From: Sipunculus nudus | Taxonomy: Eukaryota; Annelida; Sipuncula; Golfingiida; Sipunculidae | NCBI GenBank assembly: GCA_026874595.1 | Contig: CM049318.1 | Span: 10,583,241 to 10,647,240, forward strand | Length of the DNA: 64,000 bases | Direction: 5' to 3' | Shown: positions 1-64,000 of the stretch, piece by piece | Numbering within the stretch: position 1 is the first letter of the stretch | How the letters are laid out: the number at the start of each line of letters is the position of its first letter | The notes under the pieces: generated by a model | Told to the model about the DNA's origin: nothing | The model's database searches: none | The model's input: only the letters and a program-made list of their open reading frames with translations | Translations under genes and position numbers: made by a program

Positions 1-1854
1 CTCGTCGACTTTAGCCAACTTCAGCGTTTCTGTGATCACTTCACAGAGAAACTTTATCAGTTTTTCTGGTTTGATCACTAACGGAGCCTGGTTTTCCTCC
101 ACGGCTTGCTCCTCCGTCGGAGCTGCCCCCTTGTCCGTATCCTTGCGGTTTTTGGCCGCGGCCCGCCCTCCGGCCAGCCTGGTGGACGTGCTACCGCTAG
201 CCACGCCCTGCCCCCTTTCGGGAGCGGGAGCCTTCTGGGTCCTATCAGCCTCTGAGGCCGCGGGCCCCCGGGAGCCACCGGCGATCTTGGCATAGGTTAA
301 TCCCGTCTGTAGGGTATCACCACCATTTCCTTCTGCTTTTTTACTGTAGGGTTTTCCTACTTTGTCTTGTTTTGCCGATATCCGCCTCTGGCGGGCACCT
401 TTGAAGGCTGTACAACCCTTGTACATCGCCCTGTGGTCGCCCCCACAGTTTGCACATTTCGGCTTGCTCTTGTCGGCCGCCCTTCGACAATCTTTGGCAT
501 AGTGGCCTGCCTCGCCGCAATGCCTGCACCTGCCAGCCTCAGTGCATGTTTTGGCCGTGTGCCCGAACTGGTAGCAATTCAGGCACTGAATCGGCTCAAC
601 AGCCTTTCGGAAAGCCTCGCAGCGTATAAGCTCGCTCCCATAGCGGAACCCATGCTCGAGTGCCTTCTTGGCGCTCTCGCCCTGTTGGAAGTGCACTAGT
701 ACCTTCCATACCGGTTTCCTCCCGTGCCTGAGCCGCACGACCTCTTTGGCTTTTAGGCCCTGTTCTGTGAGCTCCGTCATTATCTCCTCCGTTGAGATAT
801 GCGGACTCACTCCCTTTGCCACCACCGATGTCAATCTTGTGCCCTTTGGTTTAGCTTGCTTGCTGCCCCGTGCAAGCTCTACTACTACCTTGGGCCCAGT
901 CTTGATCAGGGGGCGCCAGTCGGGCCTGGCCTCCCTAGCCGTTTCGGGGAGCGTGACTACCACTACTCCCTTATCTTTCTTGACCGTACAGGTGGAGGTG
1001 CCCGTGCACTCCGTCACCAGCCTGTTAAGCCTTCTGCTGTTCTGTCTGAGGTCTACTGGTAAGCCCCTTACCCAGTATTTCCTCAATTCCTGGCTCTGAA
1101 CCGGGCCCTCGACTTCTCGATCAGCCACCGTACCTCTCGGCTGGCTGTTCGCCGCGCTCCCTGACCGTACAGGCGAGCTCGGAGCCGTGGTGTCGACCGC
1201 CGTTTGATTATCCCGGGTCTCCAGTCTAGTGGGCGACCCGCTATCACCTGTGCGGTCGGCTTTTGAGGGCGTCAGTTCAGACCCCCTGGTTTGGGAATTC
1301 CCGCCAGTATGACCCGGGTTCGATCTCTCGGTCGGGCTCGGGGTCAGTGTCCTGAGTACCATCGGCCACTCAGGCGATCCCACATCGATAATTAGAGACC
1401 CCGACCGTTCGGGCGTCTCTACCTTGTCCGGCCCCGGGACCTCCGGGGTGACCACTTCCGGGGTATCCGGGGTTGCCACCACCCTGGATGACTCGTTGCT
1501 TTTCACCGGGGAGTCATCAAATAGTTCGAAGCTGGCGTCCCCGGTCGGGGTGGCCGGTGCCGAGCTCGGGGAACCCAGCGTAGAGCTCGGCGCGTTCGTT
1601 ACCTCGTGTAACGGACCAATGCCCGCTGGGTTCAGTGGGGCCGATCCCGTGATCGCGCCCCGGCCCTCCGTCTCGGTCAGCTCGGCCGCCGCCGCGCTAC
1701 CGATGCTCTCCGTGATTAGCCCCGCTATCATTCGTAGGGCGTGAGGCCCGTGCCTCGCTGCCTGTTGCAGCCCCCCTGTGATCTGGGTTAGACCCGGGAC
1801 CACTTCTCTTTCTCTTTGAGAAAGCACTAACAGCCTAGTTAGCGCTTCTGCCAT
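1..1854 (-). CDS. LINE-type retrotransposon ORF1 (gag-like, zinc-knuckle), C-terminus off window
   Basis: An open frame of 618 codons runs from the ATG at 1854-1852 to the left edge with no stop; the first upstream in-frame stop is near 1987. The N-terminal ~240 residues are low-complexity, rich in Ser, Pro, Thr and Gly. A folded region follows (about residues 250-410), then three zinc knuckles at about 345-550: CLNCYQFGHTAKTC and CRHCGEAGHYAKDC (both CX2CX4HX4C) and CANCGGDHRAMYKGC (CX2CX3HX6C). The C-terminal part is basic and Ala-rich. This order is typical of ORF1 of Jockey/I/CR1-type LINEs, whose ORF1 protein binds element RNA. The reverse transcriptase ORF would lie beyond position 1. 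The high GC content contrasts with the AT-rich surroundings and suggests a young insertion. It lies in the same orientation as the EXOG-like gene, in that gene's intron. The superfamily is inferred from the knuckles only. Confidence 0.8.
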   Translation of the reverse strand, partial: MAEALTRLLVLSQREREVVPGLTQITGGLQQAARHGPHALRMIAGLITESIGSAAAAELTETEGRGAITGSAPLNPAGIGPLHEVTNAPSSTLGSPSSAPATPTGDASFELFDDSPVKSNESSRVVATPDTPEVVTPEVPGPDKVETPERSGSLIIDVGSPEWPMVLRTLTPSPTERSNPGHTGGNSQTRGSELTPSKADRTGDSGSPTRLETRDNQTAVDTTAPSSPVRSGSAANSQPRGTVADREVEGPVQSQELRKYWVRGLPVDLRQNSRRLNRLVTECTGTSTCTVKKDKGVVVVTLPETAREARPDWRPLIKTGPKVVVELARGSKQAKPKGTRLTSVVAKGVSPHISTEEIMTELTEQGLKAKEVVRLRHGRKPVWKVLVHFQQGESAKKALEHGFRYGSELIRCEAFRKAVEPIQCLNCYQFGHTAKTCTEAGRCRHCGEAGHYAKDCRRAADKSKPKCANCGGDHRAMYKGCTAFKGARQRRISAKQDKVGKPYSKKAEGNGGDTLQTGLTYAKIAGGSRGPAASEADRTQKAPAPERGQGVASGSTSTRLAGGRAAAKNRKDTDKGAAPTEEQAVEENQAPLVIKPEKLIKFLCEVITETLKLAKVDE

Positions 1855-2945
1855 CCTTTTCAGTGCCCTCTCACTGAATTTCCCAGTTCTACTCCCTTTC
1901 GGGCAGTATGCTAGGTTTCTGATCCTTTCGCCCCTTTTAGGTATTCCCTTTTTTAGGGGTATCTCGGGCTTTTCCTCTCGCCCTTTTTAACCACGATCTT
2001 TTGTCGGGTCTTATTATTTTATTCCCGTTCGGGCAATAAAATAATGATGGTTTTCCTCACTTATAATTCCTATGCAGGCAATTATAATTTTCCGGCCCCT
2101 GATTTTCGCCCCGTTTATTCGTATCTATCCGTGAGCCAGCGAGCCGAGAGCGGGCTCTATTCAGCAGTTTTACCCAGAGCCGGGTTTCAAACTGTGAATT
2201 GAATTTTTGTGGTCGGTCGGGCCGAGAGCTAGCCTTGAGCCGAGAGCGGGCTCAGTGAATGAATTAATTAACTGTACCGAGAGCGGGTACCAGTTAATTA
2301 GATCGTTTGTAGGTTTCACCTACCCCAGAGAGCCAACAGAGAAAATTCGAAAATGATACTATACCTGATTCCCCTATGGTAAACCTTAACTATAAGTCTA
2401 AACCCTAGCTAAAATACACCTGTTGCAGGGATGATAGCACTGAAAGAGAAATAATAGTCCTAATGAGGACTGTTGTGTGTGGCTCCGGCCTCCAGACAAG
2501 CTAATCACTAGTGTGAATAACCTGACTGGAGAGCAAGGCGCCAGTTAGTCTGCCGAGTCTCAGCGTCTCTGGTTCCACTTGGCTAATTAGACGACGGTCT
2601 AATTAGAGCTGCTCCCAGGCACGTCCGTTCTCCACGGCTGCTGGGTGTGCGCAATGATTTTCCTCCGGTCAAGTGATGGTTTACGTTTTCTGTGAACATG
2701 GTGTGATCGGGTGTTATAACTGGTAGCCGATGTATCGGTTGTTACAAATAATAGCCGATGTATCGCCCGGCACTTTCGGTCACGGCTGATTAATTTTTCG
2801 TTAGGCTCGGGTCGGGCGGAGCATGTTTGTTCAACACTGACCCGATTGATCGCGGTACAGGCGCACCGTGTGATAAGCATCAAAGCCGAACCACCTGTGT
2901 ACATCGGGCTCGTCTTCCTTGCGCACATGGAGGTATAAATAAACA
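1855..2945 (-). mobile_element. Probable 5' untranslated region of the LINE and its flank
   Basis: This stretch precedes the ORF1 start on the minus strand. It is GC- and CpG-rich and contains short direct repeats built on 'ccgagagcgggctc' near 2139, 2240 and 2276, and a repeated 'tagccgatgtatcg' near 2726 and 2752. No long coding frame was recognised. The change to AT-rich tandem repeats near 2945 probably marks the element's 5' edge, but no target-site duplication was identified. Confidence 0.45.
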
Positions 2946-5900
2946 TAATTTCCTAAAGTTTTCTATGTCTTTCCACGAATTCAAATACCCCACGATATGC
3001 GTTTTGTACAAAAACCACGAAATTTTAAGCCCACAAAATTATCTGAATCCACAGTATTCAGATGATGGAGCTTTTGTTTGTATCAAATTTTTAATTATTC
3101 TTGGGGGTATTTATGAGCCCTATAGCTCGCAGAATATGGGTAACAGAAACCTAATTTCAGGTTTCCAAGGAGATTTTTCATTAGTCTCCCTGGATGTCAA
3201 GTAAGAAGATTCTAGGTACAGCAGTTACAGTTTGTGGCATGTTAACAGATGACCACTTCATTTGAAGGTCTCATAAATAGAGAAAAAATGCTTTAAAAAT
3301 TGAAAAAAATTCAGGTGGTGCCACCAGTTTGCAGGAACTGATGGAACACTCCATGATCAATATGCCTGAAAAGAATCATGGAGATCAATGCATTGGTTAT
3401 TCAGATACTAGCGTTTAAATTTGTATCAAATTTTTAATTATTCTGAGGGGTACTTACTACGAAGGATATGGGTAACAGAGACCTAATTTCATGTTTTCAC
3501 AGAGACTTTTCATGAACCTCCCTTGATGTCAAGTAAGAAGAATCTAGGTCCTGCGGTTACGATTTGTGCCCTGTTAACAAATGACAACTTCTTTGAAGGT
3601 CTCAAAAATAAAGAAAAAAATTCGTAAAAATTGAAAAAAAAATACATATGGCGCCACAAGTTTGCAGGAACAGATGGAACATCCTGTGATCAATATTCAT
3701 GCAAAGAATCATGGTGATCAATGCAGTAGTTATTCAGAGACTTGAGCTTTTGTATCAAATTTTTCATTATTCTGGGGGGGTACTTCGGAGCCCGATAGCT
3801 CCAAGGATATGGGTAACAGAGACCTAATTTCAGGTTTTCAAGGAGATTTTTCATGGACCTCCCTGGATATTAAGTTTGAAGATTCCAGGTCCAGTGGTTA
3901 CGATTTGTGCCCTGTTAACAGATGACAGTTTCATTGAGGTCTGAAAAAAAGAGAAAAAAATTTGTAAAAATTCGAAAAATACAGGTGGCACCACCAGTCT
4001 GCAGGAAATGATGGAACATCCCATGATCAATATTCATGCAAAGAATCAGGGTGATCAATGCAGTGGTTATTCAGATACTTGAGCTTTTGTATCAAATTTT
4101 GCATTATTCTGGGGGGTACTTCGGAGCCCCATAAATCCAAGGATATGGGTAACAGAGACCTAATTTCAGGTTTTCAAGGAGATTTTTCATGGACCTCCCT
4201 GGATATAAAGTTTGAAGATTCCAGGTCCAATGGTTATGATTTGTGCCATGTTAACAGATGACAGTTTCATTGAGGTTTGAAAAAAAAAGAGAAAAAAATT
4301 TGCAAAAAATTTGAAAAAAAATACAGGTGGCGCCACCAGTCTGCAGGAAGTGATGGAACATCCCATGATTAATATTCATGCAGAGAATCTTGGTGATCAA
4401 TGCAGTGGTTATTCAGATACTTGAGCTTTTGTATCAAATTTTGCATTATTCTGGGGGATACTTCAGAGCCCCATGGCTCTGAGGTTTTGGGTAACAGAGA
4501 CCTAATTTTCAGTTTCCAAGAAGACTTTTCATTGGCCTCTCTGCATGTCAAGAAAGAAGATTCTAGGTCCAGCCGTTATGATTTGTGCCCTGTTATCAGA
4601 TGACCGCATCTTTTAAGGTATCAAAAATAGAGAAAGAAAATTGTAAAAATACAGGTGGCGCCACCAGTCTGCAGAAACCGATGAAATACCCCATGATCAA
4701 TATCCATGCAAAGAATCATGGTGATCAATACATTAGTTGTTCAGATATTTGAGTATTTGTATCAAATTTTCATTATTCTGGGGGGTACTTCAGAGCCCCA
4801 TAGCTTGAAGAATCTGGGTAACAGAGACCTAATTCCCGGTTTCCAAGGAGACTTTTCATGGGCCTCCACGCATGTCAAGATAGAAGATTCTAGGTCTAGT
4901 TGTTACGATTTGTGCCCTGTTAACAGATGACTGCATCTTTTAAGGTCTCAAAAATAGAGAAAAAAAATTGTAAAAAATCGAAAAAATACAGGTGGCGCCA
5001 CCAGTCTGCAGAAACTGATGGAACATCTCATGATTATTATGTATGCCAAAAATCATGACCATCAGTGATGTAGTTAATGAGATATTGAAGTTTTTGTATG
5101 AAATTTTTCACTATTCTGGGGGGTACTTTTGGGCCCCATAGCTCAAAGGATATGGGTAACAGAGACCTAATTTCTGGTTTCCATTGAGACTTTTCATAGG
5201 TCTTTCAGAATTTCAAGAAAAAAGATTCCAGGTCCAGTGGTTAATATTTGTGCCCTGTTAACAGATGTCCACATTTTTAAAGGTCCAAAAAATAAGGAAA
5301 AAAATTCGTAAAAAATCGAAAAATACAGGTGGCGCCACCAGTCTGCAGAAACTGATATATCATCTCATGATTAATAAGTATGCCAAAAATCATGACCATC
5401 AGTGGTGTAGTTAATGAGATATTGAAGTTTTTGTATGAAATTTTTCACTATTCTTGGGGGTACTTTGGGGCCCCATAGCTCGAAGGATATGGGTAATAGA
5501 GACCTAATTTCATGTTTTCACAGAGACTTTTCATGAACCTCCCTTGATGTCAAGTAAGAAGAATCTAGGTCCTGCGGTTACGATTTGTGCCCTGTTAACA
5601 AATGACAACTTCTTTGAAGGTCTCAAAAATAAAGAAAAAAAATCGTAAAAATTGAAAAAAAATACATATGGCACCACAAGTTTGCAGGAACTGATGGAAC
5701 ATCCGTGATCAATATTCATGCAAAGAATCATGGTGATCAATGCAGTAGTTATTCAGAGACTTGAGCTTTTGTATCAAATTTTGCATTATTCTGGGGGGGT
5801 ACTTCGGAGCCCCATAGCTCCAAGGATATGGGTAACAGAGACCTAATTTCAGGTTTTCAAGGAGATTTTTCATGGACCTCCCTGGATATTAAGTTTGAAA

Positions 5901-7700
5901 ATTCCAGGTCCAGTGGTTACGATTTGTGCCCTGTTAACAGATGACAGTTTCATTGAGGTCTGAAAAAAAGAGAAAAAAATTTGTAAAAATTCGAAAAATA
6001 CAGGTGGCACCACCAGTCTGCAGGAAATGATGGAACATCCCATGATCAATATTCATGCAAAGAATCAGGGTGATCAATGCAGTGGTTATTCAGATACTTG
6101 AGCTTTTGTATCAAATTTTGCATTATTCTGGGGGGTACTTCGGAGCCCCATAAATCCAAGGATATGGGTAACAGAGACCTAATTTCAGGTTTTCAAGGAG
6201 ATTTTTCATGGACCTCCCTGGATATAAAGTTTGAAGATTCCAGGTCCAATGGTTATGATTTGTGCCATGTTAACAGATGACAGTTTCATTGAGGTTTGAA
6301 AAAAAAAAGAGAAAAAAATTTGCAAAAAATTTGAAAAAAAATACAGGTGGCGCCACCAGTCTGCAGGAAGTGATGGAACATCCCATGATTAATATTCATG
6401 CAGAGAATCTTGGTGATCAATGCAGTGGTTATTCAGATACTTGAGCTTTTGTATCAAATTTTGCATTATTCTGGGGGATACTTCAGAGCCCCATGGCTCT
6501 GAGGTTTTGGGTAACAGAGACCTAATTTTCAGTTTCCAAGAAGACTTTTCATTGGCCTCTCTGCATGTCAAGAAAGAAGATCCTAGGTCCAGCCGTTATG
6601 ATTTGTGCCCTGTTATCAGATGACCGCATCTTTTAAGGTATCAAAAATAGAGAAAGAAAATTGTAAAAATACAGGTGGCGCCACCAGTCTGCAGAAACCG
6701 ATGAAATACCCCATGATCAATATCCATGCAAAGAATCATGGTGATCAATACATTAGTTGTTCAGATATTTGAGTTTTTGTATCAAATTTTCATTATTCTG
6801 GGGGGTACTTCAGAGCCCCATAGCTTGAAGAATCTGGGTAACAGAGACCTAATTCCCGGTTTCCAAGGAGACTTTTCATGGGCCTCCACGCATGTCAAGA
6901 TAGAAGATTCTAGGTCTAGTTGTTACGATTTGTGCCCTGTTAACAGATGACTGCATCTTTTAAGGTCTCAAAAACAGAGAAAAAAAATTGTAAAAAATCG
7001 AAAAAATACAGGTGGCGCCACCAGTCTGCAGAAACTGATGGAACATCTCATGATTATTATGTATGCCAAAAATCATGACCATCAGTGATGTAGTTAATGA
7101 GATATTGAAGTTTTTGTATGAAATTTTTCACTATTCTGGGGGGTACTTTGGGGCCCCATAGCTCAAAGGATATGGGTAACAGAGACCTAATTTCTGCTTT
7201 CCATTGAGACTTTTCATAGGTCTTTCAGAATTTCAAGAATAAAGATTCCAGGTCCAGTGGTAAATATTTGTGTTCTGTTAACAGATGTCCACATTTTTAA
7301 AGGTCTCAAAATTAGAGAAAAAAATTCGTAAAAAATCGAAAAAAACAGGTGGCGCCAGCAGTCTGCAGGAACTGATTGAACATCTCATGATCAATAAGTA
7401 TGCCAAAAATCATGACCATCAGTAGTGTAGTTAATGAGATATTGAAGTTTTTGTATGAAATTTTTCACTATTCTGGGGGGTACTTTGGGGCCCCATAGCT
7501 CGAAGGATATGGGTAACAGAGACCTAATTCCAGGTTTCCAAGGAGATTTTTCATGGACCTCTCTGGATGTAAAGTTAGAAGATTCCAGGTCCAATGGTTA
7601 TGATTTGTGCCCTGTTAACGGACAGACGGCCGGACGGAGGACGGACAAAGGTGATCCCTATAACTCAGATGACTTACAGTCAGCTGAGCTAAAAACTAAT
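2945..7700. repeat. Tandem array of about 14 units of ~337 bp
   Basis: The landmark 'ggtaacagagacctaat' or a close variant recurs near 3141, 3469, 3810, 4147, 4489, 4816, 5154, 5490, 5830, 6167, 6509, 6837, 7175 and 7513, spaced 327-342 bp. Each unit also carries 'attctggggggtacttc', 'gatttgtgccctgttaac' and, in most units, the palindrome ggtggcgccacc followed by 'agtctgcag'. Short plus-strand open frames of 60-86 codons recur because units share sequence; stops and frame changes between units argue against coding. A single related unit lies inverted at about 29095-29225 inside a dispersed element, so the array appears to be an expansion of that element's core. It sits in an intron of the EXOG-like gene. 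Confidence 0.92.
3470..7500. repeat. Higher-order duplication, two ~2.02 kb copies of six units
   Basis: Sequence at about 3470-5490 is repeated at about 5490-7500 with an offset of 2019-2021 bp. For example, the segment starting at 4058 recurs at 6077, 4400 at 6420 and 4706 at 6726, almost unchanged, whereas neighbouring single units differ at many positions. This indicates a recent unequal-exchange or assembly-level duplication of a six-unit block. Confidence 0.85.
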
Positions 7701-7702
7701 AT
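7603..7702 (-). mobile_element. 5' terminus of dispersed HINE-like element bounding the array
   Basis: Read on the minus strand this is 'tttttagctcagctgac', a near-palindromic stretch, then a run of 'gtccgtcc'-type repeats and 'gttaacagggcac'. It matches the left ends of the elements starting at 29020, 33097, 36898 and 39775. It shows that the 337-bp array belongs to that family in minus orientation. Confidence 0.75.
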
Positions 7703-7835
7703 GCATTTTGTTTGACCTGAAAAATTCTGACCACATGAGGGGGTACTATGTGCTGATTTGGAGTGCACTTCAGTCAGCCTCTGAACAGTTAAGAGATTAA
7801 GGAATCTTCATCAGAATATGAAATATGAGTTTTAC

Positions 7836-9927
7836 CTTTAAGATTCTCCTTTGTCAAATATTCTGCCACCCAAAGTGGGATTTTCTTTGCTTGATCATAG
7901 AACAGGACATGGTTGCTATAGCAACTGGCATCCGGGAACTGCTGGGGAGCTCCATATTTCAGAATTTCCTGACATCTTTGTGCCTTTTCTGGAAGAGAGA
8001 GACTTTAAAATGTGAACTTAAGACTCAATGCTACCTCTCTCAACACTCTCACTTTAAGCATTAAAAATATGTGGAACAACATGTTTATTGACACTGATAC
8101 AGAAGTTGTGTAAAAAGGACCCTACTTAGCTTGAAACTGCTATAAAGTAAGGCATCCCCTGAAGGGATTCCCTTCACCTGGGAAAACTGCCTTTGTCTTA
8201 CTTAGCCTGTAAAACCTACACTTGAACATATGTAGTCACCAAAGAACCTTTCTTAGCCAACATAAGCTTTAGTAACAACCATACACAGGTTCTAAGTTAA
8301 CATAAGCTTTACTAACAACCATACACAGTAGAATAAACCCATGGTGGACCATGTGCCTGAGGTTTTGTTAACTGGACTTGTGCATACATTAAATATTTCA
8401 ACAATGAAAAAGTGAAGGTAACTTGTAGGCTAGTGATTAAGGCTGCTCATCTTCATACTTTCAAGTCTGTGCCACTCTGTGGCTACTCTTTCACAGACCT
8501 TGATTCATGTCTATTTTATGAATAATGAACATGGCTTCAAATTTTGGGCCAAAATTTTACTATTGCCAATCAAACAAGCAAAATGAAAACAAAACACTGG
8601 TCACACAATGTCTAAGCAAAAAAACTTAAAAAAAGGCCAGTTTGTATGGCTTTATTTGATTGGTTAGACTCTCAATGATTTCACAGCAATGCTAAACTTC
8701 TGATCACTAAATCTTGGTCTCTGAAGGCATAGCTACAGAACTGGTAGTATGAGGATGTAAGGCAGCTTTTTTTTAAATATTTTTTTGTGAAGGTAATCGC
8801 CTTTATTTTTTTTAATGCTAACTTAACAATGTATATGTACATCTGCAGATATCCATTCCAGTTTTGGACAATGTGACAGGGCAGTATCACCTGCTTCCTC
8901 TCATTTGATATTCTGGCGTCAGCCAGGTCCAGTGACTACTGCACCTGTGGGCCCTGGGTGCGTAATTGTCCCCATTGCTGGGTCATACCACTGAGGAACC
9001 CCCAAGAGGTGCACTCGTTTGTGAGTAAAACATGGCCATACAGCATGGCCTTCCCATTAAGCCTGCAGAGCACTCACCTTGGGTGGGATCTGACTGTGAA
9101 AATCTCTGCCTCAGCTGAGATTTTAACTCAAGAACTCCCAGGTTTGAGGCCTGTGCTCTACCCCTGAGCCACAGAAGCCAGTTAGGAAAAGGCAGCTAAA
9201 CATTCCTAGTTTCATACTTGTTGCTGTATTAAAAGGCAATGTGGTGACATTTTAACAGAAAATCAGATATTTACTCTGTCTTAAACTACACTTGTAGGAC
9301 TTCAGGATTATTCTTACCAGAAGCGGATCCAGAGGGGGGGTCCATGGGGTCCAGACCCCCCCTTTTTCATCAGAAGCAACTTTTTTTAAGGGCTTCAGGC
9401 AAAATTTTGAGGCCTGGACCCCCCCTTTTCCAGAACTGCGGACTTTTTTTAGGGTTGTCATTAGTCCTACTTGGTTGGATCCCCCCCTTTTCCTAAATCC
9501 TGGATCCGCCCCTGCTTACACCCTTGTGTATGGTCTGCTCTACAATCTTGTGCTCTGTAGGAATGTCCACTGACAAAGTTACTTCCCATGTGACCTATGT
9601 TATTAAGAAGTTCTGTGATTCTACTTTACAATAACCTAGATTTAAATTCTGCAGGACTTGAGCCCAGCTTAGAGAGGGAAAAACTGATCTATAAACGGAC
9701 ATCAGATGCATGACTATACACACAGTTCAAATGATTTTAGTCAGCAGAACTAAACTAAGATTAAACTTTAACCTTTTACAATTTTTGTAAGCACCTTTAT
9801 CTCCTGGTTCCTGTTCAATCTGTGACTGCCTAACAGACCTGCTGTTATATAATTTGTACCCATATGCTCCTGTGACTGTCCCAAGTATATAACCACCAAT
9901 GTTCACAAGGTACTGCTTTGTTTTCAT
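7836..9927 (-). CDS. EXOG: EXOG-like mitochondrial exo/endonuclease G, exons 1-2 (partial)
   Basis: Two coding exons are visible: 9927-9795 (ATG at 9927-9925; 44 codons plus 1 nt; donor gtgctt) and 7988-7836 (acceptor ttccag; donor gtaaaa), with matching phase 1. Exon 1 encodes a short basic start and a hydrophobic stretch (NIGGYILGTVTGAYGYKLY), as in the N-terminal membrane/mitochondrial anchor of EXOG. Exon 2 contains YSNHVLFYDQAKKIPLWV, matching the conserved start of the DNA/RNA non-specific endonuclease fold in EXOG. The family degrades DNA at the mitochondrial inner membrane. The catalytic exon with the RGH motif is not in the window and would lie left of position 1. The intron after exon 2 is therefore over 7.8 kb and holds the tandem array and the LINE. 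A strong acceptor-like tract just upstream of the ATG (about 9935-9950) suggests a spliced 5' leader. Confidence 0.85.
8905..9176 (-). repeat. tRNA-derived SINE in EXOG intron 1
   Basis: Read on the minus strand, the sequence begins with a tRNA-like head: a box A at 9171-9155 (tggctcaggggtagagc) and a box-B-like 'gagttaaaatc' at 9129-9119. Their spacing suits an internal RNA polymerase III promoter. A non-tRNA body follows to about 8905. No obvious target-site duplication was found. The tRNA part is too decayed to be a functional tRNA. Confidence 0.65.
9319..9515. mobile_element. Small MITE-like element with GCGGATCCAG ends and C/G tracts
   Basis: The left end reads 'agaagcggatccag' and the right end is its inverse, 'ctggatccgcccctgc', about 197 bp apart. 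Inside are several 'gaccccccctttt' blocks. Related copies or fragments occur near 12848, 26357, 46740 and 48749, so this is a dispersed inverted-repeat family. No coding sequence is present. Confidence 0.65.
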
Positions 9928-11542
9928 TATTTTCTGGAAAAAAATAAATTTGTTTGAATAAGGACACACTGCACAGAATCAGACTTACAAGAGTAGAACT
10001 CTGCTCATTAGGGTTTGTGGGCATCCAAATTTGACACCCCCAGCGCACCAGGCTTCTTAATACACCAGGTGCAGATTTAAATGTAGTGAAGAGGGTAATG
10101 AAGTCTGTTCAAATATAATGGAAAAGATTCTTTCAAGGTAAATTACATAAACATTTTGTTTTGGCAAGGACTTCATGGAATGAGTAATATTTGTAAGCAC
10201 ATACATGTGGAATGTAAACAGGTATTCTTTGAAATATAAAAAAAATTTGATTTAAAAGTCTGACAGTTGAGACTGGCTATTCCACTGTGGCCACCAGGTA
10301 GAGGTTTGTTTTTTAAGGAGAAATGACCTCTGGCAGGTGTGAATATGCAGTTAATATATGTCTTGACAGACAAATTTATGCAGTTTTAATAACTACCAAT
10401 ACCATTCAATTTTAATGATGAATGAAAGAGTAGCAGTAAAGAAGTAAATAATCAGTGATTGGATTTTCTTTTATCACTAAATGCTTCTACTCGTGCTCTT
10501 TATTTAGCTATAAGAACAAGAGTGGAATTGTGGCCATGTTACTAGGAGATGGAAAAGTTGATTCAAGCTTTATCTCGAAGTGCATGATTATAGCATAATT
10601 TAGGTGGACAGTATGCATTCAACAATAATATTATCTTAAATGCATTTTGGTACAATTATCTCTAGGTGTTTTTATTAAATTTGAATATATATCTTCTTTC
10701 CTTCACATATAATTACTCATTTAAAAAAAAATGACAAAATTGATACATTAAAAATACTTTAAATGTAGCCTTCTGCTTTAAAAACAAGATATATAAAAAA
10801 GGCATTGTTGATTACATGTTTCCAAACATATGTGTTAAACTGGAAGCTTTATACCTGATGGTTTGTGGGAAATATCTCTCTTAAGATTATGTTATTGAAT
10901 GAAATGCTGTTTTTATAAATGGCCAAAAACTGTTTAGGAAGTATTCTGTTTCGATCCCCTAGAACAGAATCTTTGGCTCACTGAAATGTGAATGAAAGTG
11001 AAAAATTTCATATATTGAATCCATATTATTATCTGACTTAGTTCCATAGCTTTCCAGGGTGCCTGCAGCTGACTGGCAAAACTAATTATTTAAATAATTA
11101 TAATTAGGGGAATAATAATAAGGGACACCACAACCAGCACTATTTCATTCAAAATCCATATATAAACAAAAGGGCAGAACTATAGAAACCGGGCTTCAGC
11201 CTACCGCCGGTACAACGGGTGTCGCATAATAAATTGTTTCCTGGAAAAGGCCGATACATATCATTTTCCTCAGAATTCCCGTATTTAATTTTGCTCATAG
11301 CTGGAGATTATTATATTAGAGGAGGAGGGGTCCGGGGAACCTGGGTTCCCCGTCTGAACGGGGGTGTGGGGGCAGATTCGATTCCCGGTTCAGGCGACTT
11401 CTGATGCTTAGTAGTTGTTTATGTTAGTATAGTAGTCTCTTACACAGACACACGGTGGCGCTCCGCAAGCCCCCAGTGGGTCTGTAAACGGAGGCCATTT
11501 TGGGCCTAGGTTCCGCCCGAATCTATTCAGATGAGTTCAAGC

Positions 11543-11553
11543 TGCGCATGCGT
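11543..11553. promoter_or_regulatory. Candidate NRF-1-type site (tgcgcatgcgt)
   Basis: The palindromic core gcgcatgcg matches the NRF-1 consensus, which is common in promoters of nuclear genes for mitochondrial proteins. It lies in the only CpG-bearing segment upstream of the EXOG-like gene, about 1.6 kb from the ATG. A YY1-like 'gccatttt' is at about 11494. The assignment is inference; no transcription start is visible. Confidence 0.3.
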
Positions 11554-12704
11554 GGTACGCGATTCCGTTCAGGTACAGCTGCAAGCGAGTCATGGGCACG
11601 AAACACATTTTCGCTATCAAAAGTCACTCAAATTAGGATAACTGACGCTGTGTCATTGACGTACGGCATATACTCAGGTTATTGCAGCTTCTAAGTATCA
11701 CTCATAAGGGTACCACATGTGCATTCATGATGACATACTGTATTAAACGTAGCACTTCCTGATATCGCTCAAGTCCATGTGTGTACGTTTTGCCTGCATG
11801 CTTCGTGTGCCAGACTGTTATCAATTAATAAATAAAATATAAAAGTACGACCATAATTTGCTTTTTATATATAAAACTGTTTAAATAGTACCATATAATC
11901 AGATGGGCCAGCATTAAACCTGTACTGCCAAAGTTTTTCTTCCTAGAAAATTTTCTTAGTGCCACGCCCCCTTTGGTTGGTGTGTACGCGTGTGTGTGTG
12001 GGGGGGGGGGGGGGGGGGAGTTTTTACACAAATGTAGGCATGTGAGAAAATGGCAAAGTTTTGAGCCGAATGAACATATATTATTATGTGATATTTAGAT
12101 ACAACAAAATATTAATTATGATTTTCATTGTTTTTATTTTTGCACTGGTTTAATTTTTGTTTGTATTTTAACAACAAATTATTATTCAAATGTGGTTCCT
12201 TTACTGCTAAATGTGACGTGTAACATCCTGATTACCTGAAATATTTAAAGACAAATTCATTAAAACAATACATTAACTGAAAATATAAAAATAATGCAGT
12301 TCAATCATAGATAGTTTATATGCTTTTCCACCTTCTGATATAAAGATACATGCAATCAGCAATAATCAGCATGAACCAATATATAAGCATTGTGTTTAAC
12401 AAATAGCATGTGTTTATTAAAAAACCCATTAAATCAGAGAAAACCCTGTTATGTTATAGTCATGCTGAGTTCATAAATAAACTTTCCCAGATTTATTTCA
12501 TTGTTTTATCATTACAAGCATTTCATGAATACATTCTATTGATATCCCTATTTTTAACAAGACATGATAATCATACAATATAACCATATCCTATTTATGT
12601 TCTGTAATGCATTTGAACTTTAATATCATCTCTTACAGAATGAAAGGTCTTAAACTCTGGATGAGTTTTAATAAATCTGCTGGCAGAACATGGCAGTGTT
12701 GTAG

Positions 12705-13330
12705 AATTCCAGTCTGGACTTGGACTATAGTTCAGACTCAAGTTCACTTTTTAAGGACTCTGACTTGGACGCGAGGGTCCTGAACTTGGACATCTACTTA
12801 GACTCGCAGGTATAAGGACTCAAGAAATCAGCCAGAGTCCATCTCAAGCAGAAGCGGATTGAGGGGGGTCCTGAGGTCATATGCTGCAACCTTTTTTCAG
12901 GGTTTCAGACAACATTTTGTGGCCTGGATCCCCCTTTTATCAGGCCTCGGGACCTTATTTTGACTGTTGAGTCCAATAAAAAAGAAAACTCACATATTAT
13001 GTTCAGATTGTGCACAAGGGTTAACTACTAATTGAATATTATAAAAAAAATAAGACAAAACATACCAAGATTTAGTTCTGTATCAGGAGTTAAATCTAAT
13101 TAAACATTTAAATAAAGCACACTTGAAAATTAATAAATTTGCATGATTATCTCAAATATCCTTTTTCAAGTTCTTTTAATAAGAAAATTTGTGTCAAACT
13201 TGGACTCTGCATGTACCAAATGACTGGGACTTGAAGAAGGTGGACTTGGACTTAAACCTTAAGGACTCAGATTTGGAATTGGACTCGAGTGACACTTGGA
13301 CTTGGATGGGGTGGACTAAACTACATCACT
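12705..13330. repeat. Degenerate GGACTT minisatellite in two blocks
   Basis: Blocks at about 12705-12835 and 13195-13330 are built from variants of 'ggacttggactc'. In one frame this reads as Leu/Asp-rich peptide, but that follows from the repeat and is not evidence of a gene. The blocks are separated by about 360 bp that begins with a fragment of the GCGGATCC element. Confidence 0.6.
12848..12970. mobile_element. Fragment of the GCGGATCC MITE-like family
   Basis: It shares 'cagaagcggat', 'gcaaccttttttcagggtttcagacaa' in parts, and 'tggcctggatccccctttt' with the copies at 9319 and 48749. The right inverted end is missing or decayed. Confidence 0.55.
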
Positions 13331-14376
13331 GGACCATGAACCCTCATGGTAGGAAATGCAAATCATCTTTCCTTAAAGATCAACTTTTAATTATATGTGT
13401 CTATGTGTCTGCATGCACAGTATTTGACCACAGTCTCGTTCCAATTTACAGTCATATACACGTAATTGGCACCATGTAAATGCTGTCCTTAAACAATTTT
13501 CTCCTTTATGTAAAGTGATCTTAATTGCTTTTTTCCTACAAAAATACAGGACTTTTTATTTCCACATGTTGTGGGTTAAGTAGGAATTTGACATTTTTTC
13601 ACATGAAATCCACATTGAAAATTTATTAGTGTGCAAATCAAGGTTTATAGGTTTCTGCTTTAACTTTCACCTCCAAAAATGCAAGTAATTTATTAATGCA
13701 GCAGACCTATACCTTAATATATGAATCACATAGACTAACACGGAGCATGTATTCACCTATTTTTCATCCAATCTACCCCTAAGCATACACCCCTATAGAG
13801 ACAGTGGGCTTTATTTTGTCATGGACATAAGGGTGCTTCTTCAGCATCTTACTGGAACTAAAACTTTAAATTTTAGAACTGCACCAGTCCCACAATTACT
13901 AGTAGTACAGCAGCATGTTCTTTATTTACAGCTGAACATAATATAGTGATCAGCTGTTGAGATGTACCCTGCTATATATGGGAGCATGTCAGTTGCAAAA
14001 TAAAACCCAGTTTGAGTTAAACAGTTTTAACAAGGTATTCCTCAGAATTGGTTTTACCACTAATTTCTATTATTCAGAGTGATGTGCTTTGTACATGCAA
14101 CCCAACATTAGTTAAAGTGCAAGTTGCTAATGGGTGTAAACAGCTTCCTTTAGGCAGGGATTATATGACAAATATATATTTTCATTTTGAATAATTTGTT
14201 ATAAGGTTATGGCATGATACTTGGAATGTATATTACACAATGTATGACATATTAGTTAAAATATATGAATCTTTGTGCTGAATGTGCACCAGGTCATATA
14301 ATGAAATTATACATTCATCCTGTAGCAGCATGACACTTAACCAACAGAATATATACTGGTATACATACATACATCC

Positions 14377-14379
<3 letters not shown>

Positions 14380-14424
<45 letters not shown>
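14380..14424. repeat. (TA)n microsatellite
   Basis: About 22 consecutive TA units, directly visible. Confidence 0.95.
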
Positions 14425-14429
<5 letters not shown>

Positions 14430-14937
14430 CTAAGGCCCAGTAAAGTAACAACCGTTGAATATATTTATAAAGAACATGACACTATAAAAAATATATACAG
14501 GTATAATATAAAAAAAGGATTATGCTAGAAATCTAATATGATTTGGGATAAAATATGATAAATTTTGCTCTTTCTAAGTGCTTGGTTTTGGGAGAATGTT
14601 GTCCCACAAATTTTTGACAAACCTCAGGCAATGGGCAGTTTTCAGAAAAAAAACACATCAAGACTTACCCTGACGACAAGCTTTGAGCTGAGGGGCACAT
14701 CGACCTTCTGTATAGCCTTAGGTTTGACATGTATGCATATCCCACTTCGTGTCCTTTGCCCATAAAACTGACATTATGCTTCCGTAATAATTAGCAGTTG
14801 TATTTAACAATAAGTGTCTATTGTTCCTTCATCATGAAGCTCGATAGTAAAAAGATCCCGATGAAGTACTCGTCAGCTGACAGCCAGCACCATGTGCGCT
14901 TGTTTATTGACAGAGCCAAGCAGGGGCTTTCCCGGGA

Positions 14938-15025
14938 TTGGCCAATGAGAAAATTGAGTAAATCTGGCCAATCAGCGAAAGCCTTTTATTCCCCATCCAC
15001 AGGCTCAATCGGAGCCTGTGGAAGA
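14938..15025 (+). promoter_or_regulatory. Candidate CCAAT promoter region with a perfect hairpin
   Basis: Two CCAAT boxes (14942-14946, part of attggccaat, and 14968-14972) are followed by a TATA-like 'ccttttatt' at 14982. A perfect 10-bp inverted repeat (ccacaggctc / gagcctgtgg) with a 5-base loop lies at 14997-15021. It is about 1.4 kb upstream of the plus-strand CTLD receptor start and could drive a spliced 5' leader. The link to that gene is inference. Confidence 0.35.
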
Positions 15026-15394
15026 GGCTAGTTAGTATAGTTGAGTGTAGAGACATCTACAGGGAAAAGTAGGAGTTAAAATAGGGAATGAGAGGAGATA
15101 ATTTTATTTATGTTCCTCAATAGAAGCGAAGCCCGCGTTCTATAGTGGCTCCAAGAAAAGTAACATTGTTAAATAAAAAAAATAATACCAGAGTGCATTA
15201 AAATCCGCTCCAATCCAGTTAAATTCGGTGATTAGTCCGATCCTAAAAGTTTGCTTTCCCAGAACTTTCTCCTGAAATGACCGCTTCTTAACTTAAGTAA
15301 CTATGCCGGGAGGGCGATAATAGATAACCTTCAAGTTACATTCTCCATTTTTTTATTAGGGTGACATTTCCCCAAACAGTGTAATATCATATAA

Positions 15395-15490
15395 AACTTT
15401 TTGATTCCCCCCCCCCCCCCTTCACCCCGATGGATTTTGACCCCCTCCCCGTATAAATTTTGACCCCCCCCCCCCTGGATTTTCACCCTG
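15395..15490. repeat. C-rich minisatellite
   Basis: Repeats of 'gattttgacccccc' and long C runs (about 15404-15420 and 15464-15476). This is low-complexity sequence. Confidence 0.7.
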
Positions 15491-16382
15491 CAGGGAGGCT
15501 GTACAAGAAATAGACTGGTTACTCTACTCATCCATCATTTGGGTACAGACTAAAACACAGATGTCGAAAGTCAGATTTTGGATGCCATGTCGGCTTCTTT
15601 CTAATCCCATAATTAAACCTCATATCACATGGCTGATGCAAGTTTTATTCTTTAGTCAGATTTGTGAGATAATAATAAAATTTAAAAAAATGTTTAAAAT
15701 GTTTCAACAAATTCTCATTTTGCTTCAATTGTGGACTTGAAAGTTCTGTTTTATTGATATGATATTGGCTAAACTTTAAGTAAACATCCTTGCCTGTAAT
15801 CCACATAAAACTGTGTCACATTTCCACGTGCCTCATGCAGGTTGTTGACATTCACAAGAGCCGTCACTGCGTGTTAACTCAATTTGTTATGCCAGGCTCA
15901 TGGAATTTGATATTGGCCTTGGGCGGAGGTGAAAGATTGGAGAGTGATAACTGCAAATACAAAAGACGAGTGGCACTCAAAATATATACTGCAGTTAAAT
16001 ACTGCAATATTCCCTTACCCCGACCTATAACGCCTAACATCGAACCTGTCTTTATTATTTAATCAATTAATAAAGTAGTAAATTTTAATAATAGTTGTGT
16101 TTTATGCAGCCTTAATGGTCTAATTTTTGCAAGAAAAATTATAACTTTTGGGATAATTTCGTTATGATAAAAAAATGACCAACCTAATGTTTTGAAAGAC
16201 TACACACCAGTATTGCATATATGCAGATACCAGTTTAGTTATGAATTAATTATAGAACTTTTTGTACCAGAGGTTGAACCCACTGTTTATCAGGTCGACC
16301 TGGGATTGAACTACATGCATGAAATCTGTTCCTAAACTGAATGCCGTCACCTTCACAAATTGCCGCTTCGAGTTCCAGTGAC

Positions 16383-19300
16383 ATGACAAAAACTTTGGTT
16401 GTGACATTTCTCCTCCTTCCCAAACCGGCAGGATGTAAGTTATTTTTAAAATGAGAACTGGAATACGAAAGTTTAACAAATTTAGTATTGTGTACAAATT
16501 TACAATTCTCAGTTAAATGGTTATTAAATTAATCATCAACCGAACAGGTTACCATGGTTACCGTGAATAGGGATACCGCTGTTCGGGAGTTTTGTGATTT
16601 TATATTAGCTCGATATATTGATACATGTACCTTCTAGGATAATGTTAAACAGTCGGTAAAAATATCATTCTCGTGTTCTTGTGTAGGCCTAGCTATTGCT
16701 ATTCCATTTATATGTTCACTAAGTGATAGTTTGTGTATGATGGTTATAAACTGATATAACGAGGTTAAAGGGAATTCCCAGCGGGAAAATTTTGCATCAT
16801 ACAAAGAAACACAGTTTAGCAACATGGAAATATAACCCTTTTTAAGGGGAATCACGATAAGTTTTATTTTCCCACTTTTTATGAGTAAACGAGAAAGCTT
16901 TAAATATAGCATTGTTGTGCTGAAATGTGTCATAGTGTATACCTGATTTAGCCCTATTCAAATGAATATAAAATCGATTGTGACAGGCACATACAGTGTC
17001 AAAACTTTGCATGGACGAATATAAACATCATTTGCCTGAAGATTATCTGATCTAGGGTTTCATGCCGTTGTAGCCATTTGTCGCCACATCCTGTAAACAC
17101 TAACAAAATAAAAAGTATTTTTGATCGTATTTAAAGGATAAAGTATGCAACTGTACATACAGGGGTTCGGTTGAAATGTTATTTAGTGCATTTAAATGCA
17201 AATATTTCAAATAAAACGAAGATAACTGCAAATATGATTAAATATCAAATGCTAATGCAGTACAAATTTTCGAATGAAAGGCGAATGTAAATGCACGGGC
17301 AAATATATTTTCATTTGAACTGTTTATTTGTTTTATATTGTAATGAATAATGAGAATATTGAGCTGCTGACCCATTAAATTTTAATTATTACATGGTTCT
17401 TAATAATTTATTTATTAAAATTCTAAGATTACACTTCATAACCGCATTTATTTTTTAAAAATCAAATGTTTCACAAACATGCAGCTGAGCGTTTAAGACC
17501 AATTTAATCAATTGAATGCCTATGTATATTTATGACGTATCTTTTGAAGCGAGGGGTTGTATGAGCAAGAGCTCATTTGAGAGTATGCCCGTGGCCTCAT
17601 AATTTATTAAAGAAGCCCTGTAAATCCGTTACTTTTGCTTTATTTTTTAGTCGTGCAATCAAAGGCATCGGTGGACCTGACCACGGCTAATAATATTTTC
17701 AAGCAACTTAGGACTGAACATGGGTTAGAAGTATCTCTCCCACAGGATCAGACAGATGCTCAGCATGAAGATCTGAAGCGCTTCCTGACAGAGAACAAGC
17801 TAAAGACGACATGGTTGCCTTATCGGAAAATTGTGTTCAATAATACCCAGTGGCTTAACGGCCAGGAAGTTGGTTAGTACACAAGACCAACAATTTTTGT
17901 AACAACAATTTCGGTAACCATATTCAATTTTTTCAACATGTATTAAGCATAAAGCTCTTGAAATCTTTGCGTTTCTGTGATAGATACAAATTACCTAGTT
18001 AATCGGTTTTACTATTAAATTACTTTGGTTGACTAGACAAAAAAGGCGTCTCATTGAATAAGACGAAACCTTCCCTAACTTCTTTGTAAAATACAATTTA
18101 TCAAAATGGAAAATTATATCCGTAGAATTTTCTCATATTGTTTTGGAAAACAAGTGTGTAAATTAAGAATTCCCTTTTTTAATTTGTCTCTGAGCACACG
18201 ATATATCTGTAATTAATATGTAAGATGACCCATCATCCCTTCAATATGTCATCGTAAAGACCAGACACATGAAAAGGGATTCGCATCCAGGCGTCTCATT
18301 GAATAAGACGAAACCTTCCCTAACTTCTTTGTAAAATACAATTTATCAAAATGGAAAATTATATCCGTAGAATTTTCTCATATTGTTTTGGAAAACAAGT
18401 GTGTAAATTAAGAATTCCCTTTTTTAATTTGTCTCTGAGCACACGATATATCTGTAATTAATATGTAAGATGACCCATCATCCCTTCAATATGTCATCGT
18501 AAAGACCAGACACATGAAAAGGGATTCGCATCCAACCTCCGACGTTACCTTGCATATACAATGTGTGGTGGTTCAAAGATCCAATAGGTCCGAAATAATC
18601 TTTAAACTGCAATATCATACGGAAAGAGGAAACTACGTAGAACTTGATCCCAGAAGTCAACTGTTTCTCTTTTTCATGAAATAATCAAACTGATCATTCG
18701 GAGAAATGTTCGGTTATGATCAGCTGTCTTTGATTAATTTACAATGGCTAAACTCATGTTCCTGATGCGACCACCGTAAGGAAGCAATTATCAGATATTA
18801 AGATATTAAGTAAGAATGTAAAAAAGTATCCACTTTTAGTATGGCTAGACGTTTTTAGTGTATATGTTTATTGTATCTATATATTTGTGTACGCAGACCG
18901 AAGGTTGATCTATGGTCCAAAAAACGTAAAAATCGGTCGATGTGGGATACTCCATGCGCGTGACGAGAGGTTGGAAATGGATCACTGTGGCACTCCGGAG
19001 TATGGTTACATAAGTCAAAAATAGGGTAAGTGGAGTGATTGCTGAATGCTAACGATGCTTGACTTGAAATCCAAAGTATGTGGGTTCTTCCACCATTCAA
19101 ACTGACCTCCATAGACTGTCCAAAGTCTTTACAATACGGCAAGCTGTCTTTACTTAGGAGTAAATTGGGACTGGTCATCAGCAAAAGACGAATGTAGTAC
19201 GATTACAATTCTAGCGTTATTCATGGCTGTTTGAGCTGGTGCTTTCTAATGAGTCGAGAAAATCTGCAAGAAATGACAGTTTTTTCGTTCATTTTAGCTT

Positions 19301-22300
19301 CTTAACATGAGGAAGGTTCACATAATAAAGGTAATTAATGTGAATTACATGCAAATACAATAGAACCCAAACATATTTATACCACCTGACTGTAAATTTT
19401 AAACTCTTCTTAGATATCTAATACTTTGATTCGAGTCATTGCCCCAGGCTTCTGAATATATTGTAACAGTTGAAGTATCTGTATTATGGATAAGAACAAT
19501 AATTAGTGAAATTCGTAATTCGACATTATCAAAGTGTGCTTGATAATATGTTGCAGGAATTTAAACTTCTTTTTTCCAGATTGCCATCAGTGTCTATTTG
19601 GAAAGTATGAACAAGACTATTTTATAATTAACCGGACGTGTTATACAGTGGCGTGTGGAGCAAAGAACTGGTTCGTTGCGCGAGACAAATGTCGAGATGC
19701 AGGAAGCGACTTACTGATTATGAGTTCAAGTCCACTACTCCAAATGCTATCACGTTTAATTAAAGGAAACACACGTAAGACTAAGAAGAACTTCAAATTT
19801 TGGATCGGAGTACTTGATGGTGGTTGGTTTGCTGAAGATTACGTAAATAAGGGTACGCATAACTATTGTTCACATTTATCTGTGACGGATGGTTTTCTCG
19901 CATATGTTTGTCTTTATATTTAAACTACTAGCCTCAGAAGCAGGTACTACACATAAAATTGTTTGCGACATTGTATGAGAACACACGAATGTTACAAATT
20001 CATGGAACTTAAAACACGTAGGAAACTTCTGGACGAGTCGCAACATATATCAGGAAACCGCTGAAGATCACAGGATACTGGCACCTGTGTGTATGTGTGA
20101 GGAGCAAATGAGAACCAATCAGTCCTTAACAATCCTTAAACAAAGGCAGACATCTCCAGCATTTCGAAATTAGGACCACGGTCACTGACGAATACAGAAA
20201 TTGTCACGTGTGTAGCCGGTGATGTGTTTCAATTGTCTGACATTATTTAGGGCTGTGAGCAAAAATGTAGATTATCAAGGAGATATTGTAAAGTTAGCAA
20301 TTTGGTATTTTTATCTTCATTATAATTACTGCGCCCAGTATTGTTATTTATAAAATTCATTTTTATGTGTCAAAGCTTTTTTTCTGATTTGGTTTCCTGA
20401 AAAAAATTTATTATACTGAATAGATTTAGCTGGGAAAAAAAACATAAGGGATACAATAAACACTAATTTTGCTATTTTTAATGAACTACACTGCATTATG
20501 AGAATCATAAGGACACGCATGGACTGATGTTGCATTTAATTTTTAGTACTTGTACCTGTGAATAAATTCCGTTGGTCAGAAGGAGAACCACAGACTGATA
20601 AAAACTGTGCAATCGCCGAACTTCAGGATGAACGATGGGTCGTCTGGAAATCGACGTCATGTTCTGAAAAACACAGCTTTCATTGCTTTCCAGGTAAATA
20701 GGACCCACTTGAAAAAGAACTTGCACATGCTCTGTGATATAATTTATCCCTCTCCATATAAAGTCAAAATTTCTTAGTTTGTTCACTGCACCTAAGGCTT
20801 ATATAATATGTCACACCTGTAAAATCACAAGCGTATACTTAGGTGGTAAAGGTGTATAGAAGTCTATAAAAGAAAGAGTGTTAAGTCTGGTGTGAAGAGA
20901 TACTTCACTGATGACTGGACTCGGAAACGTTACCTTTCTTCCCTAATCATTTGGTAGTCCATCGGCTAGAGATGACGCACATACGTGTAATGAATATATG
21001 TTTTATCTCGGCGGGTAATTGTTGAATACAGAAACAACCAGGCTCATTCCATTTACATCGCCATAATAGTTAGTCATTAGATTATCCAATCAAATGCATC
21101 AATAACCCGAATACGTTCGTATTCAAAGGCCCTGTGAATATTAATGAAATCTAGAAAAAGTTTCACAGATTGCGCATTGGCGCAAACCTCTGTGATATCA
21201 AATGTCGACCTTTGTTTCTGATATTAGAGACATTGGAACTCTGGAACACGTCAGCTACAAATAATAACGGTCTGCTGATGTGCCCCTGGTAACCACATCA
21301 CGTAAATGGCCAATTCTGATAATGTAAATGTATTTTTCTGTCATTCTTATGTCCTTGACGTATCTTGAGATTTAAAAGCAAATTATTATTACTCTATTGA
21401 TTACTGGATACGTCACCAAAGAAATGTCCGGTTAAAATCAATATCTCAACTCGCCTACTTTAATGGATTTTCTCTTTTAATCGAAGTCCTATCAGAAGTC
21501 GACACAAGAGAAGCCACCACGTCTGTGTAGATGATCCCTCAAAGTACCAGCGACCCAGTGACTGCTGTTCCAATCAAACCAGGCAAGAACTTTCCTTGTG
21601 CACGCAAACATTCTACCAGAAATAAACTCTGACATCAAATACGTGTAATGCAGGGTATTCTTACAACCAAAGCTATGGTACTGTGATCAATACCAACAAG
21701 GCCACTTTTCTCCAACCTTGCACAAAACATGTTCTGATTCTTTATCAAAGATCAAATTTGGTTTTGGTAAAAAGACGATTTTTCGGAATTAAATCAATAT
21801 CTTTAATCGGGAGTTAATGCGTTTTTCACTTTCATGACTTGCCGATTAATTTCCGAATGTTATGAACAGCCTAATAGTAGAAATAATGTTTGAATTAATG
21901 TCTTACAGAGATCAGTTATGATATGCTTATTCTTTAATCCTTCATGTCAGTTAGTTATATCCATAATTATTTTAGCAGTTTAAAACACTTTTGGGGGGAC
22001 CGATGAAAAGGAAAAGAAAATAATGACATTTCTAGGAAACTAGATTCCATGTTATGAAATTGTTCCCCCCCCCCCCCCCCCCCCCCAGGCATTTTCAATG
22101 AAACTGTGGCCCAGTATCGTCGATACAGGTGTTTGAAAAAAAAAACAATGAAATTAAACGGACGATACATATCAAATGTCTTCTTTATATTTAAACCTTG
22201 CCGTTTACTAATGCGTTTAGGCTGGTACGGAAGAACACTTTTTCTATAATTCCACTACCTATGACCCCTTTTCATTTAATATTGTTATATTTATTAAAGT

Positions 22301-25270
22301 TGTTTTAATTTTCATTTGTATTTCTTTCAATTTTTCCATATTGCCTTTATCAGACACCCGGGCCTTTATTCTATTCAGACCTGGTTTCGACCCGGCGTTT
22401 AAACAAAGCCGGCGTCTATTAAAGGCCGGCGTTTATTAAAAATATACAGGTAAGCATAATTGACGACTCGGGAAAATTTGCTGCCCGGTATGGAAAAAAT
22501 AGACGTGACACGTAATTTGAAAGAAAGAAACATTTATAGAGGAATTAAAATTTTTAATGAACACACAAAGAAATCGAAAGTCGCACAGCAATCTTCTTCA
22601 GTTAGTATGACCCATTCATGCACACATTATAGTGAGAGGAAAATACATGGTGCAAACATGGAAACTTCTCTGGTACCCGGCCTCTGAACAATACCCGGCG
22701 TCAATTAAAGGCCGGCTTGTATTTTCTTAGACAGTGTTTTGACCCGGCTACTAATTAAGGCCCGGGGTCTGATCAAGGTAATATGGTTTGTGTTTAGAAT
22801 GTCTGTGCCATGAAATGTGCAATGAAAATAACTTATTTTGATAACATTAGTTACAGACATTAAACCGATAGCTGACCTTCCGTCATGGGCGACTGCTACA
22901 ATAGTACTGCTTACGATCATCATAATAATTCTCCTCATTGCCGTCATATTATATTACCGAAAGTACAAGGAACAAATGGTAAGATAATATTCTATGCACT
23001 ATACGTGCAACATAACAAAAGTACCTCACCTTGTTTCATGCGTGCAGTTAATATTGAAATTAAGTTTTACCTACATGCATTAACAAACGAAAACAAGTGT
23101 ATGTGCTCTGCTTTTGCAGGTAAATGCGTGTTTGTTTAATAGTATGTGAATAAGAATCTGAGCTTGGACTGGTTTACTCATCTTAAATTTAAGGCCAAAA
23201 TAATAATTTACTAATTTTATGTTCTTTGGTGAACTTTGAACATATATTGTTATAGTCATTATGTATATCACTTTAATAAGCTACTTAATGAAAAATAACA
23301 ATTGTAACGTTATATCTCTCCTGGCCCTCAACGATAATGTCCTGTTCTCAATTCAAACCAAAATATTTAAGTTTTTTTTTATTTATACCACCTACTTCTT
23401 AGGAATAAAAATTTGATATTATGGTGCAAAAAAAGCTACTAAAAGCTAATAACTAGGCTACAAACTTTCGTATAAACTGTCAGGTATATTTGCATGAATT
23501 GGGGTTGACCGCTGACACTGCATCGTTACTAACGAGCTTATTTAATCGACGTTTTTAGTCAATTTATCTTTGAATAAGGGCGGACTGAGCCGTGTGGAGA
23601 CCGGGAACCTTCCATTGCAATGGTTTAGACGAAATCTTGATATCTGTGGGCGGATGGAATGAAAAAAAAATTCCAGGGCGATTTTTTCACTCAGATCAGC
23701 CCTGTCCTGCACGTTAATGAATGGTTCTTATTTGCAGGCCATAAACATTTGAGCAAAGTTTATTTCGAAAGATCACATATAAATTCCTTAGGTGGTTAAT
23801 TTTGGTCAAAATAAAAGTTTTGATTTGTTTACTATCCTTAGTCTTATATATCCACAACCCCAAAGTTAAATTGATAAACCACTGTGACATGAATGATGTG
23901 TCTTCCTTTTGAAACTGATACACTAATAACAAAATTGTAATGTTAATTCCAATTAAAAATAAATTTTGAAAATGTTGAATATTAAATTTAAGTGTAAACG
24001 TTTGCATATATACGTATACTTTGCAAGACTGTTTTATGAAACAACGATTGTTATACCGCAGGTATTCATTATACATAAACCGGATGATTCTTATGCCGTG
24101 AGATATCAAAGGAGAATAGAAGCCTGCAGCCTCAGGAACGTGAGTAACGGAAAAAGTCTTCAATTTTTTCCTGTGTAAGGGTTTATTTTCTTTTCGTTTT
24201 GTGCAATTACAAAGAAATAAAATAAATAAAAAAAATTGGACATTGATATAACAACGCTTCATTCAGTATTTCGATGTTAACCTTTCAGTGTTAAAATTTA
24301 AGTTGTCTTTTAGCAGGATGAAGATGAAGGTTATTTAGAAAGCCTCTCAGAAATAACCGTAAGTTCCTAAGTTTTTCCTTGGTTTCATTTATCATAACAA
24401 ATAAGTATTTAGTTTTTCAGAAACGATCATCAGCCACTGCCCTATCTATTTTTATGCATCCACTTTTTATTTAGTATTGCAACTATAGTCTTATTTACAT
24501 ATATATGCTTTCAGGCAATTCAATTGATTCTCCACCTCTATATTTAGTTAATTATTGTTGTTTCATGTAAGATAGCAACAATTTACTAACTGTAAAAATA
24601 CCTGAACTACTTACTAACTTAACATCGTTTTCACTGCTCATGGATATATAGCCTAAAAAAATCTTTATTTTAATTATATAAGAAAAGAAGTTAACTTATG
24701 AATAAAAACTTTAAAAAGCCAAATTGTGATCATCAGTTTTACAGTTTGAATTGTCATTTTGAACAGGAAAAAGACGGAGATCATTCCGATAACGACGGTC
24801 CACTTGCCGTAAGTTTTGTTTTTTTTTCCTGGGTACAGTTAATTATATTTCATTATAAGAGTATTTTTATACAGTACATTCTCTGGTAAAATTAAAATAC
24901 CGGTACTATACCGAACAGCGCCGCCTTGTTATTGTACAGAAAACTGGATACTTATATTTTATTATTTGATCAGTATAATAATCACTTAATATGATACTCA
25001 CTTAGCTGGAATTAGGATAAAATAGCTGCGCTAGAAGATTTTGTATGAAGACCATGTTGCTAAAACCATTTCAGGTTCATTATGTTCGTATTTTTAAATA
25101 TTATTACGAACATACATGGCGCTGCTTGTAGTATTTTCTGCACCTATTCCACAGACATTTTATATGTCTCCATTACAGTGCAGAATTTGCTGAGCTCGAG
25201 AGGAAAAGAAAGTCAAAGAAAAATAATAATTGAAATATTTTCTGTAACTGTCCAGAATGTGTTATGCTGA
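16383..25270 (+). CDS. Transmembrane receptor with two C-type lectin-like domains (CTLR-1)
   Basis: Exons: 16383-16434, 17651-17872, 18897-19025, 19580-19852, 20547-20693, 22857-22978, 24062-24139, 24317-24358, 24767-24808, then 25075-25087 plus 25179-25270 (or the alternative 3' exons at 29306 and 30579). All junctions are GT/AG and all phases agree. Exon 1 is a signal peptide starting MTKTLVVTFLLLP and ends at a consensus gtaagt donor. Exons 2-3 and 4-5 each encode one CTLD split in the same place. Exon 6 is a single transmembrane helix, and exons 7-9 form a small acidic tail in phase-0 units. Predicted length is about 403 residues if the TAG at 19022-19024 in exon 3 is bypassed, or 133 (secreted, first CTLD only) if it is used. 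A type I membrane lectin-like receptor in innate recognition is the family inference. A polyadenylation signal aataaa lies at 25353. Confidence 0.8.
17651..19025 (+). CDS. CTLR-1 exons 2-3: divergent first CTLD with in-frame TAG
   Basis: Exon 2 (17651-17872) gives the N-terminal half, ending ...NNTQWLNGQEV; exon 3 (18897-19025) gives the C-terminal half with RCGIL and EMDHCGT, the inner CTLD disulfide pair. The outer pair is absent on both sides: the helix-1 cysteine position is Phe (NNIFKQL) and the final cysteine position is Ser (YGYIS). Both halves are phase 1-1. Exon 3 is exactly 129 nt with a consensus gtaagt donor, yet codon 42 is TAG (19022-19024), two bases before the exon end. This may be a true stop giving a secreted form, a disrupted allele, or an exon that is skipped. 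Confidence 0.7.
18045..18534. repeat. Tandem duplication, two ~245-bp copies, in CTLR-1 intron 2
   Basis: The segment starting 'ggcgtctcattgaataag' at 18045 is repeated from 18290, apparently without change over about 245 bp. This is a very recent duplication or an assembly artefact. It is non-coding. Confidence 0.85.
19580..20693 (+). CDS. CTLR-1 exons 4-5: second CTLD, full disulfide set, no sugar-binding triad
   Basis: Exon 4 (19580-19852; acceptor ttccag; donor gtacgc) starts with a DCHQC hairpin cysteine pair, then CGAKNWFVARDKC, the typical W..A...C of CTLD helix 1, and FWIGV. Exon 5 (20547-20693) has WSEGEPQTDKNCAIAEL and WKSTSC...FHCF, supplying the remaining conserved cysteines. In Ca2+-dependent lectins the EPN/QPD and WND positions bind sugar; here they read EPQ and WKS, so classical mannose or galactose binding is doubtful. 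NRT in exon 4 is a possible N-glycosylation site. Confidence 0.85.
22340..22785. mobile_element. Inverted-repeat MITE in CTLR-1 intron 5
   Basis: The left end 'catattgcctttatcagaca' and the inverse of the right end (catattaccttgatcagacc) match as terminal inverted repeats of ~30 bp. Inside are inverted copies of 'cggcgtttattaaaggccgg'-type sequence. There is no transposase. The superfamily was not determined. Confidence 0.6.
22857..22978 (+). CDS. CTLR-1 exon 6: transmembrane helix
   Basis: After PSWATA comes a ~21-residue run of Ile, Leu, Val and Thr (IVLLTIIIIILLIAVILYY) and a basic stop-transfer (RKYKEQM). The exon enters in phase 1 from exon 5 (forming an Asp codon) and leaves in phase 0 at a gtaaga donor. 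Ectodomain phase 1-1 exons therefore switch to phase 0 tail exons here. Confidence 0.85.
24062..25270 (+). CDS. CTLR-1 cytoplasmic tail exons 7-10
   Basis: Exon 7 (24062-24139) encodes VFIIHKPDDSYAVRYQRRIE..., exon 8 (24317-24358) DEDEGYLESLSEIT, and exon 9 (24767-24808) EKDGDHSDNDGPLA. All are phase 0-0 with gtaagt/gtgagt donors. DEDEGY resembles the acidic lead-in of hemITAM receptors, but the tyrosine is followed by LESL (YxxxL), so no canonical YxxL is present. The last exon is uncertain: a 13-nt exon at 25075-25087 plus 25179-25270 keeps frame to a TGA; reading straight through 25075 stops at 25131; or splicing continues to 29306. Confidence 0.55.
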
Positions 25271-25802
25271 TTGATCATGCACGGTGATGGCATTTTACTG
25301 ATTCAGGATTATCTATGTTGGAAAAAGGAATGTGTCGGTCTGTCCATATTGTAATAAAGTTTGACTTGCATACAATCATACTAGTATGGCAAAACAAACT
25401 TATTAACAGTGTATGTGTTTTTGCTCGTTTAAAAATTCTACCTGTATGAGCATTTTGGCTCTAACGCGATCATGGTGTAACAAATCCCAAAAGGAAGGAG
25501 AGCGCATCATCACAATGCTTCATTAATTATGTCAAAGGCGCACTTCAAAAGTTATGAGGTTAACGAAAATCCTGTGTTTCCGTAGATTTGACCTTGAATA
25601 GCAGGGTCTTCAAACATGTCTCACACCCTAATCGAAACATACTGTATGTGACATTGTAAAAAAAAGGTTACTTCCAGGATCATGGGTTCACAAAAATCAT
25701 ATATTGGGGTTAACATAAATCTTATATAATAAAAGATTTGACCTTGACGGTCAAGGTAAAGGTCATAGGGTTTTGTTTTTTTTTATTAGGAAAAAATATA
25801 TA

Positions 25803-25998
25803 TCTCAAATTGAGAACAATGTTTGTTTTCACCAAATTTAGAAATATTCATGATCAAGGCCATTCTCATAGCCAAAATATGACCAAAATTTACAATGATT
25901 TCTCAAATTGAGAACAATGTTTGTTTTCACCAAATTTAGAAATATTCATGATCAAGGCCATTCTCATAGCCAAAATATGACCAAAATTTACAATGACT
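25803..25998. repeat. Tandem duplication, two 98-bp copies
   Basis: The segment beginning 'tctcaaattgagaacaatg' at 25803 recurs at 25901 with no differences noticed. It lies in repeat-derived DNA downstream of CTLR-1. Confidence 0.85.
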
Positions 25999-26356
25999 AC
26001 ATCTTATAAACTTCATCGATGCATGTGCATAATATAAAAGTAATCTGTCTCTTAATTTTTTTTTATTATTAACAATGCCCACAGTACTGTTAATTTGCAA
26101 TAATAAGGGTATTTAAAGGCACGTTTACAAGAAACAGATCATAGTTGACCACCCATATCCGATACACGAAAAAGCTATCCTAGATCTTTAGTTATCTTGA
26201 TTTTTGGACCAATCCGTGCATCCTTTATTGAGATATTTAAGAATTTGTGATTTTCACCAAAATCGGGCCTTTAAAAGGTCACGGTCACTCTCATAGTAAA
26301 GGTCATGACCCCATTGTAAATAGGATTTGTCCCTCCCCAATATCTTTACACGTAAA

Positions 26357-26520
26357 CAGGGGCGGATCCATGATTTTGGAAAAGAAGGGGTCCAACCAGG
26401 AGGATTGTCTCATCCTGAAAAAGATCCCCCCCCCCCCCCCGCCCAGTCTGAAAAAGGGGGTCCAGATGGTCTGAAACACTTAAAAAGGTTGCGACAGAAG
26501 AAAGGGGGGGGGGGGAACAT
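26357..26520. mobile_element. GCGGATCC MITE-like fragment
   Basis: It opens with 'caggggcggatcca', the family's inverted end, and contains C and G tracts (26427-26440 and 26504-26514). The other end is not clear. Confidence 0.5.
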
Positions 26521-27302
26521 CCCGGAATCGCTTATGCGTCAAATTTGATAAAGATCTGTGAAAAATGTGTTTCAATGTTTCCAACATTGTAAAGCTTTAT
26601 GTTTAATTTTTGACAGTTTACCTCCCCATTACTGATTCATGAAAACAGGATGAACACTAGAAGACAAAACACCGACCTGACATCTTTAAAATTTGTCCAT
26701 AAAGACTATTTGGGGGACAGATGAAAATATTTTGATAAATAATTAGACCATGCCACATGTTTGAGCCATCTTTACCTTCTGGTAGGTCATTTTATTTACG
26801 TAAATATTATTAAAAAGAATGGTTGATGTATTATTTCCTAAATTATTTTAACACATAGCACTTACTTCACATGCAACTATAAGGTTCTTGCTTTCCTGGT
26901 TTGCCCATGAAAGTATACACAGGTAGGCATCTGATCCTGGACCCTTGTGCAATAAATTGCATTCTTTTGCTTCCTGTCTCTCAACAGAGATATCAGATCA
27001 TACTTACTGTCACAGCTAAGCGCCATGACCCGCGGGTTGTTATATATAGACATTTGCATTTTTAATTGCTAAAGAGCTGAGCTGCCCATGCTGGCAGAAT
27101 GTAGAAATGAGACTGGGTGAATATTTACATATTCACCTCTATATTCACCTCTAGAGATTCAGATTTTTTTACCAACGTGAAATGATAAATATGCTTTTGC
27201 TTTTTAACATATGGCAGTTCGATATCAGAGGACAAAACTGAACGACTCACCCGGGTGCTCACTAGCCATATATCGGTATAATTTTAATTTTAATATATAT
27301 GA

Positions 27303-27420
27303 TTTTTTAGCTCGGCTGATTTTAAGTCATGCTGTGCCATAGCGACTGGTTTTTGTCCGTCGTTCTCCCGTCTCTCCGTCCGTCCGACCGGCCGGCCGGC
27401 TGCTTTTTATGTCAACCCGT
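27303..27420 (+). mobile_element. Diverged 5' end of the HINE-like family; a 3' end lies just before it
   Basis: 'ttttttagctcggctgat' followed by 'gtccgtccgaccggccgg' matches the left ends of the other copies with changes. A diverged 3'-end motif (cagctaagcgccatgacccg) occurs at 27013-27042 and may belong to an older copy to its left. The 3' end of this copy was not identified; the element at 27955 probably interrupts it. Confidence 0.5.
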
Positions 27421-27954
27421 AACGATGCATTTAAAGCCACACCTTTTATCTCACAACTTTGATCTTTCACATTTGGCTCACTTACCAAGTGGGAGAAGAA
27501 TCCTATAGATTTGGAGGTCAAAGGTCAAGGTCACAGGATACACTTCTTTAAAAAGGTTGTAGACACATATCAAGCTAGACTTTTCATTCCAAACCGTCCA
27601 ACATTGACAAATCGCTTCTGCCAACAAGGGAAAAGACGTGTTGGTTTTTAGCTCAAAGGTCAAGTTCACAGCACCAACTTCTTGCTTGGAGTCATTTTAA
27701 GGCAAACTTATCAACCTATACCTTCTATCTGTCATATATAGCCTACCTACCAATACGGGAAGAACTCTTTTGATGTTGAGTTCAAAAGGCCCGAGGTCAA
27801 GGTCACAATACTAAATTGTTCAAAAAGCCTGTGAACCTATTTCACGCTAAAATGTTCATCGAAAACCTTCAGTCTTTCACATATGCCTCATCTATGCATA
27901 ACTCAATTTGATTCAGACTTCATATTTATGGGTCTTTTTACTTGAAGAAATAGC

Positions 27955-29020
27955 TTATTGTATCCGCCAAAATGAAGTTTTGCGGATACTATGTTTTTGA
28001 CCGGGTTCCGCCGCCTCCGCCGCGTTCGTTTCCGGAGAACTCCTCTGAGACTACTGGACGGATTTTTCCGAAACTTACAACAATTATTGGGTCACATGTG
28101 AACTGGTGCCTAACCAATTGGCCTTGACCTCTGACCTTTCCTCTCTGCCCAGCGTTCATTTGTGCGTCTGTTACCACACATAAACCCACATATCTCAGGA
28201 ACCGTTTCACTGATCAGGAAAAAAATTGTACAAATGGAGCCCTTGATAGCTTTATAACATACACAAAAAATGGTGGCGCCACCTGCAACCATGTTTGCAC
28301 AGTATTCATCTGTTCGTCTGCCTGGGGTTAAAATTACTCATATCTCTGCAGTGGTTTGACTAATTCACCTGAAATTCGGCATGCGGATACATCCTGGACA
28401 GCTTTGCAGTGGTTTGACTAATTCACCTGAAATTCGGCACGCGGATACATCCTAGACAGCTTTCTTGATTTTATGACAGGTGGCGCCACCTACATTCACC
28501 ATCACGCTGCAGACATCCAAGCTCATATCTCGGGAACCGTTTGACTGAATTGGCCAAAATTTTTCATGTGTCTTGATCTCACATAGCTGTTTATCATACG
28601 CAAAACTGGTGGCGCCACCTGCAACCATTTTTGCACAGCGTCCGTCTGTTTGTCTGCCGTGGGAAAATATCACTCATAACTCGGCAGTGGTTTGACATAT
28701 CTGCCTAAAATTTTGCAGGTCTACACATCTTGGACAGCTTTCTTGATTTAATGACAGGTGGCGCCACCTACATTCTAGTTTACGCTGCAGCGTCCAAGCT
28801 CATATCTCGGAAACCGTTGACCGTTGACCATATTGTGCATGTGTATAGATCTTACATAGCTCTATATCATACACAACACTGGAGTGGCCACCTGCAATAA
28901 TTTTTGCACAGCCTCCGCCTGTTTGTCTGCCGTGGGCTAAAATCACTCATATCTCTGTAGTGGTTGACTTATATGCCTAAAAATTTTGCGTGTTTATACA
29001 TCTTTGATAGCTATCTCGAT
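27955..29020. repeat. Element with 5' hairpin and internal subrepeats carrying GGTGGCGCCACC
   Basis: It starts with a hairpin (tatccgccaaaa / ttttgcggata) near 27960. Alternating subrepeats of about 140-260 bp follow. They carry 'tcatatctcgggaaccg', 'ggtttgactaattcacctga' and 'tctgtttgtctgccgtggg', and the palindrome ggtggcgccacct occurs near 28272, 28480, 28607 and 28757. No protein coding was seen. It ends where the next HINE-like left end begins at 29020. Confidence 0.7.
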
Positions 29021-30131
29021 TTTTAGCTCAGCTGACTGTAAGTCATCTGAGCTATAGTGATCACTCTTTCTCCGTTGTCTGTCTGTCCGTTAACCAGGCA
29101 CAAATCGGAACCGCTGGACCTAGAATCTTGTAACTTGACATTCTGAGAGGTCCATAAAAATCTCCTTGGGAACCAGAAATTAGGTCTCTGTTACCCATAT
29201 CCTTTGAGCTATGGGGATAAAATGTGGGTCTGTCCCTGGATTAAGGATGGCTTTATTTGTTTTACAAGACTCTTATTAATGCTTTCTGCATTTCAATTCT
29301 TTTAGGTTTTTCAGTTTACCTACCCAGCTGACCCCACTAACAAGCAAGGTGATAATTAAAAAAAAAATTGGACTTACACATTTGCATGTCCATTAATCTC
29401 ATATGAGAGCTCTCTAACCTGATCATCTTCTGAATTGTTTTAGACAATCATTACTGTAGCATTCTTTGAGCAATTGCCACAACTTTGGTCTTTTATTGGA
29501 GGATGTGTGATATCAAATGTCAGGCTTGTCATAAATCCATTATGTCTGCCAGGACGCAACCTTAGAAATCCTTTTGTCAGTGCAGTTTCTGTGATTTCTT
29601 TTTTGGTCCCTTTTAGAGGATGCTTGTTGTCGGTTTTCTGACCTGTCAGAAATCCAATATGGCCACTAGGTATCTCAAGATCTGTTAAAGTGAATGAAGT
29701 GGGACGTATATTAATGTAATCTTTCAAAGGTTTGGTTCAAAAATTTCCTTAAAAAATATGAGTATCATTTATGGAAGTTTAGTACAGTTGGTTTGTATTG
29801 AATACAAATTTATACGGAAGCACCAGTTTCTCAATAATTCTTGCATTGATTTCCTTGATTTTTTGCTATACATGCCTATCTTGTATTTGGCCTGTGTGGT
29901 GTTCCCTTTGAGACTGACAGGTATCAACAACCATACATTTCGCCTCAGACCATCAAGTCAATGTATTTTAACCAGACATATGTAATATATATTTCTGTCA
30001 TCGTAGAAAGTTTCAACAAAATTGGCAAATAGGTTCTCCAAAAATTTGACTGGAACTTGTGAATCTCAGCCCATGATGTCGCAGGTCATGCTTGGCAGCT
30101 GAGCGTCATGACCAATGAGTCACTTATTGTA
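29020..30131 (+). mobile_element. HINE-like element copy carrying one unit of the 337-bp repeat
   Basis: The left end 'ttttagctcagctgactgta' begins at 29021. About 29095-29225 is the inverse of one unit of the 2945-7700 array. A 3'-end motif (cagctgagcgtcatgacc) lies at 30096. If one element spans the interval, it encloses the possible exon at 29306. Confidence 0.6.
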
Positions 30132-30676
30132 TATTGTGATATTTCGTCCCAGTTACGTGTTATTGTAAATTCCAAGTATTTTTTGTAATGTCTATTACAT
30201 TGTCTTTGTGCCACGAAGTAGGTATCAAGTAATATTCAGGCATGGACATTTGGGAACTATTGGGATTGGTAAAGGTCTAGACTTTTCATCGCCTGAGCAA
30301 GAATCCCTTTCTTTGGGCAACCTCCTAACTCTAATGTGAAAGTTAATCAGCTTAAAGAACACAGACTATAAATGTGTGGTATAAATGTGTCTAAATGGAT
30401 CCGCAAAGAATACATCTTTCAAGAGTATTCATCATCAGTGATAATGTATCTCTAGGACACATTTTAATTTCTTCTTAATATATCGTATGGTTCAATATGA
30501 TTTCCCTGTTGAATATATTTTTTTAATTGTAAACCCATAGTGGTTATATATTTGTGATTATTTATTATATTTCTCCAGATGTAGACGCCATAGCCAAGCA
30601 CCAAATCCAATGGACACAGTCAGCTTTCAGCAACAGACATCTGGCCGTACGAGATCCAAACGGAAAATGTTTCTGA
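29306..30676 (+). CDS. Possible alternative last two exons of CTLR-1
   Basis: Exon a is 29306-29348 (acceptor after a long pyrimidine tract ending cttttag; encodes VFQFTYPADPTNKQ; donor gtgata; exit phase 1). Exon b is 30579-30676 (acceptor tttctccag; enters phase 1; ends ...RDPNGKCF then TGA). With a 9-nt exon at 25075-25083 the frame closes to a 418-residue receptor, and aataaa follows at 31094. Exon a falls between two termini of a dispersed repeat, so it may be spurious. No homology is recognised. Confidence 0.3.
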
Positions 30677-33003
30677 TTTCACTTTTTAACGTCATAATTG
30701 TAAACCAAAGGTAGCCAGAAACAAAATCAGTATTTTTTTTCTGTTTCATATACAAGTTGATATATTCTGTGCGGCAACACAGTTTAGTAGATGTAACATT
30801 TTATACTGTGATAAAGAATGAGCTTTGAAGATCTAACGTTCTAGGACACACACACAATTAAATGCTACAAGTAAAATCTCCGTTTTTGCATATTGGAAAT
30901 GTATGTTTAGGCGCACTGTATTATGATATGGAAAATTTATTTTGTGTTTATTTGTGGCAATGATTCTCAAATTTAACACCAAATTTAATTTTAAAAACTT
31001 GCGCTACTTTTCAAATACGTACAATGTAATACATGTTCGGTAAAAATACAGCAAAGACCGGACTGTTAACAGCATTTTTTTAAAATAATTATCAATAAAC
31101 ATTTATAAAGATAGACATGAAGAAAATTCATATTTCGACATGTTCATTTCTGATTTAGAAACCTGTTTCTGCTTAACAAGTGTTCATAATATTCTGGGTT
31201 TTTTATAATGTTAGAGGTATGTTTCGTGTTTATCACTTGGAAAAAGTTTTCTAGATCTTACAAAACAAAAGTCATGGTCAGGATTTAAATACTCTATTCG
31301 TTGACTCTTTCGAAGCTATTGTGTAAGCTTCATAGATAATATTATGTTGTAGAATAGACAAGTATGTGATAAAAACCTGTTTTATGCTGTAAGGTATTAA
31401 GTTTGCATATTAATATGTCATAATAATTGTTTGCACAATGTGTTTGTACAATGTGTTTGTAGTCATAATTATTACTAAGTTTATTGTCTGTTTAAAGGAG
31501 ATCGAAGGCAAGCAACACTTAGTTTAATCTCTTAATATTTGTTACATAGGATATTGAACGATGTTGCATGTTGGGGGCTTATACATGGTACAAATAAACA
31601 AACTGGCTTTGACAGGGTATCATATCTTTTTTACGGAATTTCTAAATCATAGAATACATAAAGCAGGATGTCAGATACACAACCATCCCTTATTAAATAA
31701 GGGCCTCTTTGATACAGGGGATTGTTTCTATAGGCTATTAAAAGTGTGGATGACATCTTTGTACCTCAGTTGTATGTATGGACACCTTTACATTATATTG
31801 AAAATGTAATTGATATTTACATTATATTGTCTAGTCAGATGGGTTTTTACCTGGTCAATTCTTGATTATTTTTATTACTAAATTGGGTCGGCATATTACG
31901 TTCCGCTCCCCTCAGTAAGCCATGTGAAATAGGATTAAGAATTGTTTCTGGGTTGGACATGACAGACAAAGGACATTTTCTATATGATGAATAAAAATCT
32001 GGATCTCAGACACGAGCATGCAGAAATCTCGAGTGCAGAAGGTGTTGTCAGAGAAAACCGGTTTTTATCTCAATTGTTATAAAACTTTAAGGGCATGTAC
32101 AGCTGTAATATGATCTCAATAGCAGATTCAGGTGCACAGGAGAAAGTACACATGTTCGAAAGTTAACAGACTGCATTTAAGTAGCTTATTGTGCCATCTA
32201 AGATAGCAAGTCATGGCAAAATTAAGGTGTAAATCATTTAATGTTGCGGGCTCTTAGTATAGCAAAAGTGTTTTAGTAAATTTATTTAGTATATTTTTAA
32301 ATGGCCTATCAGGCTGAGATGCATGAAACACTTCTTATTTACACTTTACTTTCAGGTTTATATATTTGAATGGCTCATCTACAAACTCTGATTATTTTAT
32401 TAATCCTGCAGTGTGGTCATTTTAGCATTTCTCTAGAGAAATATCTGATATTTGTATAAGTTTAGTCCAATCACTGCCAAGTTGTACCGTTCTTCGTATA
32501 TGAAAGAAACCCCAAAAATCTCATGGGAAGTTTTAATCACAGAGTAGTTTTATTAATGTCCAGAAAAGGCTAAACCTAGGGTTTCATACCAAATCTCGGG
32601 TTCTTACATATGATTTATATATAAGGTCAGTGGGAGAATGAGCTTATGAAAAAAACTGTCATAAATTACGTTTTTATGGTATGTCCAGACAGGGGTTTAG
32701 GTCAAACCAAAATTTAAATCCAAATGCATCATTTCAAATGCAATTTGTTATGGCTTTTCTTCGTATCGTAATATTGTCAGTTTAACAGAATTTCCTGATT
32801 AAAGCTCTTTCAAAAAGAGTATATTTATATATTGAACTGTGAAATTTTCTAGAATAAAAATAATTGAAACTCAAACCTGGTCTTGTTATTATAATGTAAA
32901 ATGTCGCTTGTGAACCTTAATTTTAAAGTTCACCTTCCCTTGTAACAACAGAGAAAAAAGAGGAAATAAAGGAAACATCAAACTGGATCTATGCAGCGCA
33001 GAC
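30677..33003. other. Intergenic, AT-rich, nothing recognised
   Basis: No splice-flanked exon, RNA gene or repeat structure was recognised, apart from a polyadenylation-like aataaa at 31094. Short open frames have no domain features. Confidence 0.5.
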
Positions 33004-33096
33004 CGAATGTAGAGAAATTAAAGACCTACACCATAGTTCATGTTTCACAATTTTGATATTTTGAATTTGAGAAATAGAAATGAGGTCAACTGCCGT

Positions 33097-34551
33097 CTTT
33101 TTAGCTCAGCTGAATATAAGTCATCTGAGCTATAGTCGTGGTCTTTTGTCTGTCCGTCCGGCCGTCGGGCCGTCCGTCCGTTAACAAGGCACGTTTCTAA
33201 AACGTTGGATCTTCGAATCCAAAATTTTGCATACAGATAGATGTCCCTAAAAGTTCCTACCATACCAAAAACTGGGTCACTAAAACTAACTTCCCTCGAG
33301 ATATTAAGGAAACACCTCCGTTTTCCATAGAAAAGCAATTGTTACAGTTCAAGGCTGAATAATATAAAAACCACTGATCTGTTATTGATCATACATAGTA
33401 TGCGTATTCTTCCATGCATTTTCTATGAACGTACCAAAATTATATCAGTATTGATATACAATTTTTTTAAAGATCAGGAAATATATTTACTCACTTAACT
33501 TGAGAATAGCTGTAGTTAGAGACTTTTTTTCAGGAATATAACCTTATTTAATCAAGATTCGTTTGTTTATCCAAAATAGATCTGAATTTGCAAATATTTT
33601 AGGTTATTAGCATAAGTAAAAATCAATACCTTAAATTTTGTCCAACTTTTGTCTTACTTTTCCCTGTAAGAACTGTTGATTTAATTTTCACACCATATAT
33701 ACATAAGGATTTAATCTTTTACAATCTGAAATTTCAAAGCAATTGGTTGAAAAGCGTAGCTTTTATTCAAGTTTTCATACACCATGTTAAGTGTTGTTTA
33801 CATCAAGTCCACCTAGTTGTACAGCCTTCACTTGTGTTATGAAACCCACTCCAGGCAACTTGCCTTGGCTCAGCTTAGCCACTACTAGAAGACTTCCCCT
33901 CTGCCCTGCGCTGCCCCCCCCCCCCCCCCCCCAGGCTATGCTACATTTTAGATTTTGTATTGTATCACCAGGGTTACTATGGTTAAAGTGCTCATGTAAT
34001 TGTGTCCACAAAGTGGTGTATTGCTATAAAAGTGTGGATGTTCATCAGATCAGTAATTCCTTACTTCAGAAGAGTAAAAACTTCACCAGGTGTGAAATTG
34101 ACTAATAATTCCAGTAATAAATTATAGCTGAGAAAACAATTATTTGTCCTTCATTCAACCAACAGTGGGTAATTTTATTTGAAAAGATGTTTTAGATTTA
34201 CTGAATCTTTTACTTCGGTAAATAAAATTAAGTATGTAATGAAAAGTAAAATAAAGGTATCAATTCATTCTGTCCACTTGCCTGTCCATCTGTGAATTTT
34301 TCATATGCATCACAGTATCGAAAAACTTTTATTTTTTTCCTTCATGACAGTCTTGTCAGAGTATAAGTTTTGCAATCATAGACTTAGAAACATAGAAATT
34401 TACTATAACCATATAGGAGGGCTCTTTTCTACTTTGCTTTTTTTATATGCGTATATATAAGAAAAACATTACAATAGAATATTTTGCACATTTTGCATTT
34501 GCTAAAATTTCTAACTTCAGCTGAGTGACGTGACCCATGGGTCACTTGTTT
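33097..34551 (+). mobile_element. HINE/Helentron-like element, full-length copy with defined insertion site
   Basis: The left end is 'tttttagctcagctgaatat', then the inverted-repeat partner 'agtcatctgagct' and a gtccgtcc run. The right end has 'cagctgagtgacg' and the 16-bp palindrome gtgacccatgggtcac (34530-34545), then 'ttgtt'. The short inverted repeat ctcagctga / tcagctgag lies at the tip on the left but ~30 bp inside on the right. The related unoccupied sequence at 35005-35176 joins the two flanks across a T-run. Asymmetric inverted ends, a 3' palindrome and T-T insertion without target duplication fit Helentron-type non-autonomous elements. Confidence 0.7.
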
Positions 34552-34617
34552 AATTATTTCTTTGCTTCTGAATTATTCCTAGCCACAAAAATATAAAATC
34601 TTTGTGTTAAAATAGGC

Positions 34618-34965
34618 TTAACAATATTTTGAATTTACTGTTTTATAGTCACTTTTGATTGCCTCAATATCCGACCGTAAGGATACTTTAAATTCTGTCA
34701 GGGCGGCTTGCAAAATTTTCTCTAGTTGGTCGCATTTAGTATCTACAAGAACTGAAATATCGCTTGCCTGCATTGTCTCCTGTCCCTCCATATCTTTCTG
34801 GGTGGTTCCTACTGATGCTTTTTTCGGTCCTATTTCTAGATATTTTTTCATACTGGCTTGCTCTCTGACCGACAAATCACCTTTGCTTATCGATCTGGTA
34901 ATCATGTATGACCGGTCACTCATTATAGATATAGAAATAGTAAAATTTGGCGAGAGCGTACGCAT
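34618..34965 (-). pseudogene. Possible N-terminus of a retroelement ORF1
   Basis: A 115-codon frame on the minus strand includes MITRSISKGDLSVRE and a likely coiled coil (TKCDQLEKILQAALTEFK). Coiled-coil N-termini of this sort are common in LINE ORF1 proteins, but no defining domain is present and no matching RT lies next to it on this strand. Confidence 0.3.
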
Positions 34966-35004
34966 GTAACGTCCATTCAGTCGGCCATCATGAACCGGAA
35001 GTCC

Positions 35005-35176
35005 CGAATGTAGAGAAATTAAAGATCTACATCATAGTTCATGTTTCACAATTTTGTTATTTTGAATTTGAGAAAGAGAAATGAGGTAAATTATCGTATT
35101 TTTTATTATTTCTTAACTTCTGGATAATTCCTAGCCTCGAAAAATATAAAATCTTTGTGTTAGAATAGGCTTAACA
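35005..35176. repeat. Paralogous empty site of the element at 33097
   Basis: 'cgaatgtagagaaattaaag' through 'ggcttaaca' aligns with 33004-33097 joined directly to about 34551-34622. The 1.45 kb element is absent and a T-run stands at the junction. The host sequence is itself a duplicated repeat of about 170 bp. Confidence 0.8.
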
Positions 35177-35594
35177 CATCATTCTTGGTAATCGTATGGT
35201 GACCATCAACATATGTTACTTAAATATTTTTAGTGGAGGTAACAGCCTCCAGTTTAAATGTTATATTAACAAGGTAATATGCCCACCTACTGAATTGCAT
35301 TGCGGTTTTTGACTTCCGGAAAACGCGATAGCCCTGGCATCAAGCAAACTGTAACCCGAGGACCCTCTGAACGTGGAGCGAACAATGGTAAAATCAAGAT
35401 GAGGTAAGCACTAAATATTTCCTTAGTCTAGCAAAGAGAATTTAAAAAAAAAATAAATAAATTTATAAGAAAATTGATTATCATAGACATTGACAAAAGC
35501 AATTTGAAAAATACTAAAAATGTTTATGTCAATTTATATTCCTCCACGACATAAGATAACTAATAACGTCTTTTCAATTATCGGCGAAAGAATA

Positions 35595-35596
<2 letters not shown>

Positions 35597-35639
<43 letters not shown>
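35597..35639. repeat. (TA)n microsatellite
   Basis: About 21 TA units, directly visible. Confidence 0.95.
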
Positions 35640-35644
<5 letters not shown>

Positions 35645-35805
35645 AAGTGTAACGTGTATGTGAAGGGAAAAATATCAGTACAAGAATACCATAAAGCCTT
35701 AATGTCGATGAAGAATAACCAAGTCCAGAGAGTTATTGGATAAATTATGATTTTTATGTATATTTCTGACTGGTTTTTGGCAAACCTCCAGTTGAGGTTA
35801 CTCGT

Positions 35806-36420
35806 ATGATGCTGGAGATTATGTTTCACATACAGGCTTTTATAACACTTAAACGGACAAAACTACAGATTCTGAGACCAATTCCAATATTAAATGTAGA
35901 TGATAAAATTGGATCAAAATCTCTTTCACTGAAACTACATAAAGTAATTCCTCCTGAATTAATTCATCATGATCAGTATGGATCTATGAAAGGTAGAGAT
36001 ATTTTTGCAGTTTCAGACATCACACGGAATTAATATATTATGCAAAGAACTGAGATAAAAAAGACTTGATTTTAGCACTGGATTTCGAGAATTGTGTTCG
36101 TTCTCGCAATTCAGGCAATTAATGCAAGAAATAGCAATTTTGAAAATATGAGTATCTTTTAGAAGAATTTAAACTGCTTATGTTTACATTAATGTCTAGA
36201 TTGTCAATTAATATAGACAAAATGGAAGCTATGAGGATTGGTGCATCAATGAATGTATTAGAAAGACTCATAAGAAAAAAAAAGGTTTCAGACCTATATA
36301 AAGTTACTCGGCATATATTTTCCTCATGATTCAGAAAAAAAACCCTTGTTTTAGTTTGGAAGATTATATCTCCCAATTCAACCTGTTATAGGGTGTGTTG
36401 AATGTACCATAATCAGACGG
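35806..36420 (+). pseudogene. L1-like LINE reverse transcriptase fragment, decayed
   Basis: The frame at 35806-36033 contains RPIPILNVDDKIGSKSL and PPELIHHDQYGSMKGR, matching the RT fingers region of L1-type elements (RPIsLLNvDyKi... and hhdQ.GF..GR). Downstream frames are broken by stops. Scattered RT-like words such as 'DKMEAMRIGA' persist to about 36250. The 3' part to about 36720 ends in (TA)n and aataaa. It is non-functional. Confidence 0.6.
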
Positions 36421-36668
36421 CAAAATAAACACATTTAAAATAACATGCCTTTTAAAAAGGAGAAGAGTTGTGTGTATTTGGGATTTTTTCCGGACGAAAT
36501 TAGAAACAAATCATAATCTTTTGATGTAGTGTGAGTAGAGTGAAGATTTTTTATGATCGTTTATTTTATGTTTAGATCATTTTCCGATAGATGTATTTAA
36601 CAACACTAAATTTGTGATACCAATGTAGGAGAAAGTAGTATGGGTTAAAATAATATTGGTACTGATAG

Positions 36669-36671
<3 letters not shown>

Positions 36672-36713
<42 letters not shown>
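36672..36713. repeat. (TA)n microsatellite
   Basis: About 21 TA units, directly visible, immediately before an aataaa signal. Confidence 0.95.
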
Positions 36714-36715
<2 letters not shown>

Positions 36716-36897
36716 CAATAAAGATTTAAAACAAAAAAGAACCATCATACGTGTACAGTTAACACATTTCAAGCCCAACTGTATAATATCTAATTTAGCA
36801 GGAAGACTCTAGTTTCAGAGAGAAGGAGAAAGAGAGAATAAAATACCTTATTTGACATAAAAGTAATGTTTTCATTAAAATATATTCGATATGTAAA

Positions 36898-39543
36898 TTT
36901 TTAGCTCAGCTGACTATAAGTCATCTGAGCTATAGTCGTGGTCCATTGTCTGCCGTCCGTCCGTCCGGATGTCCGTCCGTAAGAATTGCACGTTTCGACA
37001 CCATTGGACCTACGAATCTGAAATTCGGCATACAGTTAGATGTCCCCAAAATCTCCTACCATGCCGAAAATTGGGTCAATAGGGCTTCGTTCCTTCGAGA
37101 TATTAAGGAAAAACTTCAATTTTTTATTAGAAATCTATTTTCACACTTCAGGACTGACTAATATCAAAACCACTCATCTGGTTTTCTTCATATTTACCAT
37201 AAATATTTCTCTATATAGTTCCTATGTACATGCCAGAAATTGAGTCAGTATTATTTAATTTAAAAAAGTTATGGGCCCAAACATAATGGACATTGTAAAA
37301 AAATCAGAAAAGATATTTGGTCACTTAAGACCAAAAATGTTAAAGGTAGGGACTTGTTTTCAGTAATACAACTTTAATTCATCAAAATTTAATTGTATAC
37401 CAAAAATTAGATCAAAATCTGACAATATTTTTTAAATATTGGCAAAAATATAAAATTGGTACCTTAAATTTTGCCCAAGTTTGACCATGGCACGTTTTTT
37501 CCCTGTAACTGCTGAGGATTTAATTTTCGAAGCATGTTTCTGTTACCATTTCAACTGTAAAAACCAAAAATTTGAAACCATTTGATCAAAAACTGTATAT
37601 TTGATTCAAGTTTTTAGGCACCATGTCACATATTGTTTACATCAAGCTAGTGTTATGCAGTTTGCTAGAGCTCAGCTCCCAAGCTTCAGCTCTCAGTTCC
37701 GTTTATTTGGCATACAGTTAGATGTCTCCAAAATCACCTACCATGCCAAGAATTTGATCACTAGGACTTAATTCCGTCGAGATATTAATGAAAAACTTCA
37801 TTTTTCCATTAAAAACTTACACTGTAAGATTGCCTAATATCAAAACCACTGATCTGACTTTGATCATATATAATATACATATTTTTCTATACATTCGCTA
37901 TGCACATACCAGAAATAATGTCAGTATTGCGTAATTGTTTTAATTTATGGGCCCAAACATAATGCACTTTTTAAAAAATCAAGAAATATATTTACTCCCT
38001 TAACAAGAGGATTGCTGAAGCTAGAGATTTTTTGTCAGGGATGTAATATTATTTAATCAAGATTCAATTGAATACCAAAAATTAGTTCTGAATTTTTCAA
38101 ATTTATTTAGTTATTAATACAAAGTTATTAGTATAAATATAAAATTAGTACCTTAAATTTTGCCCCAACTTTGACCATGGCACGTTTGTTTCCTGAGAGC
38201 ACTGTTGATATAATTTTCATATCATGCACACATAAGGATTTCATCTTTGTAGTTTAGAAAGCTGAAAGAAATTGGCCAAATATTGTAGCTTTTATTAATG
38301 TTTTTATGAGACCATGTCAGACCCAGGGTCAATCCAGCCCCTCTTGAGTCACCTGTATGTTGACCTTGTTGACCTTTCATCAGATGATGCACGCTTGAGG
38401 CACACTGGGGGCAGCCAGGCAGCTAATGCCCAGCCACAGTTGATCCAGGTGTCCAACCCAACTCATCTAGAAGTTGTTTTGAAAACAACATAACAATAAC
38501 CAATAAATTAATAATTTTTATTGGTTTTTAATAACAAATTAAAGAAAAAGTAATAGAAAAGGAATTTGTTAGTTGATGAGTAACAGAAAATTAACTTGCA
38601 GTTACTGATGATGTAAGAATCTTGAATGGATCGACAGAATGTCAGTGTCAATGTTATTCCAAATAACACCATGCAGTCACCTATGGTATTTTTCAGTTAA
38701 ATTTTAATGATAAAAAAATAAATCATATCATTCATTACTAATCATTAGGGATCATTTGAAGGAAATTAATGATAGACAAAGATGCAGTTGATAATATTTA
38801 TCTAGATTCCTACTGTGTCTAGTGTGTAGATTGATGTAAAAGTAATCCAAAGTGAATATTACATTTAATTTTTTTTAATATAAGTTAAAGCCATAAAACC
38901 AGGTACTTATAATCATTATTTAAATTTGTGAATTTTGTATATTCTGGATTCTCAACATCATTGTTTGGCTAAAACTACTAGACATGGGGCGAATGCTTTG
39001 CAAATGCATTTGAATACGAATATAAATATGTACTGCATTAAAAAAATTATTGCATAAGAATGGGAATTCAGGTAAAAAAGAAAGTATTTGAATACCAGTG
39101 CAAATACTTTCAAAATGTTTTCATGGGCATTCATGAATATATTCTATAATATTATTTTAATAATCATTCCAGTTATATTTTATTTTAAAAAATCATATGA
39201 TTTTCCTATTATATATTTTTTTTAAATAAAAATTATATTGGCACAATATTTATTATTAAAATTTAAGAAATAGTTAAACTCTTTTATTATATGTGCTGCC
39301 AAGTTAAATGGCCAAGTCAAAATCTGTGTGACAATAGCACTCCATTTGTTAATAAAATAAATGAAATCAATCCTCTTCCCTGTCTCCAAAGATACCATCA
39401 AAATCATACATAAGTTAAACACCAACATCTCATAATAAAGCTTATATTTATTACCACACAAAACCAGCATGTGCCTCATTCCCAAATCATATGTTTTATA
39501 ATATATAACAGCTGAGCGCCGTGACCCATGGGTCCCTTGTTTT
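36898..39543 (+). mobile_element. HINE-like element, long copy with internal duplication
   Basis: The left end 'tttttagctcagctgactat' is at 36898 and the right end 'cagctgagcgccgtgaccca' at 39509. The segment around 37020-37660 ('ggcatacagttagatgtc...') recurs at about 37707-38310, a ~690-bp internal tandem repeat also present once in the copy at 33097. The 3' third (38330-39500) is unique and may hold a nested insertion. Confidence 0.6.
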
Positions 39544-39774
39544 ATGTCCGGAGACTGTTGTTAGGGATTTTAATCCGCTGTCCCCTACGGCCAGCTGTGA
39601 CACATGGAGAAATTGTACGGAATATGGAGGTTAAGTGTTATGCATTTCTTAAAATATGGATCATATGATTAAAAGAGAAAATTGGTAAAAAACTGAAAAG
39701 ATTATCAACTTGAGCTACTGAAATAACAGTTTGTTATCTATTTTAAGGGGTTTATTTTTTTAGCTAGGATTAAT

Positions 39775-40510
39775 TTTTAGCTCAGCTGACTATAAGTCAT
39801 CTGAGCTATAGTCGTGGTCCTTTGTCCGAAACTAATTGCTGAAGCTAGAGACTTTTTTCCCAAAGATATATCTTTATTTAATCAAGATTCAATTATATAC
39901 TAGAACTCAGATCAGAATTTTGTACATTTTAAAGTTATTAGCATAATTATAAAATCAATACCTTTAATTTGGCCCAATTTTAAGCATGGCACATTTTTTT
40001 CCCTATAAGTACTGTGCATTTAATTTTCACAGCATGTACACGTAAGAATTCATTTTGGTAAAATCAGTAAAAGCTGTCAAAGTAGGCTATTTCTTGAATA
40101 TTTTGGAGGCTCTTATTGTATTTGCTTGTGTTGTCAAGCAGGCCACTTTATCACTGGAGGTCATTCAGTACAGCTCTCTCTGCTTACCTTTTTGTAATGC
40201 AACACTTCAGTCCGGTCATCACCCTGTCTTTCTGTCTGTCCTTCTGATTGTCTTTCTGTATGTCTGTCATATTTGTTTCCTGAAATTATGTTCTTCTGTT
40301 TGTCTTTCTGTATGTCCGTCATATATTTTTCCTGATGATAATTCCAGTTTGGATTATGCATTTCAAACTTGATTTACATATGCCCAACGTTTAACGCAAA
40401 AAACTCTACCGATTTTGGGGTCATGAGATCAAAGGTCAAGGTCACATAAGAATATTCTCATAATCAATTTCAGCTGAGAGCCGTGAGCCACAGGACAGGA
40501 ACCTTGTTGT
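39775..40510 (+). mobile_element. HINE-like element, short copy
   Basis: The left end 'ttttagctcagctgactata' is at 39777 and the diverged right end 'cagctgagagccgtgagcca' at 40471. The core 'tttaatcaagattcaattat' matches the two larger copies. Much of the core is deleted. Confidence 0.6.
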
Positions 40511-40634
40511 TACAGATGTAACAGTTTTCTGAAAGCATTCGTCTTTATATATATTTATAAAATGTTGTTTAGTGTAGGAAATCAATCCTTGAAGACTATA
40601 AGTAAGGATAGATTTTGTCAATTATAATTTGTTC

Positions 40635-41640
40635 AGTCTCATTTATTAACTTTAGTGCTATGTGTCTCAGATTGTTGCTGCCATCTTAGTTCTTTTTTTT
40701 TTGTAACGAGGGTATATTTTTGTCTTGTGTCATGTTCATGTGTCATTATCCTTGTTGCGAAATCAAATGTTTGAAGAAATTGTGGTAGGGCTTCATGACA
40801 GTATTCATAGTAAAATTTTATTATATTTAGTCTGAAAATGTAATTTTTTAGGATATTTAATGATTTAAAAATTTGTTGGGCATTGTATTTGCTTTTTTTG
40901 ATCATTCTTATGGCTTTTTTGTATTTTTTTTCTAATCTATTAATATAAAGACCCTTACAAGAATTCGATAAATTAAGTGTGATAGAATAAGTGTATCATA
41001 TAAAACTTTTAGTAAATTTATTTTGATTTTTTGGTTGCGACTTTGTTAATATGCGATTGCCTTTTCATATGCTCATTCAGTGGTATACCTAGGAAGTTGA
41101 AATCTGAGATTCTATCTATGGGTATGTCATTTATTTTAGTTCAGGGGATCTGTCTTGTATGTTCTTATTTTGAGTGTCAAACATCATGAATTTAGTTTTG
41201 TTTACATTTAATGAGAGTTTATTTGCAGCTAACCGGTTATGTACTTTGTTTAATTTATTGATGTTTTGGTCTTTGTGTTTATGCTAATTTGCTAGGGGGT
41301 TGAATAGTGTTGTGTCATCTGTGTATAGAATAAAATTAAAGAAGTTGAAGAACTGCAATGTTGTATATCGTATAATAAGGGTTCTAGAATTGATCCCTGA
41401 CGAACTCCAGCATTTTCGTGATTTGTATCCTTTAAAATCAACATATTCCATTCTCTTTGTTAGATAATTATTTAGCCGAAGTAGTGTTTTTCCTTTAATT
41501 TCATATGTTTCTTATTTTTAATTAAGTATGTCATGATTTAATTTGTCAAATGCTGTTGATAAGTCAAGGTAAATATACAGAAACAGAGTATATTTTAATG
41601 TATTTTCTCTAATTGCACCAGGTTATCTGTCTCAAAATGA
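40635..41640 (-). pseudogene. LINE reverse transcriptase remnant, RT palm to C-terminus
   Basis: Minus-strand words occur in the expected order: LYIYLDLSTAFDKLNHDI (RT motif A) near 41580, GVRQGSIL (motif B) near 41390, YTDDT (motif C, for the usual YADD) near 41320, LSLNVNKTKFMMFDTQNK near 41200, and a C-terminal FKSLNILK...LPQFLQTF...HEHDTRQKY at 40700-40900. Stops and frameshifts lie between them. CR1/Jockey-type is inferred. Confidence 0.7.
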
Positions 41641-41757
41641 ACGTAAACACATAAAAAAGCTAAAGATATAGTTAAATATACTTTAAATGTATAAACATGT
41701 AAGATACTGAAGACAAGGCACATATAAATATCTAAGAATATGCTGATCTGGATACTG

Positions 41758-41763
41758 TTTTAT
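41758..41763 (-). promoter_or_regulatory. Polyadenylation signal AATAAA for CTLR-2
   Basis: aataaa on the minus strand, about 250 nt past the CTLR-2 stop. It is the first canonical signal noticed downstream. Confidence 0.4.
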
Positions 41764-42013
41764 TAAATAAGGAATTTGTCAAGAATCATGTAGGGTGCTA
41801 AAACAGAAAAATATCTCGAAAAGGCTTATTATGTTACCTTTAGCGAATGGGAAAACTGTTCCATAAAATGCAGCATCTTCCGCACGATATCGGTGTGGAA
41901 CTGAGGATCCAAGGGAACGTAGAGGATAACATTTTAGTAACTTTAATTAAAGCAGATGCTTCTTCATATATTATATATATATATACTGGGTTAGGAAGGT
42001 GACATTTCCGGAA

Positions 42014-42608
42014 TTATATGGGATTCAGATAATCGGACACTCCTAAGTTCTGAATCGGAAGGCGATCAGGCAGAGTACAAAACACACGATCATCGCATCC
42101 TTTTGGCTCCACGTGCAGACCAACCATCGATGAACTGGATGAAGGAAGCTTTAAAAGACAAGGTTTCGGAGCTGGAGGAAGCTGGCCCTCTGCTTTGTTT
42201 TTGCAAGGAGCTTGGACCCGTGAAAAATGAGCGTGTGCTGGTTGAAAGGGTCCAGGCAGGTTTACCCCTTCTTTCCCAAGCCCAGTGTGGTCTTCTCCAT
42301 ATAGGATTGATTCTGCTTTGTCATATACCTGTTGCGCTACGCTAGTACTACATGATTGTGGAGTCAGGTCGTCTACCGATCCATTTTGTACTTCAGACTG
42401 ACCTAGTGAAGTGTTCTTTGGGGATGTCCCCATGTCACGGGACGTGGATGAGTAGCCTTTATCTTGAGCTGTGTCAACATTGTCATACTGGTGACAGCTC
42501 CCACGACCAGCAGCATAAGGAAGTATCTCTCTAGGTCTTAGTGGCAGATCAGGTGAGACGAATCCCCCGGTAGAGGCTACTGTCTGGTAGGTCTTTACAT
42601 ATCTATTA
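42014..42608 (-). CDS. CTLR-2 last exon: cytoplasmic tail with YxN motifs
   Basis: The acceptor ctttcag at 42609 leads into NRYVKTYQTVASTGG and continues 198 codons to the TAA at 42014. Tyrosine contexts include QYDNV and DYLNP, both fitting the pYxN pattern bound by Grb2-type SH2 domains; the second lies three residues from the C-terminus. Others are RYVK, TYQT, PYAA, VYDK and LYGE. No ITAM or ITIM spacing is present. Much of the rest is Ser/Pro-rich and probably disordered. Whether these tyrosines are phosphorylated is not shown. Confidence 0.8.
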
Positions 42609-45280
42609 CTGAAAGAGACACACGAAACAATAAGGACATTTTGTTTTATGGTTTAATAACGACAAAGCTGTCCATGAATATTAGATTAACATCACTATCA
42701 GAGAGAGTCTGAATGAAGTCCTAATAAAGGTCAATATTAATTTTCACAAGGAATGAAAAAAATGCTTATTATAATATAGTCTGAAACACGAAGGCGAATG
42801 CAAGATTTATGTCTGTGAATTAATCAATAACAATTATAACCGTTCCAGGTGTACACGTTTTACACTAGAATATATCAACCGTGAGATATGTTGCTTTCCA
42901 CGGAATACTAAATACTGAATTTTAATTAATCTTATATTTTGAATCAATTTTCAAACAGAAATGACAAACTTGGCATCACCCTGTCCGCATGCGGAGTATA
43001 TGCATCTGCCTAAAATTGAAACTTATCGACACTAGGAGAAGCAGGACGACCACGCCCAAAACAATGATCAGGAATATTCTGGTGTCATCTGAAATAAAAA
43101 AAAAACCCTCATCCCGCTATAATGACAATTATTTGGCATTTAAATATCCTTAAAATTCATTAACTTTTACAATAAGGTGGAAATGTGGGAAAAATAGTTG
43201 TATGTTTATTTTCAGGGTTTTATAAAAGTACCTTTTGCTGGTGTCCCGTGCTGTCTCTCGCAAGAACTTGAGTTCACCTGTCTCTCTTCACCTGTCCAAT
43301 CTTCCCCATCTATACAGAAAAAAAACAGACGAAGCATTCACACACCGGGAGGAGAAAGAGATATTTTTGTTGCCTGTCTGATACGGTTTTAGGCACAAAT
43401 GACTTATTAAGTAAGATATTGAGAGAATGCTTTTTGCTCGTAGATTAATAATAATGGGGGCTAGGGATACCGCTTCGAAATGAACAAACAGCAGTTGAAC
43501 TGCTCATTGCAGTTTAAGGTTGAAGCTCGGATGCACTACAGAAAATTAAAAATAAGCTTTTCATTATGATTTTGTTTCTGATATAACTTATTTTCGAAAT
43601 GTTTATTGGTTAAAGTGTCTCCAGTTAACAAACTCCACTAAACGTTATTTACTTTTATTGTCCGCTATCACACTGGAATTTCCATTGTTTCCTTGGGTTG
43701 TGAGGGAGAATGCTCTTCCTGTTTCTGATCCTGTCTCCCGAGATGACACTACATCTGTGTATATTAATTATCAACTTATTTTCTTATATGTTTAATTGTT
43801 CATTAAATAATATTTTAGCGCAAACATTACGATCTAGTTTTCTGTGCCATATATTTTTGTATTGAGGCAACGGTTGATATTATCTACTAATATGTCAATG
43901 TGTATGTTCTTGAACATGTTATGCCTAAGATGGCATTGACATTATTGTGAATACAGAGGGTATGGCGGTACATTTGTTGAGGTTGAGTATAAATTTCGTA
44001 ATACGTGAGCAACCATTTTGTGGTTAGTCATTCTGTACCGCAGGTATAAGTTAGGGTTCACGTTAACTTCCTCCAACTGAAAAGATTCATCAGGCTTGGA
44101 TATAAGAATGTAATATAATATCAGTGCATAAAAAATACGAAACCTTTGATAGTTGTAACATCATGAAGTACACAGATCGCTGGATACTTCTCAGTGCAAG
44201 ATACGGGTAACCAAGACTTGATTTTTCCTATACGTAACACTGCACAGGCTCCGTTGGGACTTTTTATTTGGTCAACAGTGGCCCAGATGGAATTGAAATG
44301 ATTTGGCCCTGTTGAGTATCAAAGTGATATATAAAATGAAACCTTTTGGCGCAGCAGCCTTAGTCAATTAGCTAAAGCATCAGTTTACTGCACACAATTT
44401 CTGCTTGTACTTCTTGTGGTAACTGTTATAGTTTAGAGAGTTATTCACTCTTCCAAATATGACAATTTCTAGACTGGTACGATTGTAGATTATTCTTTAC
44501 AGACTATTTCTATTAAGCAGGAGACGACTGAAATTGGAATTGAAATTCGAGGAAGCCTCAAACGGGGCCTTTGTCTATTTAAAAAAAAACTAATATGTAA
44601 AGGATAAAGTAAAGTTAGATTGGGAGTGCATTTATAGGATTTAAGTTACACGATAAGCTTCTATCATAGGCAGCTTTCATTCACATTTCCATGTTTTTCC
44701 TTCATCCCATTGTCAGGTACAAGAAATAGATGAATTTACTTAATCTATACATATTAATTGGACTAGAGGAAAGCATGCGCGAAAATTCGGCAAATATTAA
44801 GAAGTAGCAGTTTTACGCCCGAAAGAGGCTAAATGGAAAAATTCAGGATCTGCGGCTTCATGCCACGGTCAAATAAGTACATACATTCACGGAATTAATT
44901 TGAACTGTGTGTGCGAGATACATACCTCCGTTCGGATCAATCCAGATAGATTCACGTATTCCAACCCAATATTCTTCACAAGGACTCAGGTACATTGATT
45001 TCAATTTATCAGTCAACTGAAGACCAGGATCTGGTTCCAGGACCCCTGACAGTGAAGCACACACATCTGCGGCGTGATACCAGTGTTTAGTTCCACAGAT
45101 CCTCCGTACACATCCATTCTCAAGACGACTGCATTCCCAGGAGTCACAGACCGCACACTCTACAGAAATAATATGATTTATAACAAAACACTGACACATT
45201 CTTGTACCAATTTCAGTCCATGCATGCACGTCGATGTTTAATACCGCCACAAATATATAAAACGCCCTTCATTAAAAATA

Positions 45281-45336
<56 letters not shown>

Positions 45337-47208
45337 ATACACCGGCTTTTATAGTAATCTCAAAAACGTTCTTTAAATTTACAATACGTTTTTACAAGAA
45401 CTGAGAATTATTGGCAAACATTGATAAAATATGAGTATTTATATCAGTATAAGCTGTAAAATAAAGATGAAACATTTTAAATATGGCCGATATCATTTTG
45501 CTAGGAATTAATTACATCTCACATTCGCTCGCCAAGGTACAATTGTCATTTAAAATATAGACACATGCAAAACTTTTTCAATAACGTCAGTGCTTGGCTC
45601 GCATAGCTTACTGACGTCTCTCAAACACAACTTATTTACCTCTTAGCCGACAGAGAGCGCCAACTGAAGGAGTAAAGCAGTCCACACTTTTCAATCCGGA
45701 AGAGGTCCACACGATGCAGTCCTTTCTGTCGCCCGTTTCTTTTGGGAGCTCTACAACTCGATTAAACTTTGATCTGACTACAAATTAAATCGAATATAAT
45801 TCTGTGCGCAGTTTACACATAGGCATATCTACACATTGTACTTGGTATGCTGGGTTTGCACACAAGAAAGCAATACGATAAAGCAGGCCTATCGCTGCAC
45901 GCCGTGTGGTTTCTGGCTGATATCAGCTGGCAATAAGCGCCCATTCTGTTGACCCGGAAAATCATACTTTTATATCAATGTATTCTTGATTAGTAAACAA
46001 CTGTCGACTATTCCAATATTTGTATGGTTGATGACGAAACCTAATAAAACTAAATAAGTATATAACCGGTGCGAAAATTCATAACATTCATGGCCCCGTA
46101 ATGATACATTATATAACCCTTATATAACTTAGGAATTCTTAGTAATTTTCTTTCTCCTTACTTATTCTACGTCCATCGACAGATACCCAGTCACTAAAGG
46201 TCTTTTTGTCTAAAGATGTCCATACGTGTTTTAGCCCAGCACCACGGATTTCCTCCTCCATGACGCGATTCTCCAGCGCAGTCTCAAAACCAGGTAAGTT
46301 ACGTCCATTTGACAGGCAGGATAAATTGGCTTCTGCTCTTGTCATGGGGGTCATGATGAGAGTATATTGCTCTGAAAGACGTTAAATGGGTTAAAATATA
46401 AGGGCTGAATCTGACAAATTCAAAAGTTGAGTGTCGATGGTAGAAGACGGAATGGACCATCTGTCATGATACTCAGCTGACGAGCACAACCTGCGACTTA
46501 AAATTAACGGAGAACTTAAGTTATTACAAATCGGTTTTTAGGCTAAAAGGTCGATAACACAAAAGGATTTTCCCGAAGAGTTGATGGATATGGAAGTATT
46601 GTTGAATATTTCAGCATGACTAGGGGCCACCTGAGTTAAAATGGATCCGAAGCGAAGTGCATTATAAAGCAAGACATACATTGTAACTAAAAGGGTGACT
46701 TTTTTCCCCAGATTTCTTTTTGCTAGGTCGAAAATACGTGGCGAGCGCCCCCTAACCCCCCCCCCCCCTAAATTCGCCCCTGCTTAATTCCGAAACATAA
46801 CTTGTTGCCAAACTAATGGACAAGTACGCTGGAATTATCCAGTACTCATATCCTGCTTTTCTAGGAAGTAATATAATAACTTAGTGATACACATTATAAG
46901 CGTATTGTTTACATTTTTGAACAATTTACAACAACTTTTGCCATCAATATGGGCAGAGATGAATAAGAGTTTTGTGAATATTTTGCGAGAAAGTCAGAAC
47001 AAACATTGCCTACCAGTCTGGTGTCAAAGTTGCCCAAAATACATCTTATTAACCTTCCTTTCAGAAATCGAGCTGGTCGAACAAAACTTTAACAGTACAA
47101 ACATCTTGCTGCCAGTGATAGTATAAGGCGGTACGTACCGGTTTTCAAACTTTTCCACTCTGATGCGATGAGGATAACCTGCATTAACGGGACAAAATGA
47201 CGGCTCAT
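42014..47208 (-). CDS. Transmembrane receptor with two CTLDs and long tyrosine-bearing tail (CTLR-2), complete
   Basis: Exons: 47208-47139, 46371-46162, 45777-45640, 45159-44926, 44308-44144, 43309-43232, 43088-42980 and 42608-42014. All junctions are GT/AG with matching phase, and the lengths sum to 1599 nt (532 codons plus stop). Order: signal peptide starting MSRHFVPLMQVILIAS; CTLD 1; CTLD 2; a short juxtamembrane linker with an NSS glycosylation site; one transmembrane helix; a ~200-residue cytoplasmic tail. The ectodomain plan equals that of CTLR-1 on the opposite strand, so the two arose by duplication and lie tail to tail. A cell-surface recognition and signalling role is inferred from domain content. 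The linker exon could be optional because it is phase 1-1. Confidence 0.85.
42980..43309 (-). CDS. CTLR-2 linker exon and transmembrane exon
   Basis: The linker (43309-43232) encodes GEDWTGEERQVNSSSCERQ... in phase 1-1. The transmembrane exon (43088-42980; acceptor tttatttcag) encodes DTRIFLIIVLGVVVLLLL then VSISFNFRQMHILRMRTG. Its donor gtgatg overlaps an in-frame TGA at 42978-42976: splicing removes the stop, and retention gives a receptor with about 15 cytoplasmic residues. Exit phase 2 matches the tail exon. Confidence 0.8.
44144..45159 (-). CDS. CTLR-2 second CTLD (exons 4-5)
   Basis: Exon 4 (45159-44926) contains ECAVCDSWEC, CGTKHWYHAADVC (helix 1) and EYWVGI; exon 5 (44308-44144) contains GACAVLRIGKIKSWLPVSC and YPAICVLHD, completing the C2-C3 and C1-C4 cysteines. 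An extra cysteine (SPCEEYW) and the N-terminal hairpin cysteines match the long-form CTLD. EPN/QPD and WND calcium motifs are absent, so sugar binding is unlikely to be classical. Confidence 0.85.
45283..45334. repeat. (TA)n microsatellite in a CTLR-2 intron
   Basis: About 26 TA units, directly visible. Confidence 0.95.
45640..46371 (-). CDS. CTLR-2 first CTLD (exons 2-3)
   Basis: Exon 2 (46371-46162) encodes YTLIMTPMTRAEANLSC, a short-form start in which the helix-1 cysteine is retained, then HVWTSLDKKTFSDWVSVDG. Exon 3 (45777-45640) has DRKDCIVWTSSGLKSVDC and GALCR, giving all four canonical cysteines. In CTLR-1 the matching domain has lost the outer pair. No calcium-site residues are evident. 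Confidence 0.8.
46740..46795. mobile_element. End fragment of the GCGGATCC MITE-like family
   Basis: C-rich tract, then 'aattcgcccctgctt', the family's right inverted end with one change. Confidence 0.4.
47139..47208 (-). CDS. CTLR-2 exon 1: signal peptide
   Basis: The ATG at 47208-47206 opens MSRHFVPLMQVILIASEWK, with a basic start and a hydrophobic core, and ends in phase 1 at a gtacgt donor. This ATG is chosen because only this frame joins exon 2 in phase; another frame over the same bases is longer but lacks a matching donor. Confidence 0.7.
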
Positions 47209-48748
47209 CGTGTAGTATAGCTATCGGTAGTGCCACACCATGTACTGCTTACTGGATCAATTATGTCTGTTGTTAAAGCAATTGATATAGGTCCGGATGC
47301 GATTATAAAGAGGATGTTGTACTCATGTGATATAAAGAGGATGAAACATGACCGGGGGGCGGAAAAGCGTGAGTGGCAGAAAGAGCTAACATTGGGGAAA
47401 CTAATTTTAATTATAATAGTGAATTTAAAATCTGTGATTGCTTCCATGTTTTAACCTGTTTACGATTTGGCCAAGAAAATTTTTAATTCTTGTATAGTAA
47501 AAAATATGTATATGCTATGCCTTTATTCGTTAATTTCCATTTTACCGGAAGCTTTCTAGATTTAAGGGGTATCTTGCAAGCATAAACGCATAAATCTGAG
47601 GTCATAATATATGATGAGTTGTTTAAAGGGCGTTTCGCCATGGACCTTTTTACCACCACGCCACATTCATGCTACATGATGGCAGCCCACGAACGAAAAC
47701 AAGGTATCCCACGCCTGCAGGATCTTGCTATGAAACGAGGACAATGGGCTCTTATGATAACGAATTGGTAAAAGTCCTTGGCATTTCAGGTTAAATAAAC
47801 AGCGAGGCCAGTGATGTAAATGGTTTCAGTTGTTTTAATAGTTATATATGCCGTCCTGTTTTAATTTAAACATACTCCTTCCATTATCTGTGTTACAGCT
47901 CAAAAGTAAACCCTATTTTCCTTGTATACTTGTCTTTATTTGAACATATGAAATATTGTGTATATCCCCCTTCTGCTTTTTAAGCCTCCCCCGGCAATTT
48001 TTTTTCATTATATGTGACGTCACCTATCGTGAAATAAATGTATGCAATTATGTATGATCAGGCAGTGCTCATATATAACCAAGCTGCTAGGGTTTATAAC
48101 CTTTGATTAGGCGGGTCCTACAGCTTGCAATATCACATAGGACAATTAAGCTGGCGTTATTAGATTTTATCACTATTGACGCGGTAACTACGTGTACTTG
48201 CGAGCAAGTATAAATGAATATTGTTACAGAGGACCTGATCTTTTAGCATTGCGTCATTTCCATGTCTGAGTGTTAAGGATAAGACTTAATCTTGTGGTTT
48301 AACTGTAGCTGAATGTATCACACAGTGAATTTTTATTATGCAAGAAAACTTTCAGTTTCTTATTAAACCACCAGGTTAAAAATAGATTAAACAAATAAAT
48401 AAGATAAGAAGCTACAAACGTAATCAGAGACCACATATATCCCTCCACTAACCAACCAACGATGATGATAAATAATAACATATTCAGTTAAACGCTAACG
48501 AACAAATCAACCGACCGATGATGATAAAATTCTTCCTAGTGGAGATAAAATCACCATGGGCACTTATATGGGCAATCATAGTAAACAAAGATGCAGCTCA
48601 GCAGAAAAAAACCAACTCGCCAAAGAAAGCAACAGTTTCCTAGAATAAAACGTTGTGCATATAACATTTTGAAGTACAAATGCTAGTGGAAGTAAATAAA
48701 AATACGCCTGTCATTTCATATTTCGCGGATTAACTGCATACTACAAAC

Positions 48749-48900
48749 CAGAAGCGAATCCAGGCGGAAGGTCCAGGGGTCCTGACCCCCCCCCCCCCCT
48801 CCTTCCCTTTTTTTATCCACCGCAACCTTTTTTAAAGAGTTTCAAACAATATTTTGCGGCCTGGAGCCCCATTATCCTGACCTGTAAAATTTTTACATAT
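48749..48900. mobile_element. GCGGATCC MITE-like element
   Basis: It opens 'ccagaagcgaatccagg', then 'tcctgacccccccc', 'gcaacctttttta' and 'gcggcctggagcccc', matching the copies at 9319 and 12848. The far end has decayed. Confidence 0.55.
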
Positions 48901-49662
48901 TTATGTAAACCCTCTTAGATAAGCTAGGCATAAGTTGATTTGAACTATACCTTTGTCCATTCTGTGAACTTGTCCTTCCTTCCTACGATCAGTTTACTCT
49001 CCACTTCCGTCAGTTTACTGTCCGAACCTTAAAATCTAGGACATTCAAACTTCCCATTGGCCCATGTGCTGATGTCATCAAGCAAAAGAACATGTTTCAG
49101 TGCCTGCCTTAGTAAAATTCATACAAAAGGGGCAGTATTTTCATGAACAGTTGGATGGGATGTTATATAACAAAAGTGCTTTTTCATTTTGATTTCTAAA
49201 AATGACAGTGTCATCTACGACTTTCTAATTTCTGAGCACTGTTGTGGATACCTTGGTATCGCACGGATGTCCTGTTCTGTGTGGACGCCGTGGTGTTGTT
49301 AATGTCTGCAGTTGCACCACTTTGACGCATGTTACCGCTTTTCAGGAGTCCTGTAAGACTCGTCACCGCTCTTCATGAAGGACTCGATTATGAAATTTTC
49401 ACGTTTTCTCGTCAACCAAGGGGATACGGAGATTCAGCAGTTTTGGGTCGTCCTCCCCCACAAGAAACCGTCGACTTTTTTTTGTGAAGGGAAAGGACTT
49501 TCTATTTATTCGCATACCCGTTGTGTTACTATGGACCAGGTGAGAATCTTCAGTTGAACATTTTGACTTGAGTTAAGTATTTACTCAGTTGCAGCCATTT
49601 CAAGAAACTCTGTTTAGTATTCATTTTGTATTAATCTTTTATTATTTGTTATTATAAATATT

Positions 49663-49663
49663 G

Positions 49664-49721
<58 letters not shown>
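49663..49721. repeat. (TA)n microsatellite
   Basis: Interrupted TA run of about 59 bp. Confidence 0.9.
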
Positions 49722-49723
<2 letters not shown>

Positions 49724-50004
49724 TGGTGCACCATTTTGTCCTTGTTGCGTTTATTTGAGAATATGTGTTTGATTTTTTGTGTTATGGTTCGGCCAGTCAG
49801 ATTTGAAAGAGAACCGTTACAGCATTTTCTTGTTATGTCCGCCGTCCACGTCGCGCACACGTGACATAGGAATACCAAGCCACTCAAATCACAGTTCGAT
49901 ATCACTGGGTACTCAGCAATATCACTTGTATATTCACAGGTTTCCAACCAACAACAGTTCCTCGCTGGAGTACTTGTTGGCCCCACAGTTCACGCAGCAC
50001 TTAC

Positions 50005-50310
50005 TGATAGGCACACAGTTTTTTTCTGTCTGAACTTAGAAACAAAGTATTTCACATTTGATATCTCCTGGAATAATCCGACACTGGATATCTGAATATG
50101 CTCCACACAACTATATTCAGTACCTCGCGTGCTCAAAACATAGATAAGTAGCCAAATATCTAGTCCGTCGGTATTCGCGATATCAGCTCTGAAGTCCTTT
50201 ATAGGGGTATATACGTGGCCTTCCCCACATACTGACTGTTGAAGCTTATAGAAATCATCTCTCAGCTTTCCAGACTCTCTGATGAACGCAGACTTGCCTC
50301 TAGACTGCAT
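50005..50310 (-). CDS. First coding exon of an unrecognised gene
   Basis: The ATG at 50310-50308 opens 102 codons (starts MQSRGKSAFIRESGKLRDDF, ends ...KKTVCLS) to a consensus gtaagt donor at 50004, leaving in phase 0. A TATA box lies about 70 bp upstream, so the 5' leader would be only ~40 nt. The protein has no signal peptide or membrane segment and no domain I can name; it is mixed-charge and looks globular. Downstream exons were not found and should lie below 50000. If splicing fails, the frame stops seven bases later. The promoter is stronger evidence for a gene than the protein is. Confidence 0.4.
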
Positions 50311-50375
50311 AAAATTGTCAGGCTACACAAATCTAGTGTAATCGGGCAATTGTAGCGAATTTCTTCTCAACCCCG

Positions 50376-50426
50376 GTTTATATGTGCTTGCTGACGTCAC
50401 AAGTCCCGGCCGTCTTCTGGCCAATC
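50376..50426 (-). promoter_or_regulatory. TATA / CRE / CCAAT promoter
   Basis: On the minus strand, attgg (inverted CCAAT, 50425-50421), the full CRE palindrome tgacgtca (50399-50392) and tataaa (50382-50377) occur in promoter order and spacing, with transcription expected to start near 50350. The CRE suggests cAMP/CREB-family or stress control; that is inference. Confidence 0.6.
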
Positions 50427-50429
50427 ATC

Positions 50430-52370
50430 GCACTCCAATAAGCCGACCGTCAATAATTACATGAATATAAGGCTGGACACGCCTCCGGAGAACAAACCCT
50501 GAAAAATGCAAACTAAGCAGGTGTTCGTCCTTTGAAGTCTACAATAAACAACGTTACTATAGAGATCTTCTATACAGAGATGGTTCCCACGAAATAATCT
50601 GTACTGAAATTAACGTCAAACGAGGCACGTGTGCTCTCTAGATACATTCTCACGCTAACATCTAAACATGATATACCATTTTAATGTACAATAAATTATA
50701 AAAACAATCCTCTAGTTATACTCTCTACTTGAACATGCGATACAATAACAAAAGTTACAGTCCTCTGTTGACAATCAATTGTATACACGCCTGTAGAAAA
50801 GAAAATGTAGCCTTTAGAAAAATATATTTAGGCCTATTTTAAAACCTACAGGACCGCAGGACTAAAAACTATTAAAAAAAATTGAAAAATTGAACAAACA
50901 CATCTGAGAACGGGAAAACAAAGTTGAACCATGTTAAGTGTTTTATTTTTTATTTTATTTTTTTAACTTAATGACACACATTGCATTATAAAATATTATA
51001 TTGCTCAAGATTGGTCAGTAAATGGTATGATCAAACATGCTGTGAGAGAGCAAATGGTGATTATTCAGTATTCAGAACTTTTCAGATGTCGTATTTCGTG
51101 CATGTAGGTATTCTAATATGACAAAGGTACAATAAGAGTACCTCCGATACAGATTCAGCGCCAGCGGAAGATTTTAATTTAGGTTAATAGTAGTCGAAAG
51201 AAGAATATTCCAAAATGGATATCACATACACACACTGTGACACAATCAAAAGTAATATAAAATATGTGTTAACAACCTCACGGACCCAGTCGTAGGCATT
51301 TACGCTGGAGTGACTAATGAAAAATAATCCAATCTATATATTTTAATTCAAGAATACGATTAGGATCACATCGCACATGAACACGAGAACACACAAGTTC
51401 CAGCTCATTTAAACATTTTAGTAGAAAAGGTACCTGCCCCTCCCAAACAACCAGATAAAGTAATATGTAGAAAGCCATTTTGTAACATGTCTGGAAATGC
51501 CTTGTGACTTCTGTTTCAAATTAAACCGTGAAATCTTAGAAAAAATACTCGAAATACCTTGTGTTCAATTTACATTTCTTACATAGTGGTTGATCACTGG
51601 TTTCAACTATCCAATCATTTTTATAGCTTGCATGGTTTAGTTAATATCGCTTTCAGGAATTTTGCACAGGCAAAAACTGTTCCGATCAATAAGGTCGGAA
51701 TTTTACGGGTTCCAAAGTTAGCCAGACCCTCGATTCCTAGCTTGCACTGGTCTAAACATTCTTGGCCCTATGCCAACACCCTCAGGTGGGGATACTTTTG
51801 CAAACCTTGAAGATTTACAAAGAATGTAGCGTGACTACGGCTTAAAGGAGTATTGGTTCAAATAAGATAAAGCATGCATTACAGTTGGTCAACTTAGCAA
51901 ATACACATTGAACCTTCTTCATAGTTCATAGAAGGCATGAATGTTATATGTGGCATCTAGCATCTAAAAGCTGAACCAGGTAACTTTAAATTAGCAAACT
52001 GACTCATTTTCCATACACTGCAGTTTTTTTTACTGGTCCTAAGTTATAAAATGCGGTAAAATTCATTCGAAATGGAAACTTTCATTCATGTTAAAAAAAA
52101 GTCTTTAACATTGGTAATGAACGATATGTCAATTTGTACAGGTGTCTGTATGTTCTCTCGGCTTCTCTCATTGTTTGGCCTAACCAGGTTCTTTGGAAAT
52201 GCAAAGTAAATTTTCTATTATAAAAAAAAAATTGACTAAAAAAAAGATTGTTTTTTCCAGGGTCTACATATTCAGTTTTTTTAAGTGTTTCTGCATCATA
52301 TATTATTCGGAACTCAGATAATCTTTATCTCCAGCTTAGTAAGTGCACCTTGAAACATTTGCCGGACAGC
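50430..52370. other. Intergenic, no gene recognised
   Basis: AT-rich sequence. No exon with matching splice signals was recognised on either strand, and no structured repeat was seen apart from homopolymer runs. Confidence 0.45.
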
Positions 52371-53161
52371 TTAGCTGAAGTAGCTGGAGTCTGAGTGCCA
52401 CTTCCTCAGACTGATTTTATGAGGAATTTTCACTTCATGGCGTTCTCCTTTTTCATGTTTCTGTGGTGCACATCTGAACGTGAAGGAACATTCAAAAGAT
52501 CCATCAACTTCCACGACTTGTTTCAGTTTAATCAACGCCACAGGCTTTCGTGGAATCGGCTCGTTGTATCCTTGGTAAGGCTTTGTCACCTGTTAAAGAA
52601 ATATTTCTTATTTTGGACAACAGAATTAAATATTATTTAGTATGGTCATTGTAATCATATACTTGTATAAATTATAAAACTACCCATTCTTTAGCAGTTT
52701 CATATGGCCGTCCCACAAACCACAGGAACAATTACTCGAAATACGTCTCAGAGTTATAGCGATTTGAACAGCACTGTATTTCAAGGTATTAAAAGAAAGG
52801 CACACCAGTTGTAAAGGTAGACTGGAGAGCATACCTGCCCCATGCCCTTTAGATTAAACTCAAAATCCCTTTTTTTCATAAAATCCTAAGAAAACTTCAT
52901 AGAAATATATCCGTAGCTGTTTCAGATATTTTGCATAAAAATAAACAATTTCCATAAAACTCAAGTGCTCGATGTTGTTCTTTTTTTTCTTACCATTAGG
53001 TTTTTGCTGACTCTGTGGGCTAAGTCAGTGTCTCGTATCACCCACTCTTCCTGGTCAAACAAATCAATACCGATTTCCATCTCAATCAAGAATGGGTTGT
53101 TTTCTTTCCCGAAGAAGGAGACTAACTCATTTTCGTTGTCAAGGCCGCAAAATAGTGGACT
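52371..53161 (-). CDS. Last two exons of the ZU5-type receptor: UPA-like end
   Basis: Exon 13 (53161-52994; acceptor cttacag; donor gtaaga) encodes ...LFCGLDNENELVSFFG... and exon 14 (52589-52371; acceptor taacag) encodes ...EVDGSFECSFTFRC... ending SDSSYFS and a stop. The 'FECSFTF' strand and the preceding acidic region recall the UPA domain that follows ZU5. They are joined to exon 12 because a gtaagc donor at 57951 and all phases agree, and because no start or promoter is seen between them. Confidence 0.65.
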
Positions 53162-56100
53162 CTGTAAGTTACGAGATACAGAATACATTAACCTTAAGAC
53201 AATCAGTGAAATCAAGATTCTTTTCTATCAAATATGTAGCCGCCTGATGGTATGATGGTGAAATAAATAAAATTTAATAGTAACCAAACAGTGTAAGTGA
53301 AGGATTTTTAGTTATCTCTTTCCCCTGCAAAAATGTACCTAAGTATAACACTATTAGTCAGGAATAATGTTAATGTTAACCAACGTGACCTCTCACCAAT
53401 CAGGACATTGTTGCACATGATAAACATTCTGCTGTGTTCTAGATAAAGGAATTGTCATATTCAAGTTTGATATGTATGATTTTGTAATTTTACAACATGT
53501 CAGATATACGTCATCATGACAAACAAATTCCAATTCTTGGTGAATTCACAACTGCGATTGAACACAAAAACAAAATCACAATCGCTACAGTCCTGGTATC
53601 AAGCGGAAAATCAGGATCACTGATAAGATATCAGAAAGCTCTGGAACTGGGAATTGTAAACACAATCAACAAGCTTGAAGTACAGCCTATACATACAAAC
53701 TGAAACCATCTGAGCTATTCACAGGTATTAGAAAGCTTAAAGATACACAGATTAAACTTAGTGTGGATCCAACAGTCAAACCAGTTGCACAAACTTATCG
53801 CAGAAAACCATTTCATTTAAAAAGAAAATATGTGACAAACTCAGACAAATGGAAGAACAGCACTTGATAGAGCCAGTTGAAGGCCCAACACCCTGGGTAG
53901 TACCGCTAGTCTGTGTACCCAAACAGAAAAACCCTGAGGACATTCGTTTGTGTTTAAACATGCGTGCACCGACCACAGCCATTCAAAGGACCAGACATAT
54001 TACACCACACCTAGATGACCTGATTGCTGATCTGAATGGTGCTGCTATAATTCTCAAAACTTGACATGGATCAAGCATATTATCAACTAGAACTGCATAA
54101 AGAATCGCGTTATCTCACAACTTTTGCATCACCGCTAGGCTTGAGAAGAATTAAACGCTTAGTATTCGGTGTGAACTATGCTTTAGAAATATTTCAAGAT
54201 GCTATCTCTAAAGTTTTGAGTGGACTTAAAGGTGTCATTAATGTATGAGATGACATCGTTGTATTAGTTGCCAAACAAGATGAACATGATCAGAACCTTG
54301 AAGCAGACTTGAACAGTACGGCTCAACGTTAAATGTAAATAAGTGTAAGTTCCACAAGGACGAAGTGACGTTCTTCGGCTTCATGTTCAACAAGAATGGA
54401 ATCGCACCTGACACCACAAAAGTTGAAGCCATCAAACAGACAAAACCACCAACATCGCCAACCGAAGCCAGAAGTTTTCTTGGAAAGACAAATTACCTGT
54501 CCCAATTCATTTCGGATTATTCAACCATTTCAAAACCATTCCGTAACCTCACCAGGCAACAAACAAAATGGCGGTGGACTGAACAAGAACAAAATGCATT
54601 TGATAAGTTGAAGCTTACACTTGCCAGCAGTAAAGTTCTTGCCTACTTTGACCTGAACTTGTAAACTGAATTCGTTGTGGATGCAAGCCCGGTAGGTGTC
54701 GCTGCAATTCTGCTGCAGTGTCAAATTGATGGTTCATATAGACCGTTAGTGTATGGAAGCAGAGCACTCAGAGACGTAGAAAGTCGTTATTCACAAACGA
54801 ACGAGAAGCGCTCGGTATTGTTTGGGAGTGCGAGATTTCCATACATACATATATGGAGCAGATTTCGATCTTGTGACCGATCATAAACCCCTGGGCCCAG
54901 GTTCATTAAACCTACTTAAGCCTGTTATTCCGCGTTTTTGACTCAAGTCATTTTTGTCGAGCTTTAAGTCAGTTTCATTAAAAATAACGTTAGTGACTTA
55001 AGTCACCTGGCGGGCTGAAATGCTAAGCCTGCACCGAGGAGGCTTAACTCTGTGTTTTATGGGTGTATAGCACATTATATCACTTGCACTCGTTGCATGT
55101 GACCATACGGCCATCTGTCGAGCGTGGTACGGTACGTCATAGGCGACAATGACGTCACGCCACGTGCCATTTTCCTGAAAGGTATCCGTAAACCAAAGAA
55201 TAGATCATGGGGGTTGTTGTTCGTTTTGTACAGTCAAGTACAGCAATACCACGATGTCCACACTGTTTTTTAAACTATTCATTTAAAAAGATCCCAGGAA
55301 TAACACAGGGTTAATTAAAATTCCATGTCACTATCTTCCGCAATAGGTGGCGTTGAAAAGGGGATTTCCAAGGTTCAGACTGACTTAGCAAAATCGCGTT
55401 TAGTGAAACTGACTTATCTCGCGGGCTTACGTTAGCCGACTTGGGAGGCGTTTCGGTAAAATTTGACTTAAGCCATACGCATTTTTAGTGAAACTGGGCC
55501 CTGGAGCTAATCCTGAACAATCCATACTCAAAACGTCCAGCTAGAATTGAACGATAGGGTCTTCGTCTCTCCGAGTACAAATTCAACGTAATCTACCGAC
55601 CTGGTAAAAACAACTCGGCTGACTTTTTGTCTCGAAATCCTTATGTGACTCATGCAAGTGATAAAATGGCAGAACAGTATGTACATTTCCTCACAAATCA
55701 AGCTATGCCATTAGTTCTCTCACTTCAAGAAGTTGAGATCACAACTGAACTTGACCCTACACTACAGGCAGTGAAATTAGCTCTTCACAGTGGTAACTGG
55801 CATAAAGCAAAACAAATGTCAGATGTCAACATGAAAGATTTTAAATGTGCTACACACAGTACGACATGATCTGACCATAACTGACAATTATCAAGACCGT
55901 GTTAATTTCATTGTGTTAAACGACAACCGTATAGTTAAATCAAAGTCACTGCAGAGCAGAGTGATTCAGTTGGCCCATGAAGGTCATCAAGGTATTGTCA
56001 CAGCTCCTACAAACAAAAGTTTGGTTTCCCGGTGTCAACAAACTCGTAGAGGATGCATGCCAAAACTGTCTACCATGTCAATCATCAATACCTGCAAAGA

Positions 56101-58813
56101 AAACTGAACCTGTGCAAATATCACAACCACCACCAGGCCCTTGGCATTCCTTTAGTGACGATTTCTGTGGACCGTTTCCTAATGGTTACTATGCCTTGGT
56201 TGTGATTGATGACTATTCTCGATACCCAACAGTTTCGCTCGTGAAATCAACATCAGCCACAACTACAATCAACAAGTTTGACAATTTATTTGCATTTTTC
56301 GGCATATTGTATTGTTCGGCATTCCTTATGTATGGCATACGTCAATGGTCCTCCGTTTAAAAGCAGTGAATTCCGCCGATTATGCCCAACCATGGGTGTA
56401 TCACACCGCAAAATCACGCCATATTGGCCTCAAGCGAATGGGGTCGCTGAACGATTCATGAACTCTCTGACTAAAGCCATTAAATCAGCAGTAGTAGAAA
56501 CTGGGAATTGGGTCACACAAATCAATCAATTTCTCAGAAATTATCGTGTTACACCACATCAACAGGCATCGTCCCAGGAACATGTGTTTGGCTAAGACAT
56601 TTGCACGAAACTACCAGAACTCCATGCTAAAACATCACCAGATGATACTGTCATTCGTGAACATGATTCCTTGGCTAAAGCAAAAATGGCAAATTATGCT
56701 AACCCTGTACATCCAACATCAGACATTATTCAGCCTGATGACAACGTTCTTGTAAAACAGGAACATAGAACAAACTTCCAACTACATTTTCTTCTGTGCC
56801 ATATAGCGTTACAGCAAAGAAAGGATCAATGATTACTGCAGCGAATGGTTCTCATGTTGTTACTAGAAATTCATTTTTCTTCAAATTAGTTTCTGCATCA
56901 GCTACGATACAAAACCAGTCTGATGAACCAGCACAGGCATCAGTATTACCCACTTCTAACGATGAGCCTGTATCTTATTCTGCAACCATCTTCATCATAG
57001 AGCTACAATCATCTCAGAGTGCATTACCAGTTGATCTACCCCAAGATGATTCAGCTACAGACCGTTCAATTTTAGAATTGTTTTAAGGCAAATTACACGA
57101 CTTTATTGTGATAAGATCTGGATAAACTCAGTAAAATTTAGCAAACAAGAAGGTATGTAATGTGAGGAAAACTTTTTTACTCGGACAGTGACGAATATTT
57201 ATTTTGAAGTTCGACAGTTGAGACATGAAGTTTAGTCCAAAAGTCCCTTACTGGAATATGTATGTTTTGTGAAGAAAAGACCCCTGGCGGAAGGTTGGCC
57301 TGTCCCAAAAGGACCAAAAGACTACGGGCATGCATGTTGATGCTGCCATGAGCATTTGATTACAATATTTCGAACAAAGGTCTTGATTTAAAAAGGAATA
57401 TTATATTACTATAAATATCTAAAGATTGCTGCAATTTGTTAAACACTTGGATCAGGGTATACCTAACATAAGCAGTTTATGTTCGTAAAGCCTTGAGGAG
57501 CAATGTTTACCTAATTATGTTATCAGCAGGGGGTACCATACATGCCAATCAACGTTTAATTAATAGTTTATAGAGCGTCGTAATGTTTGATTTATCATCG
57601 GGGTAACATTAAGATATATTAAGGGTATCTTTGTTAGTGTAAAACAAGCTCGTCCTGTGTGCTGGTCTCCGTATTACCCCTGGACGGAACTGCTTTGTAG
57701 CAATCGTCTGTGCTTACGATGACATTTGTTTGTATCGTGTAATGCTATATTTTGTAAATAAGGGAGCCAGAGTAAAATTAAATTCATATAAATCTTCAGT
57801 AGTGTCATCTGCACTTGAAGGTAATTTATCTAGTGCACCATCCGAGGACAGTGTGATCTTGTTTTTGAAACCAAAATGAATAATTAAGTCGAAGCACGTG
57901 GTCTGTGGAAAATTTCATGTTTTACAGATGAAGTGAATTGTCCATGCTTACCTTTGGGTGACACATGCTGATCTCTATGGACAAATATGGATGGTGATAC
58001 TGGCTCTGTATGTGGGGTCTTAAGACCTTTGGTATCTTTCTTTGGATCACAAAGTACCTTCCTGGGCTGGACGTTTGGATATCTACTGAAGATGGCGTAC
58101 GGAGTGCAGCCATTTTGCCATCTTTGCTGATTTCATTCCAAACGTCATTCCCGTGTTCGGACCATCTGCAAAAGTATTCATTCCAAAGGTTGTCATCTTT
58201 GTACTTAATTTTACATAGGCTGTGTTCTTTCTTTGAGAACAGGAGTTGAACGATGGTTCCTTTGGTTGGTGACAAAACGTGTGGTACCATTGGATCTTCA
58301 GCCTTGTGCACAGACATTGCAAAGAGTTCCTCTGTGCAAGGGGGAATTATTAATTCGAAATCTTCATTTAGAAGTTTCATCACCACAGTCCTGTCTGGTC
58401 TGCTGTGACCCGAGATTCTGTTATTCTGACTTTCTTCAATATACATTTTCTGGTGATGAAATCTTGAATTTGATGTACTCTGGACGGATATGTCAGAAAT
58501 TTCAGTGTATGGTGGCGGATCGTCGCTCTCTGCCAAGTTGTAATTGTTGATTCCAGAAGACAAAGAATGCCTGCATGTCATCTGATATTTTGCTACTGGT
58601 CTCACCTGGTGACACTGTAAAAATCGAATGTGATAAAGCATATGTCATAATAAAGTCAATTCCTATACCTAACAATAAATTGAATATTATTGAGAATAGT
58701 TCATTTGATAACATGCAGTGAAACATCTTCTTAGAACATGGCAACTTAAGTGTTAAAGCTTGTATTATCATTAATTATCATCACTTATTACGATTACGAT
58801 CAACAATCAATAA

Positions 58814-58863
<50 letters not shown>

Positions 58864-61800
58864 AACAATTGTATTTCTAATACAAATGCTCTTTTTCTAT
58901 TTTTTTGTGTATTTTTATCACAAAATGAAATTTAACGGTTTTTGTCTGTTCTACAGATTTGTTGAATACTACTATTTATATGGTTTCCTACCTCCTCTGA
59001 GTCAGTTTGAACTGCTACTGTGGAGCTTACAGAAAAAGGACCATCCGAGAAAGTGATGTTACTGCTGATGTTGTCTGCATTCTCCTTTAGATGCTAATGA
59101 GATATACATATATAGTATCTAAGGTGTCGTGAAAGTGGCATCATGCAATTCACATTGATATAAATTCCGCTTTTTTTTTTTTTTTTTTTTGCCGGATCCG
59201 GCTCATTCTCACTTTTGATCGTCATATGTTCAATTTAGGCGTTTCAATTGTAAAGATAAAATGATTAAGAATATTAAATAATAAGATAATAAATTTATTT
59301 AGATTAATATTGTAGACTTCTGTACAGTTCTGACCTTTGGAACGGGAGAATGAAGTTCTGTAGCGACATCGCTATCCCACTTAGGCAAAGAAATTGATAA
59401 CCTTTCCCCTGTTTCGCTCTGGTTTGATTCACGACTTGATTTTGAAAGCAGCTGCTGCAAAAAAAAACAATGTCATCCTTAACAAATGAAATATGAAAGG
59501 AAGACGAGTGTACATTTGCCTAAACTTCACGTTTGCTAGTTCGGAGGGATTGACCATGTATCAAGGAAAAAGTAATTAATATTTGGGATTGACAGATAAT
59601 ATATGAAAGCAGATCCGGAGCTGGATCCTCCTAAGTTCGCGGCTTTTTTTTTTTTTTTTTTTTTTTGTCGCAATGCAGTATCTCCATAAATATCTGTCAA
59701 CCCTCAATTTGATAACATCATCCTTTTCAAATATAACAAACTGTCATTTAAATTAAGTGAGGGTTGTGAGCAGGTAAATTATTTAAACCCCCTCCCGCAA
59801 GTGTAATTATGGCATATTTGAAGGGTTAAGGCACAGTTAAGCAACATTTGATGGATGTGCGATGCGGATTAGTCGTCTTTTGTTAAACCATTATGCAGAA
59901 CAACGTCATGAACACCAGATTGAACATCTAACTTTCTAGCGGAATATATTAGACGTTATGTAGTGCACGTAGCTTCACCTACGACAGCTATGGCATTGAT
60001 AATATATTATTACAATGGAACTTTTTGTCTTTTCTATGGTTTGTGAATACACCTATCTGAATGGTTTCCTACCTCCTCGGACACAGTTTGAATCGCTACG
60101 TGGTTGCTTCCTGATGAAGAATCATTCATGAATGTAAAGTCAATACCGATATCATCCGTATCTTCCTTCATATTTTAGTGACATGACATTATGTATGCAA
60201 TATATATTTTATAGTATTTATATAGAAAAGGGGTCGTGGAACACGAATATTTCACATTGCAAATGGATACACATCAATGCTTCCATAATTGTTTTTAATT
60301 TTTCTTGCTACAGATTTTTCAGGTATGAAAATGCGCGTTTATATGGAATGGTTGACACAGCTTATATTGATAAAGAATTTAGAAAACGTATACGATTCTG
60401 ACCGTTAGAATGGAGGAACGTGAGTGCACTTCTTCATTTTTAGACGAAGACAATGATTTCCTGTCCTCTGCTGTGTCCGGTTGTGATTCCTGACCGGAAA
60501 TCAAGACCTGTAAATACAAAGTTATCGTGGCCATATGAGTCGAAAATCAAATATTATTGAGACTTGCCATATACCTTTGGAGACTGATGTTGGAATGTTA
60601 AAAGATAAACTATATATAAAAAAGGAACGTATTTTACAGGCATGTTTTTACTTCGCATCCAGTCAACGTATCATGTGTTTCTTCCATTCCTTATTTTTTT
60701 TCATAAGACAACAAACTGTAGATGCCGATACTCACCGCTTCGAGTTCATTTATGGCGAAAATGATACTTTCATTATTATATGGTATTTAGCAAATGATTT
60801 AATTAAAATAAAAAACTGTTACAAGTCTGACCGATATGTACACACAAGTTCTTTTAATAAAACCCGAGTAATAAATTCATATTTGCACGATTTAGAAATA
60901 AATGTGATTAAAAAACTTACATCAGTGGATGACATATTCAGAAAATGATCGCTTCGAGGTTTAAACTGGATGCTTTTCAGGTCAGCGGACAAAACGAGCG
61001 AAGATGTTATGTCCTAAAGATTATAACATGATTTTGTTTTACCTTGTGCTATGATGAAAATATTGTCATATATGTATACCATTTAGAGATATACAGGGGG
61101 TAGCATGATTTACATATCGTCCATCCTTAGAATAATATAAATTAAGGTTCAAATTATTTGATCTTTGTTTTTACAGTGTATTACATTTTCAAACATCATA
61201 GATATGAGATATACCTTTTACTTACAGTATTACTCAGTCCAGAAATACATTCAGAAAGGTTGAAAGCAGCAAGTGGAATATCAAATCCAAGTGCAGAATT
61301 TGGAATTATGTTTGATGATTCAGAGATTCTCCTGATCAATGGAACAACCTGCAAGGACATTAAAAAAATGTGGCTGTTATTAATATGTTTAAAAGTTAGA
61401 TTAATTGTAATTGAAAACATAATTGATTCTGATAAAAATAAATTATCTTGTGCAGCAACTATAATTTAGGCTTACAAGTTGTGTCAGTATATATCTTAAG
61501 CAAAGTGGAAGACTGGCGATTAAAATGCTGCCAGGATTAAAACTATTCGACTGTCTAATTTGGTTCAAATGTGAGAGTCCCTCACTTTAGTACCATATTT
61601 TTTCACCATTGGTACATTTAATATTTAACTGTGTCAGCAAGATCTTAATAATTACAAATCAAGGAAGATCATACTAGCACCAGATACCTGCTCTGTTTCA
61701 TCATGGGTGTCATCTGACCTTGCCAGGACCTCCTGGGTATTAAATGTGACTTCAGCATTATTGTAGGCACTATTCTCAGCGGCATTTCTGGACGTTTGAT

Positions 61801-64000
61801 GTGAATTTCCTTCAGTTGTATTTATATCCTGTTCTGTAATGACTGTTTCCTTGAAATATATGATAAGCTTATTACAAAGTCGTATATTGATTCTCTATAC
61901 TTTTTATTAGGTAAGAAAGAAAGATTATACTTATGTCCCAAACATAAGCATTTTAGTTAAGGTGTAATGATTATCCGAAACAATTATCAAATATTTTGAA
62001 AAAGAGTAATTATCAGAGGAGACAGAGCTAAATAATGCATGTAAATGATTTTTACAAATGGAAACTTACACACAAAAAGTACAAAAATAAAACAAAGACA
62101 AACATAGAATCTAACACAATAAGGATGGCCCTAACAACCTATCAAATATAATATCAATTACACTGAGCAAAGCGCTTTAGACTATCTAGTTTTTTATTCA
62201 TTGTACTTATCATTCTACATATTTAAACGTGACCATTAAATGACCACATAAAGACATACGTTTAACCAGTGTTGCTCAGGTGGTATACACAAAATATATG
62301 TTAAAACCAATTAGAGCCTGAAAGACTTACATCTTGGATTATTTCTGTGGGGGCAGATGAATGTGAATGGGTCAAATCAGACACGACCCTGTCCAGGCTC
62401 AATGTGTTTTCATTTTCCTGTGGAATTATTTCAAAAGGTACATAATCAGGATAATTCCATGTTAGACCACATCAGGAGTGTATGACTATAACGTAAATGG
62501 TTAAATGACGCACAGACTTTTGTTACATTTTTACAGTTTTAACCACGAATTACAATACAGGAGAGTATACTTTTCATGCTTATTCATTAACGCTGTCTGA
62601 AGCGGTGTCTGATAATAAACCCACATGTAACCATTACATGTCTAACTATCCTGACCTTTTTTCAGGAGACCACAAAAATGTTGTACGTCGATCATTCAAT
62701 GAAAATGATAAATAACTCAGAACTTTTACTCAGTTTCAACTATATTTTGAGATTATCAGTGCGTGTTCAGCCAACCTATGATATAATATAGTATAATATA
62801 ATAAAATATATATCCTTACAGAGCTATTCCCTGGGGCGCTTTGCCGACTGGAGTTGATGCCACTGTCTGTCAGTATAGTTTCATGTTGGTTGTTCTCCTA
62901 CGTTCAAAACGAAATAAAAATAACATGTATAGCTATTCTTCTAGACGTATAAATACCGGATAAAGTATATACCCTAGATGCAAAATATATTCCTCATTTT
63001 TTATGGTCGCTCATATACAACAAAGTATATTTTATTATGTGATTTATTTTCTTTTAACTGTTCTCTTAGAGATGAAATGCAGAAAGTCACACTGCTCACA
63101 CTTTTGTCACTATTTTTTAACCATATGTTAGAAGTTATTGTAATGTGATGGGTATAGCCATGCGAGTTTAACCATGCTCAGTACGGAAGTGGCAACTATA
63201 AATAAACATGAATATATGATTTTGTACTATAAACTTTATTCCTTGTCACTGTAAACATCATCCTTTGCCAATGTGACAGCATAAGAATACAAAATGGGAA
63301 TATAAGCCGAAAGGTTTAAACTGTGTTACCGTGACCCCTGCTCCTTGTACATTTCGCAGCATCGACTGCCCCTCATCACCACGATCATTGCGGTCTCTGG
63401 GTCCCTGTATTGCATAATAAAATGATGAGCATGCAGAATTACATTAACCAATACATTACATTAACAGGTTTTCATAAAGTTTATTCTGAATTAAATTTCC
63501 TAATAGGAAACAGGAATGTCAATAGGAATGAACCATTTGACTCTCTTTCAGACCATGCTTTTATTTTTTTAAAATAACGTAACTGACGTAAATTACATAA
63601 AATTCTGATTGATTTTCAGGTATAAGATAGTAAAGTAAATGTTTTAAAAATTTAAGGAAAAAATATAAACTTATGTCTTTGTTTTGAATGTAGAGCTTTC
63701 TACGAACGTATCTGTTCTATTCTTTCATGTTTTTTCCTTATTTTTACGATTGTTGACAAATACCAACATCCTGCTGGTGATGCATAAAACTGTTTTTTTT
63801 TTTTACCTTGATGATGTGTCTCAACATATTTATAACATGAAAGGGTCCTACCTGAAGTGGGAAAAGTAAACCGATCAGCTAAAGGGCTACTGTATATATA
63901 CTGTATATTCATGTAAGTCTTACCTGCTGCCTACATTTCATCAAATAACATATTGCTAAAATGATGAGGACAACGACGGCCAACAACAGGAAGAAGAGGA
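52371..64000 (-). CDS. Transmembrane receptor with 14-exon 3' part and ZU5/UPA-like cytoplasmic region (partial)
   Basis: Exons from the right edge: 64000-63924 (transmembrane), 63404-63330, 62897-62820, 62417-62331, 61849-61688, 61348-61226, 61013-60921, 60507-60403, 60165-60073, 59454-59335, 59084-58992, 58614-57952, 53161-52994 and 52589-52371. Every junction after the first is phase 0, and every exon length is a multiple of three, giving about 717 residues from the helix to the TAA. The signal peptide and ectodomain lie beyond 64000. The tail is acidic and Ser/Asn-rich over ~340 residues, then has a PPPY motif and a globular C-terminal region. That region resembles ZU5 followed by UPA, as in UNC5, PIDD and ankyrins, but with no death domain after it. 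The 4.8-kb intron before the last two exons holds an antisense Ty3/gypsy remnant. By orientation and neighbours it may be another lectin-like receptor; this is unproven. Confidence 0.75.
53490..57086 (+). pseudogene. Ty3/gypsy LTR retrotransposon pol remnant
   Basis: In order: a protease-RT linker (53497-53703), RT (about 53770-54660) with PWVVPLVCVPKQ and QAYYQLEL, RNase H with VVDASPVGVAAILLQ (54674), and integrase with the HHCC-type finger (AHEGHQG ... CQNCLPCQ, 55970-56080) and VVIDDYSRYP. It is inactive: stops interrupt RT at 54062 and within the catalytic box (TGA at 54246 just before DD), another stop is at 54662, there are several frameshifts, and the second integrase aspartate position is Val (VNGPPF). 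A 607-bp MITE splits RNase H. A possible 3' LTR starts near 57157 (tgtaatgtgagg); paired LTRs were not confirmed. It is antisense within the host gene's intron. Confidence 0.85.
54894..55500. mobile_element. MITE inserted in the gypsy RNase H region
   Basis: The inverted ends are ggcccaggttcattaaacct on the left and the inverse of 'agtgaaactgggcc' on the right, flanked by CTG on both sides (54891-54893 and 55501-55503). Excision in thought restores the codons for TDHKPL-ELIL in frame, so the boundaries are firm. The ends and the 3-bp target duplication suggest a PIF/Harbinger-type DNA transposon; a shorter duplication is also possible because of base sharing. Confidence 0.85.
57952..58614 (-). 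CDS. Exon 12 of the ZU5-type receptor: PPPY motif and ZU5-like domain
   Basis: A 221-codon exon (acceptor tttttacag). It has YQMTCRHSLS..., then SDDPPPYTEISD, a PPxY ligand for WW domains such as Nedd4-type ubiquitin ligases. The globular part follows: FELIIPPCTEELFAMSVHKA, VLSPTKGTIVQLLF, and SPGRYFVIQRK near the end. These match ZU5 landmarks (hydrophobic-IPPG, L..., TvlSP, and G.Y.f). The family call rests on pattern alone. If the gtaagc donor is not used, the frame stops nine codons later. Confidence 0.6.
58816..58858. repeat. (TA)n microsatellite
   Basis: About 21 TA units, in an intron. Confidence 0.95.
58992..60507 (-). CDS. Exons 8-11 of the ZU5-type receptor: duplicated exon pair
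   Basis: Exons 60165-60073 and 59084-58992 both have 31 codons and end ...HVAIQTVSEE and ...STVAVQTDSEE. Exons 60507-60403 (35 codons) and 59454-59335 (40 codons) share an ESQ/ESNQSE core and gtcaga donors. Intron starts also match (gtaggaaaccat). A two-exon block of about 1.08 kb was duplicated in tandem. The acceptors of the 31-codon exons lack a strong pyrimidine tract. Confidence 0.65.
59167..59667. repeat. Two poly-T tracts with GGATCC flanks
   Basis: T runs of about 20 bases at 59169-59189 and 59647-59667 lie next to 'gccggatccggctc' and 'ctggatcctcctaagttcg'. They may be tails of short retroelements or ends of one small element. Non-coding. Confidence 0.4.
60921..63404 (-). CDS. Exons 2-7 of the ZU5-type receptor: phase-0 tail exons
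   Basis: Six exons of 25, 26, 29, 54, 41 and 31 codons, each with GT donor and AG acceptor: starts GPRDRNDRG, ENNQHETIL, ENENTLSLD, ETVITEQDI, VVPLIRRIS and DITSSLVLS. They are Ser, Asn and Glu rich, without predicted fold. Exon 5 has SAYNNAEV, a possible pYxN site. As all are multiples of three and phase 0-0, any of them can be skipped without frame loss, so tail length could vary. Confidence 0.7.
63924..64000 (-). CDS. Transmembrane exon of the ZU5-type receptor (cut by window edge)
   Basis: LFFLLLAVVVLIILAICYL followed by MKCRQQ and a gtaaga donor: a hydrophobic helix and basic stop-transfer, placing everything downstream in the cytoplasm. The upstream end is outside the window. Confidence 0.75.

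Follow-up and report, generated by a model that had tools for sequence, protein, structure and literature searches.

A C-type-lectin-like receptor gene of Sipunculus nudus with an exon-modular tail and a ZU5-like terminal region

ZU5 modules occur in cytoplasmic adaptors such as ankyrin, in netrin receptors and in inflammasome sensors, and the autoprocessing ZU5-UPA units of FIIND and PIDD are cleaved between F and S at the ZU5/UPA border. SH3BP4 and MACC1 also contain ZU5 and are not known as membrane receptors. In ankyrin, the ZU5N-ZU5C-UPA unit is described as binding spectrins, dynactin and PI3P (PMC5089861), and the cytoplasmic proteins SH3BP4 and MACC1, likened here to the present gene by description only, have been tied to receptor endocytosis (PMC8038998). 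Among proteins with C-type-lectin-like domains (CTLDs), a survey of bivalve CTLDcps reports bivalve-only architectures and a CTLD group that has expanded in bivalves and has putative roles in immunity, and its main text contains 0 occurrences of ZU5 (PMC10140915).

Here, we describe a gene in a 64,000-nucleotide window of the Sipunculus nudus genome (the whole stretch of DNA analysed; GCA_026874595.1, contig CM049318.1) that shares features with several of these systems. As in the bivalve CTLDcps, it carries CTLD domains, and paralogous CTLD genes lie nearby. It resembles UNC5 in its predicted layout, with one membrane pass, a ZU5-like region on the cytoplasmic side and then a further region, but differs in having two CTLDs rather than Ig/TSP domains, no death domain, and a ZU5/UPA match at or near chance. 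The likeness to ankyrin concerns the first ZU5 (ZU5N) of ankyrin-2 and ankyrin-1 and the C-terminal half of the ZU5-like part; in contrast to ankyrins, the ZU5-like domain would sit on a transmembrane receptor, its N-terminal half and the UPA are unmatched, and neither ankyrin repeats nor a second ZU5 nor a death domain is recognised. We give a probability of about one half to the reading that the gene encodes a CTLD receptor with an exon-modular, probably disordered tail and, at the end of that tail, a divergent ZU5 docking domain of ankyrin type.

The gene model, derived from sequence and extended beyond base 64000 in the same genome, lies on the minus strand and forms a single open frame of 1,045 residues, running from a candidate signal peptide to its sole stop, the TAA at 52371, up to which the joined exon translation of the tail stays open. 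It predicts a type I transmembrane receptor with a candidate signal peptide, two CTLDs, a short linker, one transmembrane helix and a tail of nearly 700 residues. The first-pass annotation had proposed a receptor with a modular tail lying next to CTLD receptors; the modular tail holds, and the neighbouring paralogues exist, but the wording understated the case, the gene being itself a CTLD receptor whose two CTLDs lie past the window edge. The ectodomain consists of symmetric phase-1 exons (six, all 1-1) plus the candidate signal-peptide exon. Pfam matches Lectin_C (PF00059) in two stretches at E=2.3e-12, C-type lectins in the PDB match from E=1.1e-4, and scans of the model minus the signal-peptide exon returned only Lectin_C above the cut-off. 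The classical CTLD sugar site is EPN/QPD together with WND; by eye, this Ca2+-dependent site is absent, the WND position reading LSWKAEPC in CTLD2 and RRLELSHC in CTLD1.

The predicted transmembrane helix, already noted in the first pass, is encoded by an exon at 64048-63924 (64000-63924 inside the window), phase 1 in and 0 out, with the hydrophobic stretch FVLLFFLLLAVVVLIILAICYL. After it come ten small exons, then the long exon with PPPY and finally the two terminal ones; exons 2 to 13 are all phase 0-0 and every tail junction is in phase 0. The small exons, all on the minus strand, are exon 2 (63330-63404, 75 nt), exon 3 (62820-62897, 78 nt), exon 4 (62331-62417, 87 nt), exon 5 (61688-61849, 162 nt), which contains AYNNA, a YxN motif of Grb2-SH2-like type, exon 6 (61226-61348, 123 nt), exon 7 (60921-61013, 93 nt), exon 8 (60403-60507, 105 nt), exon 9 (60073-60165, 93 nt), exon 10 (59335-59454, 120 nt) and exon 11 (58992-59084, 93 nt). 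Eleven such exons had been claimed; the chain of symmetric phase-0 exons stands, but it numbers ten of 75-162 nt, and eleven is reached only by including the transmembrane exon. Exon 12 (57952-58614, 663 nt; acceptor 3.0, donor 6.9) carries PPPYTEI and then the ZU5-like region (58392-58027), after which the UPA-like region begins; the latter would continue through exon 13 (52994-53161, 168 nt) and end in exon 14 (52371-52589, 219 nt with the TAA), its UPA nature being unproven. The join of exons 12, 13 and 14 and the PPPY in exon 12 were recovered on the minus strand as described earlier, with no stop before the TAA. The absence of a death domain was likewise borne out: the frame ends 72 residues into exon 14, and Pfam recognises none. 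The predicted tail comprises a Ser-rich acidic spacer from the ten symmetric exons, the PPPYTEI motif, whose PPPY lies at tail position 401, and, at its end, a terminal region of some 275 residues. The spacer (343 aa; Ser 17.5%, Asp+Glu 16.9%, one Tyr) is probably disordered. Pfam matched neither ZU5 nor UPA in the spacer, in exon 12, in exons 12-14 or in sub-pieces.

The chain of small exons exceeds chance expectation. Splice sites were scored with a generic matrix, and open, phase-0 segments of 60-200 nt were counted. Between 63910 and 58701, at an acceptor score of at least 0 and a donor score of at least 2, the minus strand gave 6 segments (5 disjoint) and the plus strand 0, against a mean of 0.155 in first-order Markov sequences, of which 0/200 reached 5. 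These six are exons 4, 6, 7 and 10 exactly, exon 10 from a second acceptor 3 nt on, and exon 5 from a slightly better in-frame acceptor 21 nt on. With both thresholds at 2, the same interval gave 3 segments on the minus strand (2 disjoint), 0 on the plus strand and a Markov mean of 0.05 (0/200); no minus-strand segment remained at 3/3 or 4/4. A scan at 2/2 of both strands of eleven 5.2 kb slices (0-57.2 kb) found 1 segment on the plus strand at 20800, 1 on the plus strand at 52000 and 2 on the minus strand at 52000, with 0 in all others. The minus-strand slice at 52000 overlaps the present gene. Certain proposed sites are weak, namely the acceptors of exons 9 (-5.9), 11 (-2.1) and 5 (-0.6) and the donors of exons 3 (0.0), 2 (1.1) and 8 (1.4). 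Exons 9 and 11 are a tandem duplication that includes the splice sites (a DNA score of 74, the highest of 300 shuffles being 34; protein 0/1000 shuffles), and both are therefore supported as exons.

The evidence for a ZU5 comes mainly from pairwise comparison with ankyrins, a comparison picked after the likeness had been noticed by eye, ZU5 as a family having been named beforehand in the first pass. BLASTP against the first ZU5 of ankyrin-2 gave E=6e-5 with 28% identity over 72 columns; shuffle z scores were 8.3 and 8.5 for ankyrin-2 (0/1000 each) and 5.9 (2/1000) and 9.4 (0/1000) for ankyrin-1. Among 161 open reading frames of at least 80 aa, that of exon 12 ranks first against both, and its reversed sequence scores 32, compared with 61 and 53 for the forward sequence against ankyrin-2 and ankyrin-1. 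Of eight ZU5 sequences compared, two match clearly, two weakly and four at chance; ankyrin-3 is weak (z 1.6 and 3.8, with unrelated frames outscoring it), and the second ZU5 of ankyrin and the ZU5 of UNC5C gave no match. An HMM of the three ankyrin first ZU5 domains scores 7.6 bits, a value reached by 1/2000 shuffles (1651 reported), compared with -0.7 bits (341 of 2000) for an UNC5 ZU5 HMM. The likeness is confined to about 66 residues, and the N-terminal half of the ZU5-like part aligns at chance (z 0.6-1.6). The designation ZU5-like holds in part: over the C-terminal half, an identity of ankyrin ZU5-1 type has weak to moderate support. That the first ~120 residues of the terminal region form a divergent ZU5 fold, nearest the first ZU5 of ankyrin, is supported but not proven. 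We infer that the ~150 residues after the ZU5-like part fold together with it in the place of UPA.

A quite plausible alternative, which we nevertheless place second, is that the terminal region belongs to some other, perhaps lineage-specific, family of folded, beta-rich cytoplasmic domains. Its likeness to ankyrin ZU5 would then be limited to a short W-x-E-x-F-C / YF pattern and be coincidental or convergent, and an ordinary, though long-tailed, CTLD receptor would signal by PPPY and YxN. Several results point this way. Profile searches recognised neither ZU5 nor UPA (PF17217) in Pfam up to E=10, while an UNC5B control matched both (ZU5, PF00791, 4.4e-27). The 275-aa region of exons 12-14 gave no match by phmmer in the PDB, and the ZU5-like part alone found no ankyrin there, only two unrelated chains (E 0.84 and 1.3). 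In hhalign against a two-sequence UNC5B/ZO-1 alignment the probability was 0.1%. An AlphaFold model made without an alignment had too low a confidence to speak for or against a ZU5 fold (pLDDT 34.5), and a Foldseek search with it returned chance matches, with no ZU5 protein in the best 50 of 128. The restriction of the ankyrin likeness to so few residues, the failure of ankyrin-3, the negative UPA comparisons and an eight-sequence ZU5 HMM score of 1.7 bits that 72/2000 shuffles reach favour the same alternative. Against it stand the pairwise E value and the 0/1000 shuffles for a family named beforehand, and an IIPP strand at the start and a YF strand at the end that, by eye, lie in the order expected for ZU5.

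The proposal of the first pass, a ZU5-UPA signalling tail of UNC5/PIDD type that has lost its death domain, appears improbable. It accounts for the order of transmembrane helix, spacer, ZU5-like part and further region in a frame without a death domain, and in C. elegans a short form of UNC-5 without DEATH, UPA and most of ZU5 is reported to have its own role (PMC10464613). The UPA of UNC5B gave z scores of 1.1, 2.2 and 3.3 at three settings, but under the setting with the value of 3.3, a mismatched control pair scored as high as 2.6. In further comparisons with UNC5 sequences, the ZU5 of UNC5C scored z -0.6/-0.2, that of UNC5B 2.2/3.2 and the UNC5 UPAs -0.4 to 1.6; the ectodomain is CTLD rather than Ig/TSP, and the first ZU5 of ankyrin-1 and -2 fits better and was preferred to UNC5 as the closest relative. 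Whole-region alignments with UNC5B, global and local, were not clearly above shuffles (828/1000, 259/1000, 221/1000 and 71/1000 in the four settings used). The UPA-like label found no convincing sequence support from ankyrin or UNC5: five UPA sequences gave z -1.3 to 1.6, and UPA HMMs were likewise at chance. A tblastn match of this part at 27798-27878 was set aside as chance (E=1.2 and 0.63, no similar exon around). By eye, no FIIND/PIDD-type F-S cleavage site lies at the ZU5/UPA border, which reads SSPGRYFVIQRK, and the sole F-S pair in the ZU5-like part sits mid-domain (LLFSKK). We infer that the ~150 residues after the ZU5-like part fold together with it in the place of UPA.

Least probable is that the locus holds two genes, with the CTLD receptor stopping at the small-exon tail and an independent cytoplasmic gene beginning near exon 12. 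The 4.8 kb intron between exons 12 and 13 with its retroelement pieces and the weakness of certain splice sites might suggest this, but the small-exon chain reaches exon 12 without a stop, every tail junction is in phase 0, the exon 12 sites score 3.0 and 6.9, and one frame runs from candidate signal peptide to TAA.

If the gene is a CTLD receptor with an ankyrin-type docking domain, its CTLDs would bind ligand, probably not through the classical sugar site, and clustering or ligand capture would be relayed inward through docking rather than enzyme activity. The ZU5-like end could serve as the receptor's anchor to an adaptor or a spectrin-type cortical skeleton, and PPPY could recruit a WW-domain ubiquitin ligase, leading to uptake and turnover. 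Exon phases may permit skipping of exons 2 to 11, which would alter tail length and motif content and, because every spacer exon is symmetric, retain the terminal domain. More tentatively, and with considerable doubt, an ankyrin-type ZU5(-UPA) in cis might wire a lectin-like ectodomain directly to spectrin or some other partner of ankyrin, with no need for an ankyrin adaptor; the ten symmetric exons would set the receptor's reach, and the tail would be swapped among otherwise paralogous CTLD receptors of one cluster. A ZU5-CTLD fusion, if true, would mean that lectin-domain surface receptors gained a built-in docking domain, and the cluster is one in which the joining of paralogous ectodomains to unrelated cytoplasmic tails can be tested. 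Searches for relatives of exon 12 in prokaryote genomes, viral contigs and phage records found none, and in its own genome the exon has a single match.

The gene, a minus-strand CTLD (C-type-lectin-like domain) receptor model in the window (C13:10583241-10647240, from an assembly of 1.43 Gb in 153 contigs), runs on in the 5' direction past base 64000, and 59.4 kb of the same genome beyond that base were added to the analysis, with window numbering carried on. Upstream of the transmembrane (TM) exon (64048-63924), the minus strand holds two linker exons (68294-68256 and 68974-68912) and the exons of two lectin-like domains, CTLD2 (69819-69676 and 70696-70427) and CTLD1 (71110-70982 and 73563-73348). 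A further exon (75911-75839) is a candidate for the signal peptide. Signal-exon candidates numbered four in the scan of 95000-73500, with two lying no more than 6 kb upstream; the gene model joins only the nearest. The joined frame comprises 1,045 codons with a single terminal stop, and exon phases are 1-1 in the ectodomain, 1-0 at the TM exon and 0-0 in the tail. Pfam Lectin_C matches the ectodomain in two stretches (E=2.3e-12), and a PDB search with the ectodomain returned C-type lectins (best E 1.1e-4). The WND motif, the classical CTLD calcium motif, was not found by eye in CTLD1 or CTLD2.

The tail consists of small exons (E2-E11) followed by E12 (58614-57952), E13 (53161-52994) and E14 (52589-52371), with AG/GT borders at the internal exons and with every length from E2 to E14 divisible by three. 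The chain of small exons in the first-pass annotation is present, although we count ten rather than eleven. At moderate splice-site thresholds (acceptor at least 0, donor at least 2) the minus strand yielded five disjoint open segments, against a mean of 0.155 in random sequence (equalled in 0 of 200), and all five are proposed exons: E4, E5 (picked up with an acceptor 21 nt further on), E6, E7 and E10. E2, E3, E8, E9 and E11 fell below these thresholds, and none of the chain passed at 3/3 or 4/4 (acceptor/donor). E9 and E11 are tandem duplicates, splice sites included, and were the sole pair among the 45 formed by the ten exons whose score was reached by at most 10 of 1000 shuffles. The intron between E12 and E13 contains pieces of a Ty3/gypsy-like retroelement (53700-57100), including an RT_RNaseH_2 match below the Pfam cut-off (54302-54661, E=1.8e-4) and, by eye only, further RT- and integrase-like ORFs.

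We give a probability of roughly 65% to the terminal region holding a ZU5-like fold. Neither ZU5 nor UPA was found in the E12-E14 region by Pfam search to E=10, a PDB search to E=10 gave no ZU5-UPA support, and hhalign, with a thin alignment as target, gave a probability of 0.1%. The Pfam and PDB negatives weigh little for a remote relative, because HMMER filters discard most matches above about E 0.1. The Pfam ZU5 model, of 97 positions, also stops short of the ankyrin-like stretch, its end falling near residue 86 of the UNC5B control, and this could account in part for the missing Pfam match. The structure model of the region was too low in confidence for use (pLDDT 34.5), and among the 50 Foldseek rows listed for it, of 128, none carries the name of a ZU5 protein. 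In a targeted shuffle comparison of the ZU5-like part (in E12) with eight ZU5 sequences, the signal was clear for the first ZU5 (ZU5-1) of ankyrin-2 (z 8.3 and 8.5) and of ankyrin-1 (z 5.9 and 9.4); ankyrin-3 ZU5-1 (z 1.6 and 3.8) and UNC5B (z 2.2 and 3.2) were weak, and UNC5C and the three second ankyrin ZU5s were at chance level. An HMM of the three ankyrin ZU5-1s scored 7.6 bits (reached by 1 of 2000 shuffles), one of all eight ZU5s 1.7 bits (72 of 2000), and the score of an HMM of UNC5 ZU5s was reached by 341 of 2000. BLASTP of the single pair with ankyrin-2 ZU5-1 gave E=6e-5. In the ZU5-like region proposed earlier, the ankyrin likeness is limited to approximately 66 C-terminal residues (LWNEYFCRWSE...GRYFVIQRKI vs SWKEHFCDYTE...QYFAVVSRI), and alignment of the N-terminal half to ankyrin is at chance.

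The accompanying UPA-like region (end of E12, E13 and E14) gave no match in Pfam or among the five UPA sequences tried. UNC5B UPA reached z 3.3 (10 of 2000 shuffles) at one of three settings, to which we give little weight because a deliberately mismatched pair reached z 2.6 at that setting. That a UPA follows the ZU5-like part is a tentative reading, somewhat less probable than its absence.

The spacer, Ser-rich, acidic and with one tyrosine in 343 residues, is by this composition probably disordered. Eleven motif patterns (PPxY, YxN, ITIM and others) were scanned on the tail, and weight was given to PPxY and YxN. ITIM, ITSM, NPxY and 14-3-3 patterns were absent; the other matches (YxxPhi, DxxD and one each TRAF2-, TRAF6- and acidic-dileucine-like) are short patterns that may have arisen by chance. 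The most economical mechanism, which beyond the anatomy we infer throughout, would be a docking receptor whose CTLDs engage ligand outside, whose ZU5-like end would provide anchoring inside, whose PPPY might drive turnover and whose spacer could be tuned by exon skipping. Spectrins, dynactin and PI3P are reported as binding partners of the ankyrin ZU5N-ZU5C-UPA module (PMC5089861), and the ankyrin ZU5-UPA module is also described as containing the beta-spectrin site (PMC3663501). For UNC-5, a short isoform that lacks DEATH, UPA and most of ZU5 has a role of its own (PMC10464613), so trimming such tails can have consequences. No CTLD-ZU5 receptor appeared among the open-access literature matches listed; in passages of PMC8195603, one of three papers that mention both ZU5 domain and C-type lectin, the two stand in separate contexts, and ZU5 has zero occurrences in the main text of a bivalve CTLD survey (PMC10140915).

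Two neighbouring genes have CTLD exons related to those of the receptor. Gene A (plus, 17.6-25 kb; 17611-24808) has CTLD exons, a TM exon placed by eye (22851-22978) and three small phase-0 tail exons; the same scan gave no further internal exons to 42 kb, and a terminal exon was not found. Its phmmer E values were 1.5e-17 (CTLD2) and 2.8e-14 (CTLD1), with 2e-11 and 3.6e-12 for the respective second halves, and the piece 19519-19920 matches Pfam Lectin_C above cut-off (E 1.2e-4). A gene A intron holds a head-to-tail repeat of an approximately 245-base unit, seen by eye (18045-18534, plus). Gene B (minus, 46.4-42.0 kb; 46381-42017) has CTLD exons and, placed by eye, a TM at about 43.05 kb. It matched the first half of CTLD2 at E 2.1e-6 (second half 0.28), and its piece 46381-46142 lies below the Lectin_C cut-off (E 0.0038). 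In its tail ORF (42652-42017) there are tyrosine stretches reading YDNV and YGED; the ORF has no Pfam match and no visible kinship to the receptor's tail. The E12-E14 region was not seen in either gene, phmmer with the ZU5-like and UPA-like parts gave E<0.1 in their own gene only (ORFs of at least 25 aa, 123.4 kb), and E12 was its own sole match at E<=0.001 in a whole-genome search with five candidates scored. Plus-strand CTLD1-like fragments (L003:6281-6480, carried on as 80081-80280; E 1.6e-5 and 4.7e-5) are possibly a fourth gene or pseudogene. At the other end, a gag-like open frame of 662 aa runs off the window edge (1-1986, minus) and contains a zinc knuckle of the CCHC type (E=1.7e-4).
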